DNA of 64,000 nt from Opitutia bacterium (GTDB lineage: Bacteria; Verrucomicrobiota; Verrucomicrobiia; Opitutales; Opitutaceae). Shown in pieces: positions 1 through 64,000 of the stretch (position 1 is the first letter of the stretch; each line of letters starts with the position of its first letter). The DNA is taken from NCBI GenBank assembly GCA_016217545.1, contig JACRHT010000017.1, positions 248,001 through 312,000 on the forward strand, given 5' to 3'. Position numbers and translations under genes: made by a program. The notes below the pieces were generated by a model, which worked only from the letters and a program-made list of their open reading frames with translations, searched no databases and was not told the origin of the DNA.

Positions 1-3000
1 CACGAAGCGCACAGCGTCAGCAATGACGAAGCCGTTCGTATCGGTCGTGCGGATGAGCACGCTGCCGCCGGTGCCGGCCGCGAAGCTGCGGACGCCGAGA
101 GAAATCCACGCGCCGCCGTTGACCCGCTGGTTGACGACGCTGGTCGCGGTGCCGCCAGCGTGGATCACGTCGACGGGCACGTTGCTCGCGCGGTTGGACC
201 CCGCGGTCCAGCGGAGATAGACCGTGTAGTCGGCAGCGACGGGAATGTCCGGCGTGTAGCGCACGCTCTTCGTGCCCTTGTCGACATTGCCGTCCTGCAG
301 GTAATTCGTGCCGTAATAACCGGCAGCCGTCGTGGCCGAGATCCAGTCGCCGGTGATCGTCACGCCGACGGCCGATGTGTTATCGAGAATGATCTCCGCC
401 CCACCCGTGCCGCCATCGTCATCGAGCGTGCGCACGACGAGCGGTGCGCTGAGCGCCGAGACGTTGCCGGCGGCATCGCGCGCGCGAACCGTCATCGAGT
501 AATTCGTGTAGGGCGTGAGGCCGGTGACGGGCAAGCTGGTGCTCGTGGCGGTGCCGATTTGCACGCCATCGCGGAACACGTCGTAGCCGGTGATGCCGAC
601 GTTGTCGGTCGCGCCCGTCCACGTGAGGGTGAACGCGGTGCTCGTCACGCTGGTTGCCGCGAGGCTGGCCGGCGCGGACGGTGCGGTAGTGTCGGCCGCC
701 TCGCGCACGAAGCGCACGGCGTCGGCGATGACGAAGCCGTTGGTGCCGGTGGTGCGGATGAGCAGGCTGCCGCCGGTGCCGGCGGAGAAGGCGTAGGTGC
801 CGTGGAGCACCCAGACGCCGTCGCTCACGCGCTGGTTGAAGGATTTCGTCGTGGTGCCGCTCGCGTGGATGACGTCGATCGGGACATTGTTTGCGCGGTT
901 CGCGCCGGCGGGCCAGCGAACGTAGACGCTGTAGGTCGCGCCCGCAGGAAAGTCGGGAATGAAACGGGCGCTCTTCGCGCCTTTCCCGGCGTTGCCGTCA
1001 TGGTGGTAGTTCGGGCCGTAGTAAGTGTTCGAGGTCGTGCCGGTCTGCCACTCGCCCGTGAACGCCACGCGCAACGGCGCAAGATTGTCGATGATGATCT
1101 CTGCGCCCGTCGTGCCGTCATCGAGCGTGCGGGCGTAGAGCGGTGCGCTCAGCGCGGAACCGTTGCCCGCGGTGTCGCGCGCCCGCACGTTGATGCGATA
1201 GGTCGTATAGGGATCGAGGCCCGTGACAGGCAGGCTGAGGCCCGTCGTCGAGCCGACGAGCACGCCGTCACGGAGAACATCATAGCTGACGACGCCGACA
1301 TCGTCGGTCGCGGGCGCCCAGCTGACGGTGAACGAACTCGTCGTCGCGTCGCTGAAGCTCAACCCCGCCGGCGGCACCGGCGGCAGATCGCCGCCCGCGA
1401 CCGGGAAAATCTCAATCGCGTTGATGAGCGTGTTGTTGACGGACGCCGCGAAGGACAGATCGAGGTAGTTGTCGGTCACGGCGACAATGCCGGACTTCAC
1501 GAGCGCAATGTCGCGACCACCGGCTTCGCCGAAGATGTCGATGTTGGTCCAACCGGCGGGCGCGGTGCCTTCCGCCGTCACGCTGAACACGCGCTGGCCC
1601 GCCGCGGTGACGCCGGAGAAAGTCTCCGCGAAATGCAGGCGCACCTCGTAGAGGCCGTTGGCCACAATGAGCGAGTAGCCGGTCACGCCCCAGCGCTCGG
1701 TCTGGTAGAGACGGTCGTCGTTGGTGCCGGCGATTTCGATGGCGCCGCGATCGGCCATGCCGCCGCCGGTGAAGCCGAAGTCCGCCGCCCATACGTGACC
1801 GAGGCCATCCGTGTAAGCAGTGGAGCTGCCCGACTCGATGCGCATCGCGACCGGTGTGGTCGGCATCGACGCGTTGATCGTGATGGTTTGCGTGGTCTTC
1901 GCACCGCGATTGTCCGTCACCACACACGTGGCGGTGAAGGTGCCGGGCGCATAATAGGTGACCGTGGGATTCTGCAACGCGGACGACTGGCCATCGCCGA
2001 ACGTCCACGCGTAGCCGACGAGGGTGCAGTCGCTGTCGGCCGCGTCGGCGGTGAAAGCAACCGTCAACGGCACGAGACCGCTGGTGACGCTGGCCGCGAT
2101 CGCGAGCGTCGGCGCGGCGTTGGGCGTAGTGTCGACGCGCGCGCTGCTGTAGCCCTTGGTGAGGCCGTAGAGCTGACTGTCCATCGCGTTGGCCGGCACG
2201 CCGCGCCAGAGAGGATCACGATCGATGTAGTCGGGATCGATGCCGGTGCTCTCGCTCCACATGACCGTCTGATTGAGCGTGGCCGAACCGCTGACGAAGC
2301 TGGTGATCGCCCCTTCGGCGGAGAGGATCGAGTTGCTCGCCGAAAGGATGCCGCCGCTATCGACGGAGAGTGCGGTGCCGAGACCGTGAAAGGTGGAATA
2401 ATCCACGTTGAGTGCACCGCCGTTGCCGCTCACCCAGACGCCGTAAGCGCCGCCGGTGCCGCCGCGCTTCACGTTGAAGGCCGCGAGGCAATTCACCATC
2501 TGCCCGCCGCCGGCCCAGTGGCGGTAGCCGCGCGAGTTGCCGACCGAAATGCAATCCTGGTAGAGCACGTCGGTCGCCTTGTTGTCGAAGCCGCCGTCGT
2601 TGTTATCGAAGGCCTGGCAGCGGATGAAGCGGACGTTGTAGGTGCCGCGCTCGGTGGAGAAGCCGTCGCCGTTCCAATAGTTGCTGCCGCCCTGCGGATA
2701 GCCGTTGTTGGACGAGATGCAGTCGATGAAGTCGACGTCGTGGATGATCGGCAGACCGTCGGTGTCGTCGCCGCCGAAGCCGACCGGGATCGCTTTCGCG
2801 ACGAACGCCGGATCGCCGCCGGTGCAGTCCGCGGAGGTCGCACGGAAGGTGATGAAGCTCGTGTGGTCGCCGACGCGGAACGCCTTTTTCGTGTAGCGGA
2901 TCGCGGTGCAGTTCACGACCTCGACGTGGTTGACGTTGTAGAGGCGGATGGCGTCCTCGATCGTGTCGAACGAGAGCGTGTCGAACACGAGGTTGGAGCG

Positions 3001-3471
3001 CAGCGTGTCGTTGCCCGAGGCGACGAGGCTCATGTTGATCACCCAGGGGTGATTGCGGAACGCGAGATTGCGGAACGCCCAGTGATGCGCCGCGCCGGGA
3101 AAATGGATGAAACGCGCGCCACCCGCATCGTTCGCGATGTTGAAGCTGCCTTGGAAGAGCGGTCGGCCGCCACCGGTGTCGACACCGACGATGCTCTTCG
3201 GATTGCCCGGCTCGCCGCTGCTGTTGATGACGAGCGAGGTGATCGTGTAGGTGCCGCTGCCGAGATTCAGCGTGTCACCCGCGCCGAGACCGTTGACGGC
3301 AGTCTGGATTTGCGCCTGCGGCCAGGCGTTCGTCCACGAGGTGCCATCCTGGGCACCGGCACCAGCCGGGGTGGCGTAATAATTTTGACCGGCGAAAGCC
3401 GAGAGCGCAGCGGCAACAAAGGCAGAGCCGGCCAGCGCGCGACGAAGGAACGTCGGGAGGAGCGTGTGCAT
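1..3471 (-). CDS. Secreted modular beta-helix / PKD / malectin / Fn3 / golvesin-like protein (3' end outside window)
   Basis: Read on the minus strand from ATG at 3471; the frame is open to the left edge, so the C-terminus is missing. Residues 1 to about 25 form a signal peptide. A right-handed parallel beta-helix follows (about 30-440) with the landmarks YWNGDGFSTE and FDNNDGGFDNKA, loosely like PL9-type pectate lyases. Then come a PKD domain (about 455-535, YAWTFGDG), a malectin-like carbohydrate-binding domain (about 540-690), and two repeats of Fn3 plus a golvesin-C-like domain (about 700-930 and 933-1157). The second repeat is cut by the window edge. Family knowledge suggests an extracellular polysaccharide-binding or -cleaving protein; the enzymatic activity is inferred, not shown. 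A LacI-type inverted repeat lies about 100 bp upstream. Confidence 0.85.
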   Translation of the reverse strand, partial: MHTLLPTFLRRALAGSAFVAAALSAFAGQNYYATPAGAGAQDGTSWTNAWPQAQIQTAVNGLGAGDTLNLGSGTYTITSLVINSSGEPGNPKSIVGVDTGGGRPLFQGSFNIANDAGGARFIHFPGAAHHWAFRNLAFRNHPWVINMSLVASGNDTLRSNLVFDTLSFDTIEDAIRLYNVNHVEVVNCTAIRYTKKAFRVGDHTSFITFRATSADCTGGDPAFVAKAIPVGFGGDDTDGLPIIHDVDFIDCISSNNGYPQGGSNYWNGDGFSTERGTYNVRFIRCQAFDNNDGGFDNKATDVLYQDCISVGNSRGYRHWAGGGQMVNCLAAFNVKRGGTGGAYGVWVSGNGGALNVDYSTFHGLGTALSVDSGGILSASNSILSAEGAITSFVSGSATLNQTVMWSESTGIDPDYIDRDPLWRGVPANAMDSQLYGLTKGYSSARVDTTPNAAPTLAIAASVTSGLVPLTVAFTADAADSDCTLVGYAWTFGDGQSSALQNPTVTYYAPGTFTATCVVTDNRGAKTTQTITINASMPTTPVAMRIESGSSTAYTDGLGHVWAADFGFTGGGMADRGAIEIAGTNDDRLYQTERWGVTGYSLIVANGLYEVRLHFAETFSGVTAAGQRVFSVTAEGTAPAGWTNIDIFGEAGGRDIALVKSGIVAVTDNYLDLSFAASVNNTLINAIEIFPVAGGDLPPVPPAGLSFSDATTSSFTVSWAPATDDVGVVSYDVLRDGVLVGSTTGLSLPVTGLDPYTTYRINVRARDTAGNGSALSAPLYARTLDDGTTGAEIIIDNLAPLRVAFTGEWQTGTTSNTYYGPNYHHDGNAGKGAKSARFIPDFPAGATYSVYVRWPAGANRANNVPIDVIHASGTTTKSFNQRVSDGVWVLHGTYAFSAGTGGSLLIRTTGTNGFVIADAVRFVREAADTTAPSAPASLAATSVTSTAFTLTWTGATDNVGITGYDVFRDGVQIGTATSTSLPVTGLTPYTNYSMTVRARDAAGNVSALSAPLVVRTLDDDGGTGGAEIILDNTSAVGVTITGDWISATTAAGYYGTNYLQDGNVDKGTKSVRYTPDIPVAADYTVYLRWTAGSNRASNVPVDVIHAGGTATSVVNQRVNGGAWISLGVRSFAAGTGGSVLIRTTDTNGFVIADAVRFV

Positions 3472-3571
3472 CGAGAGGTGGGGTTAGGGGTTCGGATGCG
3501 CACGCACGCAGCGGCGCATCCGGCGGTGGTCAGCTACGCCAGCGCGCGCGGCGTCGACTAGCGAATGTTGG

Positions 3572-3585
3572 TGCAAGGCGTTGCA
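3572..3585. promoter_or_regulatory. LacI-type operator candidate, copy 1
   Basis: TGCAAGGCGTTGCA, a perfect TGCAA-N4-TTGCA inverted repeat, about 100 bp upstream of the minus-strand beta-helix gene. The sequence after the palindrome (TTGCACC..C.TTCG.TAG, read towards the gene) is shared with copy 3 at 6778, upstream of the related beta-helix gene. Confidence 0.6.
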
Positions 3586-3658
3586 CGCCGATGCGCGCAC
3601 CGCGCGCTCCGATCTCCTGACAGCACGCTGTCAGCGCGCTGCGCTACGTTGCCCGGGC

Positions 3659-4045
3659 ATGAATCAAAAATCCCCCGACGCCACCGTTCAGCGTCTCGTC
3701 CACGCGCTCAATGCCGCCGATCTCGATCAGGCGGCTTCACTCTACACGGCCGATGCCGTCTTCGTTCCAGAACCGGGCAAGGTCGTGCACGGACGCGCCG
3801 CCGTTCGCGCCGCCCTGGCCGAATTGCTCGCGCTCAAGCCGTGCCTCACGACGCATCGCCAGCAAATCTTCTCCGACGGAGACGTTGCACTCTATCACTC
3901 CCGGTGGTCCCTGCGCGGGACCGCTCCGGATGGGCAAACCGTCGAACTCGGCGGCAACTCCAGCGACGTCCTGCGACGTCAGGCGGACGGCACCTGGCTC
4001 ATCGCGATCGACAATCCGCACGGCACGCGGGTGCTGGGCGAGTGA
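3659..4045 (+). CDS. NTF2-like (SnoaL/DUF4440-type) small protein
   Basis: 128 residues from ATG 3659. The frame is open further upstream, but MNQKSPDATVQRLVHALNA begins exactly where the NTF2-like fold starts. The pattern is typical of the family: an N-terminal helix with 'ALNAADLDQAASLYTADAVFVPEPGKVVHG', then a cone-shaped sheet ending in 'DGTWLIAIDNPHG'. Such proteins bind small ligands or act as hydrolases or isomerases, so no substrate can be assigned. No signal peptide is seen, so it is probably cytoplasmic. It lies between two LacI-type operator candidates and just upstream of the GH57-like gene. Confidence 0.75.
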   Translation: MNQKSPDATVQRLVHALNAADLDQAASLYTADAVFVPEPGKVVHGRAAVRAALAELLALKPCLTTHRQQIFSDGDVALYHSRWSLRGTAPDGQTVELGGNSSDVLRRQADGTWLIAIDNPHGTRVLGE

Positions 4046-4080
4046 TCTCGCGGCCGGGCGCAAGTCGTCGCAGCGGCTTG

Positions 4081-4094
4081 CGCAAGGCTTTGCG
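4081..4094. promoter_or_regulatory. LacI-type operator candidate, copy 2
   Basis: CGCAAGGCTTTGCG, a perfect CGCAA-N4-TTGCG inverted repeat whose end is 54 bp upstream of the GH57-like start codon. The continuation TTGCGCAGGTCGG is shared with copy 5 upstream of the TonB receptor. Confidence 0.6.
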
Positions 4095-4148
4095 CAGGTC
4101 GGGGCCTCGCATCGCTGGAGTGCGTCTGCGCTTAGTGCGTGCTCCCAC

Positions 4149-5591
4149 ATGGCCCCCACCCAACGCCCCACCAGTCAGCCCAAACCTGGCGTCATTTTCC
4201 TGCCGCACGGCAATCTCCAATACTCGCAACTCCGCCCCGAAAAACGCGGCTGGGTCGCAGCGCAAACCTACGGTCCGCTCTTCGCGCTCTCCGCCGAGAT
4301 GGACGCGCCGCTCGCGTTCGAGGCCTCCGGCGAGACGCTCGAGATCATCGCCGCCGCCGCGCCGCAAGTGCTCGATCAGCTCAAGGCCGGCATCAAGGAG
4401 GGTCGCATCGAACCCGTCGGCTCGCCACACACGCACATCATGCTCGCGAACATCGACCCCGAGATCGGCCTCGAGTCGTTGCGCGAAGGGCTCGACACGT
4501 GGGAACGCCTCACCGGCGTCCGGCCCGTCACCGGTTGGAATCCCGAGTGCAGCTGGGCGGGCTTCATTCCCGAGATTTTCCGCGCGGCTGGTTACGAGAC
4601 GCTCATCGGTGACGCCGATTCCTACCTGTTGTCCAGCGTGCCGGGCCTGCGCGAGGCGACCGGCCTGCGCTTCGACGTTCGCGGCCACAGCAACAAGAAT
4701 GCCCTGTTCAAAATTGAGGCCGAGATCGCCCGGCGCCCCGAAGTGCTCGAGACCCTCATTCGCCCCAACCTGCTCTCGAACGGCCTGCGCGTGATCCTGC
4801 GCTCGGACATGATGTGCAACATTCTCCTCTGGTATCTCATGGGCGCGACCGAGGGAAATCGCGAGCAGCCGATCAGCGCCGACGAGGTCCGCGCGACACT
4901 CGCGCGCTGGCGCGATCGGATCCCCGGAGGAAACGGTTTCCTGCTCCCTTACGCCGAGGACGCCGAATATGTCGGCACCACCGCGTATTTCTACGTGAAG
5001 CAATTCGGTCTCGCGCGTTTCTTCGAACCGGCACCCGACAGCGTCACGCGCTTCCGCAATGTCCTGCGGATCGCGCGCGAACTCGATTTCCGCCTGATCA
5101 CGCCGCGCGAAGCTGTCGCGACCTACGCCGCCATCCCCGGTCGCGGTTTCGAGAGCATCGAGAACGGCTGCGCCTGGCACGGCGGCACCGCGAAAGCCTG
5201 GGCCAACACGCCGCACGCGCGGCTGCTCGATCCGGTCTGCCGCAGCATGCACGAGGGTTTGAAGGCAATCGCCGCCACGCTGCGCATCGACGAAATGCGC
5301 CGCGACGCCGAGTTCCGCACCGTGATGCGGCAAATCACGACCGCCTACGTCAGTGACGCCCGCTGGCCGCCCGCGCCGACCTCGCCCGGCCGCTTCAATG
5401 TCCAGGAAGCACTCGACGCCCTGTCCGCCGCGAACGAAGGCATCGCGCGTCTCATGGTCACGCACGGCCTGGCCGATCATCGCAGCCTGTATTCGCCCGC
5501 CATCATGCGCACGCAGATCGCCGCGATTGCCGACGAGTTGATGGGAATGACCTACTTCGAAGAGAAGGGCGTCGCCGCGCCCGCCGCGTAG
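4149..5591 (+). CDS. GH57-like glycoside hydrolase/deacetylase-fold protein
   Basis: 480 residues from ATG 4149. The frame is open further upstream, but that part overlaps the NTF2-like gene and has no family similarity. The N-terminus has the GH57-type start 'GVIFLPHGNLQYSQL', then 'GSPHTHIMLANID' and the block 'GWNPECSWAGFIPEIFRAAG' followed by 'LIGDADSYL'. That block resembles the conserved region holding the GH57 nucleophile Glu. No signal peptide, so probably cytoplasmic. GH57 enzymes usually act on alpha-glucans; the context here is a secreted-CAZyme regulon, so the substrate is open. Confidence 0.75.
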   Translation: MAPTQRPTSQPKPGVIFLPHGNLQYSQLRPEKRGWVAAQTYGPLFALSAEMDAPLAFEASGETLEIIAAAAPQVLDQLKAGIKEGRIEPVGSPHTHIMLANIDPEIGLESLREGLDTWERLTGVRPVTGWNPECSWAGFIPEIFRAAGYETLIGDADSYLLSSVPGLREATGLRFDVRGHSNKNALFKIEAEIARRPEVLETLIRPNLLSNGLRVILRSDMMCNILLWYLMGATEGNREQPISADEVRATLARWRDRIPGGNGFLLPYAEDAEYVGTTAYFYVKQFGLARFFEPAPDSVTRFRNVLRIARELDFRLITPREAVATYAAIPGRGFESIENGCAWHGGTAKAWANTPHARLLDPVCRSMHEGLKAIAATLRIDEMRRDAEFRTVMRQITTAYVSDARWPPAPTSPGRFNVQEALDALSAANEGIARLMVTHGLADHRSLYSPAIMRTQIAAIADELMGMTYFEEKGVAAPAA

Positions 5592-5603
5592 GCGACACGC
5601 TCC

Positions 5604-6677
5604 TCACGCACTGGCTAGCGGGCGTGCCGTCGCGCCGTCGACCCACGCCCCGTGCACCTGCAGTCCTTTCGGGTGCTCGGGCACGCCGACCTCGTTTTGA
5701 TAGAGCAAATTGACGAGCAGCTCGACCGCGTTGCTGCCGACGCCGGCGTTGTCCTGTCGCACGCCGGCGACGTCACCGGGCGCCGCGTTTTCCACATCGT
5801 CCACGTTCAGGTGCGCGAGTGCGACGTCCTCGGGCACGCGCACGCCGTGGCGCCGAATCACGTTTAATAGGCGGCGATTCGCCGTGATGATCCCCTGCGG
5901 CGCGACGCGACGCAGCCACGGGATCACTTCCTCGTCGCGCTCGGTCAGCAACGGCGGCAGCGCCACGCCACCGAGTTCGCTTTGCAGCGTGGAAAAATAG
6001 CCGGCGAGAAAGCGGCCGTTCACGATGCGCTCCACGCGCGTCTCGCCGACGTAGCCGATGCGACGGTAGCCCATCTGCCACAGCCGTTGCACCGCAAGGC
6101 GGCCGCACTCGTATTGGTCGTCGCTCGAGTAGTGCAACGAAGGCCGCTCGAACCGCGTGCCCACGCTGACGATGGTGAACTGCTCGAGCGGCAGCGGAAT
6201 GCTCGTCGCCCACCCGCCACTCGCGGCGAACTCCGGCAGCAGCACGCCCTGGATGCCGCGATTGCGCAGGGAGCGGGCGAGACTCACCGCCGGTTTGCCC
6301 GTCGCACGAATACGGCTGATCGAGTAACCCAACGCCTCGGCCCGCGCCGCCGCGCCCGTCCAGAACGCGCGATGCACGGGATCGTGCTGCCAGTCCTCCG
6401 GCTGCGGGAAAAAATCGAGCCACGCCAGATTGCATCGCGCCGCGGGCGGATGTCCGTGCCGCAAATGCACCATGAGCGCCGACACGAGCGGATTCGGACG
6501 GTAGCCCATGCGCTCGGCGATTTTTTGGATGCGTTCCCGCGTCGCCGCGCTGATGCGCGGATCGCCCTTGAGCGCGCGCGAGACGGTGCTGGTCGCTACA
6601 CCGGCCGCAGCCGCGACCGCGTCCATCGAGAGTTGAGCCGCATCACGTGGGCCGGGGTTAGCAGGCGCGCCAGACAT
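5604..6677 (-). CDS. LacI-family transcriptional regulator
   Basis: 357 residues from ATG 6677; an ATG four codons earlier (6689) is possible. The N-terminal HTH reads 'MDAVAAAAGVATSTVSRALKGDPRIS', followed by the hinge helix 'ERMGYRPNPLVSALM'. The rest is a periplasmic-binding-protein-like effector domain, with 'GIQGVLLPEF' and 'RRIGYVGETRVERIVNGRFLAGYFS'. It is divergent from the double beta-helix gene at 6875, with an inverted repeat (6778-6791) between them. The same repeat occurs before other units of this region, so this protein is the natural candidate to bind it. The effector is probably an oligosaccharide released by the enzymes, which is an inference. Confidence 0.92.
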   Translation of the reverse strand: MSGAPANPGPRDAAQLSMDAVAAAAGVATSTVSRALKGDPRISAATRERIQKIAERMGYRPNPLVSALMVHLRHGHPPAARCNLAWLDFFPQPEDWQHDPVHRAFWTGAAARAEALGYSISRIRATGKPAVSLARSLRNRGIQGVLLPEFAASGGWATSIPLPLEQFTIVSVGTRFERPSLHYSSDDQYECGRLAVQRLWQMGYRRIGYVGETRVERIVNGRFLAGYFSTLQSELGGVALPPLLTERDEEVIPWLRRVAPQGIITANRRLLNVIRRHGVRVPEDVALAHLNVDDVENAAPGDVAGVRQDNAGVGSNAVELLVNLLYQNEVGVPEHPKGLQVHGAWVDGATARPLASA

Positions 6678-6777
6678 CGCGGCCAACAAAACGAGCGCCG
6701 TCCGCCGGGCAAGCCATTACGCTGGGCACGGTGCATCACCGCTCGCCGCCTCGGTGTTTTCCCCAGTCGTGACGGGA

Positions 6778-6791
6778 TGCAACGAATTGCA
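6778..6791. promoter_or_regulatory. LacI-type operator candidate, copy 3
   Basis: TGCAACGAATTGCA, perfect TGCAA-N4-TTGCA arms, in the divergent region between the LacI gene and the beta-helix gene at 6875. It could serve both autoregulation and target control. Confidence 0.65.
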
Positions 6792-6874
6792 CCCGCGTTC
6801 GGTAGCGTCGCTTGCCGTCCCGCACACAAGGGCACCGCGCACGCTGGCTGTAGCGTGCTCAACGCATACCCCCC

Positions 6875-9800
6875 ATGATCACGTCGAAACGACTGTTCGC
6901 GCATTGCGCGCTCGTGAGCACTTGCCTGCTCACTTTGCTGACCTCGGTCTTTGCCACGCCGTATTACGCCACGCCCTCGGGCGCGGGAACGATGACCGGC
7001 GGCAGTTGGGCCAACGCTTACTCGCAGGCCCAACTCGCCACCGCCGTCGCCGCGCTGACGCCCGGAGATATTCTCTATCTCGGCAGTGGCACCTACACGA
7101 ATCCCTCCTTCGTGCTCTCGTCGAGCGGCACGAGCGGAAGCCCGAAATCGATCATCGGCGTCGACACCGGCTCCGGCCTGCCGCTCATGCAGGGCAATTG
7201 GAACGAAACGACGCCCGCCGCATCGGGCGGCAGCGCGTATTGCATCCGCTTCTCCACGATCGAGGACGGACACGTCGCCTACTGGGTCGTGAAGGACCTC
7301 CGCATTTCGCGCTACCTGCAGGCCGTCACCGCCAACAGCATCGCCAGCTACTCGAACCTCACGCTCGACAACATCGACGCCGACACGGTGCGCGACGGCA
7401 TCGCGATGATCAACTGGACCAACTGCGTCGTGAAAAACTGCGACATCATCCGGCACACGAAAAAGGGTTTCCGCCTCGCCGGCGCGGTGAACAACACGAG
7501 CTTCGAAAACTGCACCGCCGATGCCAATGGCGGCAACGACGCGTTCCCCACTGAAGCCTACCCCACCGGCTTCTTCTCCGATTCCAGCTCGGGTAATCAC
7601 GACAACACGTTCACCGACTGCACGGCGAAGAACAACCGCATGTCCTCGCAACCCGTCGCCTATTGGAACGGCGACGGCTTCAGCACCGAAGGCAACAACT
7701 ACAACTACACCTACCTCCGCTGCCGGGCGTTCGACAACCACGACGGCGGCTTCGACGACAAGGCCCGGAGCGCGAACTACCGCGATTGCGTCGCCCTCGG
7801 CAACAAACGCGGCTTCCGCATCTGGGGTTCGAACGGCGTGATGACGAACTGTCTCTCCGCCTACAACGCCTCGTGGGGCGACGCCTACCCCGCGCACGGC
7901 CTCTGGGTTTCGGCAGGCGACAGCGTCAGCGTCAGCCAGTCGACGTTCTTCAACGCCACCGATGAGCAGGTCTACGTGGAAGCCGGCGCCCAGGTCGCGC
8001 TCAACGACTCCATTCTCTCCGTCGACGGCGTCTTCGCCAGCGGCGCGATGACCAACACCGGCGTGCTCCTCAACCGCACCATCCGCTACACGCCGAGCAC
8101 CGGCCCGGATGCCAATCCAAACTACGCCGCACCGGCGCGCACCTGGACCGGCTCACCCGCCAACGCCTTCGACAGCCAGACCTACACCAGCCCCGAGCGC
8201 GGTTATTATCAGGCGAGCGGCACGCCCAACATCGCTCCGATCATGACGATCGCCGCCGGGCCTTACGCTTCCGGCATGACGCCGCTGACGGTCAACTTCA
8301 CCGCTTCCGCCACCGACAGCGACGGCACGATCGCCTCGTATGCGTGGACCTTCGGCGACGGCGGCTCGTCGACCGCGCAGAATCCGTCGCACACCTACAC
8401 CGCCCTCGGCACGTTCACCGCCGAGTGCATCGCGACCGACAATTCCGGCGCCGTCACCGTCCGTCGCGTCGCGATCCAGGTGATCGCCGCCAACGCTGGC
8501 CCGAACCACTACATCACGCCCACCGGCGCCGGCGCCCACAACGGCTCCAACTGGGCCAATGCCTTCGGCGAAACCGAGCTGCAGGCCGTGTTCAACTCCC
8601 TCAGCTCCGGCCACACCGTGAATCTCGGCAGCGGCACCTACTCGCTCGGCGGCACCGTCACGATGACGAAGAGCGGCACGTCCAGCGCGCCCGTGGTCGT
8701 CCAAGGCGTCGATACCGGCGCGGGCCTCCCGCTGTTCGACGGCACCTTCGACAACCACAACAACGCCTCGTCGAACTTCCTCAGCTTCGGCAGCGGCGCG
8801 ATGAGCTACATCACGGTGAAAAACCTCAGCTTCATCGAGCACGGTTGGGTGATCGACATGCCCAAGATCGGCACGACCGATACGCTGCGCGATCACATCA
8901 CGTTCGAAAATCTGAGCTTCGACTCCGTCGAGGACGCGATCCGCATTCGCAACTGCAACAACGTCCTCGTCCGAAACTGCCACGTGATCCGCTACACGAA
9001 GAAAGCCTTCCGCATCGGCGACTACTCGAGCTTCGTCGCATTCCAGAACTGCTCGGCCGACTGCACTGGCGGCAACCTCGACTACTGGGCGAAGAACACG
9101 CCCAACGGCTTCTTCTGCGAGGACGAGGCCGGCAGCCTGCCGATCATCCACGACATCACGTTCATCGACTGCGTGGCGCGCAACAACGGCTACAACCAGT
9201 CGAGCGGCGACTACTGGAACGGCGACGGCTTCTCCACCGAACGCGGCCACTACAACATCCTCCGCATCCGCTGCCAGTCCTACGACAACAACGACGGCGG
9301 CTTCGACGACAAGGCCGACAACCTCACGATGATCGACTGCGTCGCCGCCGGTAATTTCCGCCAGTATCGCATCTGGGGCACCACCGGCGTCGTGTTGCAA
9401 AACTGCCTCGGCGCAAACGGCGTCGAAGGCGCCGCCACCGGCGGCTCCGGCGGCACGAGCAGTCCGAACCTCGTCTGGCTGCGCATCAATGCACAGGCCA
9501 CGATCCGCAACTCCACCTTCGACTCCGGCGGCTCGATCTACCTCGAAGCCGGCGCGGCGCTGACCATCGAGGACAGCATCGTCTCGCGCAACGACAACAC
9601 CACGACGTTCTTCACCGGCGGCACCGTCACGAACAACAACACCGCCACCTACAGCCTCGCCACCGGCACGAACCCGCAATACGTCGCGCGCTCCGACACT
9701 TGGCGCGGCTCGCCGGTCAATGCCTACGACAACGCCACCTGGGGCACGACCAAGGGCTACAGCAGCACATGGACGGCGAACGCGATCAGCGTGAACATCT

Positions 9801-10393
9801 CGGACGGCACCACGAACTCGCTCGCCGCCACCGACGTGGTCGGCGCAGTGCCCGCCCTGAACTGGAACAACGCCGCCTCGAGCAGCGCGCTGACCGACCT
9901 CGTCGACTCGCTCGGCGCCGCCACGACCGCCGATGTCACGTTCGGCAACACAAACTACGGTTACACCAACAACACCGGCATGCTCGCCGCGCCGATGGAC
10001 GACGACGCCAAAATGATGCGCGGCCAGCGCGGTCACTCCAATAACAGCACCGTGAGCGCCACCGTCGCGCAGGTTCCCACCGAATACGCCACCTACGACG
10101 TCTACGTTTATTGGGGCGGCCGCACGCCGCTCGAATCCGTGCCCGCCACGATGACAGTCAACCTCCAGCTCTGGAACGGCACCGCGTGGGTCACCAGCGA
10201 GACGAAATGCATCCGCGACGACAACCGCGTGTGGGATGCCAGCTACAACGAATCCACCGCGCCGAACACGACCGCCGCCGTCGACGGCAACGAGTTCGTC
10301 GTCTTCCGCGGCCTCACCGACCGCACCTTCCGGATCTCCGCCACATGCGGCGTCCGCACCGGCATCTCCGGTTTCCAAATCGTGCCGCGCTGA
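6875..10393 (+). CDS. Secreted double beta-helix / PKD protein
   Basis: 1172 residues with a signal peptide (1 to about 27, ending SVFA). Two tandem right-handed beta-helix modules, about 28-420 and 545-960, are separated by a PKD domain (about 450-535, YAWTFGDGGSS). The modules are clearly homologous. Each carries 'CxIIRHTKKGFRLAG' / 'CHVIRYTKKAFRIGD', 'YWNGDGFSTE' and 'DN.DGGFDDKA', also seen in the gene at 1-3471. The C-terminal part (about 1050-1172, 'YDVYVYWGGR') resembles golvesin-type beta-sandwich domains. The GDGF...DGGFD pairing recalls PL9-like lyases, so an extracellular pectin- or uronan-active enzyme is possible, but activity is inferred. A strong terminator follows. Confidence 0.88.
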   Translation: MITSKRLFAHCALVSTCLLTLLTSVFATPYYATPSGAGTMTGGSWANAYSQAQLATAVAALTPGDILYLGSGTYTNPSFVLSSSGTSGSPKSIIGVDTGSGLPLMQGNWNETTPAASGGSAYCIRFSTIEDGHVAYWVVKDLRISRYLQAVTANSIASYSNLTLDNIDADTVRDGIAMINWTNCVVKNCDIIRHTKKGFRLAGAVNNTSFENCTADANGGNDAFPTEAYPTGFFSDSSSGNHDNTFTDCTAKNNRMSSQPVAYWNGDGFSTEGNNYNYTYLRCRAFDNHDGGFDDKARSANYRDCVALGNKRGFRIWGSNGVMTNCLSAYNASWGDAYPAHGLWVSAGDSVSVSQSTFFNATDEQVYVEAGAQVALNDSILSVDGVFASGAMTNTGVLLNRTIRYTPSTGPDANPNYAAPARTWTGSPANAFDSQTYTSPERGYYQASGTPNIAPIMTIAAGPYASGMTPLTVNFTASATDSDGTIASYAWTFGDGGSSTAQNPSHTYTALGTFTAECIATDNSGAVTVRRVAIQVIAANAGPNHYITPTGAGAHNGSNWANAFGETELQAVFNSLSSGHTVNLGSGTYSLGGTVTMTKSGTSSAPVVVQGVDTGAGLPLFDGTFDNHNNASSNFLSFGSGAMSYITVKNLSFIEHGWVIDMPKIGTTDTLRDHITFENLSFDSVEDAIRIRNCNNVLVRNCHVIRYTKKAFRIGDYSSFVAFQNCSADCTGGNLDYWAKNTPNGFFCEDEAGSLPIIHDITFIDCVARNNGYNQSSGDYWNGDGFSTERGHYNILRIRCQSYDNNDGGFDDKADNLTMIDCVAAGNFRQYRIWGTTGVVLQNCLGANGVEGAATGGSGGTSSPNLVWLRINAQATIRNSTFDSGGSIYLEAGAALTIEDSIVSRNDNTTTFFTGGTVTNNNTATYSLATGTNPQYVARSDTWRGSPVNAYDNATWGTTKGYSSTWTANAISVNISDGTTNSLAATDVVGAVPALNWNNAASSSALTDLVDSLGAATTADVTFGNTNYGYTNNTGMLAAPMDDDAKMMRGQRGHSNNSTVSATVAQVPTEYATYDVYVYWGGRTPLESVPATMTVNLQLWNGTAWVTSETKCIRDDNRVWDASYNESTAPNTTAAVDGNEFVVFRGLTDRTFRISATCGVRTGISGFQIVPR

Positions 10394-10428
10394 TTCCCGC
10401 TTCGGTTTCGAATCTCGCGGTTCATCCA

Positions 10429-10460
10429 ACTCCGGGCGGCCACGCCCGGAGTTTTCTTTT
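10429..10460 (+). terminator. Rho-independent terminator
   Basis: Nine-bp GC-rich stem CTCCGGGCG / CGCCCGGAG with a 4-nt loop, followed by TTTTCTTTT. It starts 36 bp after the stop of the double beta-helix gene and separates it from the downstream symporter gene. Confidence 0.9.
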
Positions 10461-10485
10461 GCGCCGTCACAACCTGCGCGGCGCG

Positions 10486-10499
10486 CGCAACGCCTTGCA
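10486..10499. promoter_or_regulatory. LacI-type operator candidate, copy 4
   Basis: CGCAACGCCTTGCA, YGCAA-N4-TTGCR inverted repeat just after the terminator and 70 bp upstream of the GPH symporter start. Confidence 0.6.
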
Positions 10500-10569
10500 T
10501 CACCTTGCGCTGCCCTTGCATGCTCCCGCGGTCACCATCGCCGGACCCTCGTCCGCCCCACCGCCCCCA

Positions 10570-11997
10570 ATGACACCTGTTTCCCCTGCGAGCGAAACTC
10601 CGCCGGCTCAAGTCGCTCCCGCCGCGCCGCAAACCACCTGGCGCGAACGCATCGGTTTCGCGTGCGGCCAGCTGCCTTTCAACTTCGGCGCGTCCGGCCT
10701 CAACACGATCGCCTACCCGATCTACAACATCACGCTCGGACTCAGCCCAACGCTCGTCGGCATCGTGCTCGCCATCGCGCGGCTCTGGGACGGCTTCATG
10801 GACCCCGTCGTCGGGCACGTCAGCGACAACTCCCGCTCCAAGTGGGGCCGCCGCCGACCGTTCATCGCCGTCGGCGCCGTGTTGTGCGCACTCACCTTCC
10901 CCATCATCTGGCTCGTGCCGCCCGAGTGGAGCAAGCCGGCGATGTTCGGCTATTTTCTCGTCACGACCCTCGTGTTCTACACCGCGTTCGCCGTCTACGC
11001 GGTGCCCTATCTCACCCTCGGCTTCGAACTCAGCACGGATTCCAACGAGCGGGTGCGCATCCACGCCGTGCGCGCGGTCGTTTCGAAGCTCACATTTTTC
11101 ATCATCCCGTGGGTCTTCGCCGTCGCGCAGCTGCCGGTGTTCAAGAGCACGGTCGACGGCATGCGCACACTCGGCTGGATCATCGGCGGGCTCTTTCTCG
11201 TTCTCGGCCTTCCCGCAATGCTCCTCACGCGCGAACGCTACGCCGCGCGCATGGTCGCCCAGAAAAAGGTCCCCGCACGCGAGAATCTCCGCCTCACGTT
11301 CCAGAACCGCCCCTTTCTCTATCTCGTCGGCATCGTCCTCGGCCTGCTGATCGGCACCACGCTCGTCGGCAACCTCGGCATCTACGTCAACAGCTACTAC
11401 GTTTTCGGCGGCGATACCGTCGCCGGCGCCGCGATGCACGCGCGTGCGCAAACGCTCTACGCCGTCACCGGCATGATCGCCGTGCCGATCGTGTCGTCGC
11501 TCGCCACGCGCTACGGCAAGTTGCGGGTCATCCGCTGGTGCATCGGCTGCGGCGTGCTCGCCTCGATCAGCGAATTTTTCTTCTTCAACCGCGAATATCC
11601 GTGGCTGCAATACCTCTCGATGCTGCTGCTCGCGCCGAGTTTTTCCGGCTTCTGGGTGCTCGTGGACCCGATGAAAGCCGACGTCGCCGACTACGACGAA
11701 CACCGCACCGGCCTCCGCCGCGAAGGCATGTATGCGTCCGTCGCTTGCTGGCTCGAGAAAACCGCGCTGACGCTCGCGATGCTCGCCTCCGGCTTCGTGC
11801 TCGACCTGTCGGGCTTCGACGTCGCCCGCGGCGGCGCGCAGGACGAATCCGCGCTCCTCACCATCCGCCTCGCTTTCGCCGGTGTGCCGGCACTGTTCCT
11901 CCTCGGCAGCCTCATCCTCGCGGCGCGTTATCCGCTGAACGACGCGGAAGTCCGCCGCATCAAGTCGTCCTTGGACACTCCGGTCACCGCGCGCTGA
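10570..11997 (+). CDS. GPH-family (MFS) sugar:cation symporter
   Basis: 475 residues from ATG 10570; the open frame upstream is not conserved with the paralogue. Twelve hydrophobic segments are apparent. The GPH signature loop 'DPVVGHVSDNSRSKWGRRRPF' lies near residue 75. The family imports glycosides, pentosides or hexuronides with H+ or Na+. The protein is highly similar throughout to the symporter at 28684-30099, e.g. both carry 'FNFGASGLNTIAYPIYNITLG'. Its own operator candidate suggests co-regulation with the extracellular enzymes of this region. Substrate unknown. Confidence 0.9.
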   Translation: MTPVSPASETPPAQVAPAAPQTTWRERIGFACGQLPFNFGASGLNTIAYPIYNITLGLSPTLVGIVLAIARLWDGFMDPVVGHVSDNSRSKWGRRRPFIAVGAVLCALTFPIIWLVPPEWSKPAMFGYFLVTTLVFYTAFAVYAVPYLTLGFELSTDSNERVRIHAVRAVVSKLTFFIIPWVFAVAQLPVFKSTVDGMRTLGWIIGGLFLVLGLPAMLLTRERYAARMVAQKKVPARENLRLTFQNRPFLYLVGIVLGLLIGTTLVGNLGIYVNSYYVFGGDTVAGAAMHARAQTLYAVTGMIAVPIVSSLATRYGKLRVIRWCIGCGVLASISEFFFFNREYPWLQYLSMLLLAPSFSGFWVLVDPMKADVADYDEHRTGLRREGMYASVACWLEKTALTLAMLASGFVLDLSGFDVARGGAQDESALLTIRLAFAGVPALFLLGSLILAARYPLNDAEVRRIKSSLDTPVTAR

Positions 11998-12005
11998 GCG
12001 CCGCG

Positions 12006-12848
12006 CTACGGCGTCGGCGCCAGTTGTCGCTCGAGAAACGCGAACAGCGCCGGGCGAATATCCGTCAGCGCCGTCTGCAGGAAAAACCCGTGCGGCGCGC
12101 CGGCGACCTCGACGTAGACGTAGCGTGCGCGACGTTGTTCGAGCTCGCTCGCAAACCATCGCGCGTGCGCGACGGGCACGGTCACGTCGCCTGTGCCGTG
12201 CGCGAACCACAGCGGCGGCGATGTCGGACCGAAATAGCCCACCGGCGAAGCGGCCTGCGCCCGCGCCGCCGTCTCCGTCTCATCGCGCCCCGCGAAAGCC
12301 GCCAGCCATTTTCTGTCGATGCGACCAAATCCGTAAAGGCTGACGATCGCGCGCACCTCGACCGCGTGCTGCGCGCCGAGCAGCATCGCGAGTTGCCCGC
12401 CCGCCGAGCCGCCCATCACGGCCACCCGATTCGGGTCAATCTGGTGAAGCCGCGCGCCCTCGGTGCGCACCCAGCGCAACGCCGCTTCGCAATCCTCGTA
12501 ATTCTGCGGCCAGACCGAGCGCGTGTGGCGAACCTTGCCGTCCGCTTCCTGCACCGAGTCGTTCAGGCGATAGTTGATCGAAAACACCGCATAGCCGCGC
12601 GCCACGCACTCGGTCGCGATTTCCCGGTAGCCGGGCGCCGCCTTGTCTCCGCTGCGCCAGCCGCCGCCGTGGATCAACAGCACCGCCGGCAGCGGCCGCG
12701 GCACGCGCGCATCGGGCAGCCACACATCCAGTTTCTCCGTGCGCTCGGCCGGCAAATACGCGACATCCCGAATCGTCGGCTCAGCGCCGGCACTCACGGT
12801 CGCCACGGCGAGGCCGGCGATGACACCAGCCAGCCTGCGAAGCTTCAT
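12006..12848 (-). CDS. Secreted alpha/beta-hydrolase carbohydrate esterase
   Basis: 280 residues with a signal peptide (1 to about 22, ending VSAGA). The oxyanion motif HGGGW is at 60-64, the nucleophile elbow GGSAGG has Ser148, and a late 'GAPHGF' supplies the likely catalytic His. This pattern fits the BD-FAE / acetyl-esterase group that deacylates plant polysaccharides. The start codon overlaps the stop of the upstream glycosidase (ATGA), so the two are translationally coupled. It is the last gene of the TonB receptor operon and converges on the GPH symporter with an 8-bp gap. Confidence 0.88.
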   Translation of the reverse strand: MKLRRLAGVIAGLAVATVSAGAEPTIRDVAYLPAERTEKLDVWLPDARVPRPLPAVLLIHGGGWRSGDKAAPGYREIATECVARGYAVFSINYRLNDSVQEADGKVRHTRSVWPQNYEDCEAALRWVRTEGARLHQIDPNRVAVMGGSAGGQLAMLLGAQHAVEVRAIVSLYGFGRIDRKWLAAFAGRDETETAARAQAASPVGYFGPTSPPLWFAHGTGDVTVPVAHARWFASELEQRRARYVYVEVAGAPHGFFLQTALTDIRPALFAFLERQLAPTP

Positions 12849-14302
12849 GGCGCGCGCGACCGCGGCGGCAGCGCGGCGCGCTCGATGATCACCAGCGGCG
12901 AATCGTAGACCGGAAGGGCGCGGAAAACCGTGCCGCCCTTTTCATCCGACGACCAGTCGACGCCGGGAATCGCATGCACCGTCGCGGTGCGAAGATCGAC
13001 GAGCACAGGCTCGGTAAAGCGGGCTGCGGGCAACGTCAGCTGGATGCGATCCACGCCGTTGGACTCGCTGGGCGCGGCGTCGCAAAACCAATACGTCACC
13101 GCCGTCGCACCGTCGCTCGCGCGCCGATACCCGAAGAGCGCGACGTCGCGCAGTGCCGTGGATGTGTGTGGGAACGTGGCGATGCGCTCGAGCGTGTCGT
13201 CGAAAATCGAGTAGACCGCCTGCGCGGCGCGGTATGCAGGCTTCAGGTAGGCCACGCTGTGGTCGCGATTCGTCGCCAGCAGGCCCTTGTGGTTCACATA
13301 AACGCCACCGGCCGCCGGCCGGTAAGTCATGTCGGACAGCGCGAACAGATTCATCGGCACATCGCGTCCGCGGTGGGCGAGCATGCGCCGCAGGTTCCAC
13401 TTCGCCTGAAGATTTTCGGTCCACTGGATGTTCTTCAGCGCCGCGCGGTCCTGGAATTGCGACGGCGCACCCGTCTCGCCCTGCCGCACCGCGATCGTCG
13501 CACCATGCTTGTCGATCACGGCGCGGAGCTGATCGAGGTTGGTTGTGTCGTCGGGATTGCGCGGGTAACCGTGGATCGTGATCGCATCGATCAGGGGCAA
13601 GCCGCCGCGGGCCTTGAGACCGGCGAGAAACTCATCGACGTAGTCGATCTTGCTCGAGAGCCCGAGCGCCCAGATCTGGCTGCGCGGCTGCACGGCGCGC
13701 ACGATGGTTGCGGTGCGCACGAAGAGATCGAGGTAGGCGGCAGTTTTGGCGCCGCCGGTGCGGTTCAGGTCCGGCTCGTTCCAGATTTCCCACTCGAAAA
13801 CGCGATCCTGATACCGCGTCACGAGCGCCTGCACCCACCGATCCCACGCCGCGAGCGCCTCCGGCGAAGTCGGCAACCCGCCCGCGAGGTCGCGATCGCC
13901 GCCGCCGGGATAGGCCGGGTTGCCATAGCTGATCTGTAACCACGGTCGCACGCCTTGCGCGACGGCGTGATCGATCATCCGATCGAGCCACGCCCACTCG
14001 TAGGTGCCGGGCCGCGGTTCGCAGCGAAACCATCCGCTCTGCACCCGCATGTGCTTCGCCCCGAGCGGGCCGACGTAATCGCGGATTTTTTCGTAGTCGA
14101 TGAAGTTGCGGTCGTAAGTCTCCGCGCCGATCGACCAGAACGAGGCCGCGGAAATGTCCTTCGCCGCACGCGGCTCGACCGATCCGAGGACCGGCCAGTC
14201 GAGTCCGGCGGTGGGAGATGCCTCGCGCGCAGGCGCTGTGGCGCCGTGCAGGACAGCGCCGAGCGCGAAACTCAGGACGAGGAGGGCCGGCCGGAAGTTC
14301 AT
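12845..14302 (-). CDS. Clan GH-A glycoside hydrolase, secreted (copy 1)
   Basis: 485 residues from ATG 14302; the frame is open upstream but the signal peptide MNFRPALLVLSFALGAVLHG starts here. The TIM-barrel shows the GH-A acid/base motif WNEPD (Glu176) and a candidate nucleophile in RQGETGAPS (Glu276), with 'AITIHGYPRNP' between. This spacing resembles GH39-like or related families, but I cannot assign the family with certainty. It is a close paralogue of the gene at 39386-40846. It lies 41 bp after the TonB receptor and overlaps the esterase by 4 bp. Confidence 0.85.
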   Translation of the reverse strand: MNFRPALLVLSFALGAVLHGATAPAREASPTAGLDWPVLGSVEPRAAKDISAASFWSIGAETYDRNFIDYEKIRDYVGPLGAKHMRVQSGWFRCEPRPGTYEWAWLDRMIDHAVAQGVRPWLQISYGNPAYPGGGDRDLAGGLPTSPEALAAWDRWVQALVTRYQDRVFEWEIWNEPDLNRTGGAKTAAYLDLFVRTATIVRAVQPRSQIWALGLSSKIDYVDEFLAGLKARGGLPLIDAITIHGYPRNPDDTTNLDQLRAVIDKHGATIAVRQGETGAPSQFQDRAALKNIQWTENLQAKWNLRRMLAHRGRDVPMNLFALSDMTYRPAAGGVYVNHKGLLATNRDHSVAYLKPAYRAAQAVYSIFDDTLERIATFPHTSTALRDVALFGYRRASDGATAVTYWFCDAAPSESNGVDRIQLTLPAARFTEPVLVDLRTATVHAIPGVDWSSDEKGGTVFRALPVYDSPLVIIERAALPPRSRAP

Positions 14303-14343
14303 CAGCAGGAGCGCAGCAGAGCGCGGGCGAAGCCGCGGTGCGA

Positions 14344-17247
14344 TCAAAACGTGAACGTGTTGGTGAGCGTGATGATCCGGCCGTCCATCGGACGATATGT
14401 CGTGTTCACCCACGTGAAGTTCGCATTGTCGGCGGAATTCACGGCGCCGATCGGATACGGGTCGTCGTTGTCGAAGACGTTGTAGACGTTGAGCTGCACC
14501 CGCCAGAGCACGCGCTTCGCCAGGCGGCGCTCGTAGGACGCCACGAAGTCGAGGCGCAGGCGGTCGGCGCCTTCCACGGGACGCGCGGCGTCGAACGTGT
14601 TGTTGGCATTGCGGTAGTAGCCGATGATCGGAGCGCTGTTCCAGCTCGTGGTGCCGCCGAGCGCCAAGCCCTTGAAGCGGCTCTCGCGTCCGAAGCTGTA
14701 TTTCGCCGTCGCCTGCGCGTTGTATTCGCTGGCCGGGAACACCTGCACGTTTTCGCGCGTGTTCATCAGGCCGTAGGCGGTCTTCGCCTGCGTGATGCGA
14801 TCGCCAAGCGTGAGCGTCTCGCCCGGGGAAATGAGAGCCGGATTCTGCGCCTCGTAGAACGGCATCCGCTCGGCGTAGTAGGCGCGCACATCGGGCGCGA
14901 GATTCTGCTGGCGGTTGACCAGGCGGTTGGCGGAAAGACGGAACGTCCAATTCGGGGTCGGATTGCCGACGATGAGGAGTTCCTCGCCCTTCGCGGTGCG
15001 GTCGGCAGTCGTCCAGACACCGACGATCGGGTTGACGGTGGAGAGGCCGTTGTCGACGAGGATGTCCTCGATTTCGCTCATCGCCGTGACAGGCGAGTTG
15101 ATGCCCGTGCCGTTGGTGGCGGAGCCGATCTCGCTCGTCTCATAGTGGGTAAGCGTGACCGAAACGCGGTCGTCGAGGAGCGACAGGCGCATGCTGTAGT
15201 CGTTGGACTCGCCTGTCGACGGCTCGAGGTAATCGCCGAACAGGCCGCGGCTCTCGACGCGAGGCGAGAAATTCGTCGCGTGGTTGTAGGCGAAGCTCAG
15301 CCAGCGCGTGGCGTGTCCGACGACGCCGTAGTTGCGCGAGATGCCGCTGTCGTATTTCGGCGCAGCGGTGAACGCGGCGTAACGCGGATGCGTGCTGCCC
15401 GCCGGTGTGCCGGCCACCAGCGTCTGCGGCACCCAGATGCCCGTGGCGTCGAGCACCATCGGGGCCACGGCCTCGGCGCGACGATCCTCGCGCAGACCGA
15501 TGGTGCCGACGATGCGATCCTCCAGCCAGCGGCTCTGCCAGACGCCGAGCATCGAATTCTGCTTCGTGAGCGTGTGGACCGCGGCATAGCTCTCGCGACG
15601 GACGAAGCGCGCGACGTAGCCGCCCTGCTCGATGCCATCGGAATAGTAGAGATCGCGCAGGTCGCGCTGGCTGATGATGCCGCGATCGATGTCGATGTAG
15701 TCGCGAATGTTGAAGGCGGGCGCGCTCTGCATGCTGCCCGTGACCGGGCCCGTCGGCGTTTGCGTGAGCGTCAGACGACCGTTGTCCTGCCACTCTTCGC
15801 GCTCGTTGTGCTCGTAGGCGGCGGCGAAGGAGTGCTTGCCGAGCCATTTGCTGCGCTTCGTGAGGTCGAGGTTGTAGGAAGCGGTGGTGCGGAAGTGATT
15901 AATGTAGATGCCGCGGTCGATCCAGAACGGGCGCGTCTCCGCGTAGAGCTGGCCGGGGTGCGTGTTGTCGCCGAAGCTGTTCGGATCGACGTAGAGTTCG
16001 CGGCTGACGCTGTTGCCCTGGCGGACGCGATTGTCCGTGTCACCGTAGGCGACCTCGAGGAAGAGATCGGGCGTGATCTGCTGAGTGAGGTTGGCCTCGG
16101 CGATTTTCCAGCGGCTGTCGTTGATGCCGTTGGCGCCGCCGATCCAGACGTCGCGCGGGAAATCGAGGCTCGTCGCGGCAGTATCGAGATTGACGGTGTT
16201 GACGCTGATGACGTCACCGCGCGCGGTGCGCACGGTGTTGCGGATCACACCATCGGAATCGAGCACCCAATTGGTGCCGTTCAGCGTGGCCATGCCGAGC
16301 GTGCTGGCGGCGCGCGTGCCGCTGAGGCCCGCCACGACCACGTTGTTGTTCGACGGCACCGCCGTCACGATGGGCGAACCGGCGTTTTTCCACGCGGTCA
16401 CGCGGTCGCGCGCAAAGATGCCGCGCGGACTGGCGCGCTTGGAGTCACGGTCCTCGTAACCGGCCGTGAGCGTCGTGCCCCGCCACGGCTGCCACGACCC
16501 GGTAAGGTGCCACGCCTCCTGCTTTTCGTAGCTCGGGTGGCGGTAGGATTCCTCATCTTCCCAGAGAGCATTCAAGCGAATCGCGAGTTTGTTGGCGACG
16601 AGCACCTGGTTGAGATCCGTCGACACGCGCTGATTGCCCAGATCGCTGGTGCGATGTTCCACCGCGTAGCTGGATTTCTGCAGGCGCGGCGTCTTGGTCG
16701 CGTAGTTCACCGTGCCGCCGGGATTGCCCGAGCCAGCGAGGATCGCGTTGGGGCCTTTCGAAAATTCGACGCGCTCGGAATTGTAGGCTTCGAACTGCGC
16801 GTTCAGGTCCATGAAATTGCGGGTCAAGACGCCGGTCTTGAATCCGCGAATCTGCATGTAGTTGTAGTTCCAAACTTCGCGCTCCTGACCGTCGCTGTTG
16901 AACCCGCCGGCGCCGTTGGGTTCGACGCCGTTGGCGAAGAGCGTGAGGTCCTGGATGTCCTGGATCGAAAGGTCGCGCATCAACTCGCTTGTGAAAACGT
17001 CGAGCGGATTCGCGACGTCCTTTAGGTCGGTGTTGGTGCGGGTGCCGGAGAGCGTGGTGTTGGCCACGTAGCCGACGTCCTTCGAGGTGTTCACGACGAA
17101 CGGACTGAGCACGACGGTGTCGTCCGAACCGGAGGGAGTGGTCGCGGAAGTGCTCTGAGCCAACGCCGGCTGAACCAAAGTGGCGGCAAACCCTGTCGCG
17201 ATCAGGAGACGCGGCAGCGCGGAGCGGAGTGCGGAGGGGGTTTTCAT
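14344..17247 (-). CDS. TonB-dependent outer-membrane receptor (copy 1)
   Basis: 967 residues. A signal peptide ends near ALAQ (about 31). Then come the plug-proximal stretch 'VVLSPFVVNTSKDVGYVANTTLSGTRT', the plug domain ('QIRGFKTGVLTRNFMDL', 'RVEFSKGPNAILAGSGNPGG') and a long beta-barrel ending in 'GRIITLTNTFTF' with a terminal Phe. Family knowledge: TonB/ExbBD-energised uptake of oligosaccharides. It is the first gene of an operon with a GH-A glycosidase and an esterase, which suggests uptake of their products. Upstream are a LacI-type operator candidate and a strong leader hairpin. Confidence 0.95.
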   Translation of the reverse strand: MKTPSALRSALPRLLIATGFAATLVQPALAQSTSATTPSGSDDTVVLSPFVVNTSKDVGYVANTTLSGTRTNTDLKDVANPLDVFTSELMRDLSIQDIQDLTLFANGVEPNGAGGFNSDGQEREVWNYNYMQIRGFKTGVLTRNFMDLNAQFEAYNSERVEFSKGPNAILAGSGNPGGTVNYATKTPRLQKSSYAVEHRTSDLGNQRVSTDLNQVLVANKLAIRLNALWEDEESYRHPSYEKQEAWHLTGSWQPWRGTTLTAGYEDRDSKRASPRGIFARDRVTAWKNAGSPIVTAVPSNNNVVVAGLSGTRAASTLGMATLNGTNWVLDSDGVIRNTVRTARGDVISVNTVNLDTAATSLDFPRDVWIGGANGINDSRWKIAEANLTQQITPDLFLEVAYGDTDNRVRQGNSVSRELYVDPNSFGDNTHPGQLYAETRPFWIDRGIYINHFRTTASYNLDLTKRSKWLGKHSFAAAYEHNEREEWQDNGRLTLTQTPTGPVTGSMQSAPAFNIRDYIDIDRGIISQRDLRDLYYSDGIEQGGYVARFVRRESYAAVHTLTKQNSMLGVWQSRWLEDRIVGTIGLREDRRAEAVAPMVLDATGIWVPQTLVAGTPAGSTHPRYAAFTAAPKYDSGISRNYGVVGHATRWLSFAYNHATNFSPRVESRGLFGDYLEPSTGESNDYSMRLSLLDDRVSVTLTHYETSEIGSATNGTGINSPVTAMSEIEDILVDNGLSTVNPIVGVWTTADRTAKGEELLIVGNPTPNWTFRLSANRLVNRQQNLAPDVRAYYAERMPFYEAQNPALISPGETLTLGDRITQAKTAYGLMNTRENVQVFPASEYNAQATAKYSFGRESRFKGLALGGTTSWNSAPIIGYYRNANNTFDAARPVEGADRLRLDFVASYERRLAKRVLWRVQLNVYNVFDNDDPYPIGAVNSADNANFTWVNTTYRPMDGRIITLTNTFTF

Positions 17248-17288
17248 TGGGGGGCTTTGCGGTGATCAGGGGTGCGCCGGGAAGCGGC

Positions 17289-17319
17289 GCGACGCTCGCA
17301 GTGACTGCGTGAGCGTCGC
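17289..17319 (-). other. Long perfect hairpin in the leader of the TonB receptor operon
   Basis: Outer arms GCGACGCTC / GAGCGTCGC (9 bp) and inner arms GCAGT / ACTGC (5 bp) around a single base, with a 2-nt bulge. It lies 42 bp upstream of the receptor start. No T-run follows, so it is not an ordinary terminator; a 5' mRNA stabilising or attenuating stem is possible. Confidence 0.55.
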
Positions 17320-17322
17320 GGT

Positions 17323-17352
17323 CATATGGTCTTCACCGGTGCAATCCTCCAA
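17323..17352 (-). promoter_or_regulatory. Possible promoter of the TonB receptor operon
   Basis: Read on the minus strand: TTGGAG (17347-17352), an 18-bp spacer, then CATATG (17323-17328). Transcription would begin close to the leader hairpin. Weak consensus match. The remaining 17378-17559 shows nothing I can assign. Confidence 0.3.
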
Positions 17353-17363
17353 CCGCCGACCTG

Positions 17364-17377
17364 CGCAATTCGTTGCA
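17364..17377. promoter_or_regulatory. LacI-type operator candidate, copy 5
   Basis: CGCAATTCGTTGCA, 117 bp upstream of the TonB receptor start. Read towards the receptor it continues TTGCGCAGGTCGG, as in copy 2. Confidence 0.6.
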
Positions 17378-17559
17378 TGTTTCGCGCGCGCCGGGCGCGC
17401 GATTCTCGGGGAATTGCATGAGGAAGAATAACGCGTGGCGCGCTCGGCATCGCGCCGAGGCCCGGCCATCGCGGCAGACGCTCGTGTCGAGGTCAACTGC
17501 GCTTCGCCCGCGGGGCCCCGCGAGTGCTCGAGCGACCCGCGCCCCGACCCGCCCGCGGC

Positions 17560-20139
17560 TCAGCGCTGCGAAAGATGCCGGCTCAGGAAACCGAACACCA
17601 CGGGACGCACGTCCTGCGGCAACGGTCGATGATTCCAGCCATCGAAATCGAACGTGTGGCCCACGCCGTCGAGCAGCAGCAACTCGTGCGGCACGCCGCG
17701 GGCCTGCAGAGCCTCGGCGAGCGCGACGGATTGCGCGGCGTCGACCGTGCGGTCGGCGCGCCCGTGCAGGATCAGCGTCGGCGGTGAACTCGCAGTCACG
17801 TGGGCGAGCGGAGAAACGTCGGGCGGCACCGCTGATCCCACCGCGGCGAACACCGCGTGGTTGGTGCGGGAGCGGTTCGCCTTCGCTTGTTCCGCGGGCG
17901 CGGCCAGCCAGGCGCGCACGTCAGTAATCCCATAGAGATCGACCACGCACGCCACGCGGCTCGACACGCCGGGCCACGGTTGCGCGGGTTCCCATTTGTC
18001 GGCGTCCGCCGTGTAGGCGGCCATCAACGCCAGATGCCCGCCGGCCGAACCGCCGCCGAGCGCAATGCGCGCGGGGTCGACGCCGAGTTGCGCGGCGTGA
18101 GCGCGCACGTAGCGCACCGCGTTCTTCACGTCCTCGAGATTCTGCGGCCACGCGCCGGCGCCGAGGCGGTAGTTGATGCTCACGGTGACGTAGCCGCCCG
18201 CCGCCAGCGCGTGACAGACGTTGCGATCGCGCGCCGCGGCCTTGTCGCCGCCGGTCCAGCCGCCGCCGTGAATCCACACCATTGTCGGCAGTTTTGCTTC
18301 CGCCGTCCATCCGCCCGGCAGATACACGTCGAGTCGTTCAGCGCGATCAGCCGCGAGAAAGGCAACTTCCGGTCGCACCGTGACGCCCACCGCCGTGGTC
18401 GTATCCGTCGCCTCACTCGTGGCCGCGGGAAAATCGGCGGACAACCCGCGCCCCGCTTCGAACGCGCCGATGTCGGGCGCCGCTCCCGAGAAACCCTCGT
18501 TGAAGTTCGGCAACGGCACGCCCGCGTCGTGACCCGGCGTGCCCGGCTGCAGCGTCATCGACCACGCGCGGCGCACGTCGAGCGGAGCGCCGAGCACCGG
18601 CGTCGCCACAATGCCGTGTGCCTCGCTGCCCGGCGCGGCCGAAACGGAACCGTTGAGAAGATCGTGATCGAAATCGTTCTCCGGGGATTTCTGCCCGTCG
18701 AACACGGCGGCGCCCTTCTCGTCGCGCAACCAGAGCAGGTTATTCCGACTGACGATGTTCGTCTGATGTTTTTCCTTCGAGGTCAGGTAGAGTCCGCGCT
18801 CGGCCCCGGCCGGCTTTCCGTTCGCGTCACGCGGTTGGAGCACGGTGTTGTGAAATACATACATGCGACCGCGCGCCGTGAGGGCGCGCTTCGGATCGGA
18901 GCCGAGCTTGAGGAAATATTGCCCGCGAAGCGCCGTCTCACTGTCCCCCGGCCCGCGGCGCGAGTGCAGGTAGACGTTGCGGAAAATGTAGCAGGGACCG
19001 AGCGCCGTCGCCGCGCCGCCGATGCCGTCGAACGTCCAATCGATCACGTTGGCCCAGACGCGCACGTTCATGTTGGCCCCTTCAATCTCGAGTCCGTCGT
19101 CCCAGCAATGCGACACGCGGTTGCCGTAGACATCGGAATCGCGTCCCGGAAAACCCGTGTAGCCGAAGTTGTGGAACTCACCCATGGCGTCGTTGAACAT
19201 GTGTTCGAAGTCCGAGTAGATGCGGTTGTGCCGCACGACGATTTCGCCGTCGCCGTTGACGAACGTGATGCCTTGCGGCCCCATCGGATGGCGGCTGTTG
19301 CGGTTGGTCGGACGCGCCTGCAGCCACGAATTCGAGTTCGACCGTGGGTGATGCAGCCGGTTGTGCTGAATCACGACGCGACGCAAGGTCCGCGGCTCGC
19401 CGTCTTCCGTGCGGTGGTAGATGGCCGAGTCGAAATCCCGTCCGAAGCCGTCCTCGATATCCTCACCCCAGCCGGAGATGTCGCAGTGCTCGATGATGAC
19501 ATCGCTCACGGCACCCAGATCGATGCCGTGCCGTCGGGCGTTGCGAAGAACCAGTCCGCGAACAATGACGTGTGAAGCCTCCACGCGGACGTTCACATCA
19601 TCGACCCCGCGACCGTCGATCTCGACCGTGCGGCCCGGCGCCGGCGCGTAGACCACATAGCCTTCCACCGCGGAACCGCCTTCGCGGATCGTGTAGATGC
19701 CCTCGATCTTCTCCGGCAACGTCACGACGCGTGCGATCTTCGGCTGATCGCTCCACGTCGTGAAGCGCAGCTGCTGCGCCGTGCCGCTCGCGAGAGCCAG
19801 TTCGACTTCGTAGCTCGTGCCGGACTTGAGCCCCACGATGCTGCCGCGGTATTCGCGACTGCGTTCGGGAGCGGACGCGTGCTCGTGCGGATCGAACCAG
19901 AGCGGCAGCGCCGCCTGCCACGTCTCGGTGCCGGTCTCGCGGTAGCGCACCCGGCATTCACGAGTCGCGTCTCCCTCCGGCGTGCGCCAGTAGAGACCGA
20001 CACACTGGAACGTGGGCACGGCCCGCGGCTCGTCGCCGGTGCCAGCGCAAAGGGTGCCGCTCGCACAAAGCCAGGCCAGGGCCGCGACGGCGAAACGGGA
20101 CGGCCGCGTCAGGCCGGCCAGGAGAGTTCGTAGATTCAT
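17560..20139 (-). CDS. Secreted beta-helix protein fused to an alpha/beta-hydrolase esterase
   Basis: 859 residues. A signal peptide (1 to about 32) precedes a short beta-sandwich-like region, then a right-handed parallel beta-helix (about 130-560) with repeated 'VIIEHCDISGW', 'VVIQHNRLHHP' and 'VYGNRVSHCWDDGLEI' rungs, ending in the common 'PDIGAFEAG'. A short Thr-rich linker leads to a complete esterase domain: HGGGW near 623, GGGSAGG with Ser near 697, 'LHGRADRTV' and 'GVGHTF' for Asp and His. The fusion suggests one secreted polypeptide that both cleaves or binds an acylated polysaccharide and removes its acyl groups. Probably cotranscribed with the esterase upstream (89-bp gap). Confidence 0.87.
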   Translation of the reverse strand: MNLRTLLAGLTRPSRFAVAALAWLCASGTLCAGTGDEPRAVPTFQCVGLYWRTPEGDATRECRVRYRETGTETWQAALPLWFDPHEHASAPERSREYRGSIVGLKSGTSYEVELALASGTAQQLRFTTWSDQPKIARVVTLPEKIEGIYTIREGGSAVEGYVVYAPAPGRTVEIDGRGVDDVNVRVEASHVIVRGLVLRNARRHGIDLGAVSDVIIEHCDISGWGEDIEDGFGRDFDSAIYHRTEDGEPRTLRRVVIQHNRLHHPRSNSNSWLQARPTNRNSRHPMGPQGITFVNGDGEIVVRHNRIYSDFEHMFNDAMGEFHNFGYTGFPGRDSDVYGNRVSHCWDDGLEIEGANMNVRVWANVIDWTFDGIGGAATALGPCYIFRNVYLHSRRGPGDSETALRGQYFLKLGSDPKRALTARGRMYVFHNTVLQPRDANGKPAGAERGLYLTSKEKHQTNIVSRNNLLWLRDEKGAAVFDGQKSPENDFDHDLLNGSVSAAPGSEAHGIVATPVLGAPLDVRRAWSMTLQPGTPGHDAGVPLPNFNEGFSGAAPDIGAFEAGRGLSADFPAATSEATDTTTAVGVTVRPEVAFLAADRAERLDVYLPGGWTAEAKLPTMVWIHGGGWTGGDKAAARDRNVCHALAAGGYVTVSINYRLGAGAWPQNLEDVKNAVRYVRAHAAQLGVDPARIALGGGSAGGHLALMAAYTADADKWEPAQPWPGVSSRVACVVDLYGITDVRAWLAAPAEQAKANRSRTNHAVFAAVGSAVPPDVSPLAHVTASSPPTLILHGRADRTVDAAQSVALAEALQARGVPHELLLLDGVGHTFDFDGWNHRPLPQDVRPVVFGFLSRHLSQR

Positions 20140-20228
20140 GGAGCGAAGGAAAATTCGGTGGGGTGATCAGCGGAAGCGCAGCCCTCCAGCGGCCACTGCC
20201 TGCGATTAAAAACGGCGAACGGCGGCAC

Positions 20229-21089
20229 TCAGGGCGCCTCCGCCTGGGGTCCGGCGTTTTGCACGAACCGGATGATCATCGCGGCGACCGCATCGTCCTT
20301 CGTGCCGATCCGCGAGAAGATCGTGCCGTGTGACCGTCCTTCGAAGACCCGCTCCTCGACCGCCGAACCCGCTTCCCGCAGCGCGGCCGCCAGCAAGCGG
20401 TTTTCCTCGACGCGCAACGGCAAGTCTTCGCCCGCAGTGAGCAGGAGAAACGGAAACGGGCGGCGTCCGACATGGAACAACGGGGCCGCGTCGTCGACCA
20501 CGAGCCGCGCGCCCAGGCGGCGTTCTTCCCGCACCGTGAAATGGGTGCTGGTTTGCCCGCTCAACGCCACCAGCCCGACCAGAGCGCGCGCATCGAGGCC
20601 ATGCGCGCGGAGATATTGCTCGTCGAGCGCCACCATCAGAGCGAGGTAAGCGCCGGCCGAATGACCGCCGAGCACCACGCGCTGCGGATTGCCGCCGTGT
20701 TGCGCAATGTTCGCCCGCACCCAAGCGATCGCCGCCGCGACATCATCCACGTAGGCAGGAAAACTGACCGACGGATTGAATCGATATTCGACCATCGCGA
20801 CGGCCATGCCTCCCTCGGCCAGACGGCGAGCCGCCTGTCGGCCAGTGTCCGTGCTCTTGCTCCCTCCGGTCAACCCGCCGCCATGCAGCCACACGAGCAC
20901 GGGGAAATTCGCGCCCTTCTCCGGCAGATACAAATCGAGCCGGCAACGATCTCCGTCCTTCATCTCACTCGCCCGCTCCCGGTAGGAGAGATCCGGCAGC
21001 ACCGACGGCTCACCCGCGACCCCGGTCGGAGACGCGAGGAATAGCGACACGACGCAGCCCAGGATCGCAGAGACGAATCGCATCCACAT
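20229..21089 (-). CDS. Secreted alpha/beta-hydrolase esterase
   Basis: 286 residues from ATG 21089 (MWMRFVSAILGCVV); ATG 21083 is equally possible, and the longer open frame upstream lacks a signal peptide. The signal peptide ends near VAGE. Motifs: HGGGL near 72-76, GGHSAGAYLAL with the nucleophile Ser, 'LLTAGEDLPL' and 'GRSHGTIF' for the acid and His. BD-FAE-like carbohydrate esterase. An imperfect copy of the LacI-type operator lies 48 bp upstream. Confidence 0.82.
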   Translation of the reverse strand: MWMRFVSAILGCVVSLFLASPTGVAGEPSVLPDLSYRERASEMKDGDRCRLDLYLPEKGANFPVLVWLHGGGLTGGSKSTDTGRQAARRLAEGGMAVAMVEYRFNPSVSFPAYVDDVAAAIAWVRANIAQHGGNPQRVVLGGHSAGAYLALMVALDEQYLRAHGLDARALVGLVALSGQTSTHFTVREERRLGARLVVDDAAPLFHVGRRPFPFLLLTAGEDLPLRVEENRLLAAALREAGSAVEERVFEGRSHGTIFSRIGTKDDAVAAMIIRFVQNAGPQAEAP

Positions 21090-21136
21090 GGGCGACGGTG
21101 TGGGACCGTCGCACTTCGTCGGCAACCGCGATTCTG

Positions 21137-21150
21137 CGCACAGCCTTGCA
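21137..21150. promoter_or_regulatory. LacI-type operator candidate, copy 6 (one mismatch)
   Basis: CGCACAGCCTTGCA; the left arm has C instead of A at its fifth base. It is 48 bp upstream of the esterase start. Weaker than the other copies. Confidence 0.4.
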
Positions 21151-21226
21151 CCGCTGGCATCCGTTCCTCGTTGGCCGCGACGCGCCTGCACCGTCCGAAT
21201 CGCGGCCGTTGTGCTCTCAGATAAAC

Positions 21227-22376
21227 TCATCGCGTCATCAGGTTCCGATAGATGTCGACTGCCAGCATCAGCTGATCGTTCCCAATCCACTCATCCGCGG
21301 TGTGAGCTTGGGCGATATCTCCGGGCCCCAGCACGATCACTGGAGCGCCTGCCGCGGAGTAGTGGCTCGCGTTCGTCACGTAAGCGGCTCCCTGCAGCGC
21401 TGGATCTTGCCCATGCGCCGCCAGCACTTGCTGGAGATCGCCGAGAAACTGGGGCGGCCGGGCATCGTCGAGCGGCGGAACAACGTAAAGGTCGGAATGC
21501 TCGACCGCAAAGCCGGCAAGGCATCGATCGCGCTCCGCCAGCACTTCGCGCACTGGCTCTCCCGGCACGAGGCGACGGTCACATTCGATTTCGCAGCGGT
21601 CGGGAATCACGTTCACCTGCGATCCGCCGCGAATGACATTCACACTGAAGGCGGCATTGCCCGTCAGCGCGTGGGATTTTTCGGCGGTCCGCGCGTAATC
21701 GTCCTCGAGCGCGGCGAGCACGGGCCGCAGGGCCGAGATCGCCGATCGCCCCTTCGCCGGCACCGAGGAATGCGCCGCCACGCCGCGCGTGCTCGTCTTC
21801 CAACGCACCACGCCATTGTGCGCGGTCACCGGACGCAGCCGTGTCGGCTCGCCGACGACCATGCCTTCCAACGTCGGCAAAAAATCGCGCAGCGCTCCCT
21901 CCGCGAAGGCCCGGGCGCCGGACATCCGCGCTTCCTCATCGACCGTGAAAACGACCGCAACGTTGCGGCGGTGATCGGGCCGGCGCGTAGTCGCGCAACG
22001 CCCACAACATCGCGGCCCCTGATCCCTTCGTGTCGCACGCTCCGCGCCCGTGGAGCCGTCCGTCGCGGAACGCCAGGCGGAACGGATCGATCGTCATGCC
22101 CTCGGTGCCGACCGTATCGAGGTGGCTCTCGAACAGCCGCCAGGGCGCGCCCGCCTCCACCTCGCAGGTGAGGACCAGATTCGCTTCTCCTCCTTCAACC
22201 GGACACAATCGCGCGTCCAGGCCCCACGCGACCGCCACGTGCCGCAGGTAGTCGACCAGCGCGGCCTGCCCCCCGACCGAGCCGCCGAAGTGCGGATTCA
22301 CCGTCGGGTGCGCGACCATCTGCGCGAGCAACGCATCGCAAGTTTCAGGCAGCGCACAGCGGCGGGGGTCGTTCAT
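21227..22376 (-). pseudogene. M20-family metallopeptidase, frameshifted
   Basis: The N-terminal part (ATG 22376, frame closed at 21936) has 'LFESHLDTVGTEGMTIDPF' and 'GRGACDTKGSGAAMLWALRDYAPA'. The matching C-terminal part lies in another frame: 'NVAVVFTVDEEARMSGARAF...GEPTRLRP...GVVRWKTSTRGVAAHSSVP...ASHYSAAGAPVIVLGPGD'. Joined, they give about 380 residues, the usual ArgE/DapE-like length. The break is within about 21975-21990, around GGGCCGGC. It may be a real inactivating mutation or a sequencing error. Zinc ligands and the catalytic Glu (DEE) are present across the two parts. Divergent from the epimerase gene. Confidence 0.8.
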
Positions 22377-22421
22377 GCGGGACGAGGCGCAGCGTTTCCG
22401 CTTGCGTCGCAAAAAGCAACT

Positions 22422-22439
22422 AGTAACCGAGTGGTTACT
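22422..22439. promoter_or_regulatory. Perfect 18-bp palindromic operator candidate (TetR?)
   Basis: AGTAACC-GAGT-GGTTACT: perfect 7-bp arms, ending 2 bp before the epimerase start codon at 22442 and 46 bp from the divergent M20 start. The size and symmetry suit a TetR dimer, and a TetR gene follows the operon. No other copy was found in the window. Confidence 0.6.
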
Positions 22440-22441
22440 TT

Positions 22442-23491
22442 ATGAAAACCGCGGCCACCGGACGCAACGCGCCCGCGAACCTCCCCTGCGCGCCGGAAGC
22501 GATCGACGCGTTCCTCAGCCAGCCGGCCGACACCGTGCTCCGCTGCCTCGCGCACCAGCGCGGCCCGTTCCTCGCGCTCGGCGCCGGCGGCAAGATGGGG
22601 TTGCACCTCTGCGCGATGCTGCGCACCGCCTTGCGGAGCCTGGGCCGCACTGATCCGGTGATTGCGGTGTCGCGCTTCACGAGCCTGCGCGATCGGGAGG
22701 ACTTCCACGCGTTCGGCGTCGAGACCATCGCGGGCGACCTCCACGACGAGGCGTTCCTGCGCACGCTGCCGGACGCGCCGTCCGTCTTTTTCCTCGCGGG
22801 CGTGAAATTCGGCACGGCGACGTCGCCGGAACTGCTGCAACAGATGAACGTCGAGATGCCGCGCAAAGTGGCGCGCCGCTTCGCCACGTCGCGCCTCGTC
22901 GCGTTTTCGACCGGTTGCGTCTACCCGTTCGTCACGCCGGCCAGCGGCGGCGCCACGGAGGCCACGCCGCTCGCGCCGGTGGGCGACTACGCCGCTTCCT
23001 GCGCCGGCCGGGAGCGCGCGTTTCTCGAAACGCCTGGCTGTCACGCCACGCTCGTGCGGCTGAACTACTCCGTGGAATTTCGTTACGGGTTGCTGCTCGA
23101 TATCGCGCTCAAGGTGGCGCGCAGCGAGCCGGTCGATCTCCGCATGGGATACTGCAACGTCATCTGGCAAAGCGACGCCATCGCGCACGCCATCCAATGC
23201 CTCGATCTTTCGGCGTGCCCGGCCCGACCGCTCAACCTCACCGGCCCGGAGATCCTGAGCGTTCGCGCGCTCGCCGAGTCGTTCGGTCGCCTGCTGGAGC
23301 GTCCGGTCAACTTCCAAGGCGAGCCTGCGGCCACCGCGTGGCTGAACAACGCTTCCCTCTCCCATCGCCTCTTCGGCCGCCCCACCGTTTCCACCGAGCA
23401 GATGATCCACTGGGTCGCGAGTTGGGTGCGCGCGGACCATGTCACGTGGGGCAAGCCCACCGGTTTTGAAAATCGCGAAGGAAAATTCTGA
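22442..23491 (+). CDS. NAD-dependent epimerase/dehydratase (extended SDR)
   Basis: 349 residues. Near residue 47 the Rossmann motif 'FLALGAGGKMGLHL' is a variant of GxxGxxG. 'FSTGCVYPFV' supplies the Ser/Thr region; the usual YxxxK Tyr is hard to place ('GDYAASCAGRERAFL'). C-terminal 'RPLNLTGPEILSVRALAESFG' is typical of sugar-nucleotide epimerase-like proteins. Substrate unknown. It is followed after 2 bp by the DapA-family gene, so the two form an operon, and the operator candidate abuts its start. Confidence 0.82.
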   Translation: MKTAATGRNAPANLPCAPEAIDAFLSQPADTVLRCLAHQRGPFLALGAGGKMGLHLCAMLRTALRSLGRTDPVIAVSRFTSLRDREDFHAFGVETIAGDLHDEAFLRTLPDAPSVFFLAGVKFGTATSPELLQQMNVEMPRKVARRFATSRLVAFSTGCVYPFVTPASGGATEATPLAPVGDYAASCAGRERAFLETPGCHATLVRLNYSVEFRYGLLLDIALKVARSEPVDLRMGYCNVIWQSDAIAHAIQCLDLSACPARPLNLTGPEILSVRALAESFGRLLERPVNFQGEPAATAWLNNASLSHRLFGRPTVSTEQMIHWVASWVRADHVTWGKPTGFENREGKF

Positions 23492-23493
23492 CC

Positions 23494-24546
23494 ATGCAGA
23501 TCAAAAACGCATCCGCCCTCCGCGCGCATCTCCTCGAAGGACACGTCATCCCCGCCCTGCCGCTGGCGCTGACCGCCGACCGCAAATGGGACGAGCGGCA
23601 CGAGCGCGCGCTGGTCCGCTACTACCTCGATGCTGGCGTGGGCGGCCTCGCCGTCGGCGTGCACTCGACGCAATTCGCGATCCGCGATGCCGCGCACGGA
23701 CTCTACGAGCCAGTGTTGCGCCTCGCAGCCACGACGGCCCGCGCGTGGGGTTCCGATCGCGCGAAACGCTGCGCGCTTATCGCCGGCCTCTGCGGAAAAA
23801 CGGCCCAAGCCGTCGCCGAAGCGACCACGGCCCGCGCGCACGGCTATCACGCCGGGCTCCTCAGCCTCGGTGCGTGGAACGCCGCGCCCGAAGGCGAAAT
23901 CCTCGAACACTGCCGGGTGGTCGCACGCCACATTCCGCTGATCGGCTTCTATCTGCAGCCCGCGGTCGGCGGCCGGCGGTTTTCCTACCGTTTCTGGTGC
24001 GAGTTCGCCGAGATTCCCGAACTGGTCGCGATCAAGATCGCGCCGTTCAACCGCTACGGCACGATTGATGTCGTGCGTGCCGTCAGCGCGGCGGGACGTC
24101 ACGACGTCGCACTCTACACGGGCAACGACGACAACATCATCGCCGACCTGCTCACGCGCTTCGATTTCGGCCACGGACCGCGCTTCATCTCCGGCGGCTT
24201 GCTTGGGCAATGGGGCGTGTGGACGGAGCGCGCGGTGGCGCTCCTCGAGCGAATCAAGAGCGACCGCACCCGTGCGGAGCAGGCAGCGGACTGGAACACG
24301 AGGAACGCTCAGCTGACCGACGCAAACGCGACGATCTTCGACGCGGCGAACGGTTTTGCCGGCTGCATTCCCGGCATTCACGAGGTGCTGCGCCGTCAGG
24401 GCCTGCTGGTTTCCACGGCGTGTCTCGATCCGCACGAACAACTCTCCACCGGACAGGCCGATGAAATCTCGCGCGTCGCCGCAGCTTATCCGTGGCTCGT
24501 GGACGATGCATTCGTGGCCGCGAACTTGACGCGCTGGCTCGCCTAG
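23494..24546 (+). CDS. Dihydrodipicolinate synthase (DapA) family lyase/aldolase
   Basis: 350 residues, TIM barrel. 'GGLAVGVHSTQFAIRD' replaces the usual GTTGE-type loop, and the Schiff-base Lys is likely Lys181 in 'LVAIKIAPFNRYGTIDV'. 'GNDDNIIADLL' and 'FISGGLLGQWGVWT' follow, as in DapA relatives. Family members are pyruvate-dependent aldolases or dehydratases acting on keto-acid sugars. It starts 2 bp after the epimerase stop. True DapA is usually about 290 residues and not in such a context, so a sugar-acid role is inferred. Confidence 0.82.
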   Translation: MQIKNASALRAHLLEGHVIPALPLALTADRKWDERHERALVRYYLDAGVGGLAVGVHSTQFAIRDAAHGLYEPVLRLAATTARAWGSDRAKRCALIAGLCGKTAQAVAEATTARAHGYHAGLLSLGAWNAAPEGEILEHCRVVARHIPLIGFYLQPAVGGRRFSYRFWCEFAEIPELVAIKIAPFNRYGTIDVVRAVSAAGRHDVALYTGNDDNIIADLLTRFDFGHGPRFISGGLLGQWGVWTERAVALLERIKSDRTRAEQAADWNTRNAQLTDANATIFDAANGFAGCIPGIHEVLRRQGLLVSTACLDPHEQLSTGQADEISRVAAAYPWLVDDAFVAANLTRWLA

Positions 24547-24568
24547 CCGCGGTCCCGGCGGCGCCGCC

Positions 24569-25201
24569 TCAACGCTTCGCGATGCCGGAGAAGACGAGCG
24601 CGAGCACCTGACGCAGCGCCGCCTGCTTCACCTTGGGATCGTCGAGATCGACGGCGAGACTTTGCGACAGCGAGAACCGGTTGGAGTGATAGATGAAGCA
24701 AAGGCCGATCAGGTTGATCAGCAGATGCGTCACATCGAGCTCCGCCCGAAATTCTCCGCGCGCGATGCCATCCTCCGTGATCGCGCGAAATCGCTGCAGG
24801 AACGGATTTTTATCCAGCACCTTTCGGCGCGCCGCGAGCTGCCGCCCTTTCGCCAGATTTTCCCAGAGGAGCAAGCGCACGAACTCGGGATTGGCGTCGA
24901 GAAAATCGAAATAGGCTGCCAACAGTTTCGTGAGGCGCGCTGTCGGCGTGGCCCCGGACTCGACCGCGTGGAACTCCAGCTTTTCCAGCCGGCGATACAC
25001 GTCGTCGAACGCGGCGCGGTAGATGCCGGTCTTGTCGCCAAAATAGTGATAGACCATGCGCTTGTTCGCCTTGGCCGCCGCGACGATCTGATCGACCGAG
25101 ACGCCGTCGTAACCCTGACGCGCGAACAAACGAATCGCCGCGGCAAGCAATCGTCGCCGCGTGCGATCGGGATTTCGGACGCCTCCGTTCTTTTTCGCCA
25201 T
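24569..25201 (-). CDS. TetR-family transcriptional regulator
   Basis: 210 residues. N-terminal TetR HTH 'RRRLLAAAIRLFARQGYDGVSVDQIVAAAKANKRMVYHYFGDKTGIYRAAF' (about 14-63) is fully canonical. The C-terminal ligand domain resembles the TetR_C_6-type group. It converges on the epimerase-DapA operon (22-bp gap) and is the obvious candidate to bind the 18-bp palindrome at 22422. Confidence 0.93.
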   Translation of the reverse strand: MAKKNGGVRNPDRTRRRLLAAAIRLFARQGYDGVSVDQIVAAAKANKRMVYHYFGDKTGIYRAAFDDVYRRLEKLEFHAVESGATPTARLTKLLAAYFDFLDANPEFVRLLLWENLAKGRQLAARRKVLDKNPFLQRFRAITEDGIARGEFRAELDVTHLLINLIGLCFIYHSNRFSLSQSLAVDLDDPKVKQAALRQVLALVFSGIAKR

Positions 25202-25276
25202 GACGGCGTGATACTGCGCACCGCCACCGCGAGTGAAAGAGCAATTCCGCCGCGCGGCCGCACACCTGCGGGTTGG

Positions 25277-26227
25277 CTATAACCCCAGCGCCTCCGCCAC
25301 GCGCGTCGAGCAGGCCGCCATCGCCTCCGCCTCCGACCACCCCAGAAATTCCCGCACGTTGCGATAGGCCGCATCCATCGTCAGCGAGGAGCCGGCGAAC
25401 GCGGACGCTTGCCCGGGCTGCCGGACGATGCCGTCGGCGCCCACTTCCGTAGTCAGCGCGCCGAGCGTGTAGCGACCGGGGCCGGCGCCCGCGGCGGCCA
25501 TGCAATCGGTCGTGAACCAGACTTTGTCCCGCGGTTTCGCGCGCACGAAATTCTTCAAGACCGCGCGCGGCACATGGATTCCATCGGGTATGAAAATGGC
25601 GGTGAGCTCGTCGCGGGCGAGCAAGCGCTGGATGATGTTGTCGTGTCGATGCAGCTGGGCCGGCACCCCGTTGCCCACGTGGGTGCAAAGGCTGAGGCCG
25701 GCCGCGATCGCGCGGTCGATATCACGATCGTCCGCATCCGTGTGTCCCGCCGACACACGCACGCCCCGCTGCACGGCGTGGGCGATCGTTTCCGTCGCGC
25801 CTGGCAACTCCGGCGCCAAGGTCACGAGCCGCACGCGGCCCCCCCCCGCCGCCAGCAGGCGTTCGAGGTCGCGCACTGTAGGATCGCACATCCGTCGCGG
25901 ATCGTGCGCACCGCAAAAACCAGGCTCCGGCCGCAACCACGGGCCCTCGAGATGATACCCGACGATGGTCTCCGCAACCGTCGGGTCGGCGCGGCACCAT
26001 CGCTCGATGCGCTCCAGCTTGCGGCACATCCGCTCCACGTCGTCCGTGATGAGCGTCAGAAGAATCCGCGACGTGCGGAACTGCCGCAGGCGTTTAACCG
26101 CGACACCGAGCTCGGCTGCCGTCAGCTCGTCGCGCTGGAAATCGACCCCGCCGAATCCGTTGACCTGCAGATCGAAAAAACCACGCGGCTCGGTCGTCGC
26201 ATCCGGTGCAAGACGTGCGTCGTTCAT
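25277..26227 (-). CDS. nagA: N-acetylglucosamine-6-phosphate deacetylase
   Basis: 316 residues. Cytoplasmic amidohydrolase removing acetate from GlcNAc-6-P. Metal and substrate motifs: 'YHLEGPWLRPEPGFCGAHD' (HxEGP), 'VSAGHTDADD', 'LCTHVGNGVPAQLHRHDN', and 'FTTDCMAAAGAGPGRYTLG' with the catalytic Asp. Shorter than most NagA proteins (about 380): the N-terminal beta-sandwich strands are reduced, and the protein starts directly at 'FFDLQVNGFGGVDFQ'. Divergent from nagB. A run of nine C (25839-25847) lies inside the gene, but the frame is intact. Confidence 0.88.
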   Translation of the reverse strand: MNDARLAPDATTEPRGFFDLQVNGFGGVDFQRDELTAAELGVAVKRLRQFRTSRILLTLITDDVERMCRKLERIERWCRADPTVAETIVGYHLEGPWLRPEPGFCGAHDPRRMCDPTVRDLERLLAAGGGRVRLVTLAPELPGATETIAHAVQRGVRVSAGHTDADDRDIDRAIAAGLSLCTHVGNGVPAQLHRHDNIIQRLLARDELTAIFIPDGIHVPRAVLKNFVRAKPRDKVWFTTDCMAAAGAGPGRYTLGALTTEVGADGIVRQPGQASAFAGSSLTMDAAYRNVREFLGWSEAEAMAACSTRVAEALGL

Positions 26228-26266
26228 GGTCCCAGCGTATTCAGGCGCCGCGGTCGAATGTCACTT

Positions 26267-26295
26267 CGAAGATATTCCCCTATTGGATATTTTCG
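26267..26295. promoter_or_regulatory. Imperfect inverted repeat between nagA and nagB
   Basis: CGAAGATATTC and GGATATTTTCG arms (9 of 11 paired) around a 7-bp spacer, in the AT-richer centre of the 116-bp divergent region. Could be an operator for both genes. No dedicated regulator gene lies nearby. Confidence 0.35.
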
Positions 26296-26343
26296 CAGCT
26301 CCTGCTCCTTGCCTGCCGGATTTGTTTCCCAAGCGTTGTCGCC

Positions 26344-27138
26344 ATGTCTCGGAACCCGACTGACCGCAACGCCTCCGCCCCCCTGAATGTCGACGTCCGC
26401 GCCAGTGCGGCGGAACTCGGTCAAGCCGCCGCGGCGAAGGCCGCGGAAATCCTCACCCGCGCCATCGCCACGCACGGCCGCGCCCGCGTCCTGCTCGCGA
26501 CGGGCAACTCCCAAATCGAACTCGCCGCGCGCCTCATGGCCGCGGACCTCGCGTGGGACAAGGTCGAGGCCTTCCACCTCGACGAATACGTCGGCATCCC
26601 CGCGAATCACTCGGCGAGCTTCCGGCGCTGGATCAAGACCCGCTACGCCGATCGCGCACCGTTTCGCTCCGTCGAATATCTCAACGGCAATGCTGCCGAT
26701 CCGCACGAGGAAGCCCGGCGCTATGCGCAGCTGCTCGACGCCGCGCCCATCGACCTCGCCTTCGTCGGCTTTGGCGAGAACGGCCACATTGCCTTCAACG
26801 ATCCGCCGGTCGCCGACTTCAACGACCCGCTCACGGTCAAGCAGGTCGAACTCGATCAGGCCTGCCGCATGCAACAGGTGAACGAGAAACATTTTCCGGA
26901 CCTCGCCAGTGTGCCGCGCTATGCGCTGACCGTCACGTGCTCCGCGCTGCTGCGCGCGCGGCACTGGGTTTGCTCCGTGCCGGATCTGCGGAAAGCCGAC
27001 GCCGTGCGCGGCGCGCTGGAAGGCCCGCTGGCCACCGCCTGCCCGGCCTCGGCCGTGCGGACGCACCCAGCCGCCTTCATCTTTCTCGACCGCGACTCCG
27101 CGTCGCGCCTCACGCGTCCGTTCCCCGTCGCTAGCTGA
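26344..27138 (+). CDS. nagB: Glucosamine-6-phosphate deaminase
   Basis: 264 residues from ATG 26344; an upstream in-frame extension is not conserved. It converts GlcN-6-P to fructose-6-P and ammonia. Family motifs: 'VLLATGNSQIELAARL' (phosphate loop), 'VEAFHLDEYVGIP', 'LAFVGFGENGHIAFNDPP' with catalytic Asp/His region, and 'YALTVTCSALLRARHWVC'. With the divergent nagA it gives entry of amino sugars to glycolysis, so the substrate polysaccharide may include GlcNAc, although these genes may be housekeeping. Confidence 0.92.
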   Translation: MSRNPTDRNASAPLNVDVRASAAELGQAAAAKAAEILTRAIATHGRARVLLATGNSQIELAARLMAADLAWDKVEAFHLDEYVGIPANHSASFRRWIKTRYADRAPFRSVEYLNGNAADPHEEARRYAQLLDAAPIDLAFVGFGENGHIAFNDPPVADFNDPLTVKQVELDQACRMQQVNEKHFPDLASVPRYALTVTCSALLRARHWVCSVPDLRKADAVRGALEGPLATACPASAVRTHPAAFIFLDRDSASRLTRPFPVAS

Positions 27139-27272
27139 CGGCGGCCCGGCACGCCGCGCTACCGCGCAGCAACCGGTCACCGCGTCCTCGCCCAGGTCCG
27201 ACCCGCGGGCGTCAGCGTCCGAGCCGCGGGCGGCGCGAGGCGATCCCTTTTCAACCCTCAAGCTATTCGATC

Positions 27273-28595
<1,323 letters not shown>

Positions 28596-28683
28596 GCAAC
28601 GCGACCGGCCGGCGCCCACCCGCCGGCCGGAGCACTGCGCTCCGCGACAAACGACACCACCACCCTCCCGGACATCCCGCTTC

Positions 28684-30099
28684 ATGACGCCTCCGCCGCC
28701 GCCCGCCGCCACGCCCCCCAAAGAGCAGACGACCTGGCTGGAGCGGATCGGTTTCGCGAGCGGGACGCTCCCGTTCAACTTCGGTGCGTCGGGCCTCAAC
28801 ACGATCGCCTACCCGATCTACAACATCACGCTCGGCATGAGTCCGACGCTGGTGGGTGTCGTGCTCGGAATCGGACGCCTCTGGGACGCGTTCATGGACC
28901 CCGTCGTGGGATCGATGAGCGACAACTATCGCTCGCGCTGGGGACGGCGGCGACCGTTCGTTGCGGTCGGCGCGCTCCTCTGCGCGCTCACCTTTCCTCT
29001 GCTCTGGTTCGTTCCCCTCAGCTGGAGCGCGAACTGGGCGTTCGGCTATTTCCTGGTCACCGCGCTGCTTTTTTTCACGGCGTTCGCCGTTTACGGCGTG
29101 CCTTACCTCACGCTCGGCTATGAGATGAGCACCGACTCGAACGAGCGCGTTCGCGTCACGGCGGTGCGCGCCATCGTCTCGAAGCTCACGTTCTTCATCG
29201 TCCCGTGGGTCTTCTCGGTGGCGCAACTGCCCGTGTTCGAAAGCACCATCGCCGGCATGCGCACACTCGGGCTGATCATCGGCGCATTGTTCATCGTGCT
29301 CGCGATCCCGACTGTGCTGTTCACCCGCGAGCGCTACGCCAAGCGCGCCGCCGCCCAAGCCAAGATCCCGCTCCGTGCGAGCATGCGGGAGACGCTGCAC
29401 AACCGGCCATTCCTCTACCTCGTCGGCATCGTGCTGGGCATGCTCGTCGGCACGAACCTGGTCGCGCAGCTCGGCGTCTACGTGAACAGCTACTACGTGT
29501 TCGCCGGCGACACTGTCGCGGGCGCGATGCTGCACGCGAAATCCCAGACGCTCTACGCGGTGGCCGGTATGATCGCCGTCCCGATCGTATCCCGCCTCGC
29601 CACGCGACACGGCAAACTCCGCGTCGTGCGCTGGTGCATCGCTTGCGGCATCCTCGCCTCGATCAGCAAATATTTCTGCTACAGCCGCGAGATCCCCGAA
29701 CTGCAATACGTCTCGATGCTGCTGCTGTCGCCGAGTTTCTCGGGCTTCTGGGTGCTGGTCGATCCGATGAAGGCCGACGTCGCCGACTACGACGAGCACC
29801 AGAGCGGAGTGCGCCGGGAAGGCATGTATGCCGCAGTGGCCAACTGGTTTGAGAAGACGGTCCTCACCGTAGCGATTCTCGTGTCCGGATTCGTGCTCGA
29901 TTTCTCCGGCTTCGACGTCGCCAAGGGCGGCGCGCAAACCCCCGAAGCGCTCATGACACTGCGCCTGATCTTCGCCGGCGTGCCCGCGGTGCTGCTCGCC
30001 ATCAGCCTCTACCTCGCCATCCGCTACCCCCTCACCGACGCCCGGGTCCGCACCATGAAAACCGAACTCGATCAACGCGCCGGCGCCACCAATGCCTGA
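28684..30099 (+). CDS. GPH-family (MFS) sugar:cation symporter (paralogue)
   Basis: 471 residues from ATG 28684. Same architecture as the symporter at 10570 and very similar along its whole length, e.g. 'DPVVGSMSDNYRSRWGRRRPF', 'YVNSYYVF' and 'SFSGFWVLVDPMKADVADYDEH' in both. The two probably arose by duplication. It overlaps the following gene by 8 bp. The flanking oxidoreductases suggest import of a sugar that is then handled by NAD(P)-dependent steps. Confidence 0.92.
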   Translation: MTPPPPPAATPPKEQTTWLERIGFASGTLPFNFGASGLNTIAYPIYNITLGMSPTLVGVVLGIGRLWDAFMDPVVGSMSDNYRSRWGRRRPFVAVGALLCALTFPLLWFVPLSWSANWAFGYFLVTALLFFTAFAVYGVPYLTLGYEMSTDSNERVRVTAVRAIVSKLTFFIVPWVFSVAQLPVFESTIAGMRTLGLIIGALFIVLAIPTVLFTRERYAKRAAAQAKIPLRASMRETLHNRPFLYLVGIVLGMLVGTNLVAQLGVYVNSYYVFAGDTVAGAMLHAKSQTLYAVAGMIAVPIVSRLATRHGKLRVVRWCIACGILASISKYFCYSREIPELQYVSMLLLSPSFSGFWVLVDPMKADVADYDEHQSGVRREGMYAAVANWFEKTVLTVAILVSGFVLDFSGFDVAKGGAQTPEALMTLRLIFAGVPAVLLAISLYLAIRYPLTDARVRTMKTELDQRAGATNA

Positions 30100-31279
30100 G
30101 TCGCCGCCCATCGCCTCCCGTCCACGCGTCGCCCTAGTCGGTGTTTCCGGCTATGGCGTGATTCATCTTCAGGAACTGCAGCGCCTGCACGCTGCGGGAG
30201 CCATCGTCCTCGCCGCCTGCGTGGCCGTCGATGCGCCGAATCATCCCGAGCTGCTGCGCACGCTCGCCGCGAACGGTTGCGAAATCTACACCGACTTTGC
30301 GACGATGCTCCGCGCGCAAGCCGGTCGACTTGATCTGTGTTGCCTGCCGACGCCGATCTCGTGTCACGCCCCGATGACCCTCGACGCGCTCGCCGCCGGC
30401 GCGAACGTCCTCGTCGAAAAACCGCTGACGGCGACCCTCGGCGAGGCCGCCGCCATCGCCGAGGCCGAGCGACGCAGCGGCCGGTTCGTCGCCGTCGGTT
30501 TTCAGGACATCTACCAACCGGCAAACGAAGTCCTCAAAGCCGCCCTCCTCGCCGGTGAACTCGGCCGCCTGCGCGAAATCCGCATCCTCGCGGCGCGGGC
30601 GCGTCCGCTGAGCTACTACCGCCGCAACAACTGGGCCGGGAGGATTACGAGCCACGGCACGCCCGTGCACGACTCGCCGGTGAACAATGCCTTCGCCCAT
30701 TTCGTCAACCTCGCCCTCTTCTTCGCCGGCGCGGCCCCCGCCCGCTCCGCGCGCGTGCGTCACATGCAGGCCGATCTTTTCCGCGCGCAGCCCATCGAGA
30801 ATTTCGACACCGCCGTGATCCACGCGCAGACCGACACCGGCGTGGCCGTCAAATGCTACACGACGCACAGCTGCGCGGCGGAACTGCCGCAGCAACTCCT
30901 GCTCGTCGGCGAACACGGCACCGCTGAGTGGACGAACAACGAGAGCGTGAGAATCACGGTTCAGGCGAACACTCGGCACATCCCGCTGCCGGCCGCGAAT
31001 GTCACGCGCCCGGTGATGTTCGATCGCGTCATCGCTCGCCTGTCGGATGCTCGCACGCCGATCTGCGGTCTCGAGTGCGCCACGGAGCACGTGCGCCTCG
31101 TCGAGCTGATCCAAACCACGGCAGCGATCCGAAACGTCAACCCCGCGTCAGTGCAACGGACCGCCCTGTCCGGTGGCGACGAGCAAATCGCCATCGCCGG
31201 GATCGAGGACGATTTTCGCGCCGCCTACGCGAGCGGGAAAACTCTCGCTGAAATGGCGCCGGCCTGGTCTCGGGCTTGA
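30092..31279 (+). CDS. Gfo/Idh/MocA-family oxidoreductase
   Basis: 395 residues. Rossmann start 'RVALVGVSGYGVIHLQELQRL', cofactor loop 'LCCLPTPISCHAPMTLDALAAGANVLVEKPLTATL', then 'FVAVGFQDIYQPANEVLKAALLAGELGRLREI'. The start codon lies inside the end of the symporter gene, so translation is coupled. The 327-bp space after it (31280-31606) holds no gene that I can support. Confidence 0.88.
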   Translation: MPESPPIASRPRVALVGVSGYGVIHLQELQRLHAAGAIVLAACVAVDAPNHPELLRTLAANGCEIYTDFATMLRAQAGRLDLCCLPTPISCHAPMTLDALAAGANVLVEKPLTATLGEAAAIAEAERRSGRFVAVGFQDIYQPANEVLKAALLAGELGRLREIRILAARARPLSYYRRNNWAGRITSHGTPVHDSPVNNAFAHFVNLALFFAGAAPARSARVRHMQADLFRAQPIENFDTAVIHAQTDTGVAVKCYTTHSCAAELPQQLLLVGEHGTAEWTNNESVRITVQANTRHIPLPAANVTRPVMFDRVIARLSDARTPICGLECATEHVRLVELIQTTAAIRNVNPASVQRTALSGGDEQIAIAGIEDDFRAAYASGKTLAEMAPAWSRA

Positions 31280-31460
31280 GCCGGCCTTCGCCGCAAATCC
31301 AGACGGAAGTGCCGAGACCGTCCGGCTGCGCAGCGCTTCTCTCGCGCGCGAACATGGTCGCGGCACCGGCAGGTCACCCGTCGGGGAACAGTCGACCTCG
31401 CGTTCACCAACGCACGCATGTTAGTCGCCACGCGCTGAGTTTCACACCGACGCCCGGCAA

Positions 31461-31483
31461 GGAATAGCCGATACCGCTATTCC
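31461..31483. repeat. Perfect inverted repeat GGAATAGC / GCTATTCC
   Basis: Eight-bp arms around 7 bp in the convergent gap between the Gfo/Idh gene and the TonB receptor. No T-run follows on either strand, so it is a weak terminator candidate or a protein site. Confidence 0.4.
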
Positions 31484-31606
31484 CTGCGCCGCGCACGTGG
31501 ATCTCTCCAACGCACGCGACGCAGGGTCCCCCCGGACGGCTCGGAAGCATTGCTACAATGCCGCCGCCCGCGAATCGCGAGATGATCGAAAATCGCTTCG
31601 TGTCTT

Positions 31607-34561
31607 TTAGAAACTGAGCGTGTTGGTCAGCCGCACCATGCGACCGTCGACCGGACGCATGCGATAAACCACCCACTTGAAACCGGGGCCGTCGATGTCG
31701 TTGATCGCGCCCACCGCGTAGGGGTCGGTTTCATCGAAGAGGTTGTCGACGTTGAGTTGGATCTTCCAGCGGATGTCTTTCGTGAGCTTGCGCTCGTAGG
31801 TGAAGAAGAGGTCGACCTTGTGATCCTCCTCGCCGCGGTAGGAGCGGTTCACGTCGAAGGTGTTGTTCGCGTTCTTGTAGTAGCCGATGATCGGCGCGCT
31901 CGCCCAACGATAGTTGCCGCCCGCGGTGAAGCCTTTGAGTGCCTTCCAATGCTTGGTGCCGAACGCATACTTGGTCGTCAGGCGCGCGTCGTATTCGCTC
32001 GAGGGAAACTGCTGGACGTTCTCGCGCGTGGCGAGCAACGCGAAGGACGTGCGCACTTCGTTCAGCCGCTGGCCGATGGAGTCGCCGACGCCGCTCACCG
32101 GCAGCAAGGCGCTGTGCTGTTCATAAAGCGCCTCGCGGCTGGCGAAGAACGCTTTCACCTCCGGCGCGATGTTGGTGAGGCGATTGGCATTGCGGGTGGC
32201 GGAGAGCCGCACCGTCCACGCCGGCGTGATCTGGCCGACGATGAGCAACTCCTCGCCTTTCGCTTCGCGATCCGAAGTGGTCCACGCCCCGCCCGTCTGG
32301 ATCGGGTTCACGGTGGTGATGCCGCGTTCGAGCAGGATGTCCTCGATGCCGTCGATTCCGGTCTGCGGCACGTTGATCGTCGTGCCGTTGATGATGGAGC
32401 CGACCTCCTTGGTGACATACGTCAGCAGCGAGCCGGTCAAGCGACCATCCCAGAGGCTGACACGCACGCCGATATCGCGCGACTCACCGGTCGAGTGCGG
32501 AACGCGTTGACCGAAGAAGCCATTGCTCTCCGTGCCGGGCGACACATTCGTCGCGTAGCTGTAGCTCAGGCTCAGCCATTTGTTCACATGCAGCACGCCG
32601 CCGTAGTTGCGCGAGATGGTCGAGAGCGATTGGGTCGGCACGTCGGGCAAGGCCGCGTGCGCGGGATCGGAGCTGCCCGCCGGAGCGCCCGTGATCAGGT
32701 TCACGGGCTTGCGCTCGCCCGCATCCTGAAACGCCGCGGTCCAGAAATCACGATCGTCCTTGCGCACGCCGACGGTCGTCACGATGCGGCCGTCCCACCA
32801 TTTGCTGTGCACGACGCCGAGGAGCGAATCCTGCTGCGTGAGGTCCTTCTTGCTCGCGAAGGCCGTGGAGCGGCGGAATTCGGCGACGTAGCCGTTGGAG
32901 TTGATCGACTGATTCGAATAAATGAAATCGCGCAGGTCCGGGGCGCTGTAGACGCCGGCCGCGGGATTCAGGTATTGGCGCAGATAGAAACGCGAGGCCG
33001 TGGCGATGAGATTGGCGTTCGGACCGGTGGGAGATGAAACCAAGGTCAGCCGGCCGTGATCCCAAATCTCGTAGCGCTCGTTACGCTCGGCCATGCCCGC
33101 GATTTGATGGCGGCCAAGCCAGCGGTTGTAGCGAGTGAGATCGAGGTCGTAAGCCGCCGTCGCGCGATAGTCCGTGATCTCGTTGTCGAGATTGATCCAG
33201 AACGGATTGATATCGATGTAGTATTCGCGCGGGTGCCCGTTTACGCCGAAGGAGTTCGGGTCGACCTTCAACGTGTTATCCACCGCATTGACGATTCGCT
33301 TCAGCGAATTGGAACGGGCAAAGGCGAAGTTCACGTTCAGATTCTCACCGAACTGGTGCGTGACATCGGCTTCGGTGATCTCCCATTTGACATCGGCGAG
33401 GCCGTTCGGGCCGGTGACCGCATAGTCGCGGCGGAAGCCGATCGCTTCGGGATCGAGCGAAGCGACGGGCGAGCCGTTGATCTGGTAATTGGCGCCGGTG
33501 GCTGTGCGGGTGCCGTTGCGGGCGCCCGCCGTCGCATCGTAGACGTAAATCGCGCCGTAGATGCGCATGCCGAGCGTCGTGAGGTTCACGTTGGTCGGCA
33601 CGCCGTTGATCTGGCCGTTGCTGCCGGTTGCCGCCACGGCGGTGACCAGCGGCGCCCCCGCTTGCAGATAGGGAGTCACGGCGTCCGTCGGATACGCACC
33701 GCGCGGCGTGGCGCGCGTCACTTTCCGATTCTCATGGCCGAGCGTGATGGTCGTTTTCTTGAACGGCTTGTAGCTCACGACCAGATGGCCGGCCCGCTCG
33801 TCGTGATAACCTGGCTTGCGATAGAACTCACGCTCCTGGTGCAGAAGATTGAGCCGCACCGCCAATTTGTCCGGCACGAGCACTTGATTGAAGTCGCCCG
33901 TGAGGCGCACCGTGCCTTCCTGATCCGTGCCCCATTGCACCGTGCGCGCGTCCTTGTGGAAGCCCGGGGTTTTCGTCGAATAGTTCGTCGATCCACCCGG
34001 GTTGCCCGTGCCGAAGAGGATCGAGTTGGGTCCCTTGCTGAATTCGACGCGCTCAGAGTTGTAGGCGTCGAAAACGGATTGGAGTTCCATGAAGTTGCGC
34101 GTCGCGGTGCCCGTCTTGAAACCGCGAATCTGCATGTAATTCTGATTCCAGATTTCGCGCTCTTCACCGGCCGAATTCAAATCGCCCACCGCGTTCGGCG
34201 CGACGCCCGTCGCGAAGAGCGTGAGGTCCTGGATGTCCTTGATGCCGAGATCATCCATCAGCTCCTTCGTGAAAATATCCACGGGGTTCGCCAAATCCTT
34301 CAACGAAGTGCTGGTGCGGCTGGCAGACAAAGTTTCGTTCGTCTGGTAGCCGATGTCTCGCGAGGTGTTCACGACAAACGGACTGAGGCTGACGACCTCG
34401 CTGTCCGCGGGAGCTGTCGACGCACTGGCGCCCGACGTAGATTGCGCGGCGACCAATGCGGGCAGCGCGAGCGACAGGGAGACGAAAAGCAAACGCGGGC
34501 GAACTGAGAACCGACCAAGCGGATCAACAGGCGAACCAAACAAACGAGTGGCAATGTTCAT
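31607..34561 (-). CDS. TonB-dependent outer-membrane receptor (copy 2)
   Basis: 984 residues from ATG 34561 (MNIATRLFGSP). The longer open frame to 34696 would begin almost at the inferred transcription start and lacks a signal peptide. A signal peptide precedes AAQS; then come 'VVSLSPFVVNTSRDIGYQTNETLSASRT', plug motifs 'QIRGFKTGTATRNFMEL' and 'RVEFSKGPNSILFGTGNPGG', and a beta-barrel ending 'GRMVRLTNTLSF'. It is similar to the receptor at 14344 but clearly diverged. It is driven by a copy of the 31-bp regulatory block, tying it to the uronate genes, so it likely imports uronate-containing oligosaccharides. Confidence 0.95.
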   Translation of the reverse strand: MNIATRLFGSPVDPLGRFSVRPRLLFVSLSLALPALVAAQSTSGASASTAPADSEVVSLSPFVVNTSRDIGYQTNETLSASRTSTSLKDLANPVDIFTKELMDDLGIKDIQDLTLFATGVAPNAVGDLNSAGEEREIWNQNYMQIRGFKTGTATRNFMELQSVFDAYNSERVEFSKGPNSILFGTGNPGGSTNYSTKTPGFHKDARTVQWGTDQEGTVRLTGDFNQVLVPDKLAVRLNLLHQEREFYRKPGYHDERAGHLVVSYKPFKKTTITLGHENRKVTRATPRGAYPTDAVTPYLQAGAPLVTAVAATGSNGQINGVPTNVNLTTLGMRIYGAIYVYDATAGARNGTRTATGANYQINGSPVASLDPEAIGFRRDYAVTGPNGLADVKWEITEADVTHQFGENLNVNFAFARSNSLKRIVNAVDNTLKVDPNSFGVNGHPREYYIDINPFWINLDNEITDYRATAAYDLDLTRYNRWLGRHQIAGMAERNERYEIWDHGRLTLVSSPTGPNANLIATASRFYLRQYLNPAAGVYSAPDLRDFIYSNQSINSNGYVAEFRRSTAFASKKDLTQQDSLLGVVHSKWWDGRIVTTVGVRKDDRDFWTAAFQDAGERKPVNLITGAPAGSSDPAHAALPDVPTQSLSTISRNYGGVLHVNKWLSLSYSYATNVSPGTESNGFFGQRVPHSTGESRDIGVRVSLWDGRLTGSLLTYVTKEVGSIINGTTINVPQTGIDGIEDILLERGITTVNPIQTGGAWTTSDREAKGEELLIVGQITPAWTVRLSATRNANRLTNIAPEVKAFFASREALYEQHSALLPVSGVGDSIGQRLNEVRTSFALLATRENVQQFPSSEYDARLTTKYAFGTKHWKALKGFTAGGNYRWASAPIIGYYKNANNTFDVNRSYRGEEDHKVDLFFTYERKLTKDIRWKIQLNVDNLFDETDPYAVGAINDIDGPGFKWVVYRMRPVDGRMVRLTNTLSF

Positions 34562-34707
34562 GGGGTTTCTGCGGGGGTTAGAATCGACAGGGGAAAGCAG
34601 AGATCGAGCGCTCGGGCTCCGAAGAGAACGGGGGACGCCACGGGCTGAGCTATTTGGCTGGGGTTGACGTGGGGCGAAAAACAGGGGACGCGCCAATTAT
34701 GCAGTAG

Positions 34708-34761
34708 AATCTACAGGATTACGGCGGCACGCGTCTATGGTCCCACTTGACAACATTTGTC
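34708..34761 (-). promoter_or_regulatory. Uronate-regulon promoter, copy 1 (TonB receptor)
   Basis: Minus strand, 5' to 3': palindrome GACAAATGTTGTC (34749-34761), 8 bp, CCATAGACGC (34731-34740) containing a -35-like TAGACG, an 18-bp spacer, then the -10-like TAGATT (34708-34713). The receptor start is about 147 bp beyond. The rest of the 367-bp gap to 34928 shows nothing else. Confidence 0.75.
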
Positions 34762-34928
34762 GCCGCTTGATACGCGCTCCATCCGCCCGGACACACGCAC
34801 GCAAGCAAACGGGACCACGCGGTTACCAGTCGAAGGACTGTGCGTCGCCTCGAGTAACAGCGAGGGACGAAGACAGAATCCTGATCCGGAGAACGCATCG
34901 CGGACCGCCGCAGCGAGTCGCGAGAAAA

Positions 34929-35816
34929 TCAGCGCGCGCCGATGACGGCGCCGTGTGGGGGCTGCGGCAGATCCAATCTTGCCGCCTGCGAACAGTTCTC
35001 TGCGGTCTGCCTCAGCTCGCGCACCAGCGCCGAACGCACCGCCGAATCCAATTGCAGCGGCGAACCGAGGAGCGTCAGCACTGCGACAGTCTCTCCCGCG
35101 GCCCCGAACAACGGCGCCGACAAGGTGTGCAACTGCGCGCGATACGAACCGTGGTCAAAACAAACGCCCGCGCGTCTCGCCTCGCGAATACGCTGCAGCA
35201 CGTCCGCCCGTCGCTGCAGCCGCCACACTTCGGGCGGGGCTGCGGACAGCACGCGATTCACCTCGGTGTCCGGACACGCGCCCAGGAAAGTCGCCCCACT
35301 GGAACCGATCGCGAGCGAGACGGCCGCCCCCACCCGCGACGCGATCGCGCCAGCCTGCGGCGACTGCGTCGCATGGATCGTGACCGCCTGGTCGCCTTGC
35401 CGAACCGTGAGCTTCGCGGTCAAACCGGTCTCGCCCACCAGTGCGGTGATCGGCTCGCGCACAGCGCCCAACAGGATCTCGTGACGCAACAGCGGCCGGA
35501 AGAGCGGCACGAGGCCGACGGAAATCTCGAAGGCCCCGCCGGCGCGCGGTCGCAACCAGCCCGCCGCAACAAACGATTTCAAAATGCGATAACACGTGGT
35601 CGGCGAGATTCGCAGCGTCGCCGCCAAGCTTTTCGTCGTGGCGTCGGCCGGGCTCTGCGCCACCGCTTCGAGGACACGGATCGCCTTGCAGAGCACCGGC
35701 ACCGTGTGGGACGGCGAGTCCGCCACCGGACCGAGAGCCGGAAACAAATCCGGGGCGCGGCGTGGCTCGCGGAGAATTTCCCCGAAAGGGAAGCGGCTCA
35801 GTGATCGCTCGCCCAT
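34929..35816 (-). CDS. IclR-family transcriptional regulator
   Basis: 295 residues. A winged HTH at about 38-95 ('VPVLCKAIRVLEAVAQSPADATTKSLAATLRISPTTCYRILKSFVAAGWL') is followed by the IclR effector domain with 'GLTAKLTVRQGDQAVTIHAT' and 'FDHGSYRAQLHTLSAPLF'. An unusual N-terminal extension of about 35 residues precedes the HTH. It is the last gene of the GH-A, MFS, uxaC, SDR operon (13-bp gap). IclR proteins such as KdgR commonly sense KDG-type intermediates, so it is one candidate to bind the 31-bp block. Confidence 0.9.
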   Translation of the reverse strand: MGERSLSRFPFGEILREPRRAPDLFPALGPVADSPSHTVPVLCKAIRVLEAVAQSPADATTKSLAATLRISPTTCYRILKSFVAAGWLRPRAGGAFEISVGLVPLFRPLLRHEILLGAVREPITALVGETGLTAKLTVRQGDQAVTIHATQSPQAGAIASRVGAAVSLAIGSSGATFLGACPDTEVNRVLSAAPPEVWRLQRRADVLQRIREARRAGVCFDHGSYRAQLHTLSAPLFGAAGETVAVLTLLGSPLQLDSAVRSALVRELRQTAENCSQAARLDLPQPPHGAVIGAR

Positions 35817-35829
35817 GGCCCGGTTCTCC

Positions 35830-36690
35830 TCACACCCCGGACGACGCGAGAAAGCCGCCGTCCACCGACACCGTGATGCCGGTCACGAATGCCGCGCGCT
35901 GATCGTCGAGCAGCCAGCACACCGCGCCTAGCAGGTCGTGCGCCTCGCCGAAGCGTTTCAGCGCCGTGTGCGCCATCACACTCTGCCCGCGCGCCGTGAG
36001 ACCGCCCTCCGGTTTCATCAGAATCTTCTGACTGCGCTCGTTGACGAAAAAGCCCGGCGCGACGGCGTTCACGCGAACGCCGGCCGGCGCGAGATAAACC
36101 GCGAGCCACTGCGTGAAGTTCACGATGCCCGCTTTCGCCATGGCGTAGGCCGGCACGCGCGTGAGCGGCCGGTAGCTGTTCATCGAGGCGAAATTCAGGA
36201 TCGAGCCGCGGCCGAGCTGCGCCATCTCGCGGCCGAACACCTGGCTCGGAATCACCGTGCCCAGAGTATTGACGCGCACGACATCCTCGAAACGCGCCAG
36301 GTCGAGGTCGAAGAAACCGCGTTCGCCGGGTGTCCGGTGGTTCGTCAATTCACTCGCCGCAAACTCCGTCAATGTCGTGACCGCATCGGGCTGGTTGCCG
36401 CCGGCGCCGTTGATCAACAGATGGCACTCCCCGAGTTCCCGACTGATCGCGCTGCGGGCCTGCTCGACCTCCTCCCGATTCGTGACGTCGCACGGAACAA
36501 CCAGCGCCGTGCCGCCGGCCGCGCGAATCCCCTGCGCCGCGCGCTCGAGACTCGCCGCCGTGCGGCCCAGCAACGCGACGCGGGCGCCCTGTTGGGCGAG
36601 TTCATGGGCGATGGCGGAGCACAATGTGCCGCCCGCGCCGGTGATCACCGCGACCTTGTTCGTAAAAAAGGAAGAACCGGAATTTGACAT
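35830..36690 (-). CDS. uxuB: SDR-family D-mannonate oxidoreductase (fructuronate reductase)
   Basis: 286 residues, classical SDR: 'AVITGAGGTLCSAIAHELA' (TGxxxGxG), 'LLINGAGGNQPDAVTTL', 'ILNFASMNSYRPLTRVPAYAMAKAG' (Ser and YxxxK), and 'VNAVAPGFF'. The insert 'TPGERGFFDLDLARFEDVVRVNTLGTV' matches SDR-type fructuronate reductases as in Bacillus UxuB. The assignment rests on this and on its position 2 bp after uxaC: UxaC makes D-fructuronate, this enzyme would reduce it to D-mannonate, and UxuA (55546) dehydrates that to KDG. Confidence 0.82.
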   Translation of the reverse strand: MSNSGSSFFTNKVAVITGAGGTLCSAIAHELAQQGARVALLGRTAASLERAAQGIRAAGGTALVVPCDVTNREEVEQARSAISRELGECHLLINGAGGNQPDAVTTLTEFAASELTNHRTPGERGFFDLDLARFEDVVRVNTLGTVIPSQVFGREMAQLGRGSILNFASMNSYRPLTRVPAYAMAKAGIVNFTQWLAVYLAPAGVRVNAVAPGFFVNERSQKILMKPEGGLTARGQSVMAHTALKRFGEAHDLLGAVCWLLDDQRAAFVTGITVSVDGGFLASSGV

Positions 36691-36692
36691 GA

Positions 36693-38090
36693 TTAGAGCG
36701 AAAGGAATCGGCGCGCATTGCCCCCGGCCACCGCGCGCACCAGCGCGCCAAGTTCATCGAAATTGGCGGGGACCGCGCCGCCTTGCACCTGCTCCCCCAG
36801 CCAGTCGCAAAAGATGCGACGGAAATATTCCTGTCGCCGCATCGACAGCGGACAGCGCGCGTCGGTCGTCATGCCCATGCTGACCGCGAGCAGCCCGTAG
36901 TTGGCGATCGCGTCGAACTGCGCGCGCATACCGGACGCGTGATCGTTGAACCACCAAGCCGGCCCCAGTTGCAGTTTGCCGGGCACGCCATCCTCGACGA
37001 ACGAACCAGCCAGCACGGCAACCGGAACGAAGTCGGCCGGATTCAGCGGATAGATGATCGTGCGCGGCATCCCGCCCAGCTCTTCCAACTCGTCGAGCCA
37101 CGACGACAACGCCGCCACGTTGCACTGTCTCCCGATGCCCGCATAACCGCCCGCGGGCCCCGCGAGCCGCCGCAACCGTGAGCTGGTGCGACGGTGCGCG
37201 CCGACGTGGAGCTGCATGACCCAGCCGCGGCGCGCGTATTCCCGGCCGAGAAAACGCAGGAGACCGAAACGCAGCTTCGCGCTCTCCGCCGGCGTCAGCA
37301 TTTCTCCGCGCAGGCGATAGGAGAACAGCTCCGCGACTTCCGTCTCGCTCACTTTGACGTGGAAGAACTCGTCCAAGCCGTGATCGGAGAGCCGGCAGCC
37401 TGCGAGGGAGAACTCGTCGAGGCGGCGCCCGACCGCGGCGCAGTAGCTGGCGTAGTCCGCAACTCCCTCGCCGGTGGCGACGGCCAATTGCCGCACCCAG
37501 GCGGCGAAGTCCGGTGAGTCCACCGCCACGACATCATCCGCGCGCAGGGAAGGCAGCACGCGCAGCCCGCCTCCGGCGCCGGCGAGTGCGATGTGCGGGG
37601 CAAGATCGTCCAACAGGCGGTCCGACGTGCAGACGCATTCCACCCGCGCCTGCGCGAGCAGGCCACGCGCGGAATACCGGCCATCAGCCAAACGCTCGTT
37701 GCAAACCTGCCAGGCGCGATCGGCCGTGGCCGGGGTCAACGGCTCATCGATGTCGAAGAACCGCTTCAGCTCAAGCGCCGTCCAATGATGCAGCGGATTG
37801 CCCAGCGTCATTGGCACCGTCGCGGCCCAGCGATCGAACTTCACGCGATCACTGGCGTCGCCGGTGATGTCGCACTCCGGCACGCCGGCGATGCGCATCG
37901 CGCGGTGTTTGTAGGGATCACCGGTCACCCACAACTGGCCGATGTTAGCGTATTGCCGGTCGGCGGCCAGATCCGCGGGGTCGAGATGGCAATGGTAGTC
38001 GATGACCGGCGCGTTCGCGGCGTAGTCGTGGTAGAGGCGCCGGGCGGTCCCGGAGCGCAGCAGGAAATCGTCGTGAATGAAAATGTTCAC
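36693..38090 (-). CDS. uxaC: Uronate isomerase
   Basis: 465 residues, close to the usual length of 470. It isomerises D-glucuronate to D-fructuronate (and galacturonate to tagaturonate). The N-terminus 'FLLRSGTARRLYHDYAANAPVIDYHCHLDP' contains the metal-binding HxH (His33, His35). Further motifs: 'WVTGDPYKHRAMRIAGVPE', 'WVMQLHVGAHRRTSSRLRRLAGP' and 'GWWFN'-like 'LGPAWWFNDHASGMRAQFDAIANYGLL'. Cytoplasmic. It lies between the hexuronate transporter (9-bp gap) and the mannonate oxidoreductase (2-bp gap). Confidence 0.96.
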   Translation of the reverse strand: MNIFIHDDFLLRSGTARRLYHDYAANAPVIDYHCHLDPADLAADRQYANIGQLWVTGDPYKHRAMRIAGVPECDITGDASDRVKFDRWAATVPMTLGNPLHHWTALELKRFFDIDEPLTPATADRAWQVCNERLADGRYSARGLLAQARVECVCTSDRLLDDLAPHIALAGAGGGLRVLPSLRADDVVAVDSPDFAAWVRQLAVATGEGVADYASYCAAVGRRLDEFSLAGCRLSDHGLDEFFHVKVSETEVAELFSYRLRGEMLTPAESAKLRFGLLRFLGREYARRGWVMQLHVGAHRRTSSRLRRLAGPAGGYAGIGRQCNVAALSSWLDELEELGGMPRTIIYPLNPADFVPVAVLAGSFVEDGVPGKLQLGPAWWFNDHASGMRAQFDAIANYGLLAVSMGMTTDARCPLSMRRQEYFRRIFCDWLGEQVQGGAVPANFDELGALVRAVAGGNARRFLSL

Positions 38091-38099
38091 CGGAAAGCC

Positions 38100-39359
38100 T
38101 CAGGCATCGCGGATGCGCTCGACGCGTCCGACCCAGAACAGCAGTGCCACACACGCGATCAGCGGCAGCACGCCCACCGTCCAGAAAACCGGGCTGTAGC
38201 CGATGCGATCGACGACCTGGCCCACGCCAAAGGTAAACACCGCGCCGCCCAGGCTGGCCGCCATCAGCGTCGAGCCCATCGCGGTTCCCATCGTTTCGGC
38301 CGGGAACATATCCGCGTGCAACGCGAGGATGTTCGCGCTCCACATGCCAAAGCCGAACGTCGCCAAACACACCCAGCCAATCGCGCCGATCGCGGAATCG
38401 GCGTTCACGACTTGCAGACCGCCCAGCATCGCGAACGCGCCGAGGATCATGAGGGTCTTTCGGGCAAACGTGGCACTGTAGCCGCGCGCCAGCAGCGCAT
38501 CCGAGGCGGCGCCGCCAAACATTTTACCAAGGTCAACCGTGACGTAGGGAATCCAGCCGTAGAATCCGATTTCCTTGAGCGAGAAGCCGCGGCCCTTGCT
38601 CAGATAGTCAGGCAGCCAGAACACATAGAACCACCAGACCGGTGTCGCCATCAGGCGCGTCGTCATCAAGCCCCAGAGCTGGCGCTCTCGCACGATGCGA
38701 CGAAGTGCGGCCCCGAAAACCGGTGGCTTCGAAGGCGCCAAGCCCACTTCTTTGATCACCGTCTCGCGATCGGCCGCGGAGAGCCGCGGGTGCTCCTGCG
38801 GCGCGTGATAGAGCCACAGCCAGCCCAAGAGCCACACGAATCCCAAGACGCCAGTGACCACAAACGACGCGCGCCAGCCCCACTGGAGAGCAAGCAACGC
38901 AACCAACGGCGGCGCCAACACCGCCCCCACCGCCGAGCCTGCGTCGAAAATCGCCATCGCGAACGCCCGCCGCTTTTGCGGGAACCAGCTCGCGACCGCC
39001 TTGGTGCCCGCGGGCCAGTTGCCCGCTTCCGTCACGCCGAGCAGCGCGCGGGCGAACAGTAGACTGATCGGTCCCACCACGAAAGCATGCAGCACAGCCG
39101 CCAGCGACCAGCCCACGATGGAAACGGAGAACCCGAGCCGCGTGCCGACCTTGTCGATCCACATCCCGATCGGCACCTGCGCCGCGGTATAGGCGAGCAG
39201 AAACGCCGTCGTGATCAATCCGTAGTCCGCACTCGAGAGTCCTAACTCCGAGCGCAGCGTCGGCAGCAGCACCGACAGCGCCTGCCGGTCCACGTAGTTG
39301 ATCACCGTGGACAGGAATAGCAGCCCGAGGATGAGCCAGCGGAGGCGAGCGAGAGGCAT
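38100..39359 (-). CDS. MFS hexuronate transporter (ExuT/ACS-family-like)
   Basis: 419 residues from ATG 39359; the open frame upstream belongs to the end of the preceding gene. Twelve membrane segments. N-terminal 'FLSTVINYVDRQALSVLLPTLRSELGLSSADYG' and 'LFARALLGVTEAGNWPAGTKAVASWFPQKRRAFAMAIF' are hallmarks of the anion:cation symporter family that includes ExuT. Position next to uxaC supports import of glucuronate or galacturonate across the inner membrane. It starts 26 bp after the GH-A gene. Confidence 0.9.
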   Translation of the reverse strand: MPLARLRWLILGLLFLSTVINYVDRQALSVLLPTLRSELGLSSADYGLITTAFLLAYTAAQVPIGMWIDKVGTRLGFSVSIVGWSLAAVLHAFVVGPISLLFARALLGVTEAGNWPAGTKAVASWFPQKRRAFAMAIFDAGSAVGAVLAPPLVALLALQWGWRASFVVTGVLGFVWLLGWLWLYHAPQEHPRLSAADRETVIKEVGLAPSKPPVFGAALRRIVRERQLWGLMTTRLMATPVWWFYVFWLPDYLSKGRGFSLKEIGFYGWIPYVTVDLGKMFGGAASDALLARGYSATFARKTLMILGAFAMLGGLQVVNADSAIGAIGWVCLATFGFGMWSANILALHADMFPAETMGTAMGSTLMAASLGGAVFTFGVGQVVDRIGYSPVFWTVGVLPLIACVALLFWVGRVERIRDA

Positions 39360-39385
39360 GGGCGACGTCGGCACGGGGAAATTCG

Positions 39386-40846
39386 TCAAGGGGTTTTCGC
39401 CTCTGCGAGCGGCAGCGCACGGCGCTCGGCGATCAGCAACGGCGCATCGTAGACCGGCAAGTTGGAGAACACCACGCCCTCCGGCCCGGCCTTCCACTGC
39501 GAAGTCGGCAGCGCGTGAACGCGTCCGGTGAGCAGATCGACGAGCACCGGCTCCGTGAAGCGCGCCTTGGGGAGGGTCAGCTCGACCAAGGTCACGCCGT
39601 TAGCTTCGGACGGCGGCGCGTCGTTGAACCAGAGCGCCACGACCTGCGCGCCGGCCTGCTCGTAGCCGTGAAGAGCCAGTCCGCGCAGCGCCGTCGTGGT
39701 GAACGGAAAATCGGCGATCCGCTTCAATGTGTCGTCGAAAATCGCGAACACGTTCTGCGCGGCGCGATACGCGACCTTCGGCCGCGCGATGGTCCGATCC
39801 GGATTCGTCGCCAGCAGACCCTTGTAGTTCATGCGCAGAGCATCGCCCGGCTCACGGTGATAGTAGGTATAGTGGAGGTCGGACAGCGTGAACAAATTGA
39901 ACGCCACGTCGCGTCCCCGATGTGCGAGCATGCGCCGCAGGTTCCACTTGGCCTGCAGGTTTTCGGTCCAGGCAATCTCGCGGAGCGCGAACTGCCCCTG
40001 GCGTTGCGAAGGCGCGCCCGTCTCGCCCTGCCGCACCTCAATCGCACGGCCATACTTCGCGATGACGGCGTTGAGCCGATCGATGTTCGTCGTGTCGTCC
40101 GGATTGCGCGGGTAACCGTGGATCGTGATTGCATCCACGAGATCGAAGCGTCCTTTCGTCTGCACCGCGGCGAGGAACTGATCGGCGAAATCGACATTGC
40201 CCACCATCGCGAGCGCGAGGATCCGGCTCTCCCGCTGCAGCCCGCGCACCATCGACGCCGTCCGCAGAAAAAGATTCGCGTAGGCCTCGGGCGTCGGCGC
40301 CGTCGGCGAAACGAGATCCGGCTCATTCCAGATTTCCCATTCGCGCACGCGGTCCTTGTAGCGCGTGACCAGCGCCTGCACCCAGCGATCCCACGCCTCG
40401 AGCGCTTCGGGCGATGAGGGCAGGCCGTCGCCAAGCCCCTGGCCACCACCGCCTGGGTAAAGACGGTTGCCATAACTGATTTCCAGCCACGGTTGCACGC
40501 CCTGCGCCCGCGCGTCGTCGACCACCTCGTCGAGCCAGTCCCACGAATAGACGCCGCGCTCGCGTTCGCACTTGGCCCAACCGGCTTGCACCCGAACGCG
40601 CTTCGCGCCGAGCGGGCCCAGGTAGTCGCGGTAGTTGCGATAGATCGCGTAATCCCGATCGAGCGTCTCGGCGCCGATCGACCAGCTCGACGACGCGATC
40701 TCCTTCGCGGCGCGCGGCCGAACCTCGCCGACCGTCGGCAGCGCAATCTCAGCAGCGAGCACGTCCGACAACCCGCCGCCAGCGGCGAGCAGCAGCAGGA
40801 ACTGAGCAGCGCGGCGCCAACTGAGCGACGGAGACGACAAATTCAT
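39386..40846 (-). CDS. Clan GH-A glycoside hydrolase, secreted (copy 2)
   Basis: 486 residues from ATG 40846. Signal peptide MNLSSPSLSWRRAAQFLLLL..., mature near AAEI. Acid/base motif WNEPD (Glu174-175 region) and candidate nucleophile in RQGETGAPS (Glu275). Close paralogue of the gene at 12845: both share 'AITIHGYPRNPDDTTN', 'ENLQAKWNLRRMLAHRGRDV' and the C-terminal 'ARFTEPVLVDL'. It heads an operon with the hexuronate transporter, uxaC, mannonate oxidoreductase and IclR, so its product probably includes a uronate. Family not assigned with certainty. Confidence 0.86.
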   Translation of the reverse strand: MNLSSPSLSWRRAAQFLLLLAAGGGLSDVLAAEIALPTVGEVRPRAAKEIASSSWSIGAETLDRDYAIYRNYRDYLGPLGAKRVRVQAGWAKCERERGVYSWDWLDEVVDDARAQGVQPWLEISYGNRLYPGGGGQGLGDGLPSSPEALEAWDRWVQALVTRYKDRVREWEIWNEPDLVSPTAPTPEAYANLFLRTASMVRGLQRESRILALAMVGNVDFADQFLAAVQTKGRFDLVDAITIHGYPRNPDDTTNIDRLNAVIAKYGRAIEVRQGETGAPSQRQGQFALREIAWTENLQAKWNLRRMLAHRGRDVAFNLFTLSDLHYTYYHREPGDALRMNYKGLLATNPDRTIARPKVAYRAAQNVFAIFDDTLKRIADFPFTTTALRGLALHGYEQAGAQVVALWFNDAPPSEANGVTLVELTLPKARFTEPVLVDLLTGRVHALPTSQWKAGPEGVVFSNLPVYDAPLLIAERRALPLAEAKTP

Positions 40847-40926
40847 GGGGTGAGACGCGGGGTTTGTTCTGTTCTTCGCGCAGCCCTCCACACAAGGGGA
40901 CTGCCGGGGTGACAAGCGGGAGCCAG

Positions 40927-40979
40927 ACTCTACTGCATCGCACGGCGAGCGTCTATGGTTCAACTTGACAACATTTGTC
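40927..40979 (-). promoter_or_regulatory. Uronate-regulon promoter, copy 2 (GH-A / uxaC operon)
   Basis: Minus strand: palindrome GACAAATGTTGTC (40967-40979), 8 bp, CCATAGACGC (40949-40958) with -35-like TAGACG, a 17-bp spacer, -10-like TAGAGT (40927-40932). About 80 bp upstream of the GH-A start. Confidence 0.78.
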
Positions 40980-41057
40980 CCCGATTGACCGGCGGTGCGA
41001 GCGGTCGCTGGAGCGGTGGACGCGAGGATACAGTCGTGACGCCTCCAAGCCGCTGCC

Positions 41058-43376
41058 TCAGCGCGGCGCATCGAGCAGGTCGGCCAGCCGTTGCAACGCG
41101 CCCGCGGCGCGTGTGGCTTCGAGTGCGTTCGCCGCGTTCGCGTGGGCCGATGATCCCTGGGTTGAAATCTCGTCCCGGCGCAACTCTTCCGCCACGTGCC
41201 GCGCGTCCTCTAAATGCGCACGCGCTTCGTCGCGCTGCCCGGCCCGGATCGCAGTGAACGCCTGCACGCAAGCCGCGTAATACGCCAGCGTTCGTTCCGC
41301 GTAGGCGAAGCATTCTTCGTCTTCGCGGACACGCGCCCGCACTGCCGGCGGCAAATCGAGGGCTAACGCGGACTGGATCAATTCGCGACAACTCCGGCCA
41401 TGCTCGATGCTTTCGGCGAGCGTCGGTCCTTCACGCAGTTCGCCGGGCTCACTCCGAAAGCGCAGGTGCGAGTTGGGAAACAAAACCGCTTCGCCGGTGT
41501 TCAGTCGCGGTGCGAGGGTGTATTTAATCTCAGTGACGTTGGCCAACATCTGCTCGAGCGATGCGTAGAAGCGGCGCAGGTGGCCCGCGGCGTTTCCGTA
41601 GCGTCGGGCGAAGTAATCCCGCCAAAGCGCGTCGCAGTCCGTCTGCACATCCCAGAGCTGGCGCGCCATTTGGTAGTTCGTCAGCGCCTTGCTGCCCCAT
41701 CGCGCCGTGGTCACGTGCATGTAGTCGAACGACCGCGCACCGGCGCGAAAATAGGTTGGGATGTCGACCGCCATCGTGTGCATGAAGCAGACCGGCAGGC
41801 TGTTGAAGCCGCGCACATTGTAGTATTCCCCCACCGCGAGTTTTCCCCGGTAGTGTCGCTCGGGATCGCTCGCCCAACCCGTAAGTTGTCGACGGTATCG
41901 TTCGTTCCGCGCCGTGCAGTCCGGATCGTCGAGGCGGTGCACATAGCAGCGCTGGATCGGATAGAACGTCGCCATGCAATAGTCCCGCGGGAAGCCGGGT
42001 GGCAGCGGTCGACTCGGCGGTTCCACCACATCTCCGTAGGCTAGAAACGTCACCTCGAGCGGTCGCCGCAGCCGGCCCGCTGCCCGCGCCTCGTCCAATT
42101 CCTGACAAAACCGGTGCACCAGCTGGAGATAGCGATCGGTGGGCGAGCCTTGAGCGCGGCAATTTTCGCATTCGCACCACTTGCCCACATCCAGCGCCCA
42201 GAAGCGCACGATGTCCGCCTCGCGAAATCGCCCTTCGACCAGCGCCCGCACGTAGTTGCCGACAAACTCGGCGGTGGCATCGGCGTTCGACGTGCAATAG
42301 TTCGTGCCGCGGTTGACTTCGATTCCGGGCACGCGCCTGCCACCGACCAGCGCATACCATTCCGGGTGGGCCTCGAAATAGGACAATTGACCGTCGCCAT
42401 CGAGGTCCCCCTTGAACTCGAGACTCTCCGCATACGGATCTCGGGGCTGGGCCTCGTCACCGGCGAATCGGCGATGATCGTAAGGGTAAGGCTTTCTGGG
42501 TCCGATGAATTCGTGCTCGGCATCGTGTCGACCGCAAATCATCCGGATGCCGAGCTTGTGCATCAGCGCGTGCGGCTCCTGTTCGAGTGTCCAATAGTTG
42601 AGGCGATTGCGCGCCATCCAGAGGAGGAATGCGGAGTCGCCGCGGTTTTCCCACGCCAGAAAACCACGACTGGTGAAACTGGGACGCTGCGTGACGTCGA
42701 GGTCCGGCAACGCGTCGAGGTCCGGCACGTCCTCGCCTTGCTCGCCGGGGTCGAACCAGCGGCAACCCCATCGATACAACAAATCGTAGGCGCCGTAGAG
42801 CGCACCGCGTCGCTCCTGCGCTGCGATCAGGACGACGCGGCGCCCCTCTACGATCGCCGATTTCAGCCAATAACCCTCAGGCCCGAACTCCATGTGTTCG
42901 AGCCGCGCGTTGAACAACTGCGCCACGCGCCGCACGTGCGGATCATGCGCCAAACCGACCACGAGCACATCGCCCGGCGGCAACCGCGCCGCGGAACGCG
43001 CGACGGCGAAGTCGGCGGGCCGACCGGTCATCCGACGCAGGTAGCGTTGCACTTCCAGCGCGGCAAAGCTGAGCGTGCAGGCATTGTCGTCCACCAGATC
43101 GTCGTCGAGCCACACGACTTCCCCTTCGGCGCTGGCGGCCGCCGCCGCAGTCTCGAACGAACCGGTATCGACCAGGATCGTCGTGCCACTCGCAGCCGAC
43201 GTGGACGCCGTCCAACCGGCGAAGATCGCGAAGCAGACGATGACGCACACGTGCCTTCCAACGACAGCGGAGAAAAGCGAATCGGCGCGGCGAGACCGAA
43301 CGGACCGCGCAGATCCAGCGAGCAGTGTGGACGGTGAATCGAGCACGGAGAGGCAGGGGCGGGCTCCGCGCGGCAC
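41058..43376 (-). CDS. DUF4838 / GH67-like secreted protein
   Basis: 772 residues. ATG 43376 fits a leader of about 33 nt from the inferred promoter. The hydrophobic segment 'VCVIVCFAIFAGWTASTSA' ends near 62, preceded by a long Arg-rich N-region, so a later start is possible. An N-terminal alpha-glucuronidase-like domain ('FAALEVQRYLRRMTGRPADF') precedes the TIM-barrel region with 'YDLLYRWGCRWFDPGEQGEDVP', 'FWALDVGKWCECENC' and 'FTSRGFLAWENRGD', as in DUF4838 proteins. A DLDGDGQLS stretch (about 325) looks like a dockerin or EF-hand calcium loop. The regulon suggests action on glucuronate-decorated glycans. Activity unproven. Confidence 0.83.
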   Translation of the reverse strand: MPRGARPCLSVLDSPSTLLAGSARSVRSRRADSLFSAVVGRHVCVIVCFAIFAGWTASTSAASGTTILVDTGSFETAAAAASAEGEVVWLDDDLVDDNACTLSFAALEVQRYLRRMTGRPADFAVARSAARLPPGDVLVVGLAHDPHVRRVAQLFNARLEHMEFGPEGYWLKSAIVEGRRVVLIAAQERRGALYGAYDLLYRWGCRWFDPGEQGEDVPDLDALPDLDVTQRPSFTSRGFLAWENRGDSAFLLWMARNRLNYWTLEQEPHALMHKLGIRMICGRHDAEHEFIGPRKPYPYDHRRFAGDEAQPRDPYAESLEFKGDLDGDGQLSYFEAHPEWYALVGGRRVPGIEVNRGTNYCTSNADATAEFVGNYVRALVEGRFREADIVRFWALDVGKWCECENCRAQGSPTDRYLQLVHRFCQELDEARAAGRLRRPLEVTFLAYGDVVEPPSRPLPPGFPRDYCMATFYPIQRCYVHRLDDPDCTARNERYRRQLTGWASDPERHYRGKLAVGEYYNVRGFNSLPVCFMHTMAVDIPTYFRAGARSFDYMHVTTARWGSKALTNYQMARQLWDVQTDCDALWRDYFARRYGNAAGHLRRFYASLEQMLANVTEIKYTLAPRLNTGEAVLFPNSHLRFRSEPGELREGPTLAESIEHGRSCRELIQSALALDLPPAVRARVREDEECFAYAERTLAYYAACVQAFTAIRAGQRDEARAHLEDARHVAEELRRDEISTQGSSAHANAANALEATRAAGALQRLADLLDAPR

Positions 43377-43415
43377 GCAATTCCGCGGGCATCGCCGCGC
43401 CGCCCGACCAGGGCA

Positions 43416-43468
43416 AATCTATCCCGGCTCGCGGCGGGCGTCTATGGTTGCCCTTGACAACATTTGTC
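43416..43468 (-). promoter_or_regulatory. Uronate-regulon promoter, copy 3 (DUF4838 gene)
   Basis: Minus strand: palindrome GACAAATGTTGTC (43456-43468), 8 bp, CCATAGACGC (43438-43447), a 17-bp spacer, -10-like TAGATT (43416-43421). The palindrome is 15 bp from the divergent AraC start, so a bound protein could also repress araC-type expression. Confidence 0.8.
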
Positions 43469-43483
43469 TGAAACTGACGCGCC

Positions 43484-44401
43484 ATGGCGATGACCTTCCA
43501 TTCGATCGAACGGCTCGGTGCCCCGTTCTCGACCGTTTCGGAACTCGGCTTCGTGATCCCCGACGACAGCGACGTCACCGTGCAGAACCCGGAGCGCAAG
43601 CTGCTCTTTTTCCTGCAGGCCGACTGCACCGGCGAGATCGAGGGTTTCGGTGCCTTCCCCGTCAAGACGGGCGACATTCTCGTCGTGCCGCGCCGGTGCG
43701 TGCAGCATTACCGCGTCGCCCGCGCCGGCGAGTCGGCGAAAGTGCACGCGTTGAAGATCGCCTTCGCCTTGCCGCCGCTCGCCCCTCCCGGCAGCTCCGG
43801 CTCCAATCCGCCCGTGCGCGGCAATCCCGAATCGGATCTCGGTGCGTTCGTGCGCCACCATTTCCGCCAGATCCGCCACCTGCCGGGAGCCCAGACCGCT
43901 CCGATGCAGGAAATCCTGCGCGCGATCCGGCGCGACATCGAGGAGCACCCCACCGGCATCCGCCATCGCGTTCGCGCGCTCAGCACCAATCTCGTCGTCC
44001 ACGTCGCTCGCATGGTGCACGAAAATCCGACTCCGCAAAAATCCGCGGAGCCGGGCCAAGGTTCTCTCGTCAACCAGGTGAAGGAATACCTGCTGCGCAA
44101 CTACGCCCGACCGCTGACGCTCGGCGAGATCGCCTGGCACGTCCGCAAAAGCGAAGAGCACGTCGCGCGCGTCGTCCGCAAAGTTACCGGTCAAACCGTT
44201 CTCGGCTATTTGCGCACGGTGCGACTCGAGCGGGCAAAAACGCTGCTGATCAATTCCGACAAAACCCTGACCGAGATCGCGCGCCTTTCCGGCTTTGGTT
44301 CGCTGGCGTTGTTCAGCCGTAACTTCACGCTCTACGTGGGTCGGAGTGCCTCCGCCTACCGGCAGGAGCGCTCCAAGGTCGTGAAGTGGAAATCGCCGTG
44401 A
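43484..44401 (+). CDS. AraC-family transcriptional regulator
   Basis: 305 residues. Cupin-like N-terminal sensor ('LLFFLQADCTGEIEGFGAFPVKTGDILVVPRRCVQHYRV', about 40-80) and a C-terminal double HTH ('YARPLTLGEIAWHVRKSEEHVARVVRKVTGQTVLGYLRTVRLERAKTLLINSDKTLTEIARLSGFGSLALFSRNFTLYVG', about 205-290). Divergent from the DUF4838 gene, with the 31-bp block between them. AraC activators commonly bind next to or over the -35, exactly where the block sits, so this is my preferred candidate regulator of the four uronate promoters. Confidence 0.93.
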   Translation: MAMTFHSIERLGAPFSTVSELGFVIPDDSDVTVQNPERKLLFFLQADCTGEIEGFGAFPVKTGDILVVPRRCVQHYRVARAGESAKVHALKIAFALPPLAPPGSSGSNPPVRGNPESDLGAFVRHHFRQIRHLPGAQTAPMQEILRAIRRDIEEHPTGIRHRVRALSTNLVVHVARMVHENPTPQKSAEPGQGSLVNQVKEYLLRNYARPLTLGEIAWHVRKSEEHVARVVRKVTGQTVLGYLRTVRLERAKTLLINSDKTLTEIARLSGFGSLALFSRNFTLYVGRSASAYRQERSKVVKWKSP

Positions 44402-44429
44402 AGCGCGCGCCAGCGGAGGCGCAGCGTGG

Positions 44430-45725
44430 TCACCACCACTTCTCGCCCGTGTAGTCGGGCTTCGGCAGGGACCAGGTCGGTGTCGTGGGCGCGAGTTTGG
44501 CCAGCTCATCTTCGAGCAGCCGGGCGCCGTCCGGAGGCCCGCCCAGATCGGGCACTGGCATCAGCTCTCCGCCGCGCAGCGCCGATTCATGGGCGATGAT
44601 GCCGGGCAAGTTGTAGCGAGCCGCGGCCCAGACATGGTTCGGCGGCAGCGCGCCAGTGCCGACGGCGCGACAGAAGTCGTCCACCAGAAATTGATGCGAG
44701 CCATGGTGCCCGCTGCCCAGACCCTCGTATTCCTTCGGCAGTCGCCACACCGGGTGAACCGGCGCCATGCCGGAATGAAAATCGTGCTGGGTGCCGTCCT
44801 CGCGAATCTGCGCCGCGGCGCGATCCTGCGTTGTGATCGGGCCACAGCGCAGCAGCTCCGTGAGTTTCGTCACTTCGCGAGCGCGATTCACCCACACTTC
44901 GCCTTCCGGCTGTTCCTCAAAACACCCCTCCGTGCCGAAAAGGCTGAGCCGCACCGAACGACCACCCCAGTGTCCGACGCGGCGGAGTTCATTGATGCGC
45001 GCCGCACCGCCATCGCTGGTGCGGAACAGCGCGGTCTCGTTGCTGAAGGCGTTGTCCCACAAGTTCAGCCCCGGGCCGAAAACGCCATCACCGCTCTGAT
45101 CGACCTGTCCCAAGCACGAGACCTGCGTGAGGCGAGCGCCCGTGACGCCCACGATCATGCTGACCGTGTGCGTCGGATAAAGCATCGGCGGCACGCCCGC
45201 GGTGCGCTTCCAGTCGGCGCCGCCGCTGTGCTGATAAGCTTCATAGAAACCGTGCGACATATCGTGCATGTATTCACCCTCGCCGTAGACGAAGCGGCCG
45301 AACTTCCCCTGTCGCCACATCTCGCGACAAAACACCGTCGACGGATAATAGTAACTGGTCTCGCCCAGCGCGTAGGTGAGCCCGGTGCGTTTGACGACTT
45401 CGACCAGTTCCGTGAGCTCCGCGAGCGTCATCGCCGCCGGCACCGCCGAGTAGACATGCTTGCCCGCCTTCAGCGCGGCGATGGCCATCGGCGCGTGAAG
45501 CCAACGTTGCGTGAAGATCGCGACGGCATCGCAATCGCTCGCGAGCACGTCCTCGAACGTGGCAAACGTCTCCGTGATGCCCGCCGCGGCCGCCTCGGCC
45601 CGCCGGCGATCAGGCAGCACTTCAGCAAGACACACCGCGCGCACTTGCGGATGCGCCTTGAACAACGGAATGAACACGCGGGCGAATGCGCCGGCGCCGA
45701 CCACGGCCAGTTTAATTTTTTTCAT
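44430..45725 (-). CDS. Gfo/Idh/MocA-family oxidoreductase
   Basis: 431 residues. 'IKLAVVGAGAFARVFIPLFKAHPQVRAVCLAEV' Rossmann start, 'VAIFTQRWLHAPMAIAALKAGKHVYSAVPAAMTLAEL' in the position of the EKP loop (Val-Pro-Ala here instead of Glu-Lys-Pro), and a C-terminal domain with 'GEYMHDMSHGFYEAY'. The missing EKP Lys marks a divergent subgroup. Last gene of the eight-gene operon; its ATG overlaps the preceding stop (ATGA). Confidence 0.88.
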   Translation of the reverse strand: MKKIKLAVVGAGAFARVFIPLFKAHPQVRAVCLAEVLPDRRRAEAAAAGITETFATFEDVLASDCDAVAIFTQRWLHAPMAIAALKAGKHVYSAVPAAMTLAELTELVEVVKRTGLTYALGETSYYYPSTVFCREMWRQGKFGRFVYGEGEYMHDMSHGFYEAYQHSGGADWKRTAGVPPMLYPTHTVSMIVGVTGARLTQVSCLGQVDQSGDGVFGPGLNLWDNAFSNETALFRTSDGGAARINELRRVGHWGGRSVRLSLFGTEGCFEEQPEGEVWVNRAREVTKLTELLRCGPITTQDRAAAQIREDGTQHDFHSGMAPVHPVWRLPKEYEGLGSGHHGSHQFLVDDFCRAVGTGALPPNHVWAAARYNLPGIIAHESALRGGELMPVPDLGGPPDGARLLEDELAKLAPTTPTWSLPKPDYTGEKWW

Positions 45726-46621
45726 GACGTAAGATGATGCGATTCCGCTCCGGGAAACCGTGCCTCCGGAGCCGTGCGGTCGACCGCCTCCCGAGGAAGC
45801 GATGATGCAGCGATTTCCTTCCTGAACCCCGGATAAGCTGCCGCACGGCGCAACATCCCCGGCAGGTCGCCTTGCCAGCCGTGTCCCTGCACGACGATGT
45901 CGCCGCGATATCCCTCCTCGTGCAGCACGGCCATCAGCGGCGCGATCTCCAGATCGCCTTCGTCAGGCGGAAAGTGCGCGCATTTCGCCGGCGGCTGCGG
46001 CGCGAGCCGACGACACCCACAGACGTTGAATCCTGCGAGCCGGTTCGCGCAGGCCCGCAATTGCCGTGCGGTTTCCTCGGCAGAACAAAGCGCATAAGAG
46101 TGCGAGACCGGGAAAGCGAAACCCAAGCGCGGGTGCGCGATGCGCTGCACCACTCGCTCTGCCTCCCGCACGGTTTCGAGCGGGTAGAACGAGTGCGGAT
46201 ACAGAGCGACCTCGAGACCGCGCCGCTCGGCCACAGCCAGCAGCGGCTCCAGTCGCGCGACGATCGCCTCTTCCCACGCCGGCGCTTCGCGCGACGGAAC
46301 GCTGCACTTGAAACTCAGTTCCACGCGAGACACGCCCGCGATGATTTCAAACAGCCGCCGAACTCGCGCATTCCAAGGCGCGTCCGGCGCCAGCGCCAAA
46401 TCGATGTTCGCATAGACGCCCGCAACCCTCAGTCCGTGGCGAGCCGGCACGACATCGAGCGCCGCAAGCCGGACGAGATCGTCGTCCGCGAGCGGATAAG
46501 GCACCGCGTAGATTCCTGCAAAGCCCGCTTCGGCCACCAGCGCGCAGCGTCGCTCCCAGCCCAGCGAAGGATCGCCGAACAACGCATTCTCCATCGCGAC
46601 CAACGGCCACATCGCAGTCAT
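45722..46621 (-). CDS. Sugar phosphate isomerase/epimerase-like TIM barrel (AP_endonuc_2)
   Basis: 299 residues from ATG 46621, which overlaps the aldolase stop (ATGA); MWPLVAM at 46612 is the alternative. Motifs: 'LVAEAGFAGIYAVPYPLADDDL', 'RRLFEIIAGVSRVELSFKCS', 'GLEVALYPHSFYPLETVREAERVV', and 'GYRGDIVVQGHGWQGDLPGML'. The His and Glu pattern fits the xylose-isomerase-like fold. Substrate unknown. Seventh gene of the coupled operon. Confidence 0.83.
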   Translation of the reverse strand: MTAMWPLVAMENALFGDPSLGWERRCALVAEAGFAGIYAVPYPLADDDLVRLAALDVVPARHGLRVAGVYANIDLALAPDAPWNARVRRLFEIIAGVSRVELSFKCSVPSREAPAWEEAIVARLEPLLAVAERRGLEVALYPHSFYPLETVREAERVVQRIAHPRLGFAFPVSHSYALCSAEETARQLRACANRLAGFNVCGCRRLAPQPPAKCAHFPPDEGDLEIAPLMAVLHEEGYRGDIVVQGHGWQGDLPGMLRRAAAYPGFRKEIAASSLPREAVDRTAPEARFPGAESHHLTS

Positions 46622-47268
46622 CTCCCCTCGATGCCCGCGGCCGTGGTGATCGCCAGGGCTCGCCGCGTGCGCGCGGAAATCTCGTCCCAGCGACCAGCGG
46701 TTAACAGCTCTCGATCGGTCAGCCATGAGCCCCCCACCGCGACCACCAACGGCAGCGCGAGATAGCTCGCCAGGTTCTGCTCTCCGATTCCGCCGAGAGG
46801 AACAAGTTGGAGCGAGGTATGTGCGTAGGGGGCCGCTACGGCTTTGATGAAATCCGGGCCTCCGCCCGCCGCGGCCGGAAAGAACTTCACCAGGTTGCAT
46901 CCCAACTCGAGCGATTGCTCCATCTCCCCGGGCGTGAGAACGCCGGGCACGAACGGAAACGCAGCGCCCACCGCATAGCTCACAACGGTCGGATTGAAAC
47001 CCGGCGACACGCCGAACTCCGCGCCGGCAGCGCGCGCCGCGTCGACTTGCGCCGGCGTCAACAGCGTGCCGGCGCCCACCGTCATGCCTGGCACCTCGGC
47101 ACGAATGCGCCGGATGCATTCGGCGGCATGCGCGTTGCGAAAGGTGACTTCCATCACATCGAGTCCGCCCGCCAACAGCGCCCGCGCCACCGGAACCGCC
47201 AGCTCCGGAGCGGGAATCACCGCCGCCGAAAGGATTCGACGAGTGACAATGAGATGGTGCGCACTCAT
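46618..47268 (-). CDS. eda: KDPG/KHG aldolase
   Basis: 216 residues. Class I aldolase splitting 2-keto-3-deoxy-6-phosphogluconate into pyruvate and glyceraldehyde-3-phosphate. Catalytic Glu40 in 'DVMEVTFRN', Schiff-base Lys128 in 'NLVKFFPAA', plus 'GVSPGFNP' and 'VPGVLTPGE'. Its stop overlaps the next start and its own start overlaps the creatininase stop (both ATGA). It could also complete the glucuronate route of the neighbouring regulon; alternatively, it cleaves a product of this operon only. Confidence 0.92.
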   Translation of the reverse strand: MSAHHLIVTRRILSAAVIPAPELAVPVARALLAGGLDVMEVTFRNAHAAECIRRIRAEVPGMTVGAGTLLTPAQVDAARAAGAEFGVSPGFNPTVVSYAVGAAFPFVPGVLTPGEMEQSLELGCNLVKFFPAAAGGGPDFIKAVAAPYAHTSLQLVPLGGIGEQNLASYLALPLVVAVGGSWLTDRELLTAGRWDEISARTRRALAITTAAGIEGR

Positions 47269-47981
47269 GGAGCGTCTCGCTCGGCCGCGATGATCGCGGC
47301 GACTTTCGCAGCCAGCCGCTGCACGATTTCGTCACGCGCGCGCTCACCAGCCGCACGACTCGCCCGCGACGGTTCGCCATTGATGCCGCCGGTTTCCGGA
47401 TACAGCGCGTGCCGCGACCGCAGGCGATACCAAGGCTTGCTGACGCGGAAGTCCCGCGCTCGCTCCATGCAAGCGCGAGTGCCCACCGCGAGAGCGATCT
47501 CCGTCTCGCCCTGGTCGGCATGGGCGATCGTGGTGAAGCCGGCCTCGGTCCAGTAATTCCAGTAAACCAGCCGCGCCTCGGGATGCCGCGCCCAGATGCG
47601 CGGCAGGGCGACATCGAAGGGAATGCGGTTGGCACCGTGCCCCGACAGCCAGATCTGCCGCATGAAACCGTGGCGACAAAAGTGACTCGCGAGGTCCGCA
47701 TACACTGCCGCCAGCGTGTCGGCCGTCAGGCCGATCGTGCCCGGGTAGTCCGCCATTTCGTCGGCGTAACCGTAGTTGAAAATCGGTGCGAGGATCGCAC
47801 CGGTCGATTCCGCGACAGCGCGCGAAAAATACGCCGCCGTATCGCAGTCGACGCTCAAGGCGAGATGCGGCCCGTGGGCTTCGATGAGTCCGATCGGAAT
47901 AATGACCGGCAACCGCCGGTCGACGGTCGCCAGTTCGTCGCACGTGAGGCGGGACCATTCGATCAAGAGGGGATCTTTCAT
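47265..47981 (-). CDS. Creatininase-family amidohydrolase
   Basis: 238 residues from ATG 47981. Metal and active-site motifs of the creatininase family: 'PIGLIEAHGPHLALSVD' (ExHGPHL...D), 'WLSGHGANRIPF' in place of NGHGGN, and 'HADQGETEIAL' (the family's Ala-Gly-Glu-x-Glu region). Members hydrolyse amides or lactam rings, so this suggests an amide or cyclic step in the pathway. Cytoplasmic. The start is 27 bp after the SDR stop; the 3' end is coupled to the aldolase. Confidence 0.88.
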   Translation of the reverse strand: MKDPLLIEWSRLTCDELATVDRRLPVIIPIGLIEAHGPHLALSVDCDTAAYFSRAVAESTGAILAPIFNYGYADEMADYPGTIGLTADTLAAVYADLASHFCRHGFMRQIWLSGHGANRIPFDVALPRIWARHPEARLVYWNYWTEAGFTTIAHADQGETEIALAVGTRACMERARDFRVSKPWYRLRSRHALYPETGGINGEPSRASRAAGERARDEIVQRLAAKVAAIIAAERDAP

Positions 47982-48007
47982 CGGGAGATGGCGGGGGATT
48001 CGCTGAT

Positions 48008-48790
48008 TCAGCCGCTCACGCACCAGCCGGCGTCGACGGGCAGCACGATGCCGGTGACGCCGGCCGAAGCGTCGCTGCACAGATAAAGCGCCGCGCGCGC
48101 GCAGTCCGCATCGGTCAACGGTTTCCCCGTGAGCGGCTGCTTGCGCCGCAGCAGTTCGAGAATGACGGGATCGCGCGTGGCACGAGCCGACATCGGTGTT
48201 TCGACCAGAGCGGGAGCGAGGACGTTGATGCGGATTCCGTGACGCGCGTAGGTCGCCGCGGCATGTTGCGACAGGGAGATGATCGCTCCCTTCGCCGCGG
48301 CATAGGCCACGGTGTCGAAGTGTTCGGCGACATACGCGAAACCGAGCACGCTGGCCATGTTGAGAATCACGCCCCGCTCGCCCCGTCCGAGCCAGTGCTG
48401 CAGGCACGCACGATTGAGCTGCATCATGGCGCGCAAATTGACGGACATGACGGTGTCCCAGCCTTCGTCCGTGCATTCCCCGAGCGGTCCGTCGCCGAAC
48501 TTGCGGCCGCTGATGCCCGCGACGTGAAACAGCACCTCCACCTGGCCGAACCGTTCCAGCGTGGAGGCAATCACGCGACTAGCCGCTCCGGGGTTCGCCA
48601 AATCTTCGGCGAGCACGAGATTTTCCACGCCCGCCGCTGACAGTTCTTCGCTGAGCGCCGCGGCGTTTCCGGCAGAGCGGCCGACCGCCACCACGCGCGC
48701 CCCTTCGCGACCGAACAACCGCGCCGAAGCTCCCGCGATGCCGGTGGTGCCGGCGATAAGGCAGACCTTCCCTGCGAGCGCACCGGTCAC
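48008..48790 (-). CDS. SDR-family oxidoreductase (GTG start)
   Basis: 260 residues from GTG 48790. The GTG overlaps the ROK kinase stop (GTGA), and the SDR fold starts immediately (VTGALAGKVCLIAGTTGIAG), so this start is preferred over a longer frame through the kinase gene. 'VLFHVAGISGRKFGDGPLG', Ser in 'NMASVLGFAYV' and YAAAK are present. Probable NAD(P)-dependent dehydrogenase of a sugar or sugar acid. Fourth gene of the operon. Confidence 0.87.
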   Translation of the reverse strand: MTGALAGKVCLIAGTTGIAGASARLFGREGARVVAVGRSAGNAAALSEELSAAGVENLVLAEDLANPGAASRVIASTLERFGQVEVLFHVAGISGRKFGDGPLGECTDEGWDTVMSVNLRAMMQLNRACLQHWLGRGERGVILNMASVLGFAYVAEHFDTVAYAAAKGAIISLSQHAAATYARHGIRINVLAPALVETPMSARATRDPVILELLRRKQPLTGKPLTDADCARAALYLCSDASAGVTGIVLPVDAGWCVSG

Positions 48791-49746
48791 GCGGCACCTC
48801 CAAATTTTTCCCGCGCCAAGAGCGCGCCCCCCACCCAACCGGCGTCGCTTCCCAGCGCCGCGGCGCGCAACCGGATGCGGCGTCCTACCGGCACGACGAA
48901 CGCTGCGACGTTGATTCGTTTTTCCAGCGGGCGGAGAAACAACGGCGCCGCCTGCACCGGCCCGCCCGCGAGCAGAATCAAGTCCGGCGCGTAAGCGTAA
49001 TAGGCATTGAGCAGGACGGCCGCGAAGCGGTCCAGCCACCGCGTGAAAAGTTCCGCCGCCACGCGGTCTTTCTGCCGCACGGCCGCCACGACGGCGGGAA
49101 ACGTGATTTCGGCGGGAGCGAACCCGGCGAGAACGGTATCGAGCCCGCGCGCGACATGATCGCGCGCCGCTTGAACCAGCGCAGTGACCGAGGCGACGCT
49201 CTCGCCCGTGCCCGCGGCGCCCGTGAGGCAGCGCGGGCCGTTCAAGTCGATGATCATGTGCCCGCACTGCGTCCCACGCTGGAAGTGACGGTCCGTCAGC
49301 AAGCGGCCGTCGAGGACCACGCCCGAGCCGATGCCGGTGCCGAGCGTCACCACGAGCAGATTGTCCACGCCTTTTCCGGCACCGCTCTGCCACTCGGCGA
49401 AGCACGCGAGACGACCGTCGTTGTCCGCCAAAACCGGGACCTGCCAACGACGCCGCAGATACGGCACCGTCCGGTGGCGATCGAGTCCGCGAATCTTTCC
49501 GGGCAGATAGACGCAGCCCATCTCGGGATCGACGGGGCCAGTGATCGCCGCACCGATACCGGCCAGACGGTCGCTGACGTGCCGCTGCAGCCGAGCCACC
49601 AAGGCATCGAGTTGTCGTTCCAGCGCGCGTAGCGGCTGGCCCGCCCGCGTATCTTCCACCTCGCTCGCCACGATCCGGCCCGCCGCGTCGATCACGCCGC
49701 CCTTCAGGCGCGTGCCGCCGATATCGAGTCCGATCCACGCGCTCAT
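48787..49746 (-). CDS. ROK-family sugar kinase with degenerate zinc site
   Basis: 319 residues. ATP-binding 'WIGLDIGGTRLKGGVID', catalytic Asp in 'PVLADNDGRLACFAEW', 'VVTLGTGIGSGVVLDGRLL'. The ROK zinc motif, normally CxCGxxGCxE after GHM, reads GPRCLTGAAGTGE: only one Cys is kept and two positions are Thr. The kinase is still likely active towards a sugar or keto-sugar acid, and could provide the KDG kinase needed upstream of the aldolase, but this is inference. Overlaps both neighbours by 4 bp. Confidence 0.88.
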   Translation of the reverse strand: MSAWIGLDIGGTRLKGGVIDAAGRIVASEVEDTRAGQPLRALERQLDALVARLQRHVSDRLAGIGAAITGPVDPEMGCVYLPGKIRGLDRHRTVPYLRRRWQVPVLADNDGRLACFAEWQSGAGKGVDNLLVVTLGTGIGSGVVLDGRLLTDRHFQRGTQCGHMIIDLNGPRCLTGAAGTGESVASVTALVQAARDHVARGLDTVLAGFAPAEITFPAVVAAVRQKDRVAAELFTRWLDRFAAVLLNAYYAYAPDLILLAGGPVQAAPLFLRPLEKRINVAAFVVPVGRRIRLRAAALGSDAGWVGGALLAREKFGGAA

Positions 49747-51071
49747 AGTTCGAGGATTGCTCCGTCACGACGAAGTTGGTCGCGCAGATCCACCACCGCG
49801 ACGGAGGCGATTTCTCTATCCGCGCGGGCCGCCATCGCGGCCGCGGTTCCTGCGGCCTGTCCCATGGCCATGGTCTGTCCCATCGAGCGAACGCTCGCGT
49901 GCGCGTCGTGGGTCGCGGAAAAGCAACGCCCCGCAACCAGAAGATTGCGGCCATCCCGCGGAACCAAGGTGCGGAACGGCACGCCGACACACTGTCCGTC
50001 CGGCAAGTAGGCCCAGGCCGTGTCGGCGCCGCCGTGATGATCCTCGATCGGAGCTCCGCAGAGCGCGATCTGGTCATCGAACTGTCGCGCACCCAGCACA
50101 TCATCCCGCGTGAGTCGGTAAAGTCCGTGGACCCGGCGCGTTTCGCGCACGCCGATCTGCACACCGAAAGAGGCGAGCTGTGCCTTTTCGTATCCGGGCA
50201 CGCAGTCGCGCAAAAACCGGATGTATTCCACGGCTTGCTCCCGACCGTCCATCTCCGCGCGCGAAAGAAAATCGGGATCGGTCGCGTTGGTGGTGCCGCT
50301 GGCGTCTTTCCGATAGGAGGCGAGGCGGGTCATGATCGTCGCCGTCATGTGCTCCACCGGTGTGATGTGATCGCTGCCTTCCTTGCGCGGTAGCGCGTAT
50401 CGACCGCTTTCCGCGGCGCGGGCCATGAGCGCGTGGAATTCCTGCTTCGAGATGCTTTTTCGCCGGGCGACGTCGACGTTCACCATCTTGAACGTGGTCG
50501 TGAGCGTCTGCGCAGGGGCGATCTCGCCCGCGAGCTCGTAGCTGATTCCGGCAAAGTGGCAGACGTCCGCGTCGCCGCTCGTATCGATATAGGTCTTGCC
50601 GGAACAGAACCTCAGTCCGTCCTTGGTCGCCACCACAAGGCCAGTGATCCGTCCGTCATCGACCACGACGTCCTGCACCGATGCGTTGAGCAGGATCGAA
50701 ACGCCCGCTTCTCGGGCGAGCGACTCCCACACGATCTTGAGATACTCGGGATGATAAGTGACGCCCGTGCCCGCACCGTGCGTGTTGGGGCGCTCCAGCC
50801 AGGAGTTGTAGCGGCGCAATCGCGCCATCACGTCGTCCGGGATTCCGGCGACGACTTTCCGCGACCGCGTGCCCGGGGTGTAGAGTCCGTAAAACGTATC
50901 CAGCACCGCCGTGCTGGTCCCTCCGAGGAAAGGCAACCGTTCCAGCAGAAGGGTTCGTGCACCACGCCGAGCCGCCGCGATCGCCGCCACGGCTCCCGCC
51001 GAGCCCGCGCCGACGACGACCACGTCGTAGGCTGGCACGACCGGGATCTGTTTGCTGTAGAGCCGCATCAT
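49743..51071 (-). CDS. FAD-dependent oxidoreductase (FAD_oxidored type)
   Basis: 442 residues. N-terminal dinucleotide fold 'YDVVVVGAGSAGAVAAIAAARRGARTLLLERLPFLGGTSTAVLDTF', then 'IDTSGDADVCHFAG' and C-terminal 'LLVAGRCFSATHDAHASVRSMGQTMAMGQAAGTAAAMA'. These match the FAD-dependent oxidoreductases often found in Verrucomicrobia and Planctomycetes sugar loci, whose substrates are largely unknown. No signal peptide seen. Second gene of the coupled operon; ATGA overlaps on both sides. Confidence 0.9.
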   Translation of the reverse strand: MMRLYSKQIPVVPAYDVVVVGAGSAGAVAAIAAARRGARTLLLERLPFLGGTSTAVLDTFYGLYTPGTRSRKVVAGIPDDVMARLRRYNSWLERPNTHGAGTGVTYHPEYLKIVWESLAREAGVSILLNASVQDVVVDDGRITGLVVATKDGLRFCSGKTYIDTSGDADVCHFAGISYELAGEIAPAQTLTTTFKMVNVDVARRKSISKQEFHALMARAAESGRYALPRKEGSDHITPVEHMTATIMTRLASYRKDASGTTNATDPDFLSRAEMDGREQAVEYIRFLRDCVPGYEKAQLASFGVQIGVRETRRVHGLYRLTRDDVLGARQFDDQIALCGAPIEDHHGGADTAWAYLPDGQCVGVPFRTLVPRDGRNLLVAGRCFSATHDAHASVRSMGQTMAMGQAAGTAAAMAARADREIASVAVVDLRDQLRRDGAILEL

Positions 51072-51901
51072 GGGGACGGCCCGACGTGCGTCGGGCGATG
51101 GAGCGCTCGCGCGTAGCGGGCGCGCTGGTCACGAATCCACCGTTCGTAGGAATCGTGCGTATCCCCCAGGTGCATGTTGCGAAGGACGTGGTGCGCCACG
51201 CCGCGCGCATCGAGTTCCCGCAAAGTGAGCTCGTTGAGACACTGGATCGCGGTCAGCGCGGCGACCGATGAGAGCGGACAAATTGGATAGGCACCCGTGC
51301 GTCCCTCCACCAACACCGTGGTGTCGCCAATCGGCATGCCGTTATCGATGAGGACACCTCGACGGGCGCGTGCGATGACGTGAGAGAGATTTTCGCCCGA
51401 GCTGTGCTTCGGCGTGGCGCGGGCGGACTGGGCCGCTGAGCACAAACCCACGATCGGATTATCCGGATAACGCGCCACCCACTCGCGCGCGATGTCCACG
51501 GCGGCCGGCGTCGTTCCGGTGGCGGTGATCACCAGCAAGGGCTCTCCCGGACCGATGTCGTAGTCGTCGAGGAGCCGCGCGCCCAGGCCCTCGAACTTCT
51601 CGATCGCCTGATTAACCCGGATACCGTTCACCCCCACGACGTCGGTGAACGTCGTCAGCCCCGTCTGCAGAAGAGCGTGAAAACCCGTGAGCGCTCCCAT
51701 GCGGACGCACAACTCCTCGACGGCCAGCCGGGAGTGTCCGTTGGCATAGACGTGAACCAATCCACCCGCCGCGATCGCCTCGGCAAAGAGCGAAGCCACT
51801 TCGTGCAGCCGCTCCGTCTGCCCGCGCATGACATCACGGACATGATCGAGCTGATCCGGAAACGAAAGCACCGGCGGCCGCGTCTTGGGCACAGAAGACA
51901 T
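51068..51901 (-). CDS. SIS-domain sugar isomerase-like protein (UPF0309 type)
   Basis: 277 residues. 'GGLVHVYANGHSRLAVEELCVRMGALTGFHALL' and 'LLVITATGTTPAAVDIAREW' are the phosphosugar-binding SIS elements; 'KHSSGENLSHVI' and 'IDNGMPIGDTTVLVEG' match UPF0309 proteins. First gene of the eight-gene operon. SIS proteins act as phosphosugar isomerases, etherases or regulators; its role here is unknown. Divergent from an AraC regulator with a 74-bp gap. Confidence 0.87.
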   Translation of the reverse strand: MSSVPKTRPPVLSFPDQLDHVRDVMRGQTERLHEVASLFAEAIAAGGLVHVYANGHSRLAVEELCVRMGALTGFHALLQTGLTTFTDVVGVNGIRVNQAIEKFEGLGARLLDDYDIGPGEPLLVITATGTTPAAVDIAREWVARYPDNPIVGLCSAAQSARATPKHSSGENLSHVIARARRGVLIDNGMPIGDTTVLVEGRTGAYPICPLSSVAALTAIQCLNELTLRELDARGVAHHVLRNMHLGDTHDSYERWIRDQRARYARALHRPTHVGPSP

Positions 51902-51925
51902 GCGCTCACCCTAGACGAATTTGCG

Positions 51926-51953
51926 GCTGGCCACCTCCGGACGGACGGCCAGC
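51926..51953. promoter_or_regulatory. Inverted repeat in the AraC / SIS-operon divergent region
   Basis: GCTGGCC (51926-51932) and GGCCAGC (51947-51953), perfect 7-bp arms, 14 bp apart. Candidate site for the divergent AraC regulator. Confidence 0.4.
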
Positions 51954-51975
51954 TTTCTCCGGAAAAATAAGTTCC

Positions 51976-52791
51976 GTGCCCGACGTTCGCTTCGAAACCT
52001 TTGGCCTCAATGCCCGCTTGCTGGCTCCGCCCCGGCCCATGGCGTTGATCCATCATCACCATGAGGTGGAACTGAACTTTGCGTTCCGCGGCGCCGTCAC
52101 CTACCTGCACCGCGGCGCGATGCAACGCCTCGAAGCCGGCCGCCTCACCGTCTTCTGGGGATCGACCCCGCACAGCCTGGTCGCGGTGGAACCGGACACG
52201 GAGATGGCTTGGATCACGGTGCCGCTGGCCTGGGTCTGGAGCTGGGATTTGCCGGAGCGCTTCATGCGCGGATTGGTGGAGGGCAAATGGTGGATTGCGC
52301 CGCCCGCGCTCGGCGACCGCTACCCGGTGCGGGCCTGGGTGGGCGAATTGCTTCGGGCGGACGAACGCGACCGGCGCCGGCTACTGCTGGAACTGCAGGC
52401 TTGTTTCCTGTCTCTCGCCCGCCAGTCCGTGGAACGAAGCTCGGCGTCCGGCCATCGGGTCAGCGGCGGATTGCAGCACGTCGAGCGCATGGCTCGTTGC
52501 ATGGCGGAGCGCTACCGTGAAGACCTGACCGTCACGGAAATCGCCCGGGCCGCCGGCCTGCATCCCAACTACGCCATGCCGCTCTTTCGCCGCCTCAGCG
52601 GCGTCACGATCCGCGACTACCTGCTGCAGCACCGCCTGACCAGAGCGCAGCAACTCCTCCTCACGACGGACGACAAGGTGCTCGATGTGGCTTTCGCGAG
52701 CGGCTTCGGATCCTCCAGCTCGTTCTACGATATCTTCACCCGCGCGCTGAAGGAGACCCCGGTCGAGTTTCGACGCCGTCTGCGTGCATGA
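51976..52791 (+). CDS. AraC-family transcriptional regulator (GTG start)
   Basis: 271 residues from GTG 51976; ATG at residue 22 is an alternative but would cut the first strand of the sensor. Cupin-like sensor with 'ALIHHHHEVELNFAFRGAVTYLHRGAMQRLEAGRLTVFWGSTPHSLV' and a C-terminal double HTH 'YREDLTVTEIARAAGLHPNYAMPLFRRLSGVTIRDYLLQHRLTRAQQLLL...VLDVAFASGFGSSSSFYDIFTRALKETPVEFRR'. Divergent from the eight-gene operon and upstream of the GH3 operon; the former is the more likely target. Confidence 0.92.
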   Translation: MPDVRFETFGLNARLLAPPRPMALIHHHHEVELNFAFRGAVTYLHRGAMQRLEAGRLTVFWGSTPHSLVAVEPDTEMAWITVPLAWVWSWDLPERFMRGLVEGKWWIAPPALGDRYPVRAWVGELLRADERDRRRLLLELQACFLSLARQSVERSSASGHRVSGGLQHVERMARCMAERYREDLTVTEIARAAGLHPNYAMPLFRRLSGVTIRDYLLQHRLTRAQQLLLTTDDKVLDVAFASGFGSSSSFYDIFTRALKETPVEFRRRLRA

Positions 52792-52844
52792 CTGCTTTCC
52801 CATGCTCTCGCACTCTCCTCGCCCGACTGCTTCGGTCAATTTCG

Positions 52845-52897
52845 GGCAAATGTTGTCAACTCCATCCATAGACGCCGAAACGCAGAAACGTTAGTCT
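52845..52897 (+). promoter_or_regulatory. Uronate-regulon promoter, copy 4 (GH3 / uxuA operon)
   Basis: Plus strand: GGCAAATGTTGTC (52845-52857, one base off the palindrome), 8 bp, CCATAGACGC (52866-52875), a 17-bp spacer, -10-like TAGTCT (52892-52897). About 110 bp upstream of the GH3 start. Confidence 0.75.
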
Positions 52898-53008
52898 TGC
52901 GGATTGCCTCGCTCGGAACGCCACAACCCCTGATGGCATCTCGAGCTCCGTGGCAACGCGCTCCGTCCCGTTCGCTTCCTCGGCGCCGCTCCTCTCTTTC
53001 CCAACCCC

Positions 53009-55501
53009 ATGATCCGGTCCCTTCGTCGCCCTTCGCTGCTAGTCACCTGTCTGGCCATCGGCTCGCTCCCGCTCGGAGCGCAGCCGGTTCCGTCGCAGCC
53101 CGACCTCTTCGTTCGTGCCCAAGCGGCCGCAGCCATCTACCACGACGGCTGGATCGATCTGAACAAGAACGGAAAGCTCGACCCCTATGAGGACCGCTCC
53201 CGCGACGTCGAGGAGCGCATCACCGATCTGCTCGCGCGAATGACGATGGACGAGAAAACGGCTCAGTTGGTGACGCTCTACGGTTATCCGCGCGTGTCGC
53301 AGGACGAGTTGCCGACTCCCGCGTGGGACACCGCGCTCTGGAAGGACGGCATCGGCAACATCGACGAGCACATGAACGGCAACACCGGTTGGGAGCGCGA
53401 CCTCGCAGACCCGGTGCACGATCTGCCGTATTCGCTCCACACGCGCGCCATCAACGAAGTCCAGCGCTGGTTCATCGAGCGCACCCGCCTCGGCATCCCG
53501 GCCGATTTCACCAACGAAGGCATTCGCGGCCTCATGCATTCGAAGGCCACGAGTTTCCCCGCCGAACTCGCCGTCGGCAGCTCATGGAACACCGCGCTCG
53601 TCGCCGCCATCGGCAACGTCACCGGCGCCGAAGCCCGCGCACTCGGCTACACCAACGTCTATTCGCCCGTCCTCGACCTCGCGCGCGACCCGCGCTGGGG
53701 CCGCGTGATCGAGTCCTACAGCGAAGACCCGTTTCTCACCGCCGAATACGGCATGGCGCAGGTGCGCGGACTCCAACAGCACCGCGTCGTCTCCACGCTC
53801 AAGCACTATGCGGTCTACAGCATTCCCAAAGGCGGTCGCGATGGCGCCGCGCGCACCGATCCACACATCGGCTGGCGCGATGTGCAGACGCTCTTCCTGC
53901 ACCCGTTCCGCAAGGCCGTGCGCGATGCCGGCGCGATGGGCGTCATGGCTTCCTACAACGACTACGACGGCGTGCCCATCGAGGGCAGCTACGAGTTCCT
54001 CACCGAAATCCTGCGGCAGGACTGGGGCTTCCGAGGCTATGTCGTTTCCGACAGCTCGGCCGTGGAATTCATCCACACCAAGCATCGCGTCGCGGCCACG
54101 CCCATCGAGGCCGTGCGCCAGTCCATCGAAGCCGGCCTGAACATCCGCACGCACTTCACGCCGCCGTCGGAATACACCGACCTCGTCCGCGCGCTCGTGC
54201 GCGAAGGAAAACTCTCTGTCGAAACGATCGACGCGCGCGTGCGCGACGTGCTGCGCGTGAAATACTGGACCGGCTCCTTCGACGCGCCTTACCGCACGAC
54301 TCCGGCCGAAGCCGATCGCGTCGTCCGGTCGCCGGCACACCTCGCCGTCGCTCATCAAGCCGCGCGCGAATCCATCGTGCTGCTGAAAAACACCGCCAAC
54401 GCCCTCCCGCTGGCCAAGTCGTCGCTCAAGCGCGTGCTCGTCACCGGCCCACTCGCCGACAACGCGCACGGCTGGTGGTCGCGCTACGGCGCGCAACGCC
54501 TCGACTTCGTCACCCCGCTCGCCGGCATCCGCACCAAGCTCGGCTCGGCCGCCGACGTCCGCTACGTCAAGGGCGTCGACGTCGTCGACGAGCGCTGGCC
54601 CGAAAGCGACGTCTCGAAGGAGCCGCCGTCCGCCGCCGTGCAAGCCGGCATCGCCGAAGCGGTCGCTGCCGCCCGCGAATCCGACGTCGTCATCGCCGTG
54701 CTCGGCGAGACCGATGAACTCTGCCGCGAATCGCGCAGTCGCATCAGCCTCGACCTGCCCGGTTACCAGGAGGACCTCCTCCGCGCCCTGCACGCCACCG
54801 GCAAACCCGTCGTGCTCGTGCTCAGCAACGGCCGTCCGCTCAGCATCAACTGGGCGGCCAAACACATTCCTGCGATCGTCGAGATGTGGTTCCCGGGCGA
54901 GGACGGCGGTAACGCCGTCGCGGACGTTCTGTTCGGCGACTACAATCCCGCCGGCCGCCTGCCGATCACCTTCCCGAAAGGCGTCGGCCAGATTCCGCTG
55001 AACTTCCCCGCGCATCCCGGCTCGCACGGCAAGGACGGTGGCCAGGTCGAGGGTCCGCTTTTCCCATTCGGCTTCGGCCTCAGCTACACGACGTTCAGCT
55101 ACGCCAACCTCCGCGTCAGTCCGGAGACGCAGGGCCCGCAAGGCACCGTCACCGTCAGCTGCGATGTCACGAACACCGGCTCGCGCGCCGGCGACGAGGT
55201 CGTGCAACTCTACGTGCGCGACGACTACAGCAGCGTCGTCACCTTCGAGAAAGTGCTGCGCGGCTTCACGCGCCTTCCGCTGCAACCGGGCGAAACGCGG
55301 ACCGTGACCTTCACGCTCACGCCGGAGCACCTCCAGCTCTACAACCGCGCGCGCGAGTGGGTCGTCGAACCCGGCCGTTTTACCGTGATGATCGGCGCCT
55401 CCTCCGAGGACATCCGCCTCACCGGCGGCTTCGACATTGTCGCAAATAACAGTCGCCGTGAGGACACCGCGAAAACCACCGATCGCCTCGATCCGCGCTG
55501 A
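53009..55501 (+). CDS. GH3-family glycoside hydrolase, secreted
   Basis: 830 residues. Signal peptide (1 to about 25), an unusual short segment 'YHDGWIDLNKNGKLDPYEDRSRDVEERI' with a calcium-loop look, then the GH3 TIM barrel ('EGIRGLMHSKATSFP', 'SPVLDLARDPRWGRVIESYSEDP', 'KHYAVYS') and the nucleophile Asp348 in 'GYVVSDSSAVEF'. The second alpha/beta sandwich ('GPLADNAHGWWSRYG') and a C-terminal Fn3-like domain ('GDEVVQLYVRD') complete it. Typical beta-xylosidase/beta-glucosidase layout. It leads an operon with uxuA, so it may release the sugar next to a glucuronate. Confidence 0.94.
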   Translation: MIRSLRRPSLLVTCLAIGSLPLGAQPVPSQPDLFVRAQAAAAIYHDGWIDLNKNGKLDPYEDRSRDVEERITDLLARMTMDEKTAQLVTLYGYPRVSQDELPTPAWDTALWKDGIGNIDEHMNGNTGWERDLADPVHDLPYSLHTRAINEVQRWFIERTRLGIPADFTNEGIRGLMHSKATSFPAELAVGSSWNTALVAAIGNVTGAEARALGYTNVYSPVLDLARDPRWGRVIESYSEDPFLTAEYGMAQVRGLQQHRVVSTLKHYAVYSIPKGGRDGAARTDPHIGWRDVQTLFLHPFRKAVRDAGAMGVMASYNDYDGVPIEGSYEFLTEILRQDWGFRGYVVSDSSAVEFIHTKHRVAATPIEAVRQSIEAGLNIRTHFTPPSEYTDLVRALVREGKLSVETIDARVRDVLRVKYWTGSFDAPYRTTPAEADRVVRSPAHLAVAHQAARESIVLLKNTANALPLAKSSLKRVLVTGPLADNAHGWWSRYGAQRLDFVTPLAGIRTKLGSAADVRYVKGVDVVDERWPESDVSKEPPSAAVQAGIAEAVAAARESDVVIAVLGETDELCRESRSRISLDLPGYQEDLLRALHATGKPVVLVLSNGRPLSINWAAKHIPAIVEMWFPGEDGGNAVADVLFGDYNPAGRLPITFPKGVGQIPLNFPAHPGSHGKDGGQVEGPLFPFGFGLSYTTFSYANLRVSPETQGPQGTVTVSCDVTNTGSRAGDEVVQLYVRDDYSSVVTFEKVLRGFTRLPLQPGETRTVTFTLTPEHLQLYNRAREWVVEPGRFTVMIGASSEDIRLTGGFDIVANNSRREDTAKTTDRLDPR

Positions 55502-55545
55502 GCGCGCGCGAGCGCGAATCGCGACCGCTCTCTGATTTTCGCCCC

Positions 55546-56565
55546 ATGTTCCTGATCGAATTTCTTCCACCGCGCCCGGCGCCGCTCTGGCCACTGGCCG
55601 TGCAGATGGGAATTCGCCACTGCGTCGTGAAAACCGATCCGCGCTGGACGCATCTGCCGCCGCCGAGCGAGATCGACACGCTGCGCACGATCCAACGCGA
55701 ACTGGCGGATGCCGGCCTCACGCTAATCGGCCTCGAAGGCGACCCGATCGACATGACGCGCATCAAGCTCGGCCTCCCCGGGCGCGACGAAGACATCGCC
55801 GCCTACCAAACGATGCTGCGCAACATGGGCGAGCTCGGCCTGCGGCTGCTCTGCTACAATTTCATGGCTGGTATCGGCTGGCATCGCTCGAACGCCGAGG
55901 TCCTCGGCCGCGGTCGCGCGCTGGTTTCGCAGCTCGACGTCGCTGGCATGCCCTCGACGTTGACTGAGCACGGCGAAGTCTCCGCCGAACGCATCTGGGA
56001 AAACTACGTCACTTTCCTGCGCGCAATCCTGCCGGTCGCGGAGAAAGCGGGCGTCCGCCTCGGTGCGCACCCGGACGATCCGCCGGTGCCGGCGCTGCGC
56101 GGACTCGGCCGCATTTTCCATTCGCCGGCGCAGTTCGAGCGCGTGCTCGACCTGTCGCCTTCGCGGCACCACGGACTCACGTTTTGTCAGGCCAACTGGA
56201 AACTGATGAGCGGCGCCGATTCCGACGAAACGCAGCGCCGCCTCGCCGAGCATGTGTGCCGCTTCACCGGCACCGGCCGCGTGCACTTCGTGCATTTGCG
56301 CGACGTCGTCGGCGACGCGCAATGTTTCACCGAGACGTTCCACGACGAAGGTCCGACCGACATGGCCACGATGCTGCGGCTCTATCACGACGCCGGTTTT
56401 CGCGGCCCGGTCCGCTGCGATCACGTGCCGACCATGGCCGGCGAAACCAACGACACTCCGGGTTACGGCACCCTCGGACGCCTTTTTGCCGACGGCTATC
56501 TCCTCGGCCTCATGGACGCACTGCAGGTTCGCACCACTCCCGAAGAATGGCTGGAAAAACTCTAA
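55546..56565 (+). CDS. uxuA: D-mannonate dehydratase
   Basis: 339 residues, the shorter UxuA form (E. coli about 394). It converts D-mannonate to KDG in the cytoplasm with Fe/Mn. Motifs: 'LLCYNFMAGIGWHRS', 'LGAHPDDPPVPALRGLGRIF', 'GLTFCQANWKLMSGAD', 'VHFVHLRDVVGD', and 'GPVRCDHVPTMAGE', containing the Cys and His metal ligands. 44 bp after the GH3 gene. It continues the UxaC and mannonate oxidoreductase steps encoded at 35.8-38.1 kb, under the same promoter type. Confidence 0.94.
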   Translation: MFLIEFLPPRPAPLWPLAVQMGIRHCVVKTDPRWTHLPPPSEIDTLRTIQRELADAGLTLIGLEGDPIDMTRIKLGLPGRDEDIAAYQTMLRNMGELGLRLLCYNFMAGIGWHRSNAEVLGRGRALVSQLDVAGMPSTLTEHGEVSAERIWENYVTFLRAILPVAEKAGVRLGAHPDDPPVPALRGLGRIFHSPAQFERVLDLSPSRHHGLTFCQANWKLMSGADSDETQRRLAEHVCRFTGTGRVHFVHLRDVVGDAQCFTETFHDEGPTDMATMLRLYHDAGFRGPVRCDHVPTMAGETNDTPGYGTLGRLFADGYLLGLMDALQVRTTPEEWLEKL

Positions 56566-56591
56566 ACCAAACTCGCCCCACCCTTTTCCCC

Positions 56592-57335
56592 ATGTCCATC
56601 GACGCCTACCGCAAAGAAGTCGGAATGATGAAACTCGAGAAGCTGATCGCCGCGCGCGAAGAGATCTCGACCAAGCCGTTCCCCGTGCCCGTGAAGGAAG
56701 TGCTCGATCGCTACGAGCAGCTCTACACCGGCGCCGTCAGCGATGTGCTGCGCGAGTTCGCGCTGCTCGACCAGGCGCTGCCCTGCCATCTCAAGCCTCT
56801 CCGTCCCGAGCGCACGGTCGCCGGCCTGGCGTTCACGGTGAAGAGCGCGCCCAACGTGAAGATCACCGGCGAGATGAAATTCCGCGAGGAGATGCTCGGC
56901 CACCTCGGCGCAGACAGCTTCGTGATGTGGGACGCGAGTGGCGACGAGAAGGCCACCATGTGGGGCGGCGTCATGACCGCGACCGCTCACGGCATGGGCG
57001 TGCGCGCCGCGTGCATCGACGGCGGCATCCGCGATACGCACCAGATCCTCGAGAAGAACTTTCCGGTGTTCTACAAGCACCGCATCCCGAACGGCTCGCT
57101 CGGCCGCTGCCAGATCACGCATTACCAGATCCCGATTCAGATCGGCGACGTGCTCATCAAACCCGGCGACATCATCCTCGGCGACATCGACGGCGTCGTC
57201 TGCGTGCCGCGCGACATCGCCTACGACGTCCTCCTGCGTGCCGAGGAGATCAAATCCAACGAGAAAAAGATCTTCTCGTGGGTGGCCGCCGGCGAGACGG
57301 TCAAACAGATCACCGAAAAGGGCGGCTATTTCTGA
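56592..57335 (+). CDS. RraA-fold (HMG/CHA-type aldolase-like) protein
   Basis: 247 residues from ATG 56592; the upstream open frame runs inside uxuA. RraA-family motifs: 'LYTGAVSDVLRE', 'WGGVMTATAHGMGVRAACIDGGIRDTHQI', and 'GDIILGDIDGVVCVPRDIAYDVL'. Members are 4-hydroxy-4-methyl-2-oxoglutarate-type aldolases, decarboxylases, or RNase E regulators; an aldolase or decarboxylase of a sugar-derived keto acid fits this operon, but the reaction is unknown. 26 bp after uxuA and 19 bp before the Gfo/Idh gene. Confidence 0.87.
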   Translation: MSIDAYRKEVGMMKLEKLIAAREEISTKPFPVPVKEVLDRYEQLYTGAVSDVLREFALLDQALPCHLKPLRPERTVAGLAFTVKSAPNVKITGEMKFREEMLGHLGADSFVMWDASGDEKATMWGGVMTATAHGMGVRAACIDGGIRDTHQILEKNFPVFYKHRIPNGSLGRCQITHYQIPIQIGDVLIKPGDIILGDIDGVVCVPRDIAYDVLLRAEEIKSNEKKIFSWVAAGETVKQITEKGGYF

Positions 57336-57354
57336 GCCGGGTCACTTTCGCCCA

Positions 57355-58476
57355 ATGAGCTCGCCCTACGCGCCGGAAGAAATCGGCCTAGCCGGTCCGC
57401 GCGGACCGGTGGTCGCGCCGGGCGAGTTCGTCTTTGCCGCGGCGTTTTTCGAGCACGCGCACCTCTTCGGGCAGTGCGACGCCCTGCTCGCCGCCGGCGC
57501 AACGCTGGCGTGGGTCTACGATCCCGACGCCGCAAAGGCCGCGGCGCTGCAAACCCGCTACCCGCAGGCGAAACTCGCGCGCACCTTCGACGAGATTCTC
57601 GACGATCCCACCGTGCGTCTCGTCACGGCCGCCGCCGTGCCTTCCGAGCGCTGCGGCATCGGTCTGCGGGTGCTGCGCGCGGGCAAGGACTATTTCACCG
57701 ACAAGGCGCCGCTCACCTCGCTCGCGCAGCTCGCCGAGGCGCGCCGCGTCGCTGCTGAGACCGGCCGCAAATACGCCGTCTACTACAGCGAACGACTCCA
57801 CAACGAAGCCGCGCTGCACGCGACGCAGCTCATCGCGCGTGGCGTGATCGGCAAGGTCGTGCAGGTCGTCGGCTTCGGTCCGCATCGCATCGGACGCGAC
57901 CGTCGCCCGGCCTGGTTCTACGACAAGGCTCGCAGCGGCGGCATCCTCTGCGATCTCGCCTCGCACCAATTCGAGCAACTCCTCACCTGGACCGGTGCTG
58001 ATCGAGTCGACATTACGCACGCGATGGCCGCCAACCACGCGCACGGCGACGCCTCCGAGTTCGAGGACTATGGCGAAGCCTCACTGTGCACCGACACAGG
58101 GGCGACCGGTTTCGTGCGCGTCGATTGGCTGACACCCGACGGGCTCGGCACGTGGGGCGACGGCCGGAGTTTCATTCTCGGCACGCGCGGCTACATCGAG
58201 CTGCGCAAATACATCGACGTGGCGCGCGAACGCACCGGCAGCCACGTCTACGTCGTCGACGGCACCGGCGAGCATCACATCCCCGTCGCCGGCCGGATCG
58301 GCTTCCCGTTCTTCGACCAACTCATTCGCGACTGCCTCGAACGCACCGAACACGCCATGACTCAAGCGCACATCTTCCGCGTCGCCGAACTCACGCTGCG
58401 CGTCCAGCAACTCGCCGCCAGCCGAACGACGTCGCCGGCTCTCGCGGCCGGAGTCTACGGCAACGCGACGCGGTAA
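57355..58476 (+). CDS. Gfo/Idh/MocA-family oxidoreductase
   Basis: 373 residues from ATG 57355. A divergent Rossmann start ('EFVFAAAFFEHAHLFGQCDALLAAGATLAWVYDPDAAKAAAL'), cofactor loop 'GLRVLRAGKDYFTDKAPLTSLAQLAEARR' with DKAPLT in place of EKPLT, and 'GGILCDLASHQFEQLLTWTGAD' in the C-terminal domain. Last gene of the GH3, uxuA, RraA operon. The role is probably oxidation or reduction of a sugar acid or glycoside. Confidence 0.88.
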   Translation: MSSPYAPEEIGLAGPRGPVVAPGEFVFAAAFFEHAHLFGQCDALLAAGATLAWVYDPDAAKAAALQTRYPQAKLARTFDEILDDPTVRLVTAAAVPSERCGIGLRVLRAGKDYFTDKAPLTSLAQLAEARRVAAETGRKYAVYYSERLHNEAALHATQLIARGVIGKVVQVVGFGPHRIGRDRRPAWFYDKARSGGILCDLASHQFEQLLTWTGADRVDITHAMAANHAHGDASEFEDYGEASLCTDTGATGFVRVDWLTPDGLGTWGDGRSFILGTRGYIELRKYIDVARERTGSHVYVVDGTGEHHIPVAGRIGFPFFDQLIRDCLERTEHAMTQAHIFRVAELTLRVQQLAASRTTSPALAAGVYGNATR

Positions 58477-58514
58477 CGACAATAGTCCACCACTTCCCGT
58501 CCGTTTCGCTCCGA

Positions 58515-58528
58515 CGCAACGGCTTGCG
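58515..58528. promoter_or_regulatory. LacI-type operator candidate, copy 7
   Basis: CGCAACGGCTTGCG, perfect arms, followed by GCAGG as in copies 2 and 5. It is 50 bp upstream of the secreted unknown protein, far from the main LacI cluster. Confidence 0.55.
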
Positions 58529-58578
58529 CAGGCGCGGTCTCGAACTGCGGCGCGCGGCACCGCATCGTGGCCGGCGCT

Positions 58579-60441
58579 ATGCCGTTTCCCTACCCTCGTT
58601 GCGCGGCTCCGTCGCCCATCCTCCCCTTCGTTCTCGCGCTCACCCTGACCATCGGCGCGCTCGCCAGCGCCGTGTCGAGTCGCGCTTTCGAAAAAACCGT
58701 TTTCTCGAGTGTCTACGCCGACCTCGAAGACTTTGAGCAGTTCGCCGTGCGCGCCAAACAATCCGGCGCCACGCACATCGACCTCACGCCGTCGCTGCCT
58801 TGGAGCTACTGGGAATACGATCAGCCAGGCGATCCCTACCCGGCGTGGGTCATCACCAAAGTCGGCCTGCTCAAGATCACGCGTCCCGCCGCACTGCAGC
58901 GCTATCTCCCGGAGGACCATTCCGAACGCGTGCTGCAAACCCTCGCCGCGCGCGGACAGATTCTGCGCAAGCACGGATTGAAGGGCCTGCTCGGCCTGGC
59001 CGAGCCATCGATGCTGCCGGAGGCCGTTTTTCGCGACCATCCCCTCTGGCGCGGCGCGCGCGTCGACCATCCGACGCGTTCCCGCGTGGCGCGTTTTGCG
59101 CCATCGATCGATCACCCGGAAGTGCTGGCGTTGTTCCGCGAAGCGATGGCCGCGCTGCTGCGGCGCTGTCCGGAAATCGACATCGTCGACATCCTCACCA
59201 ACGACTCCGGTTCCGGACTCGATTGGAGCCCCGGACTCTATAGCGGTCAGTTCGGCAACACGTTGTTTCGCCATCGCAGCATGGATGAGCGCCTCAGCGC
59301 CTTCTTCGCGGTGCTGCATGCCGGCGCAAACGACGCACAGACGCGACTCGACATTCGCATCAAACTCACGCGTGAAGCCGATCCGCTCCGCATCGCGCGC
59401 AAGCTCACCGCTGGCAGCTCGATCGAGAATCTCGAAGGACCCGACGGCACACCATTCATGGTTTCCGCCGGAACGGGCGAAGCCTACGGCAACACTTTCA
59501 CGCCCGTCCTCGGCATTCCACGCATCGCCGAATTCGTCGACGCGCTGATGGCCACGCACGAGTCCGCCGCACCACGCATGTTCGTGTCCTTGAGCGACCG
59601 GCGGAGTCGCGCGCTCTTCTTCGACGTCTACGACCGCTTCCGCGCCCAGCCCGCGCGCAATCCCGTCGCCAAGCTCACGCTGTTGCGCGATGTCGCCCGC
59701 GCGCAAGCGGGCGAGCAACACGCCGACAGCCTCCTGCGACTCTGGCTCCACCTCCAGGAGACCAGCGACCTCGTGCGTCTTCTCGATACCGGCGGCTTCA
59801 TTTACTACCTCGGCACGGTGCACCAGCGCTGGCTGACGCGCCCCTTCGTGCCGTTTCCCCAGGAAATTCCGGCGGCCGACAAGGCCTACTACCGCCGCTT
59901 CCAGTTCCAGGCCCTCGACGAAGCGCACGCCGAGAGCCTCTCCGACGTGCAAGCCACCGACGTCTACGGCGGCTGGAGCGGGCGCCATTTCGTGAACCGC
60001 GTCAGCGCACCGATTGAGCGTCACGTCAGCGAGGCCGCAAACCTCGCCGAACAAATCGGCAATGCCGACCTCGCGCGACGCCTCCGCATCTTTCTCTGCA
60101 TCGTGCGCAACGCGCAGAATGCCGTCAGCTACCAGGCGCAGCTCGATCGCGTTCGCCGTCTCGGCCTCGCACCTGATCCGAGCCCGGTGGTCGAAACCCA
60201 ATCCGGCTGGGATCGCCAGATGATGATGCAGACCGCCCGCGCCGAGCTGGACAACACCGCGCTGTTGATGGAGCTGCTCGGCGAGCGCCCCAGCGACTAC
60301 CTGCTCACCGCTGCGACGCCGGAGGAAGAGGACATCACGCGCTTTACGCCCGATCTGCGGCCGCAGCTGCAGAAGAAACTCGATCTGATGAACGCGCGCT
60401 GGGAAGACTACAAACGCGTGTTCACGACGCCGAACTGGTAA
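58579..60441 (+). CDS. Secreted protein of unknown function, TIM-barrel-like N-terminus
   Basis: 620 residues from ATG 58579; GTG 58567 is also possible. The signal peptide 'PFVLALTLTIGALASA' ends near 35. I do not recognise the family. The start 'DLEDFEQFAVRAKQSGATHIDLTPSLPWSYWEYDQPGDPYPAWVI' and 'ILRKHGLKGLLGLAEPSMLPEAVF', then 'CPEIDIVDILTNDSGSGLDW', look like a (beta/alpha)8 glycosidase-type barrel. No canonical NEP or catalytic signature is obvious; Asp/Glu in 'TNDSGSGLDW' are candidates. The C-terminal half is helical. Operator copy 7 upstream links it to the LacI regulon. Confidence 0.8.
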   Translation: MPFPYPRCAAPSPILPFVLALTLTIGALASAVSSRAFEKTVFSSVYADLEDFEQFAVRAKQSGATHIDLTPSLPWSYWEYDQPGDPYPAWVITKVGLLKITRPAALQRYLPEDHSERVLQTLAARGQILRKHGLKGLLGLAEPSMLPEAVFRDHPLWRGARVDHPTRSRVARFAPSIDHPEVLALFREAMAALLRRCPEIDIVDILTNDSGSGLDWSPGLYSGQFGNTLFRHRSMDERLSAFFAVLHAGANDAQTRLDIRIKLTREADPLRIARKLTAGSSIENLEGPDGTPFMVSAGTGEAYGNTFTPVLGIPRIAEFVDALMATHESAAPRMFVSLSDRRSRALFFDVYDRFRAQPARNPVAKLTLLRDVARAQAGEQHADSLLRLWLHLQETSDLVRLLDTGGFIYYLGTVHQRWLTRPFVPFPQEIPAADKAYYRRFQFQALDEAHAESLSDVQATDVYGGWSGRHFVNRVSAPIERHVSEAANLAEQIGNADLARRLRIFLCIVRNAQNAVSYQAQLDRVRRLGLAPDPSPVVETQSGWDRQMMMQTARAELDNTALLMELLGERPSDYLLTAATPEEEDITRFTPDLRPQLQKKLDLMNARWEDYKRVFTTPNW

Positions 60442-60683
60442 TTCGCTGGGACTCGCGCGGTTCAGCATGAATGCCGCATCGCGCGATGGCTGCAGACTCC
60501 TCGTGTGATTGGCTGGGGTGAGGTGGGTCTCTCTGTGCTTGGACAGGTCGACCAGCAGGTGGCGCCCAATTCGTTTCGACACTGGCTTGAGACTTCGGCA
60601 ACCAGAGACCCGCCCATGATCGAGACCGAAACAATGCTTCTAGCATTTTGGACGCGCAATACTCGCCATGCCCGTCGCGTCCG

Positions 60684-60703
60684 AAATGTGGCCAAATGTG
60701 GCC
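60684..60703 (+). repeat. Tandem direct repeat AAATGTGGCC x2
   Basis: Two exact 10-bp units in AT-richer DNA left of the tRNA fragment. The core TGTGGCCA also occurs in the palindrome at 60946-60961, so these may be integrase or excisionase arm-type sites. Confidence 0.45.
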
Positions 60704-60797
60704 AAAATTGATGGCGATAATCGCTTCTAGCTATCGCTTGCCAATTACGAAAAAAACGTCGTTAGTTATTCAATATATGACATTAACAAACGAAACC

Positions 60798-60872
60798 AGC
60801 GGTCTATTGCGGCGGTCTTGAAAACCGCTGAGGCGAAAGCCTCCGGGGGTTCGAATCCCTCCCCTTCCGCCA
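60798..60872 (+). tRNA. 3' fragment of tRNA-Ser(UGA), attachment-site remnant
   Basis: Anticodon stem GCGGT/ACCGC with anticodon TGA at 60819-60821, a long variable arm (typical of Ser), T-arm GGGGG-TTCGAAT-CCCTC, and acceptor 3' strand CCCTTCC-G-CCA ending at 60872. The matching 5' acceptor strand GGAAGGG is absent upstream, and only the end of the D-arm is present. It is therefore a 3' tRNA duplicate of the kind left by tyrosine integrases; an integrase gene follows 146 bp later. Confidence 0.82.
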
Positions 60873-60945
60873 ATTGATGGTTAGTTGGCTGCTAAACCAA
60901 CAACGCGTAAAGGCGCTCTGGAACTGGTCGCGAATTTCTAGGCCA

Positions 60946-60961
60946 AATTGTGGCCACAATT
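60946..60961. promoter_or_regulatory. Perfect 16-bp palindrome upstream of the integrase
   Basis: AATTGTGGCCACAATT, 57 bp before the integrase start. It shares TGTGGCCA with the direct repeats at 60684-60703. Candidate arm-type or autoregulatory site. Confidence 0.5.
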
Positions 60962-61018
60962 CGGACCATGAAGCGCCCCCAGGAATCCAAAACCTCCGCG
61001 AGGTGAACCTCGGTATCG

Positions 61019-62308
61019 ATGCCCCCTCACCCCGCCCCAGACGGGAAATTTCTTTCCTATTCCTGCCACGTCGAATGGCTCGAGAATGGCGTCAGACAAC
61101 GCAAGAACGTCCCGACCGCCGAAAATGCCGACGCACTGATCGCCGCGATCAAGAAGCGAACCGTGCAAGTCGACGCGGGACTCACCTCCCAGGTCACACG
61201 GCTGACAAAAGCGCAGATCGAGTTCGCCGAACTTGCGTTCACGCGCCTCCGCGATGCGGGCTATTACGTGCCGGAGGAGATTGAATCCGCGAGTTCGATT
61301 TTGAAGGCAGTGCAGTGGTTCGCAGACAACTACAATCCGGACCATGCGATTCCGCCGACTGTGTCTGAAGCAGTCAGTCGGTTTCTTGCCACACGTGTGG
61401 GCAAATCACCACGCACATACAAATCCCACAAAACCTATCTGGATGAGTTTGCGGCGAATTACGGCTCGCAGTCGATCGCTGCAATCACTCCGGCAATCGT
61501 GGATGAGTATATTCGCACCTGTCCCTTCGGCAACGTCGCTAAGCTCCATCGGTGGGATTCGCTCCACGCTCTTTTCGAGTTCGCGCGCGGAAAGAAAAAC
61601 GTCTCCGGCACATGGATAGGAGTGAATCCAGTCAAAGCCGTCGCCGAGCCTGAATACGCCCCTTCGCGACCGAAGATCTACACCGTCAAAGAGTGCGAAC
61701 AACTGATCAAGGGAGCAGTGCTTAACTGCTACGCGCCAAACATCGTCGTGCGCCTGTTCGGGATGGTGCGCGCCGACGAGATGAAGGCGATGGTGCGCAA
61801 CGGCAAATCGATCTGGAAATACGTCAACCTGAAGACCGGGTGGATGCACCTCCCTGCAAACGTGGTGAAGACCAAAGCAGACAAGGACCGCGGCGGTCGA
61901 AATGTTCGCATCAACCCAACTCTCGATGCGTGGCTGCGCGAATTTCGGCGCCGCGGGTGGGACATAAGCGACAGTCGAACGCTCGACGAGCGCGTGCGGA
62001 AGTTCGCGTCCCCTGAAAAGATGGCCGAACAGGACATTCCGTTGGAGGACCGCCACGCAAATCTCGTGCGACACACAGCGATTTCAGCAGCGGCGACACG
62101 CGCATCTCTCACCGACTGCGCTATGGAGGCGGGAACCAGCGAGGCGATAATTCGCCGGCATTACCTCGAGCGACTAACAAAAAAAGAGGGCGACCGATTC
62201 TTCGCTTTCACCCCTGCGCACTATAAATTGGACGCACTGTGGTCGCGACGAACGGAACTGCGGATCCGCGGTAAGCCTTCGAGCCAAGACTCGAAGTCAT
62301 CGGCATAA
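61019..62308 (+). CDS. Tyrosine recombinase (site-specific integrase)
   Basis: 429 residues. The N-terminal half contains an Arm/core-binding region with a SAM-like stretch 'AVSRFLATRVGKSPRTYKSHKTYLDEFAANYGSQSIAAITPAIVDEYIR'. The catalytic domain shows Arg in 'VRLFGMVRADEM', Lys in 'VVKTKADKDRGGRNVRI', Arg in 'NLVRHTAISAAATRAS' and the nucleophile Tyr in 'IIRRHYLERLT'. The usual His of HxxR reads Asn and the GH box reads GT, as in divergent integrases. Codon use is less GC-rich than the neighbouring CAZyme genes. It sits directly after the tRNA-Ser fragment, so it likely used this site. Confidence 0.9.
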   Translation: MPPHPAPDGKFLSYSCHVEWLENGVRQRKNVPTAENADALIAAIKKRTVQVDAGLTSQVTRLTKAQIEFAELAFTRLRDAGYYVPEEIESASSILKAVQWFADNYNPDHAIPPTVSEAVSRFLATRVGKSPRTYKSHKTYLDEFAANYGSQSIAAITPAIVDEYIRTCPFGNVAKLHRWDSLHALFEFARGKKNVSGTWIGVNPVKAVAEPEYAPSRPKIYTVKECEQLIKGAVLNCYAPNIVVRLFGMVRADEMKAMVRNGKSIWKYVNLKTGWMHLPANVVKTKADKDRGGRNVRINPTLDAWLREFRRRGWDISDSRTLDERVRKFASPEKMAEQDIPLEDRHANLVRHTAISAAATRASLTDCAMEAGTSEAIIRRHYLERLTKKEGDRFFAFTPAHYKLDALWSRRTELRIRGKPSSQDSKSSA

Positions 62309-62588
62309 ATGCGGATCCGCCGCTCGACGCCCTCATTTTCAACCGCCGGCAGGATAAATGTGGGATAGGGATGCGCACGACGGCCGGATCGCAATATACC
62401 GCCGCCCTCTTGAGTGGCACGCGTAAGGTTTGGGCGACATCGCGCAGCGTTACGACCGCCCGTGCCAAGTTTGGCGCCTCCGACACGGGTGCGCACTCGG
62501 TTGCTGTAGAAGCTAGCCATCCGTGTCCGATCGGTAGGTTCAGCGAACCTGCCGAAGACTGCAGATGGATTTGCTTCGCGATTGCCAT
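62221..62588 (-). pseudogene. Excisionase/HTH-like remnant, frameshifted
   Basis: In one frame from ATG 62588: 'LARAVVTLRDVAQTLRVPLKRAAVYC', like the HTH of excisionases. In the next frame, from about 62380 down to 62221: 'HPYPTFILPAVENEGVERRIRIYADDFESWLEGL', like the wing and end of the same domain. Joining them with one frame change near 62375-62385 restores a typical small recombination-directionality protein. It converges on and slightly overlaps the integrase 3' end. I infer a broken accessory gene of the integrated element. The rest of 62589-63060 shows no gene I can support. Confidence 0.45.
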
Positions 62589-63060
62589 CTAGACGCTCTT
62601 TCTGCGCAGCCATTCGTCCACCGCACGCGCTGGCGGCGTCCAGTCGATGCATGCTGTCGGCCATTCGATACGGCTTTCTACGGAGGGAGGAGGGCCGAGA
62701 TTGTATGATGAAGCCGCTCGGCAGGCGCTGATCGGCATATGGGAGGCGTCGAATCGCCCCGTGCCCGCCGCCATCGATTTTTCTTAGCTTTAGATCAAGG
62801 GAACGAGGTTCCAGACTCACTCTTTACTGCGCGGTGAAACGCTGCGCCCCTAACAAGTGCAGTTCGCATTTCCGCCCGCCGCCGCACCGAATCCCCAGCC
62901 GCAAGTGGCGGCCCCGCCGAAACAGCAGTTCCCCCGCCCTAACCGCGATACTCCGCTGCGCAGGCAAGGGGCATTTCCCGTGTTCTACTGCATTCTCTCG
63001 TGTCGGCGCCGGTCGCTTGCTTAGCTACGAGGGTTCTGGCGACATTGCCTCGTCCTGACT

Positions 63061-64000
63061 ATGCAGCCCACCTGCCGTCGCTTTGCCTGCCTGTGGCTTA
63101 TCACAGGGCTGTTTGCCCTCTGCGCCGCCGCTAGAGAATTCGACGAGGCGCTGTTCGCCGAGCCGCCAGCGGAAGCCAAGCCACGCGTGTGGATGCATCT
63201 CATGAACGGCAACGTCTCCGCGGAGGGCCTCACGAAGGACTTCGAGGCGCTGGCCGCGGCCGGCGTGGGCGGTGTTATTCTCTTCAGCGTCGACTACGGC
63301 ATCCCCGCGGGCGACGTCGCCTTCAACTCCGACCGCTATCGCGCACTGTTGGCGCACGCCGCCCACGAAGCCCGGCGACTCGGCCTCACGCTCGGCCTGC
63401 ACAATTGTGACGGCTGGTCCTCCAGCGGCGGGCCGTGGATCCAAGCTGAAGATTCGATGAAACGCCTCGTGTGGAGCGAGACCGTGGTGCGCGGCGGCGT
63501 GGCGCAGCGACTCCGCCTCCCCCAGCCCACGACCCAACTCGGCTTCTACCGCGAAATCGCAGTGCTCGCCTGCCCGGCGGAGGAAAGTGAACTCGCCGCC
63601 CGCGCCGCGGTCCTCACGCTGCGCTCGTCGCCGTCCGTCCCCACGCTCGACCGCCTTAGCGCGAGCGACGGCGGTCAGGTCGTCGCGCTGGCCGCCACCG
63701 AGGGCAAAGCACCGTGGATCGAATTTGCCGCGAAGGCCCCGTTTACCGCGCGCTCGCTCACGCTGGAACATCGCTCGCGTCACGCGACCGCCCAGCTGCT
63801 GGTTTCCGACGACGGCGAGGATTTCCATCCGGTCGCCGCGCTGGATACCTATCGCACCGGCAAAAGCACGGGCGTTTTCACGGCTAGTTTCGCACCGGTC
63901 ACCGCCCGGGTGTTTCGCGTCGTTTTCTCGCGCGCGGTCGAGCTCACCCATGCCGAGCTTTCAACCTGTCCACGTTTGCCGGACTGGCCCGCACGCAACG
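63061..64000 (+). CDS. GH106-like alpha-L-rhamnosidase, secreted (3' end outside window)
   Basis: 313 codons are visible from ATG 63061; the frame is open at the right edge. Signal peptide 'RRFACLWLITGLFALCAAA'. The GH106 N-terminus is recognisable: 'ALFAEPPAEAKPRVWMHLMNGNVSAEGLTKDFEALAAAGVGGVILFSVDYGIPAG', then 'EARRLGLTLGLHNCDGWSSSGGPWI'. Family knowledge: inverting alpha-L-rhamnosidases of about 1000 residues acting on rhamnogalacturonan or ulvan-type glycans. It lies beyond the integration site, so it may be in the element or in the resumed chromosome. Confidence 0.85.
   Translation, partial: MQPTCRRFACLWLITGLFALCAAAREFDEALFAEPPAEAKPRVWMHLMNGNVSAEGLTKDFEALAAAGVGGVILFSVDYGIPAGDVAFNSDRYRALLAHAAHEARRLGLTLGLHNCDGWSSSGGPWIQAEDSMKRLVWSETVVRGGVAQRLRLPQPTTQLGFYREIAVLACPAEESELAARAAVLTLRSSPSVPTLDRLSASDGGQVVALAATEGKAPWIEFAAKAPFTARSLTLEHRSRHATAQLLVSDDGEDFHPVAALDTYRTGKSTGVFTASFAPVTARVFRVVFSRAVELTHAELSTCPRLPDWPARN

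Follow-up and report, generated by a model that had tools for sequence, protein, structure and literature searches.

The gene at positions 58579 to 60441 (+ strand) of the 64,000-nucleotide stretch of Opitutaceae DNA analysed here (the window) encodes a 620-residue protein that is most likely a secreted or periplasmic glycoside hydrolase and, as far as structure prediction can indicate, distantly related in structure to GH138 and to the GH67/GH115/DUF4838 group. Our tentative reading, held with a little less than even confidence, is that of an exo-alpha-galacturonidase-like hydrolase from a family unnamed in Pfam and NCBIfam, with a substrate that may differ in the clade (clade A, below) to which the window protein belongs. 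The fold, the conserved acidic residues and arginines, the apparent secretion and the uronate-rich surroundings in which most homologues occur agree with an exo-uronidase, which is therefore preferred. The degradation of rhamnogalacturonan takes many enzymes, and to our knowledge several of its steps still lack an assigned protein except in the gut Bacteroides, which are well studied. For one of these steps a direct candidate is the present family, which occurs beside rhamnogalacturonan lyases in hosts ranging from Sphingomonas to Gracilimonas.

An open reading frame of 624 codons occupies 58567-60441 (+); it gives 624 residues from a GTG at 58567 and 620 from the ATG at 58579, which is the more likely start. 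A longer antisense ORF (58081-60582, 833 aa) overlaps it; the + strand is taken as coding because its protein is conserved in other genomes. The N-terminus carries a leader with a hydrophobic stretch at about residues 14-33 and an Ala-rich end, read by eye as a signal peptide of about 33 residues (58579-58677, end approximate). Similar leaders are present on most of the homologues compared, with the homologue at locus L025 as an exception. Thus, a secreted 620-residue protein, as the earlier note on this DNA had it, is borne out by the ORF, the leader and the leaders of the homologues.

Upstream on the same strand lie a UxuA-like mannonate dehydratase gene (55546-56565), an ORF (56184-57335) whose residues 183-339 match RraA/aldolase-like proteins and, directly before the gene, a Gfo/Idh/MocA-type oxidoreductase gene (57238-58476). 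Downstream, a stretch of lower G+C content (60500-62820; 0.53-0.61 in 500-base windows vs about 0.64-0.70 around it) separates the gene from a GH106 rhamnosidase gene that starts at 63061. Inside this stretch, 61019-62308 encodes a protein with a weak, below cut-off resemblance to tyrosine recombinases (XerD, E 0.0004), and the stretch is possibly an inserted element. A search of the window for tRNA genes found none.

The earlier note could name no family for the protein, and the searches agree: NCBIfam gave 0 matches and Pfam none above cut-off. A confident place in a characterised non-carbohydrate family, looked for in the same two collections, was likewise not found. A release-factor-like identity, raised by weak matches in the helical half (baeRF_family10 E 0.0021, acVLRF1 E 0.0035), was rejected: the two matches, both below cut-off, are seen in 1 of 17 members. 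Against all PDB chains, phmmer returned no match up to E 10, and a profile hmmsearch returned only an antibody fragment (E 2.9). The best match of a related 17-member profile to the PDB chains had an E of 0.97, and GH138 was absent among its matches. A limited literature search, covering titles and the openings of abstracts, found no prior description of the family.

Homologues occur in at least six phyla. Within a set of 95 related genomes, 33 have a match (own genome included); 8 of them hold the full-length type of about 620 aa (E below 1e-50), and the remainder have mainly a paralogue of about 780 aa. Named genomes, when scanned, yielded 28 loci (L021-L048), with hosts that include Opitutaceae, Bryobacterales, Granulicella, Sphingomonas, Caulobacter, Novosphingobium, Gracilimonas, Bacteroidales and Ignavibacteria. 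Phylum-wide, a profile search matched 69 of 387 genomes, many solely through the remote groups described below. The sole tblastn match among 72,556 plasmid records is a 32% identical relative at 12001-13737 of L087, on a 110-kb plasmid of Subdoligranulum variabile. This plasmid relative carries no annotation, and a GH88/105-like stretch (36% over 149 residues) lies 1.6 kb downstream of it. In the tree, the window protein groups with those of genomes G032 and G057 and of loci L021 and L022 in one clade (clade A, support 99/97), apart from all others. All these counts come from contigs of uneven length and from genomes among which there is kinship, with ORFs picked roughly by a composition-weighted caller.

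An AlphaFold model of the window protein, built with 29 aligned sequences, reached a mean pLDDT of 80.0 and a pTM of 0.83. For the homologue from Sphingomonas mali (L041 9968-11878; 34% identical) the model reached 82.2 and 0.83; the two used the same 29 sequences and are not fully independent. Both AlphaFold and the structure searches, Foldseek and VIA, point to a (beta/alpha)8 barrel at about residues 41-360 (58699-59658, +), which gives shape to the barrel-like N-terminal half of the earlier description. It is followed in the model by a helical C-terminal half, residues 361-620 (59659-60438, +). By Foldseek, GH138 protein BP0997 fills the first five rows for the window model (best E 5.3e-8), followed by GH67 (4.7e-5), GH20 and GH115. 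For the S. mali model GH138 fills the first four rows (4.9e-7), followed by human N-acetyl-alpha-glucosaminidase (1.1e-4), O-GlcNAcase and GH20. By VIA, where a family missing from the list is not thereby excluded, GH138 is first for the window model (Z 12.9 over 452 residues, rmsd 5.8; O-GlcNAcase Z 11.9), and it is again first for the S. mali model (Z 12.2 over 457 residues), though its lead over GH20 (11.6) amounts to a tie. TM-scores to GH138 are low for both models (0.36-0.45), and the relation is therefore a distant one. The suggestion that this could be a glycoside hydrolase has thus been followed by structure prediction and fold search, in which GH138 was the top Foldseek match of two models, and it is favoured at that level.

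Among the positions counted, those unchanged in 29 of 29 family sequences are, in the barrel half, D85, Y87, W90, R125, E148, R158, R161, D163, R167, D209, W216, Y221, R238 and R265 and, in the C-terminal half, R417, R421, Q444, D456, Y518, Q519, W544 and R546. Asp209 (codon 59203-59205, +) follows strand beta-4 (residues 200-206) and is the candidate general acid. Asp163 (codon 59065-59067, +) follows a short strand (158-161), is invariant too in a 17-sequence alignment, and is a candidate for the second acidic residue. Glu286, at a strand end, was considered as a catalytic residue and ruled out, being present in just 24 of 29 sequences.

Profile comparison by hhalign extends these relations. 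The paralogue of about 780 aa aligns with query residues 52-608 (P 100, E 3e-45), and its Asp, invariant in 10 aligned rows, falls on Asp209. A verrucomicrobial group of about 720 aa matches the query barrel (P 98, E 6.6e-14) and has an invariant Glu at query residue 210, one column after Asp209. The DUF4838 protein at locus L079, whose own DUF4838 match has an E of 2.3e-51, aligns with P 94 and E 1.6e-7, again with Asp on Asp209. No match was obtained by hhalign to the window's own DUF4838 protein (41058-43376, - strand), which also has a Glyco_hydro_67N domain and whose gene adjoins a GH39-like gene (39386-41071). The role proposed for Asp209 is kept because two of the three remote alignments and all 29 family members support it. 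The earlier note took Asp or Glu in the region of residues 200-230 as candidate catalytic residues; Asp209 is such a candidate, being also Asp in the paralogues of about 780 aa and in the DUF4838 protein. From the three profile alignments, the query is placed in a wider superfamily that includes DUF4838.

Members of the group of about 720 aa (L075-L078, L081-L083, L086) display invariant SEN and CPxC motifs. The six of these eight that were scanned gave no Pfam match above cut-off, and there was no PDB match. At L080, as judged by eye, one uninterrupted frame of about 2500 aa joins another domain to a member of this group. Loci of the paralogue of about 780 aa (L009-L020, L071-L074) have, also by eye, conserved amidohydrolase-, SDR- and dehydrogenase-like neighbours.

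Outside clade A, homologues are found largely among pectin genes. Using tblastn, 18 of 26 such loci have at least one of six markers, with PL26 at 12, PL22-like genes at 8, GDSL at 7, GH88/105 at 6, GH28 at 5 and PL11 at 4. The marker representatives were drawn from L024, L029 and L041, so these loci count themselves, and four of the 12 PL26 loci are from closely related Sphingomonas. The marker names are those of Pfam. Eight of the 26 loci have no marker, one of them on 4.3 kb and seven with 13-22 kb of sequence. None of the six markers was found at any of 4 loci of the paralogue of about 780 aa. PL26 is present in 8 of 8 genomes with a full-length homologue vs 31 of 95 overall (P 6.5e-5, or 0.0015 within the family, in statistics that ignore kinship).

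Clade A is set in other surroundings. Searches by tblastn for the six markers found none in L021, L022, L067 (genome G032) or the window; the sole marker in the clade is a GH88/105-like gene (51%) that adjoins the LacI gene at L068 (genome G057). Regulon partners in the clade are GH57-like, GH39-like, beta-helix and esterase proteins and, in L068, also an alginate-lyase-like one. The glycan of clade A may differ from that of the other homologues.

An operator-like site, CGCAACGGCTTGCG, lies at 58515-58528 (+) and is a copy of the regulon motif GCAACGNNTTGC; its core GCAACGGCTTGC (58516-58527) is 63 bases 5' of the ATG. The strict motif GCAACGNNTTGC occurs 5 times in the window, whereas 100 shuffles averaged 0.34 and never reached 5. 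The looser motif GCAANNNNTTGC occurs 6 times vs 1.47 expected, and as many occur in 1 of 100 shuffles. A search of all 5.09 Mb of the genome with the strict motif returned 16 rows, or 15 places, one being palindromic. This total equals that of a reversed-pattern control (16); thus, it is the clustering and not the genome total that forms the operator signal. Seven of the 15 places fall within 93 kb of the window's contig (C17), five of them inside the window; the Poisson P is about 2e-8, calculated for a cluster that was picked post hoc. The two outside it, at C17:240253 and C17:333412, belong to loci L064 and L066, and the regulon may extend beyond the window.

The operator is probably read by a LacI-type protein encoded at 5604-6689 (- strand; Pfam LacI E 2.5e-15), which has a 58.8% identical counterpart in L068. 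Further operator copies lie at 3573-3584 (-), before a GH57-like gene; at 6779-6790 (+), between the LacI gene and that of a beta-helix/PKD protein (6875-10393); at 10487-10498 (+), before an MFS_2-type transporter reading frame (10633-11976, family named through its L068 relative); and at 17365-17376 (-), before a TonB-dependent receptor gene (14344-17247). The GH57-like gene (3711-5591, +), likewise named through a relative in L068, shows the highest conservation among the regulon genes that were compared. A second MFS-type transporter copy at 28387-30099 is 75% identical to that at 10633-11976, the first of the two being behind an operator.

The same partners recur in related genomes. In L067 a 63% orthologue of the 620-residue protein lies less than 10 kb from relatives of the window regulon genes, namely a TonB receptor (61%), a beta-helix/esterase protein (62% over 537 residues) and a GH57-like protein (77%), with a further TonB-type receptor gene interposed; a LacI gene was not found in the L067 stretch. 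In L068 a 58% orthologue is flanked by a GH57-like gene (79%) and a GH39-like gene, and relatives of LacI (59%), the MFS transporter (64%) and the TonB receptor (54%) lie within about 6 kb. Operator-like sites occur in both stretches, but not directly before the orthologue. A GCAANNNNTTGC site lies no more than 250 bp 5' of the start at 3 of 3 clade A loci scanned (window, L021, L022) vs 0 of 26 others, where about 0.01 per locus would be expected by chance. In none of the four other clade A loci was a relative found of the UxuA, RraA and Gfo genes that lie upstream in the window. The operator link to extracellular enzymes about 40 kb away, first read from the window alone, is thus backed by the synteny in L067 and L068 and by operator-like sites in clade-mates. 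It is sound as a prediction from sequence, with binding by the regulator likewise predicted.

In the mechanism proposed, some of the invariant arginines would hold the terminal uronic acid, probably alpha-D-galacturonate, in a pocket. The leaving glycosidic oxygen would be protonated by Asp209 at the end of beta-4, and the second acidic residue may be Asp163 or Glu148. Lyases and other hydrolases would first have cut rhamnogalacturonan-I, or a pectic glycan related to it, into oligosaccharides, and from these the uronate would be freed. A LacI-type repressor at 58515-58528 would hold the gene off until products of the glycan arrive. In its most specific form the proposal is possible yet rather doubtful: a new GH family, present in six phyla or more, whose members take galacturonate off rhamnogalacturonan-I oligosaccharides at the non-reducing end and so act as a rhamnogalacturonan galacturonohydrolase, with a fold unrelated to GH28 and built on a GH138 scaffold, of which the LacI-controlled Opitutaceae branch has turned to a different uronate glycan.

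An exo-uronidase of the same fold could also act on another sugar or linkage, e.g. as an alpha-glucuronidase like those of GH67 and GH115, on the glycan of clade A and not on rhamnogalacturonan-I. We consider this unlikely, but to be taken seriously: both families rank among the fold matches that follow GH138, the clade A regulon is unlike the rhamnogalacturonan-I loci, and the upstream gene for a UxuA-like mannonate dehydratase encodes an enzyme type that belongs to glucuronate breakdown. However, GH138 outscores both families by Foldseek with both models, the homologues outside clade A sit among rhamnogalacturonan genes, and the N-terminal domain of GH67 was not found in the query by Pfam. 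The sugar need not be a uronic acid at all if the protein were an exo-glycosidase (a hexosaminidase like those of GH20, GH84 or NAGLU, or a rhamnosidase) that merely shares these loci. GH20, O-GlcNAcase and N-acetyl-alpha-glucosaminidase are close behind GH138, VIA has GH20 and GH138 in a tie for the S. mali model, and the window encodes a SIS-domain (sugar isomerase-like) protein at 51068-51901; yet uronate enzymes neighbour most homologues, and this alternative appears improbable.

Slightly less probable again is a polysaccharide lyase with a barrel as its scaffold, acting by beta-elimination next to a uronic acid. The invariant R158, R161, R167, R265, Y87 and Y221 would suit such an enzyme, as would the wealth of lyases at the homologue loci and a second catalytic acid for which there are candidates only (Asp163, Glu148). 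The best fold matches are, however, hydrolases, and the invariant Asp209 and Asp163 come just after barrel strands. That the protein is a non-catalytic or structural secreted component of a polysaccharide system is the least probable of these readings. Activity is predicted, and the second catalytic residue is a candidate, which leaves some room for it; against it stands the complete conservation of D85, E148, D163, D209 and nine arginines in all 29 sequences, which come from several phyla. The preferred reading remains that of an exo-alpha-galacturonidase-like hydrolase.

Among known systems, GH138 is the nearest by fold. The backbone of rhamnogalacturonan-I contains GalA-alpha-1,2-Rha, and GH138 uses the catalytic pair Glu294 and Glu361. 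Its structure (6hzg, BP0997) resembles the query's predicted barrel and helical C-terminal region, aligned over 452 residues; the pectin setting of most query homologues is also alike, and the linkage, GalA-alpha-1,2-Rha, is possibly the same. In contrast, BT0997 and BP0997 have no significant sequence similarity to the query, the query is without the N-terminal part, the alignment starting only at residue 165 of GH138 and residue 47 of the query, and the candidate acid of the query is Asp, whereas GH138 uses Glu294 at what may be the corresponding place. The neighbours of the query homologues point to rhamnogalacturonan-I and not, as for GH138, to rhamnogalacturonan-II. The founder of GH138, BT0997, is described as an alpha-galacturonidase on alpha-1,2-GalA on rhamnose in rhamnogalacturonan-II (PMC7939467). 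An Opitutaceae genome paper counts GH138 among type I rhamnogalacturonan enzymes (PMC12613999), and these GH138 entries may be proteins of the wider group considered here.

The remaining comparisons are with alpha-glucuronidases, DUF4838 and the long paralogue. GH67 and GH115 alpha-glucuronidases, which are exo-uronidases, are like the query in their fold matches to its models; in sequence, the query has no significant match to them among PDB chains and no GH67 N-terminal domain by Pfam. DUF4838 proteins (PF16126, often with Glyco_hydro_67N) share a homologous barrel stretch, which in the alignment with L079 includes the Asn-Asp at query residues 208-209, whereas the Pfam model itself is unmatched by the query up to E 1 and by 17 of 17 members scanned. 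The paralogue of about 780 aa, present in Opitutaceae and some other Verrucomicrobiota and with no Pfam match above cut-off, has R158, R161, D163, R167 and D209 invariant in common with the query. It differs in an extra N-terminal domain, in the lack of an obvious signal peptide (by eye) and in its neighbours, and it forms a separate branch (support 100/100). Together, the groups of about 780 and about 720 aa hint that GH138, GH67 and DUF4838 are surrounded by a larger superfamily that is as yet unexplored.
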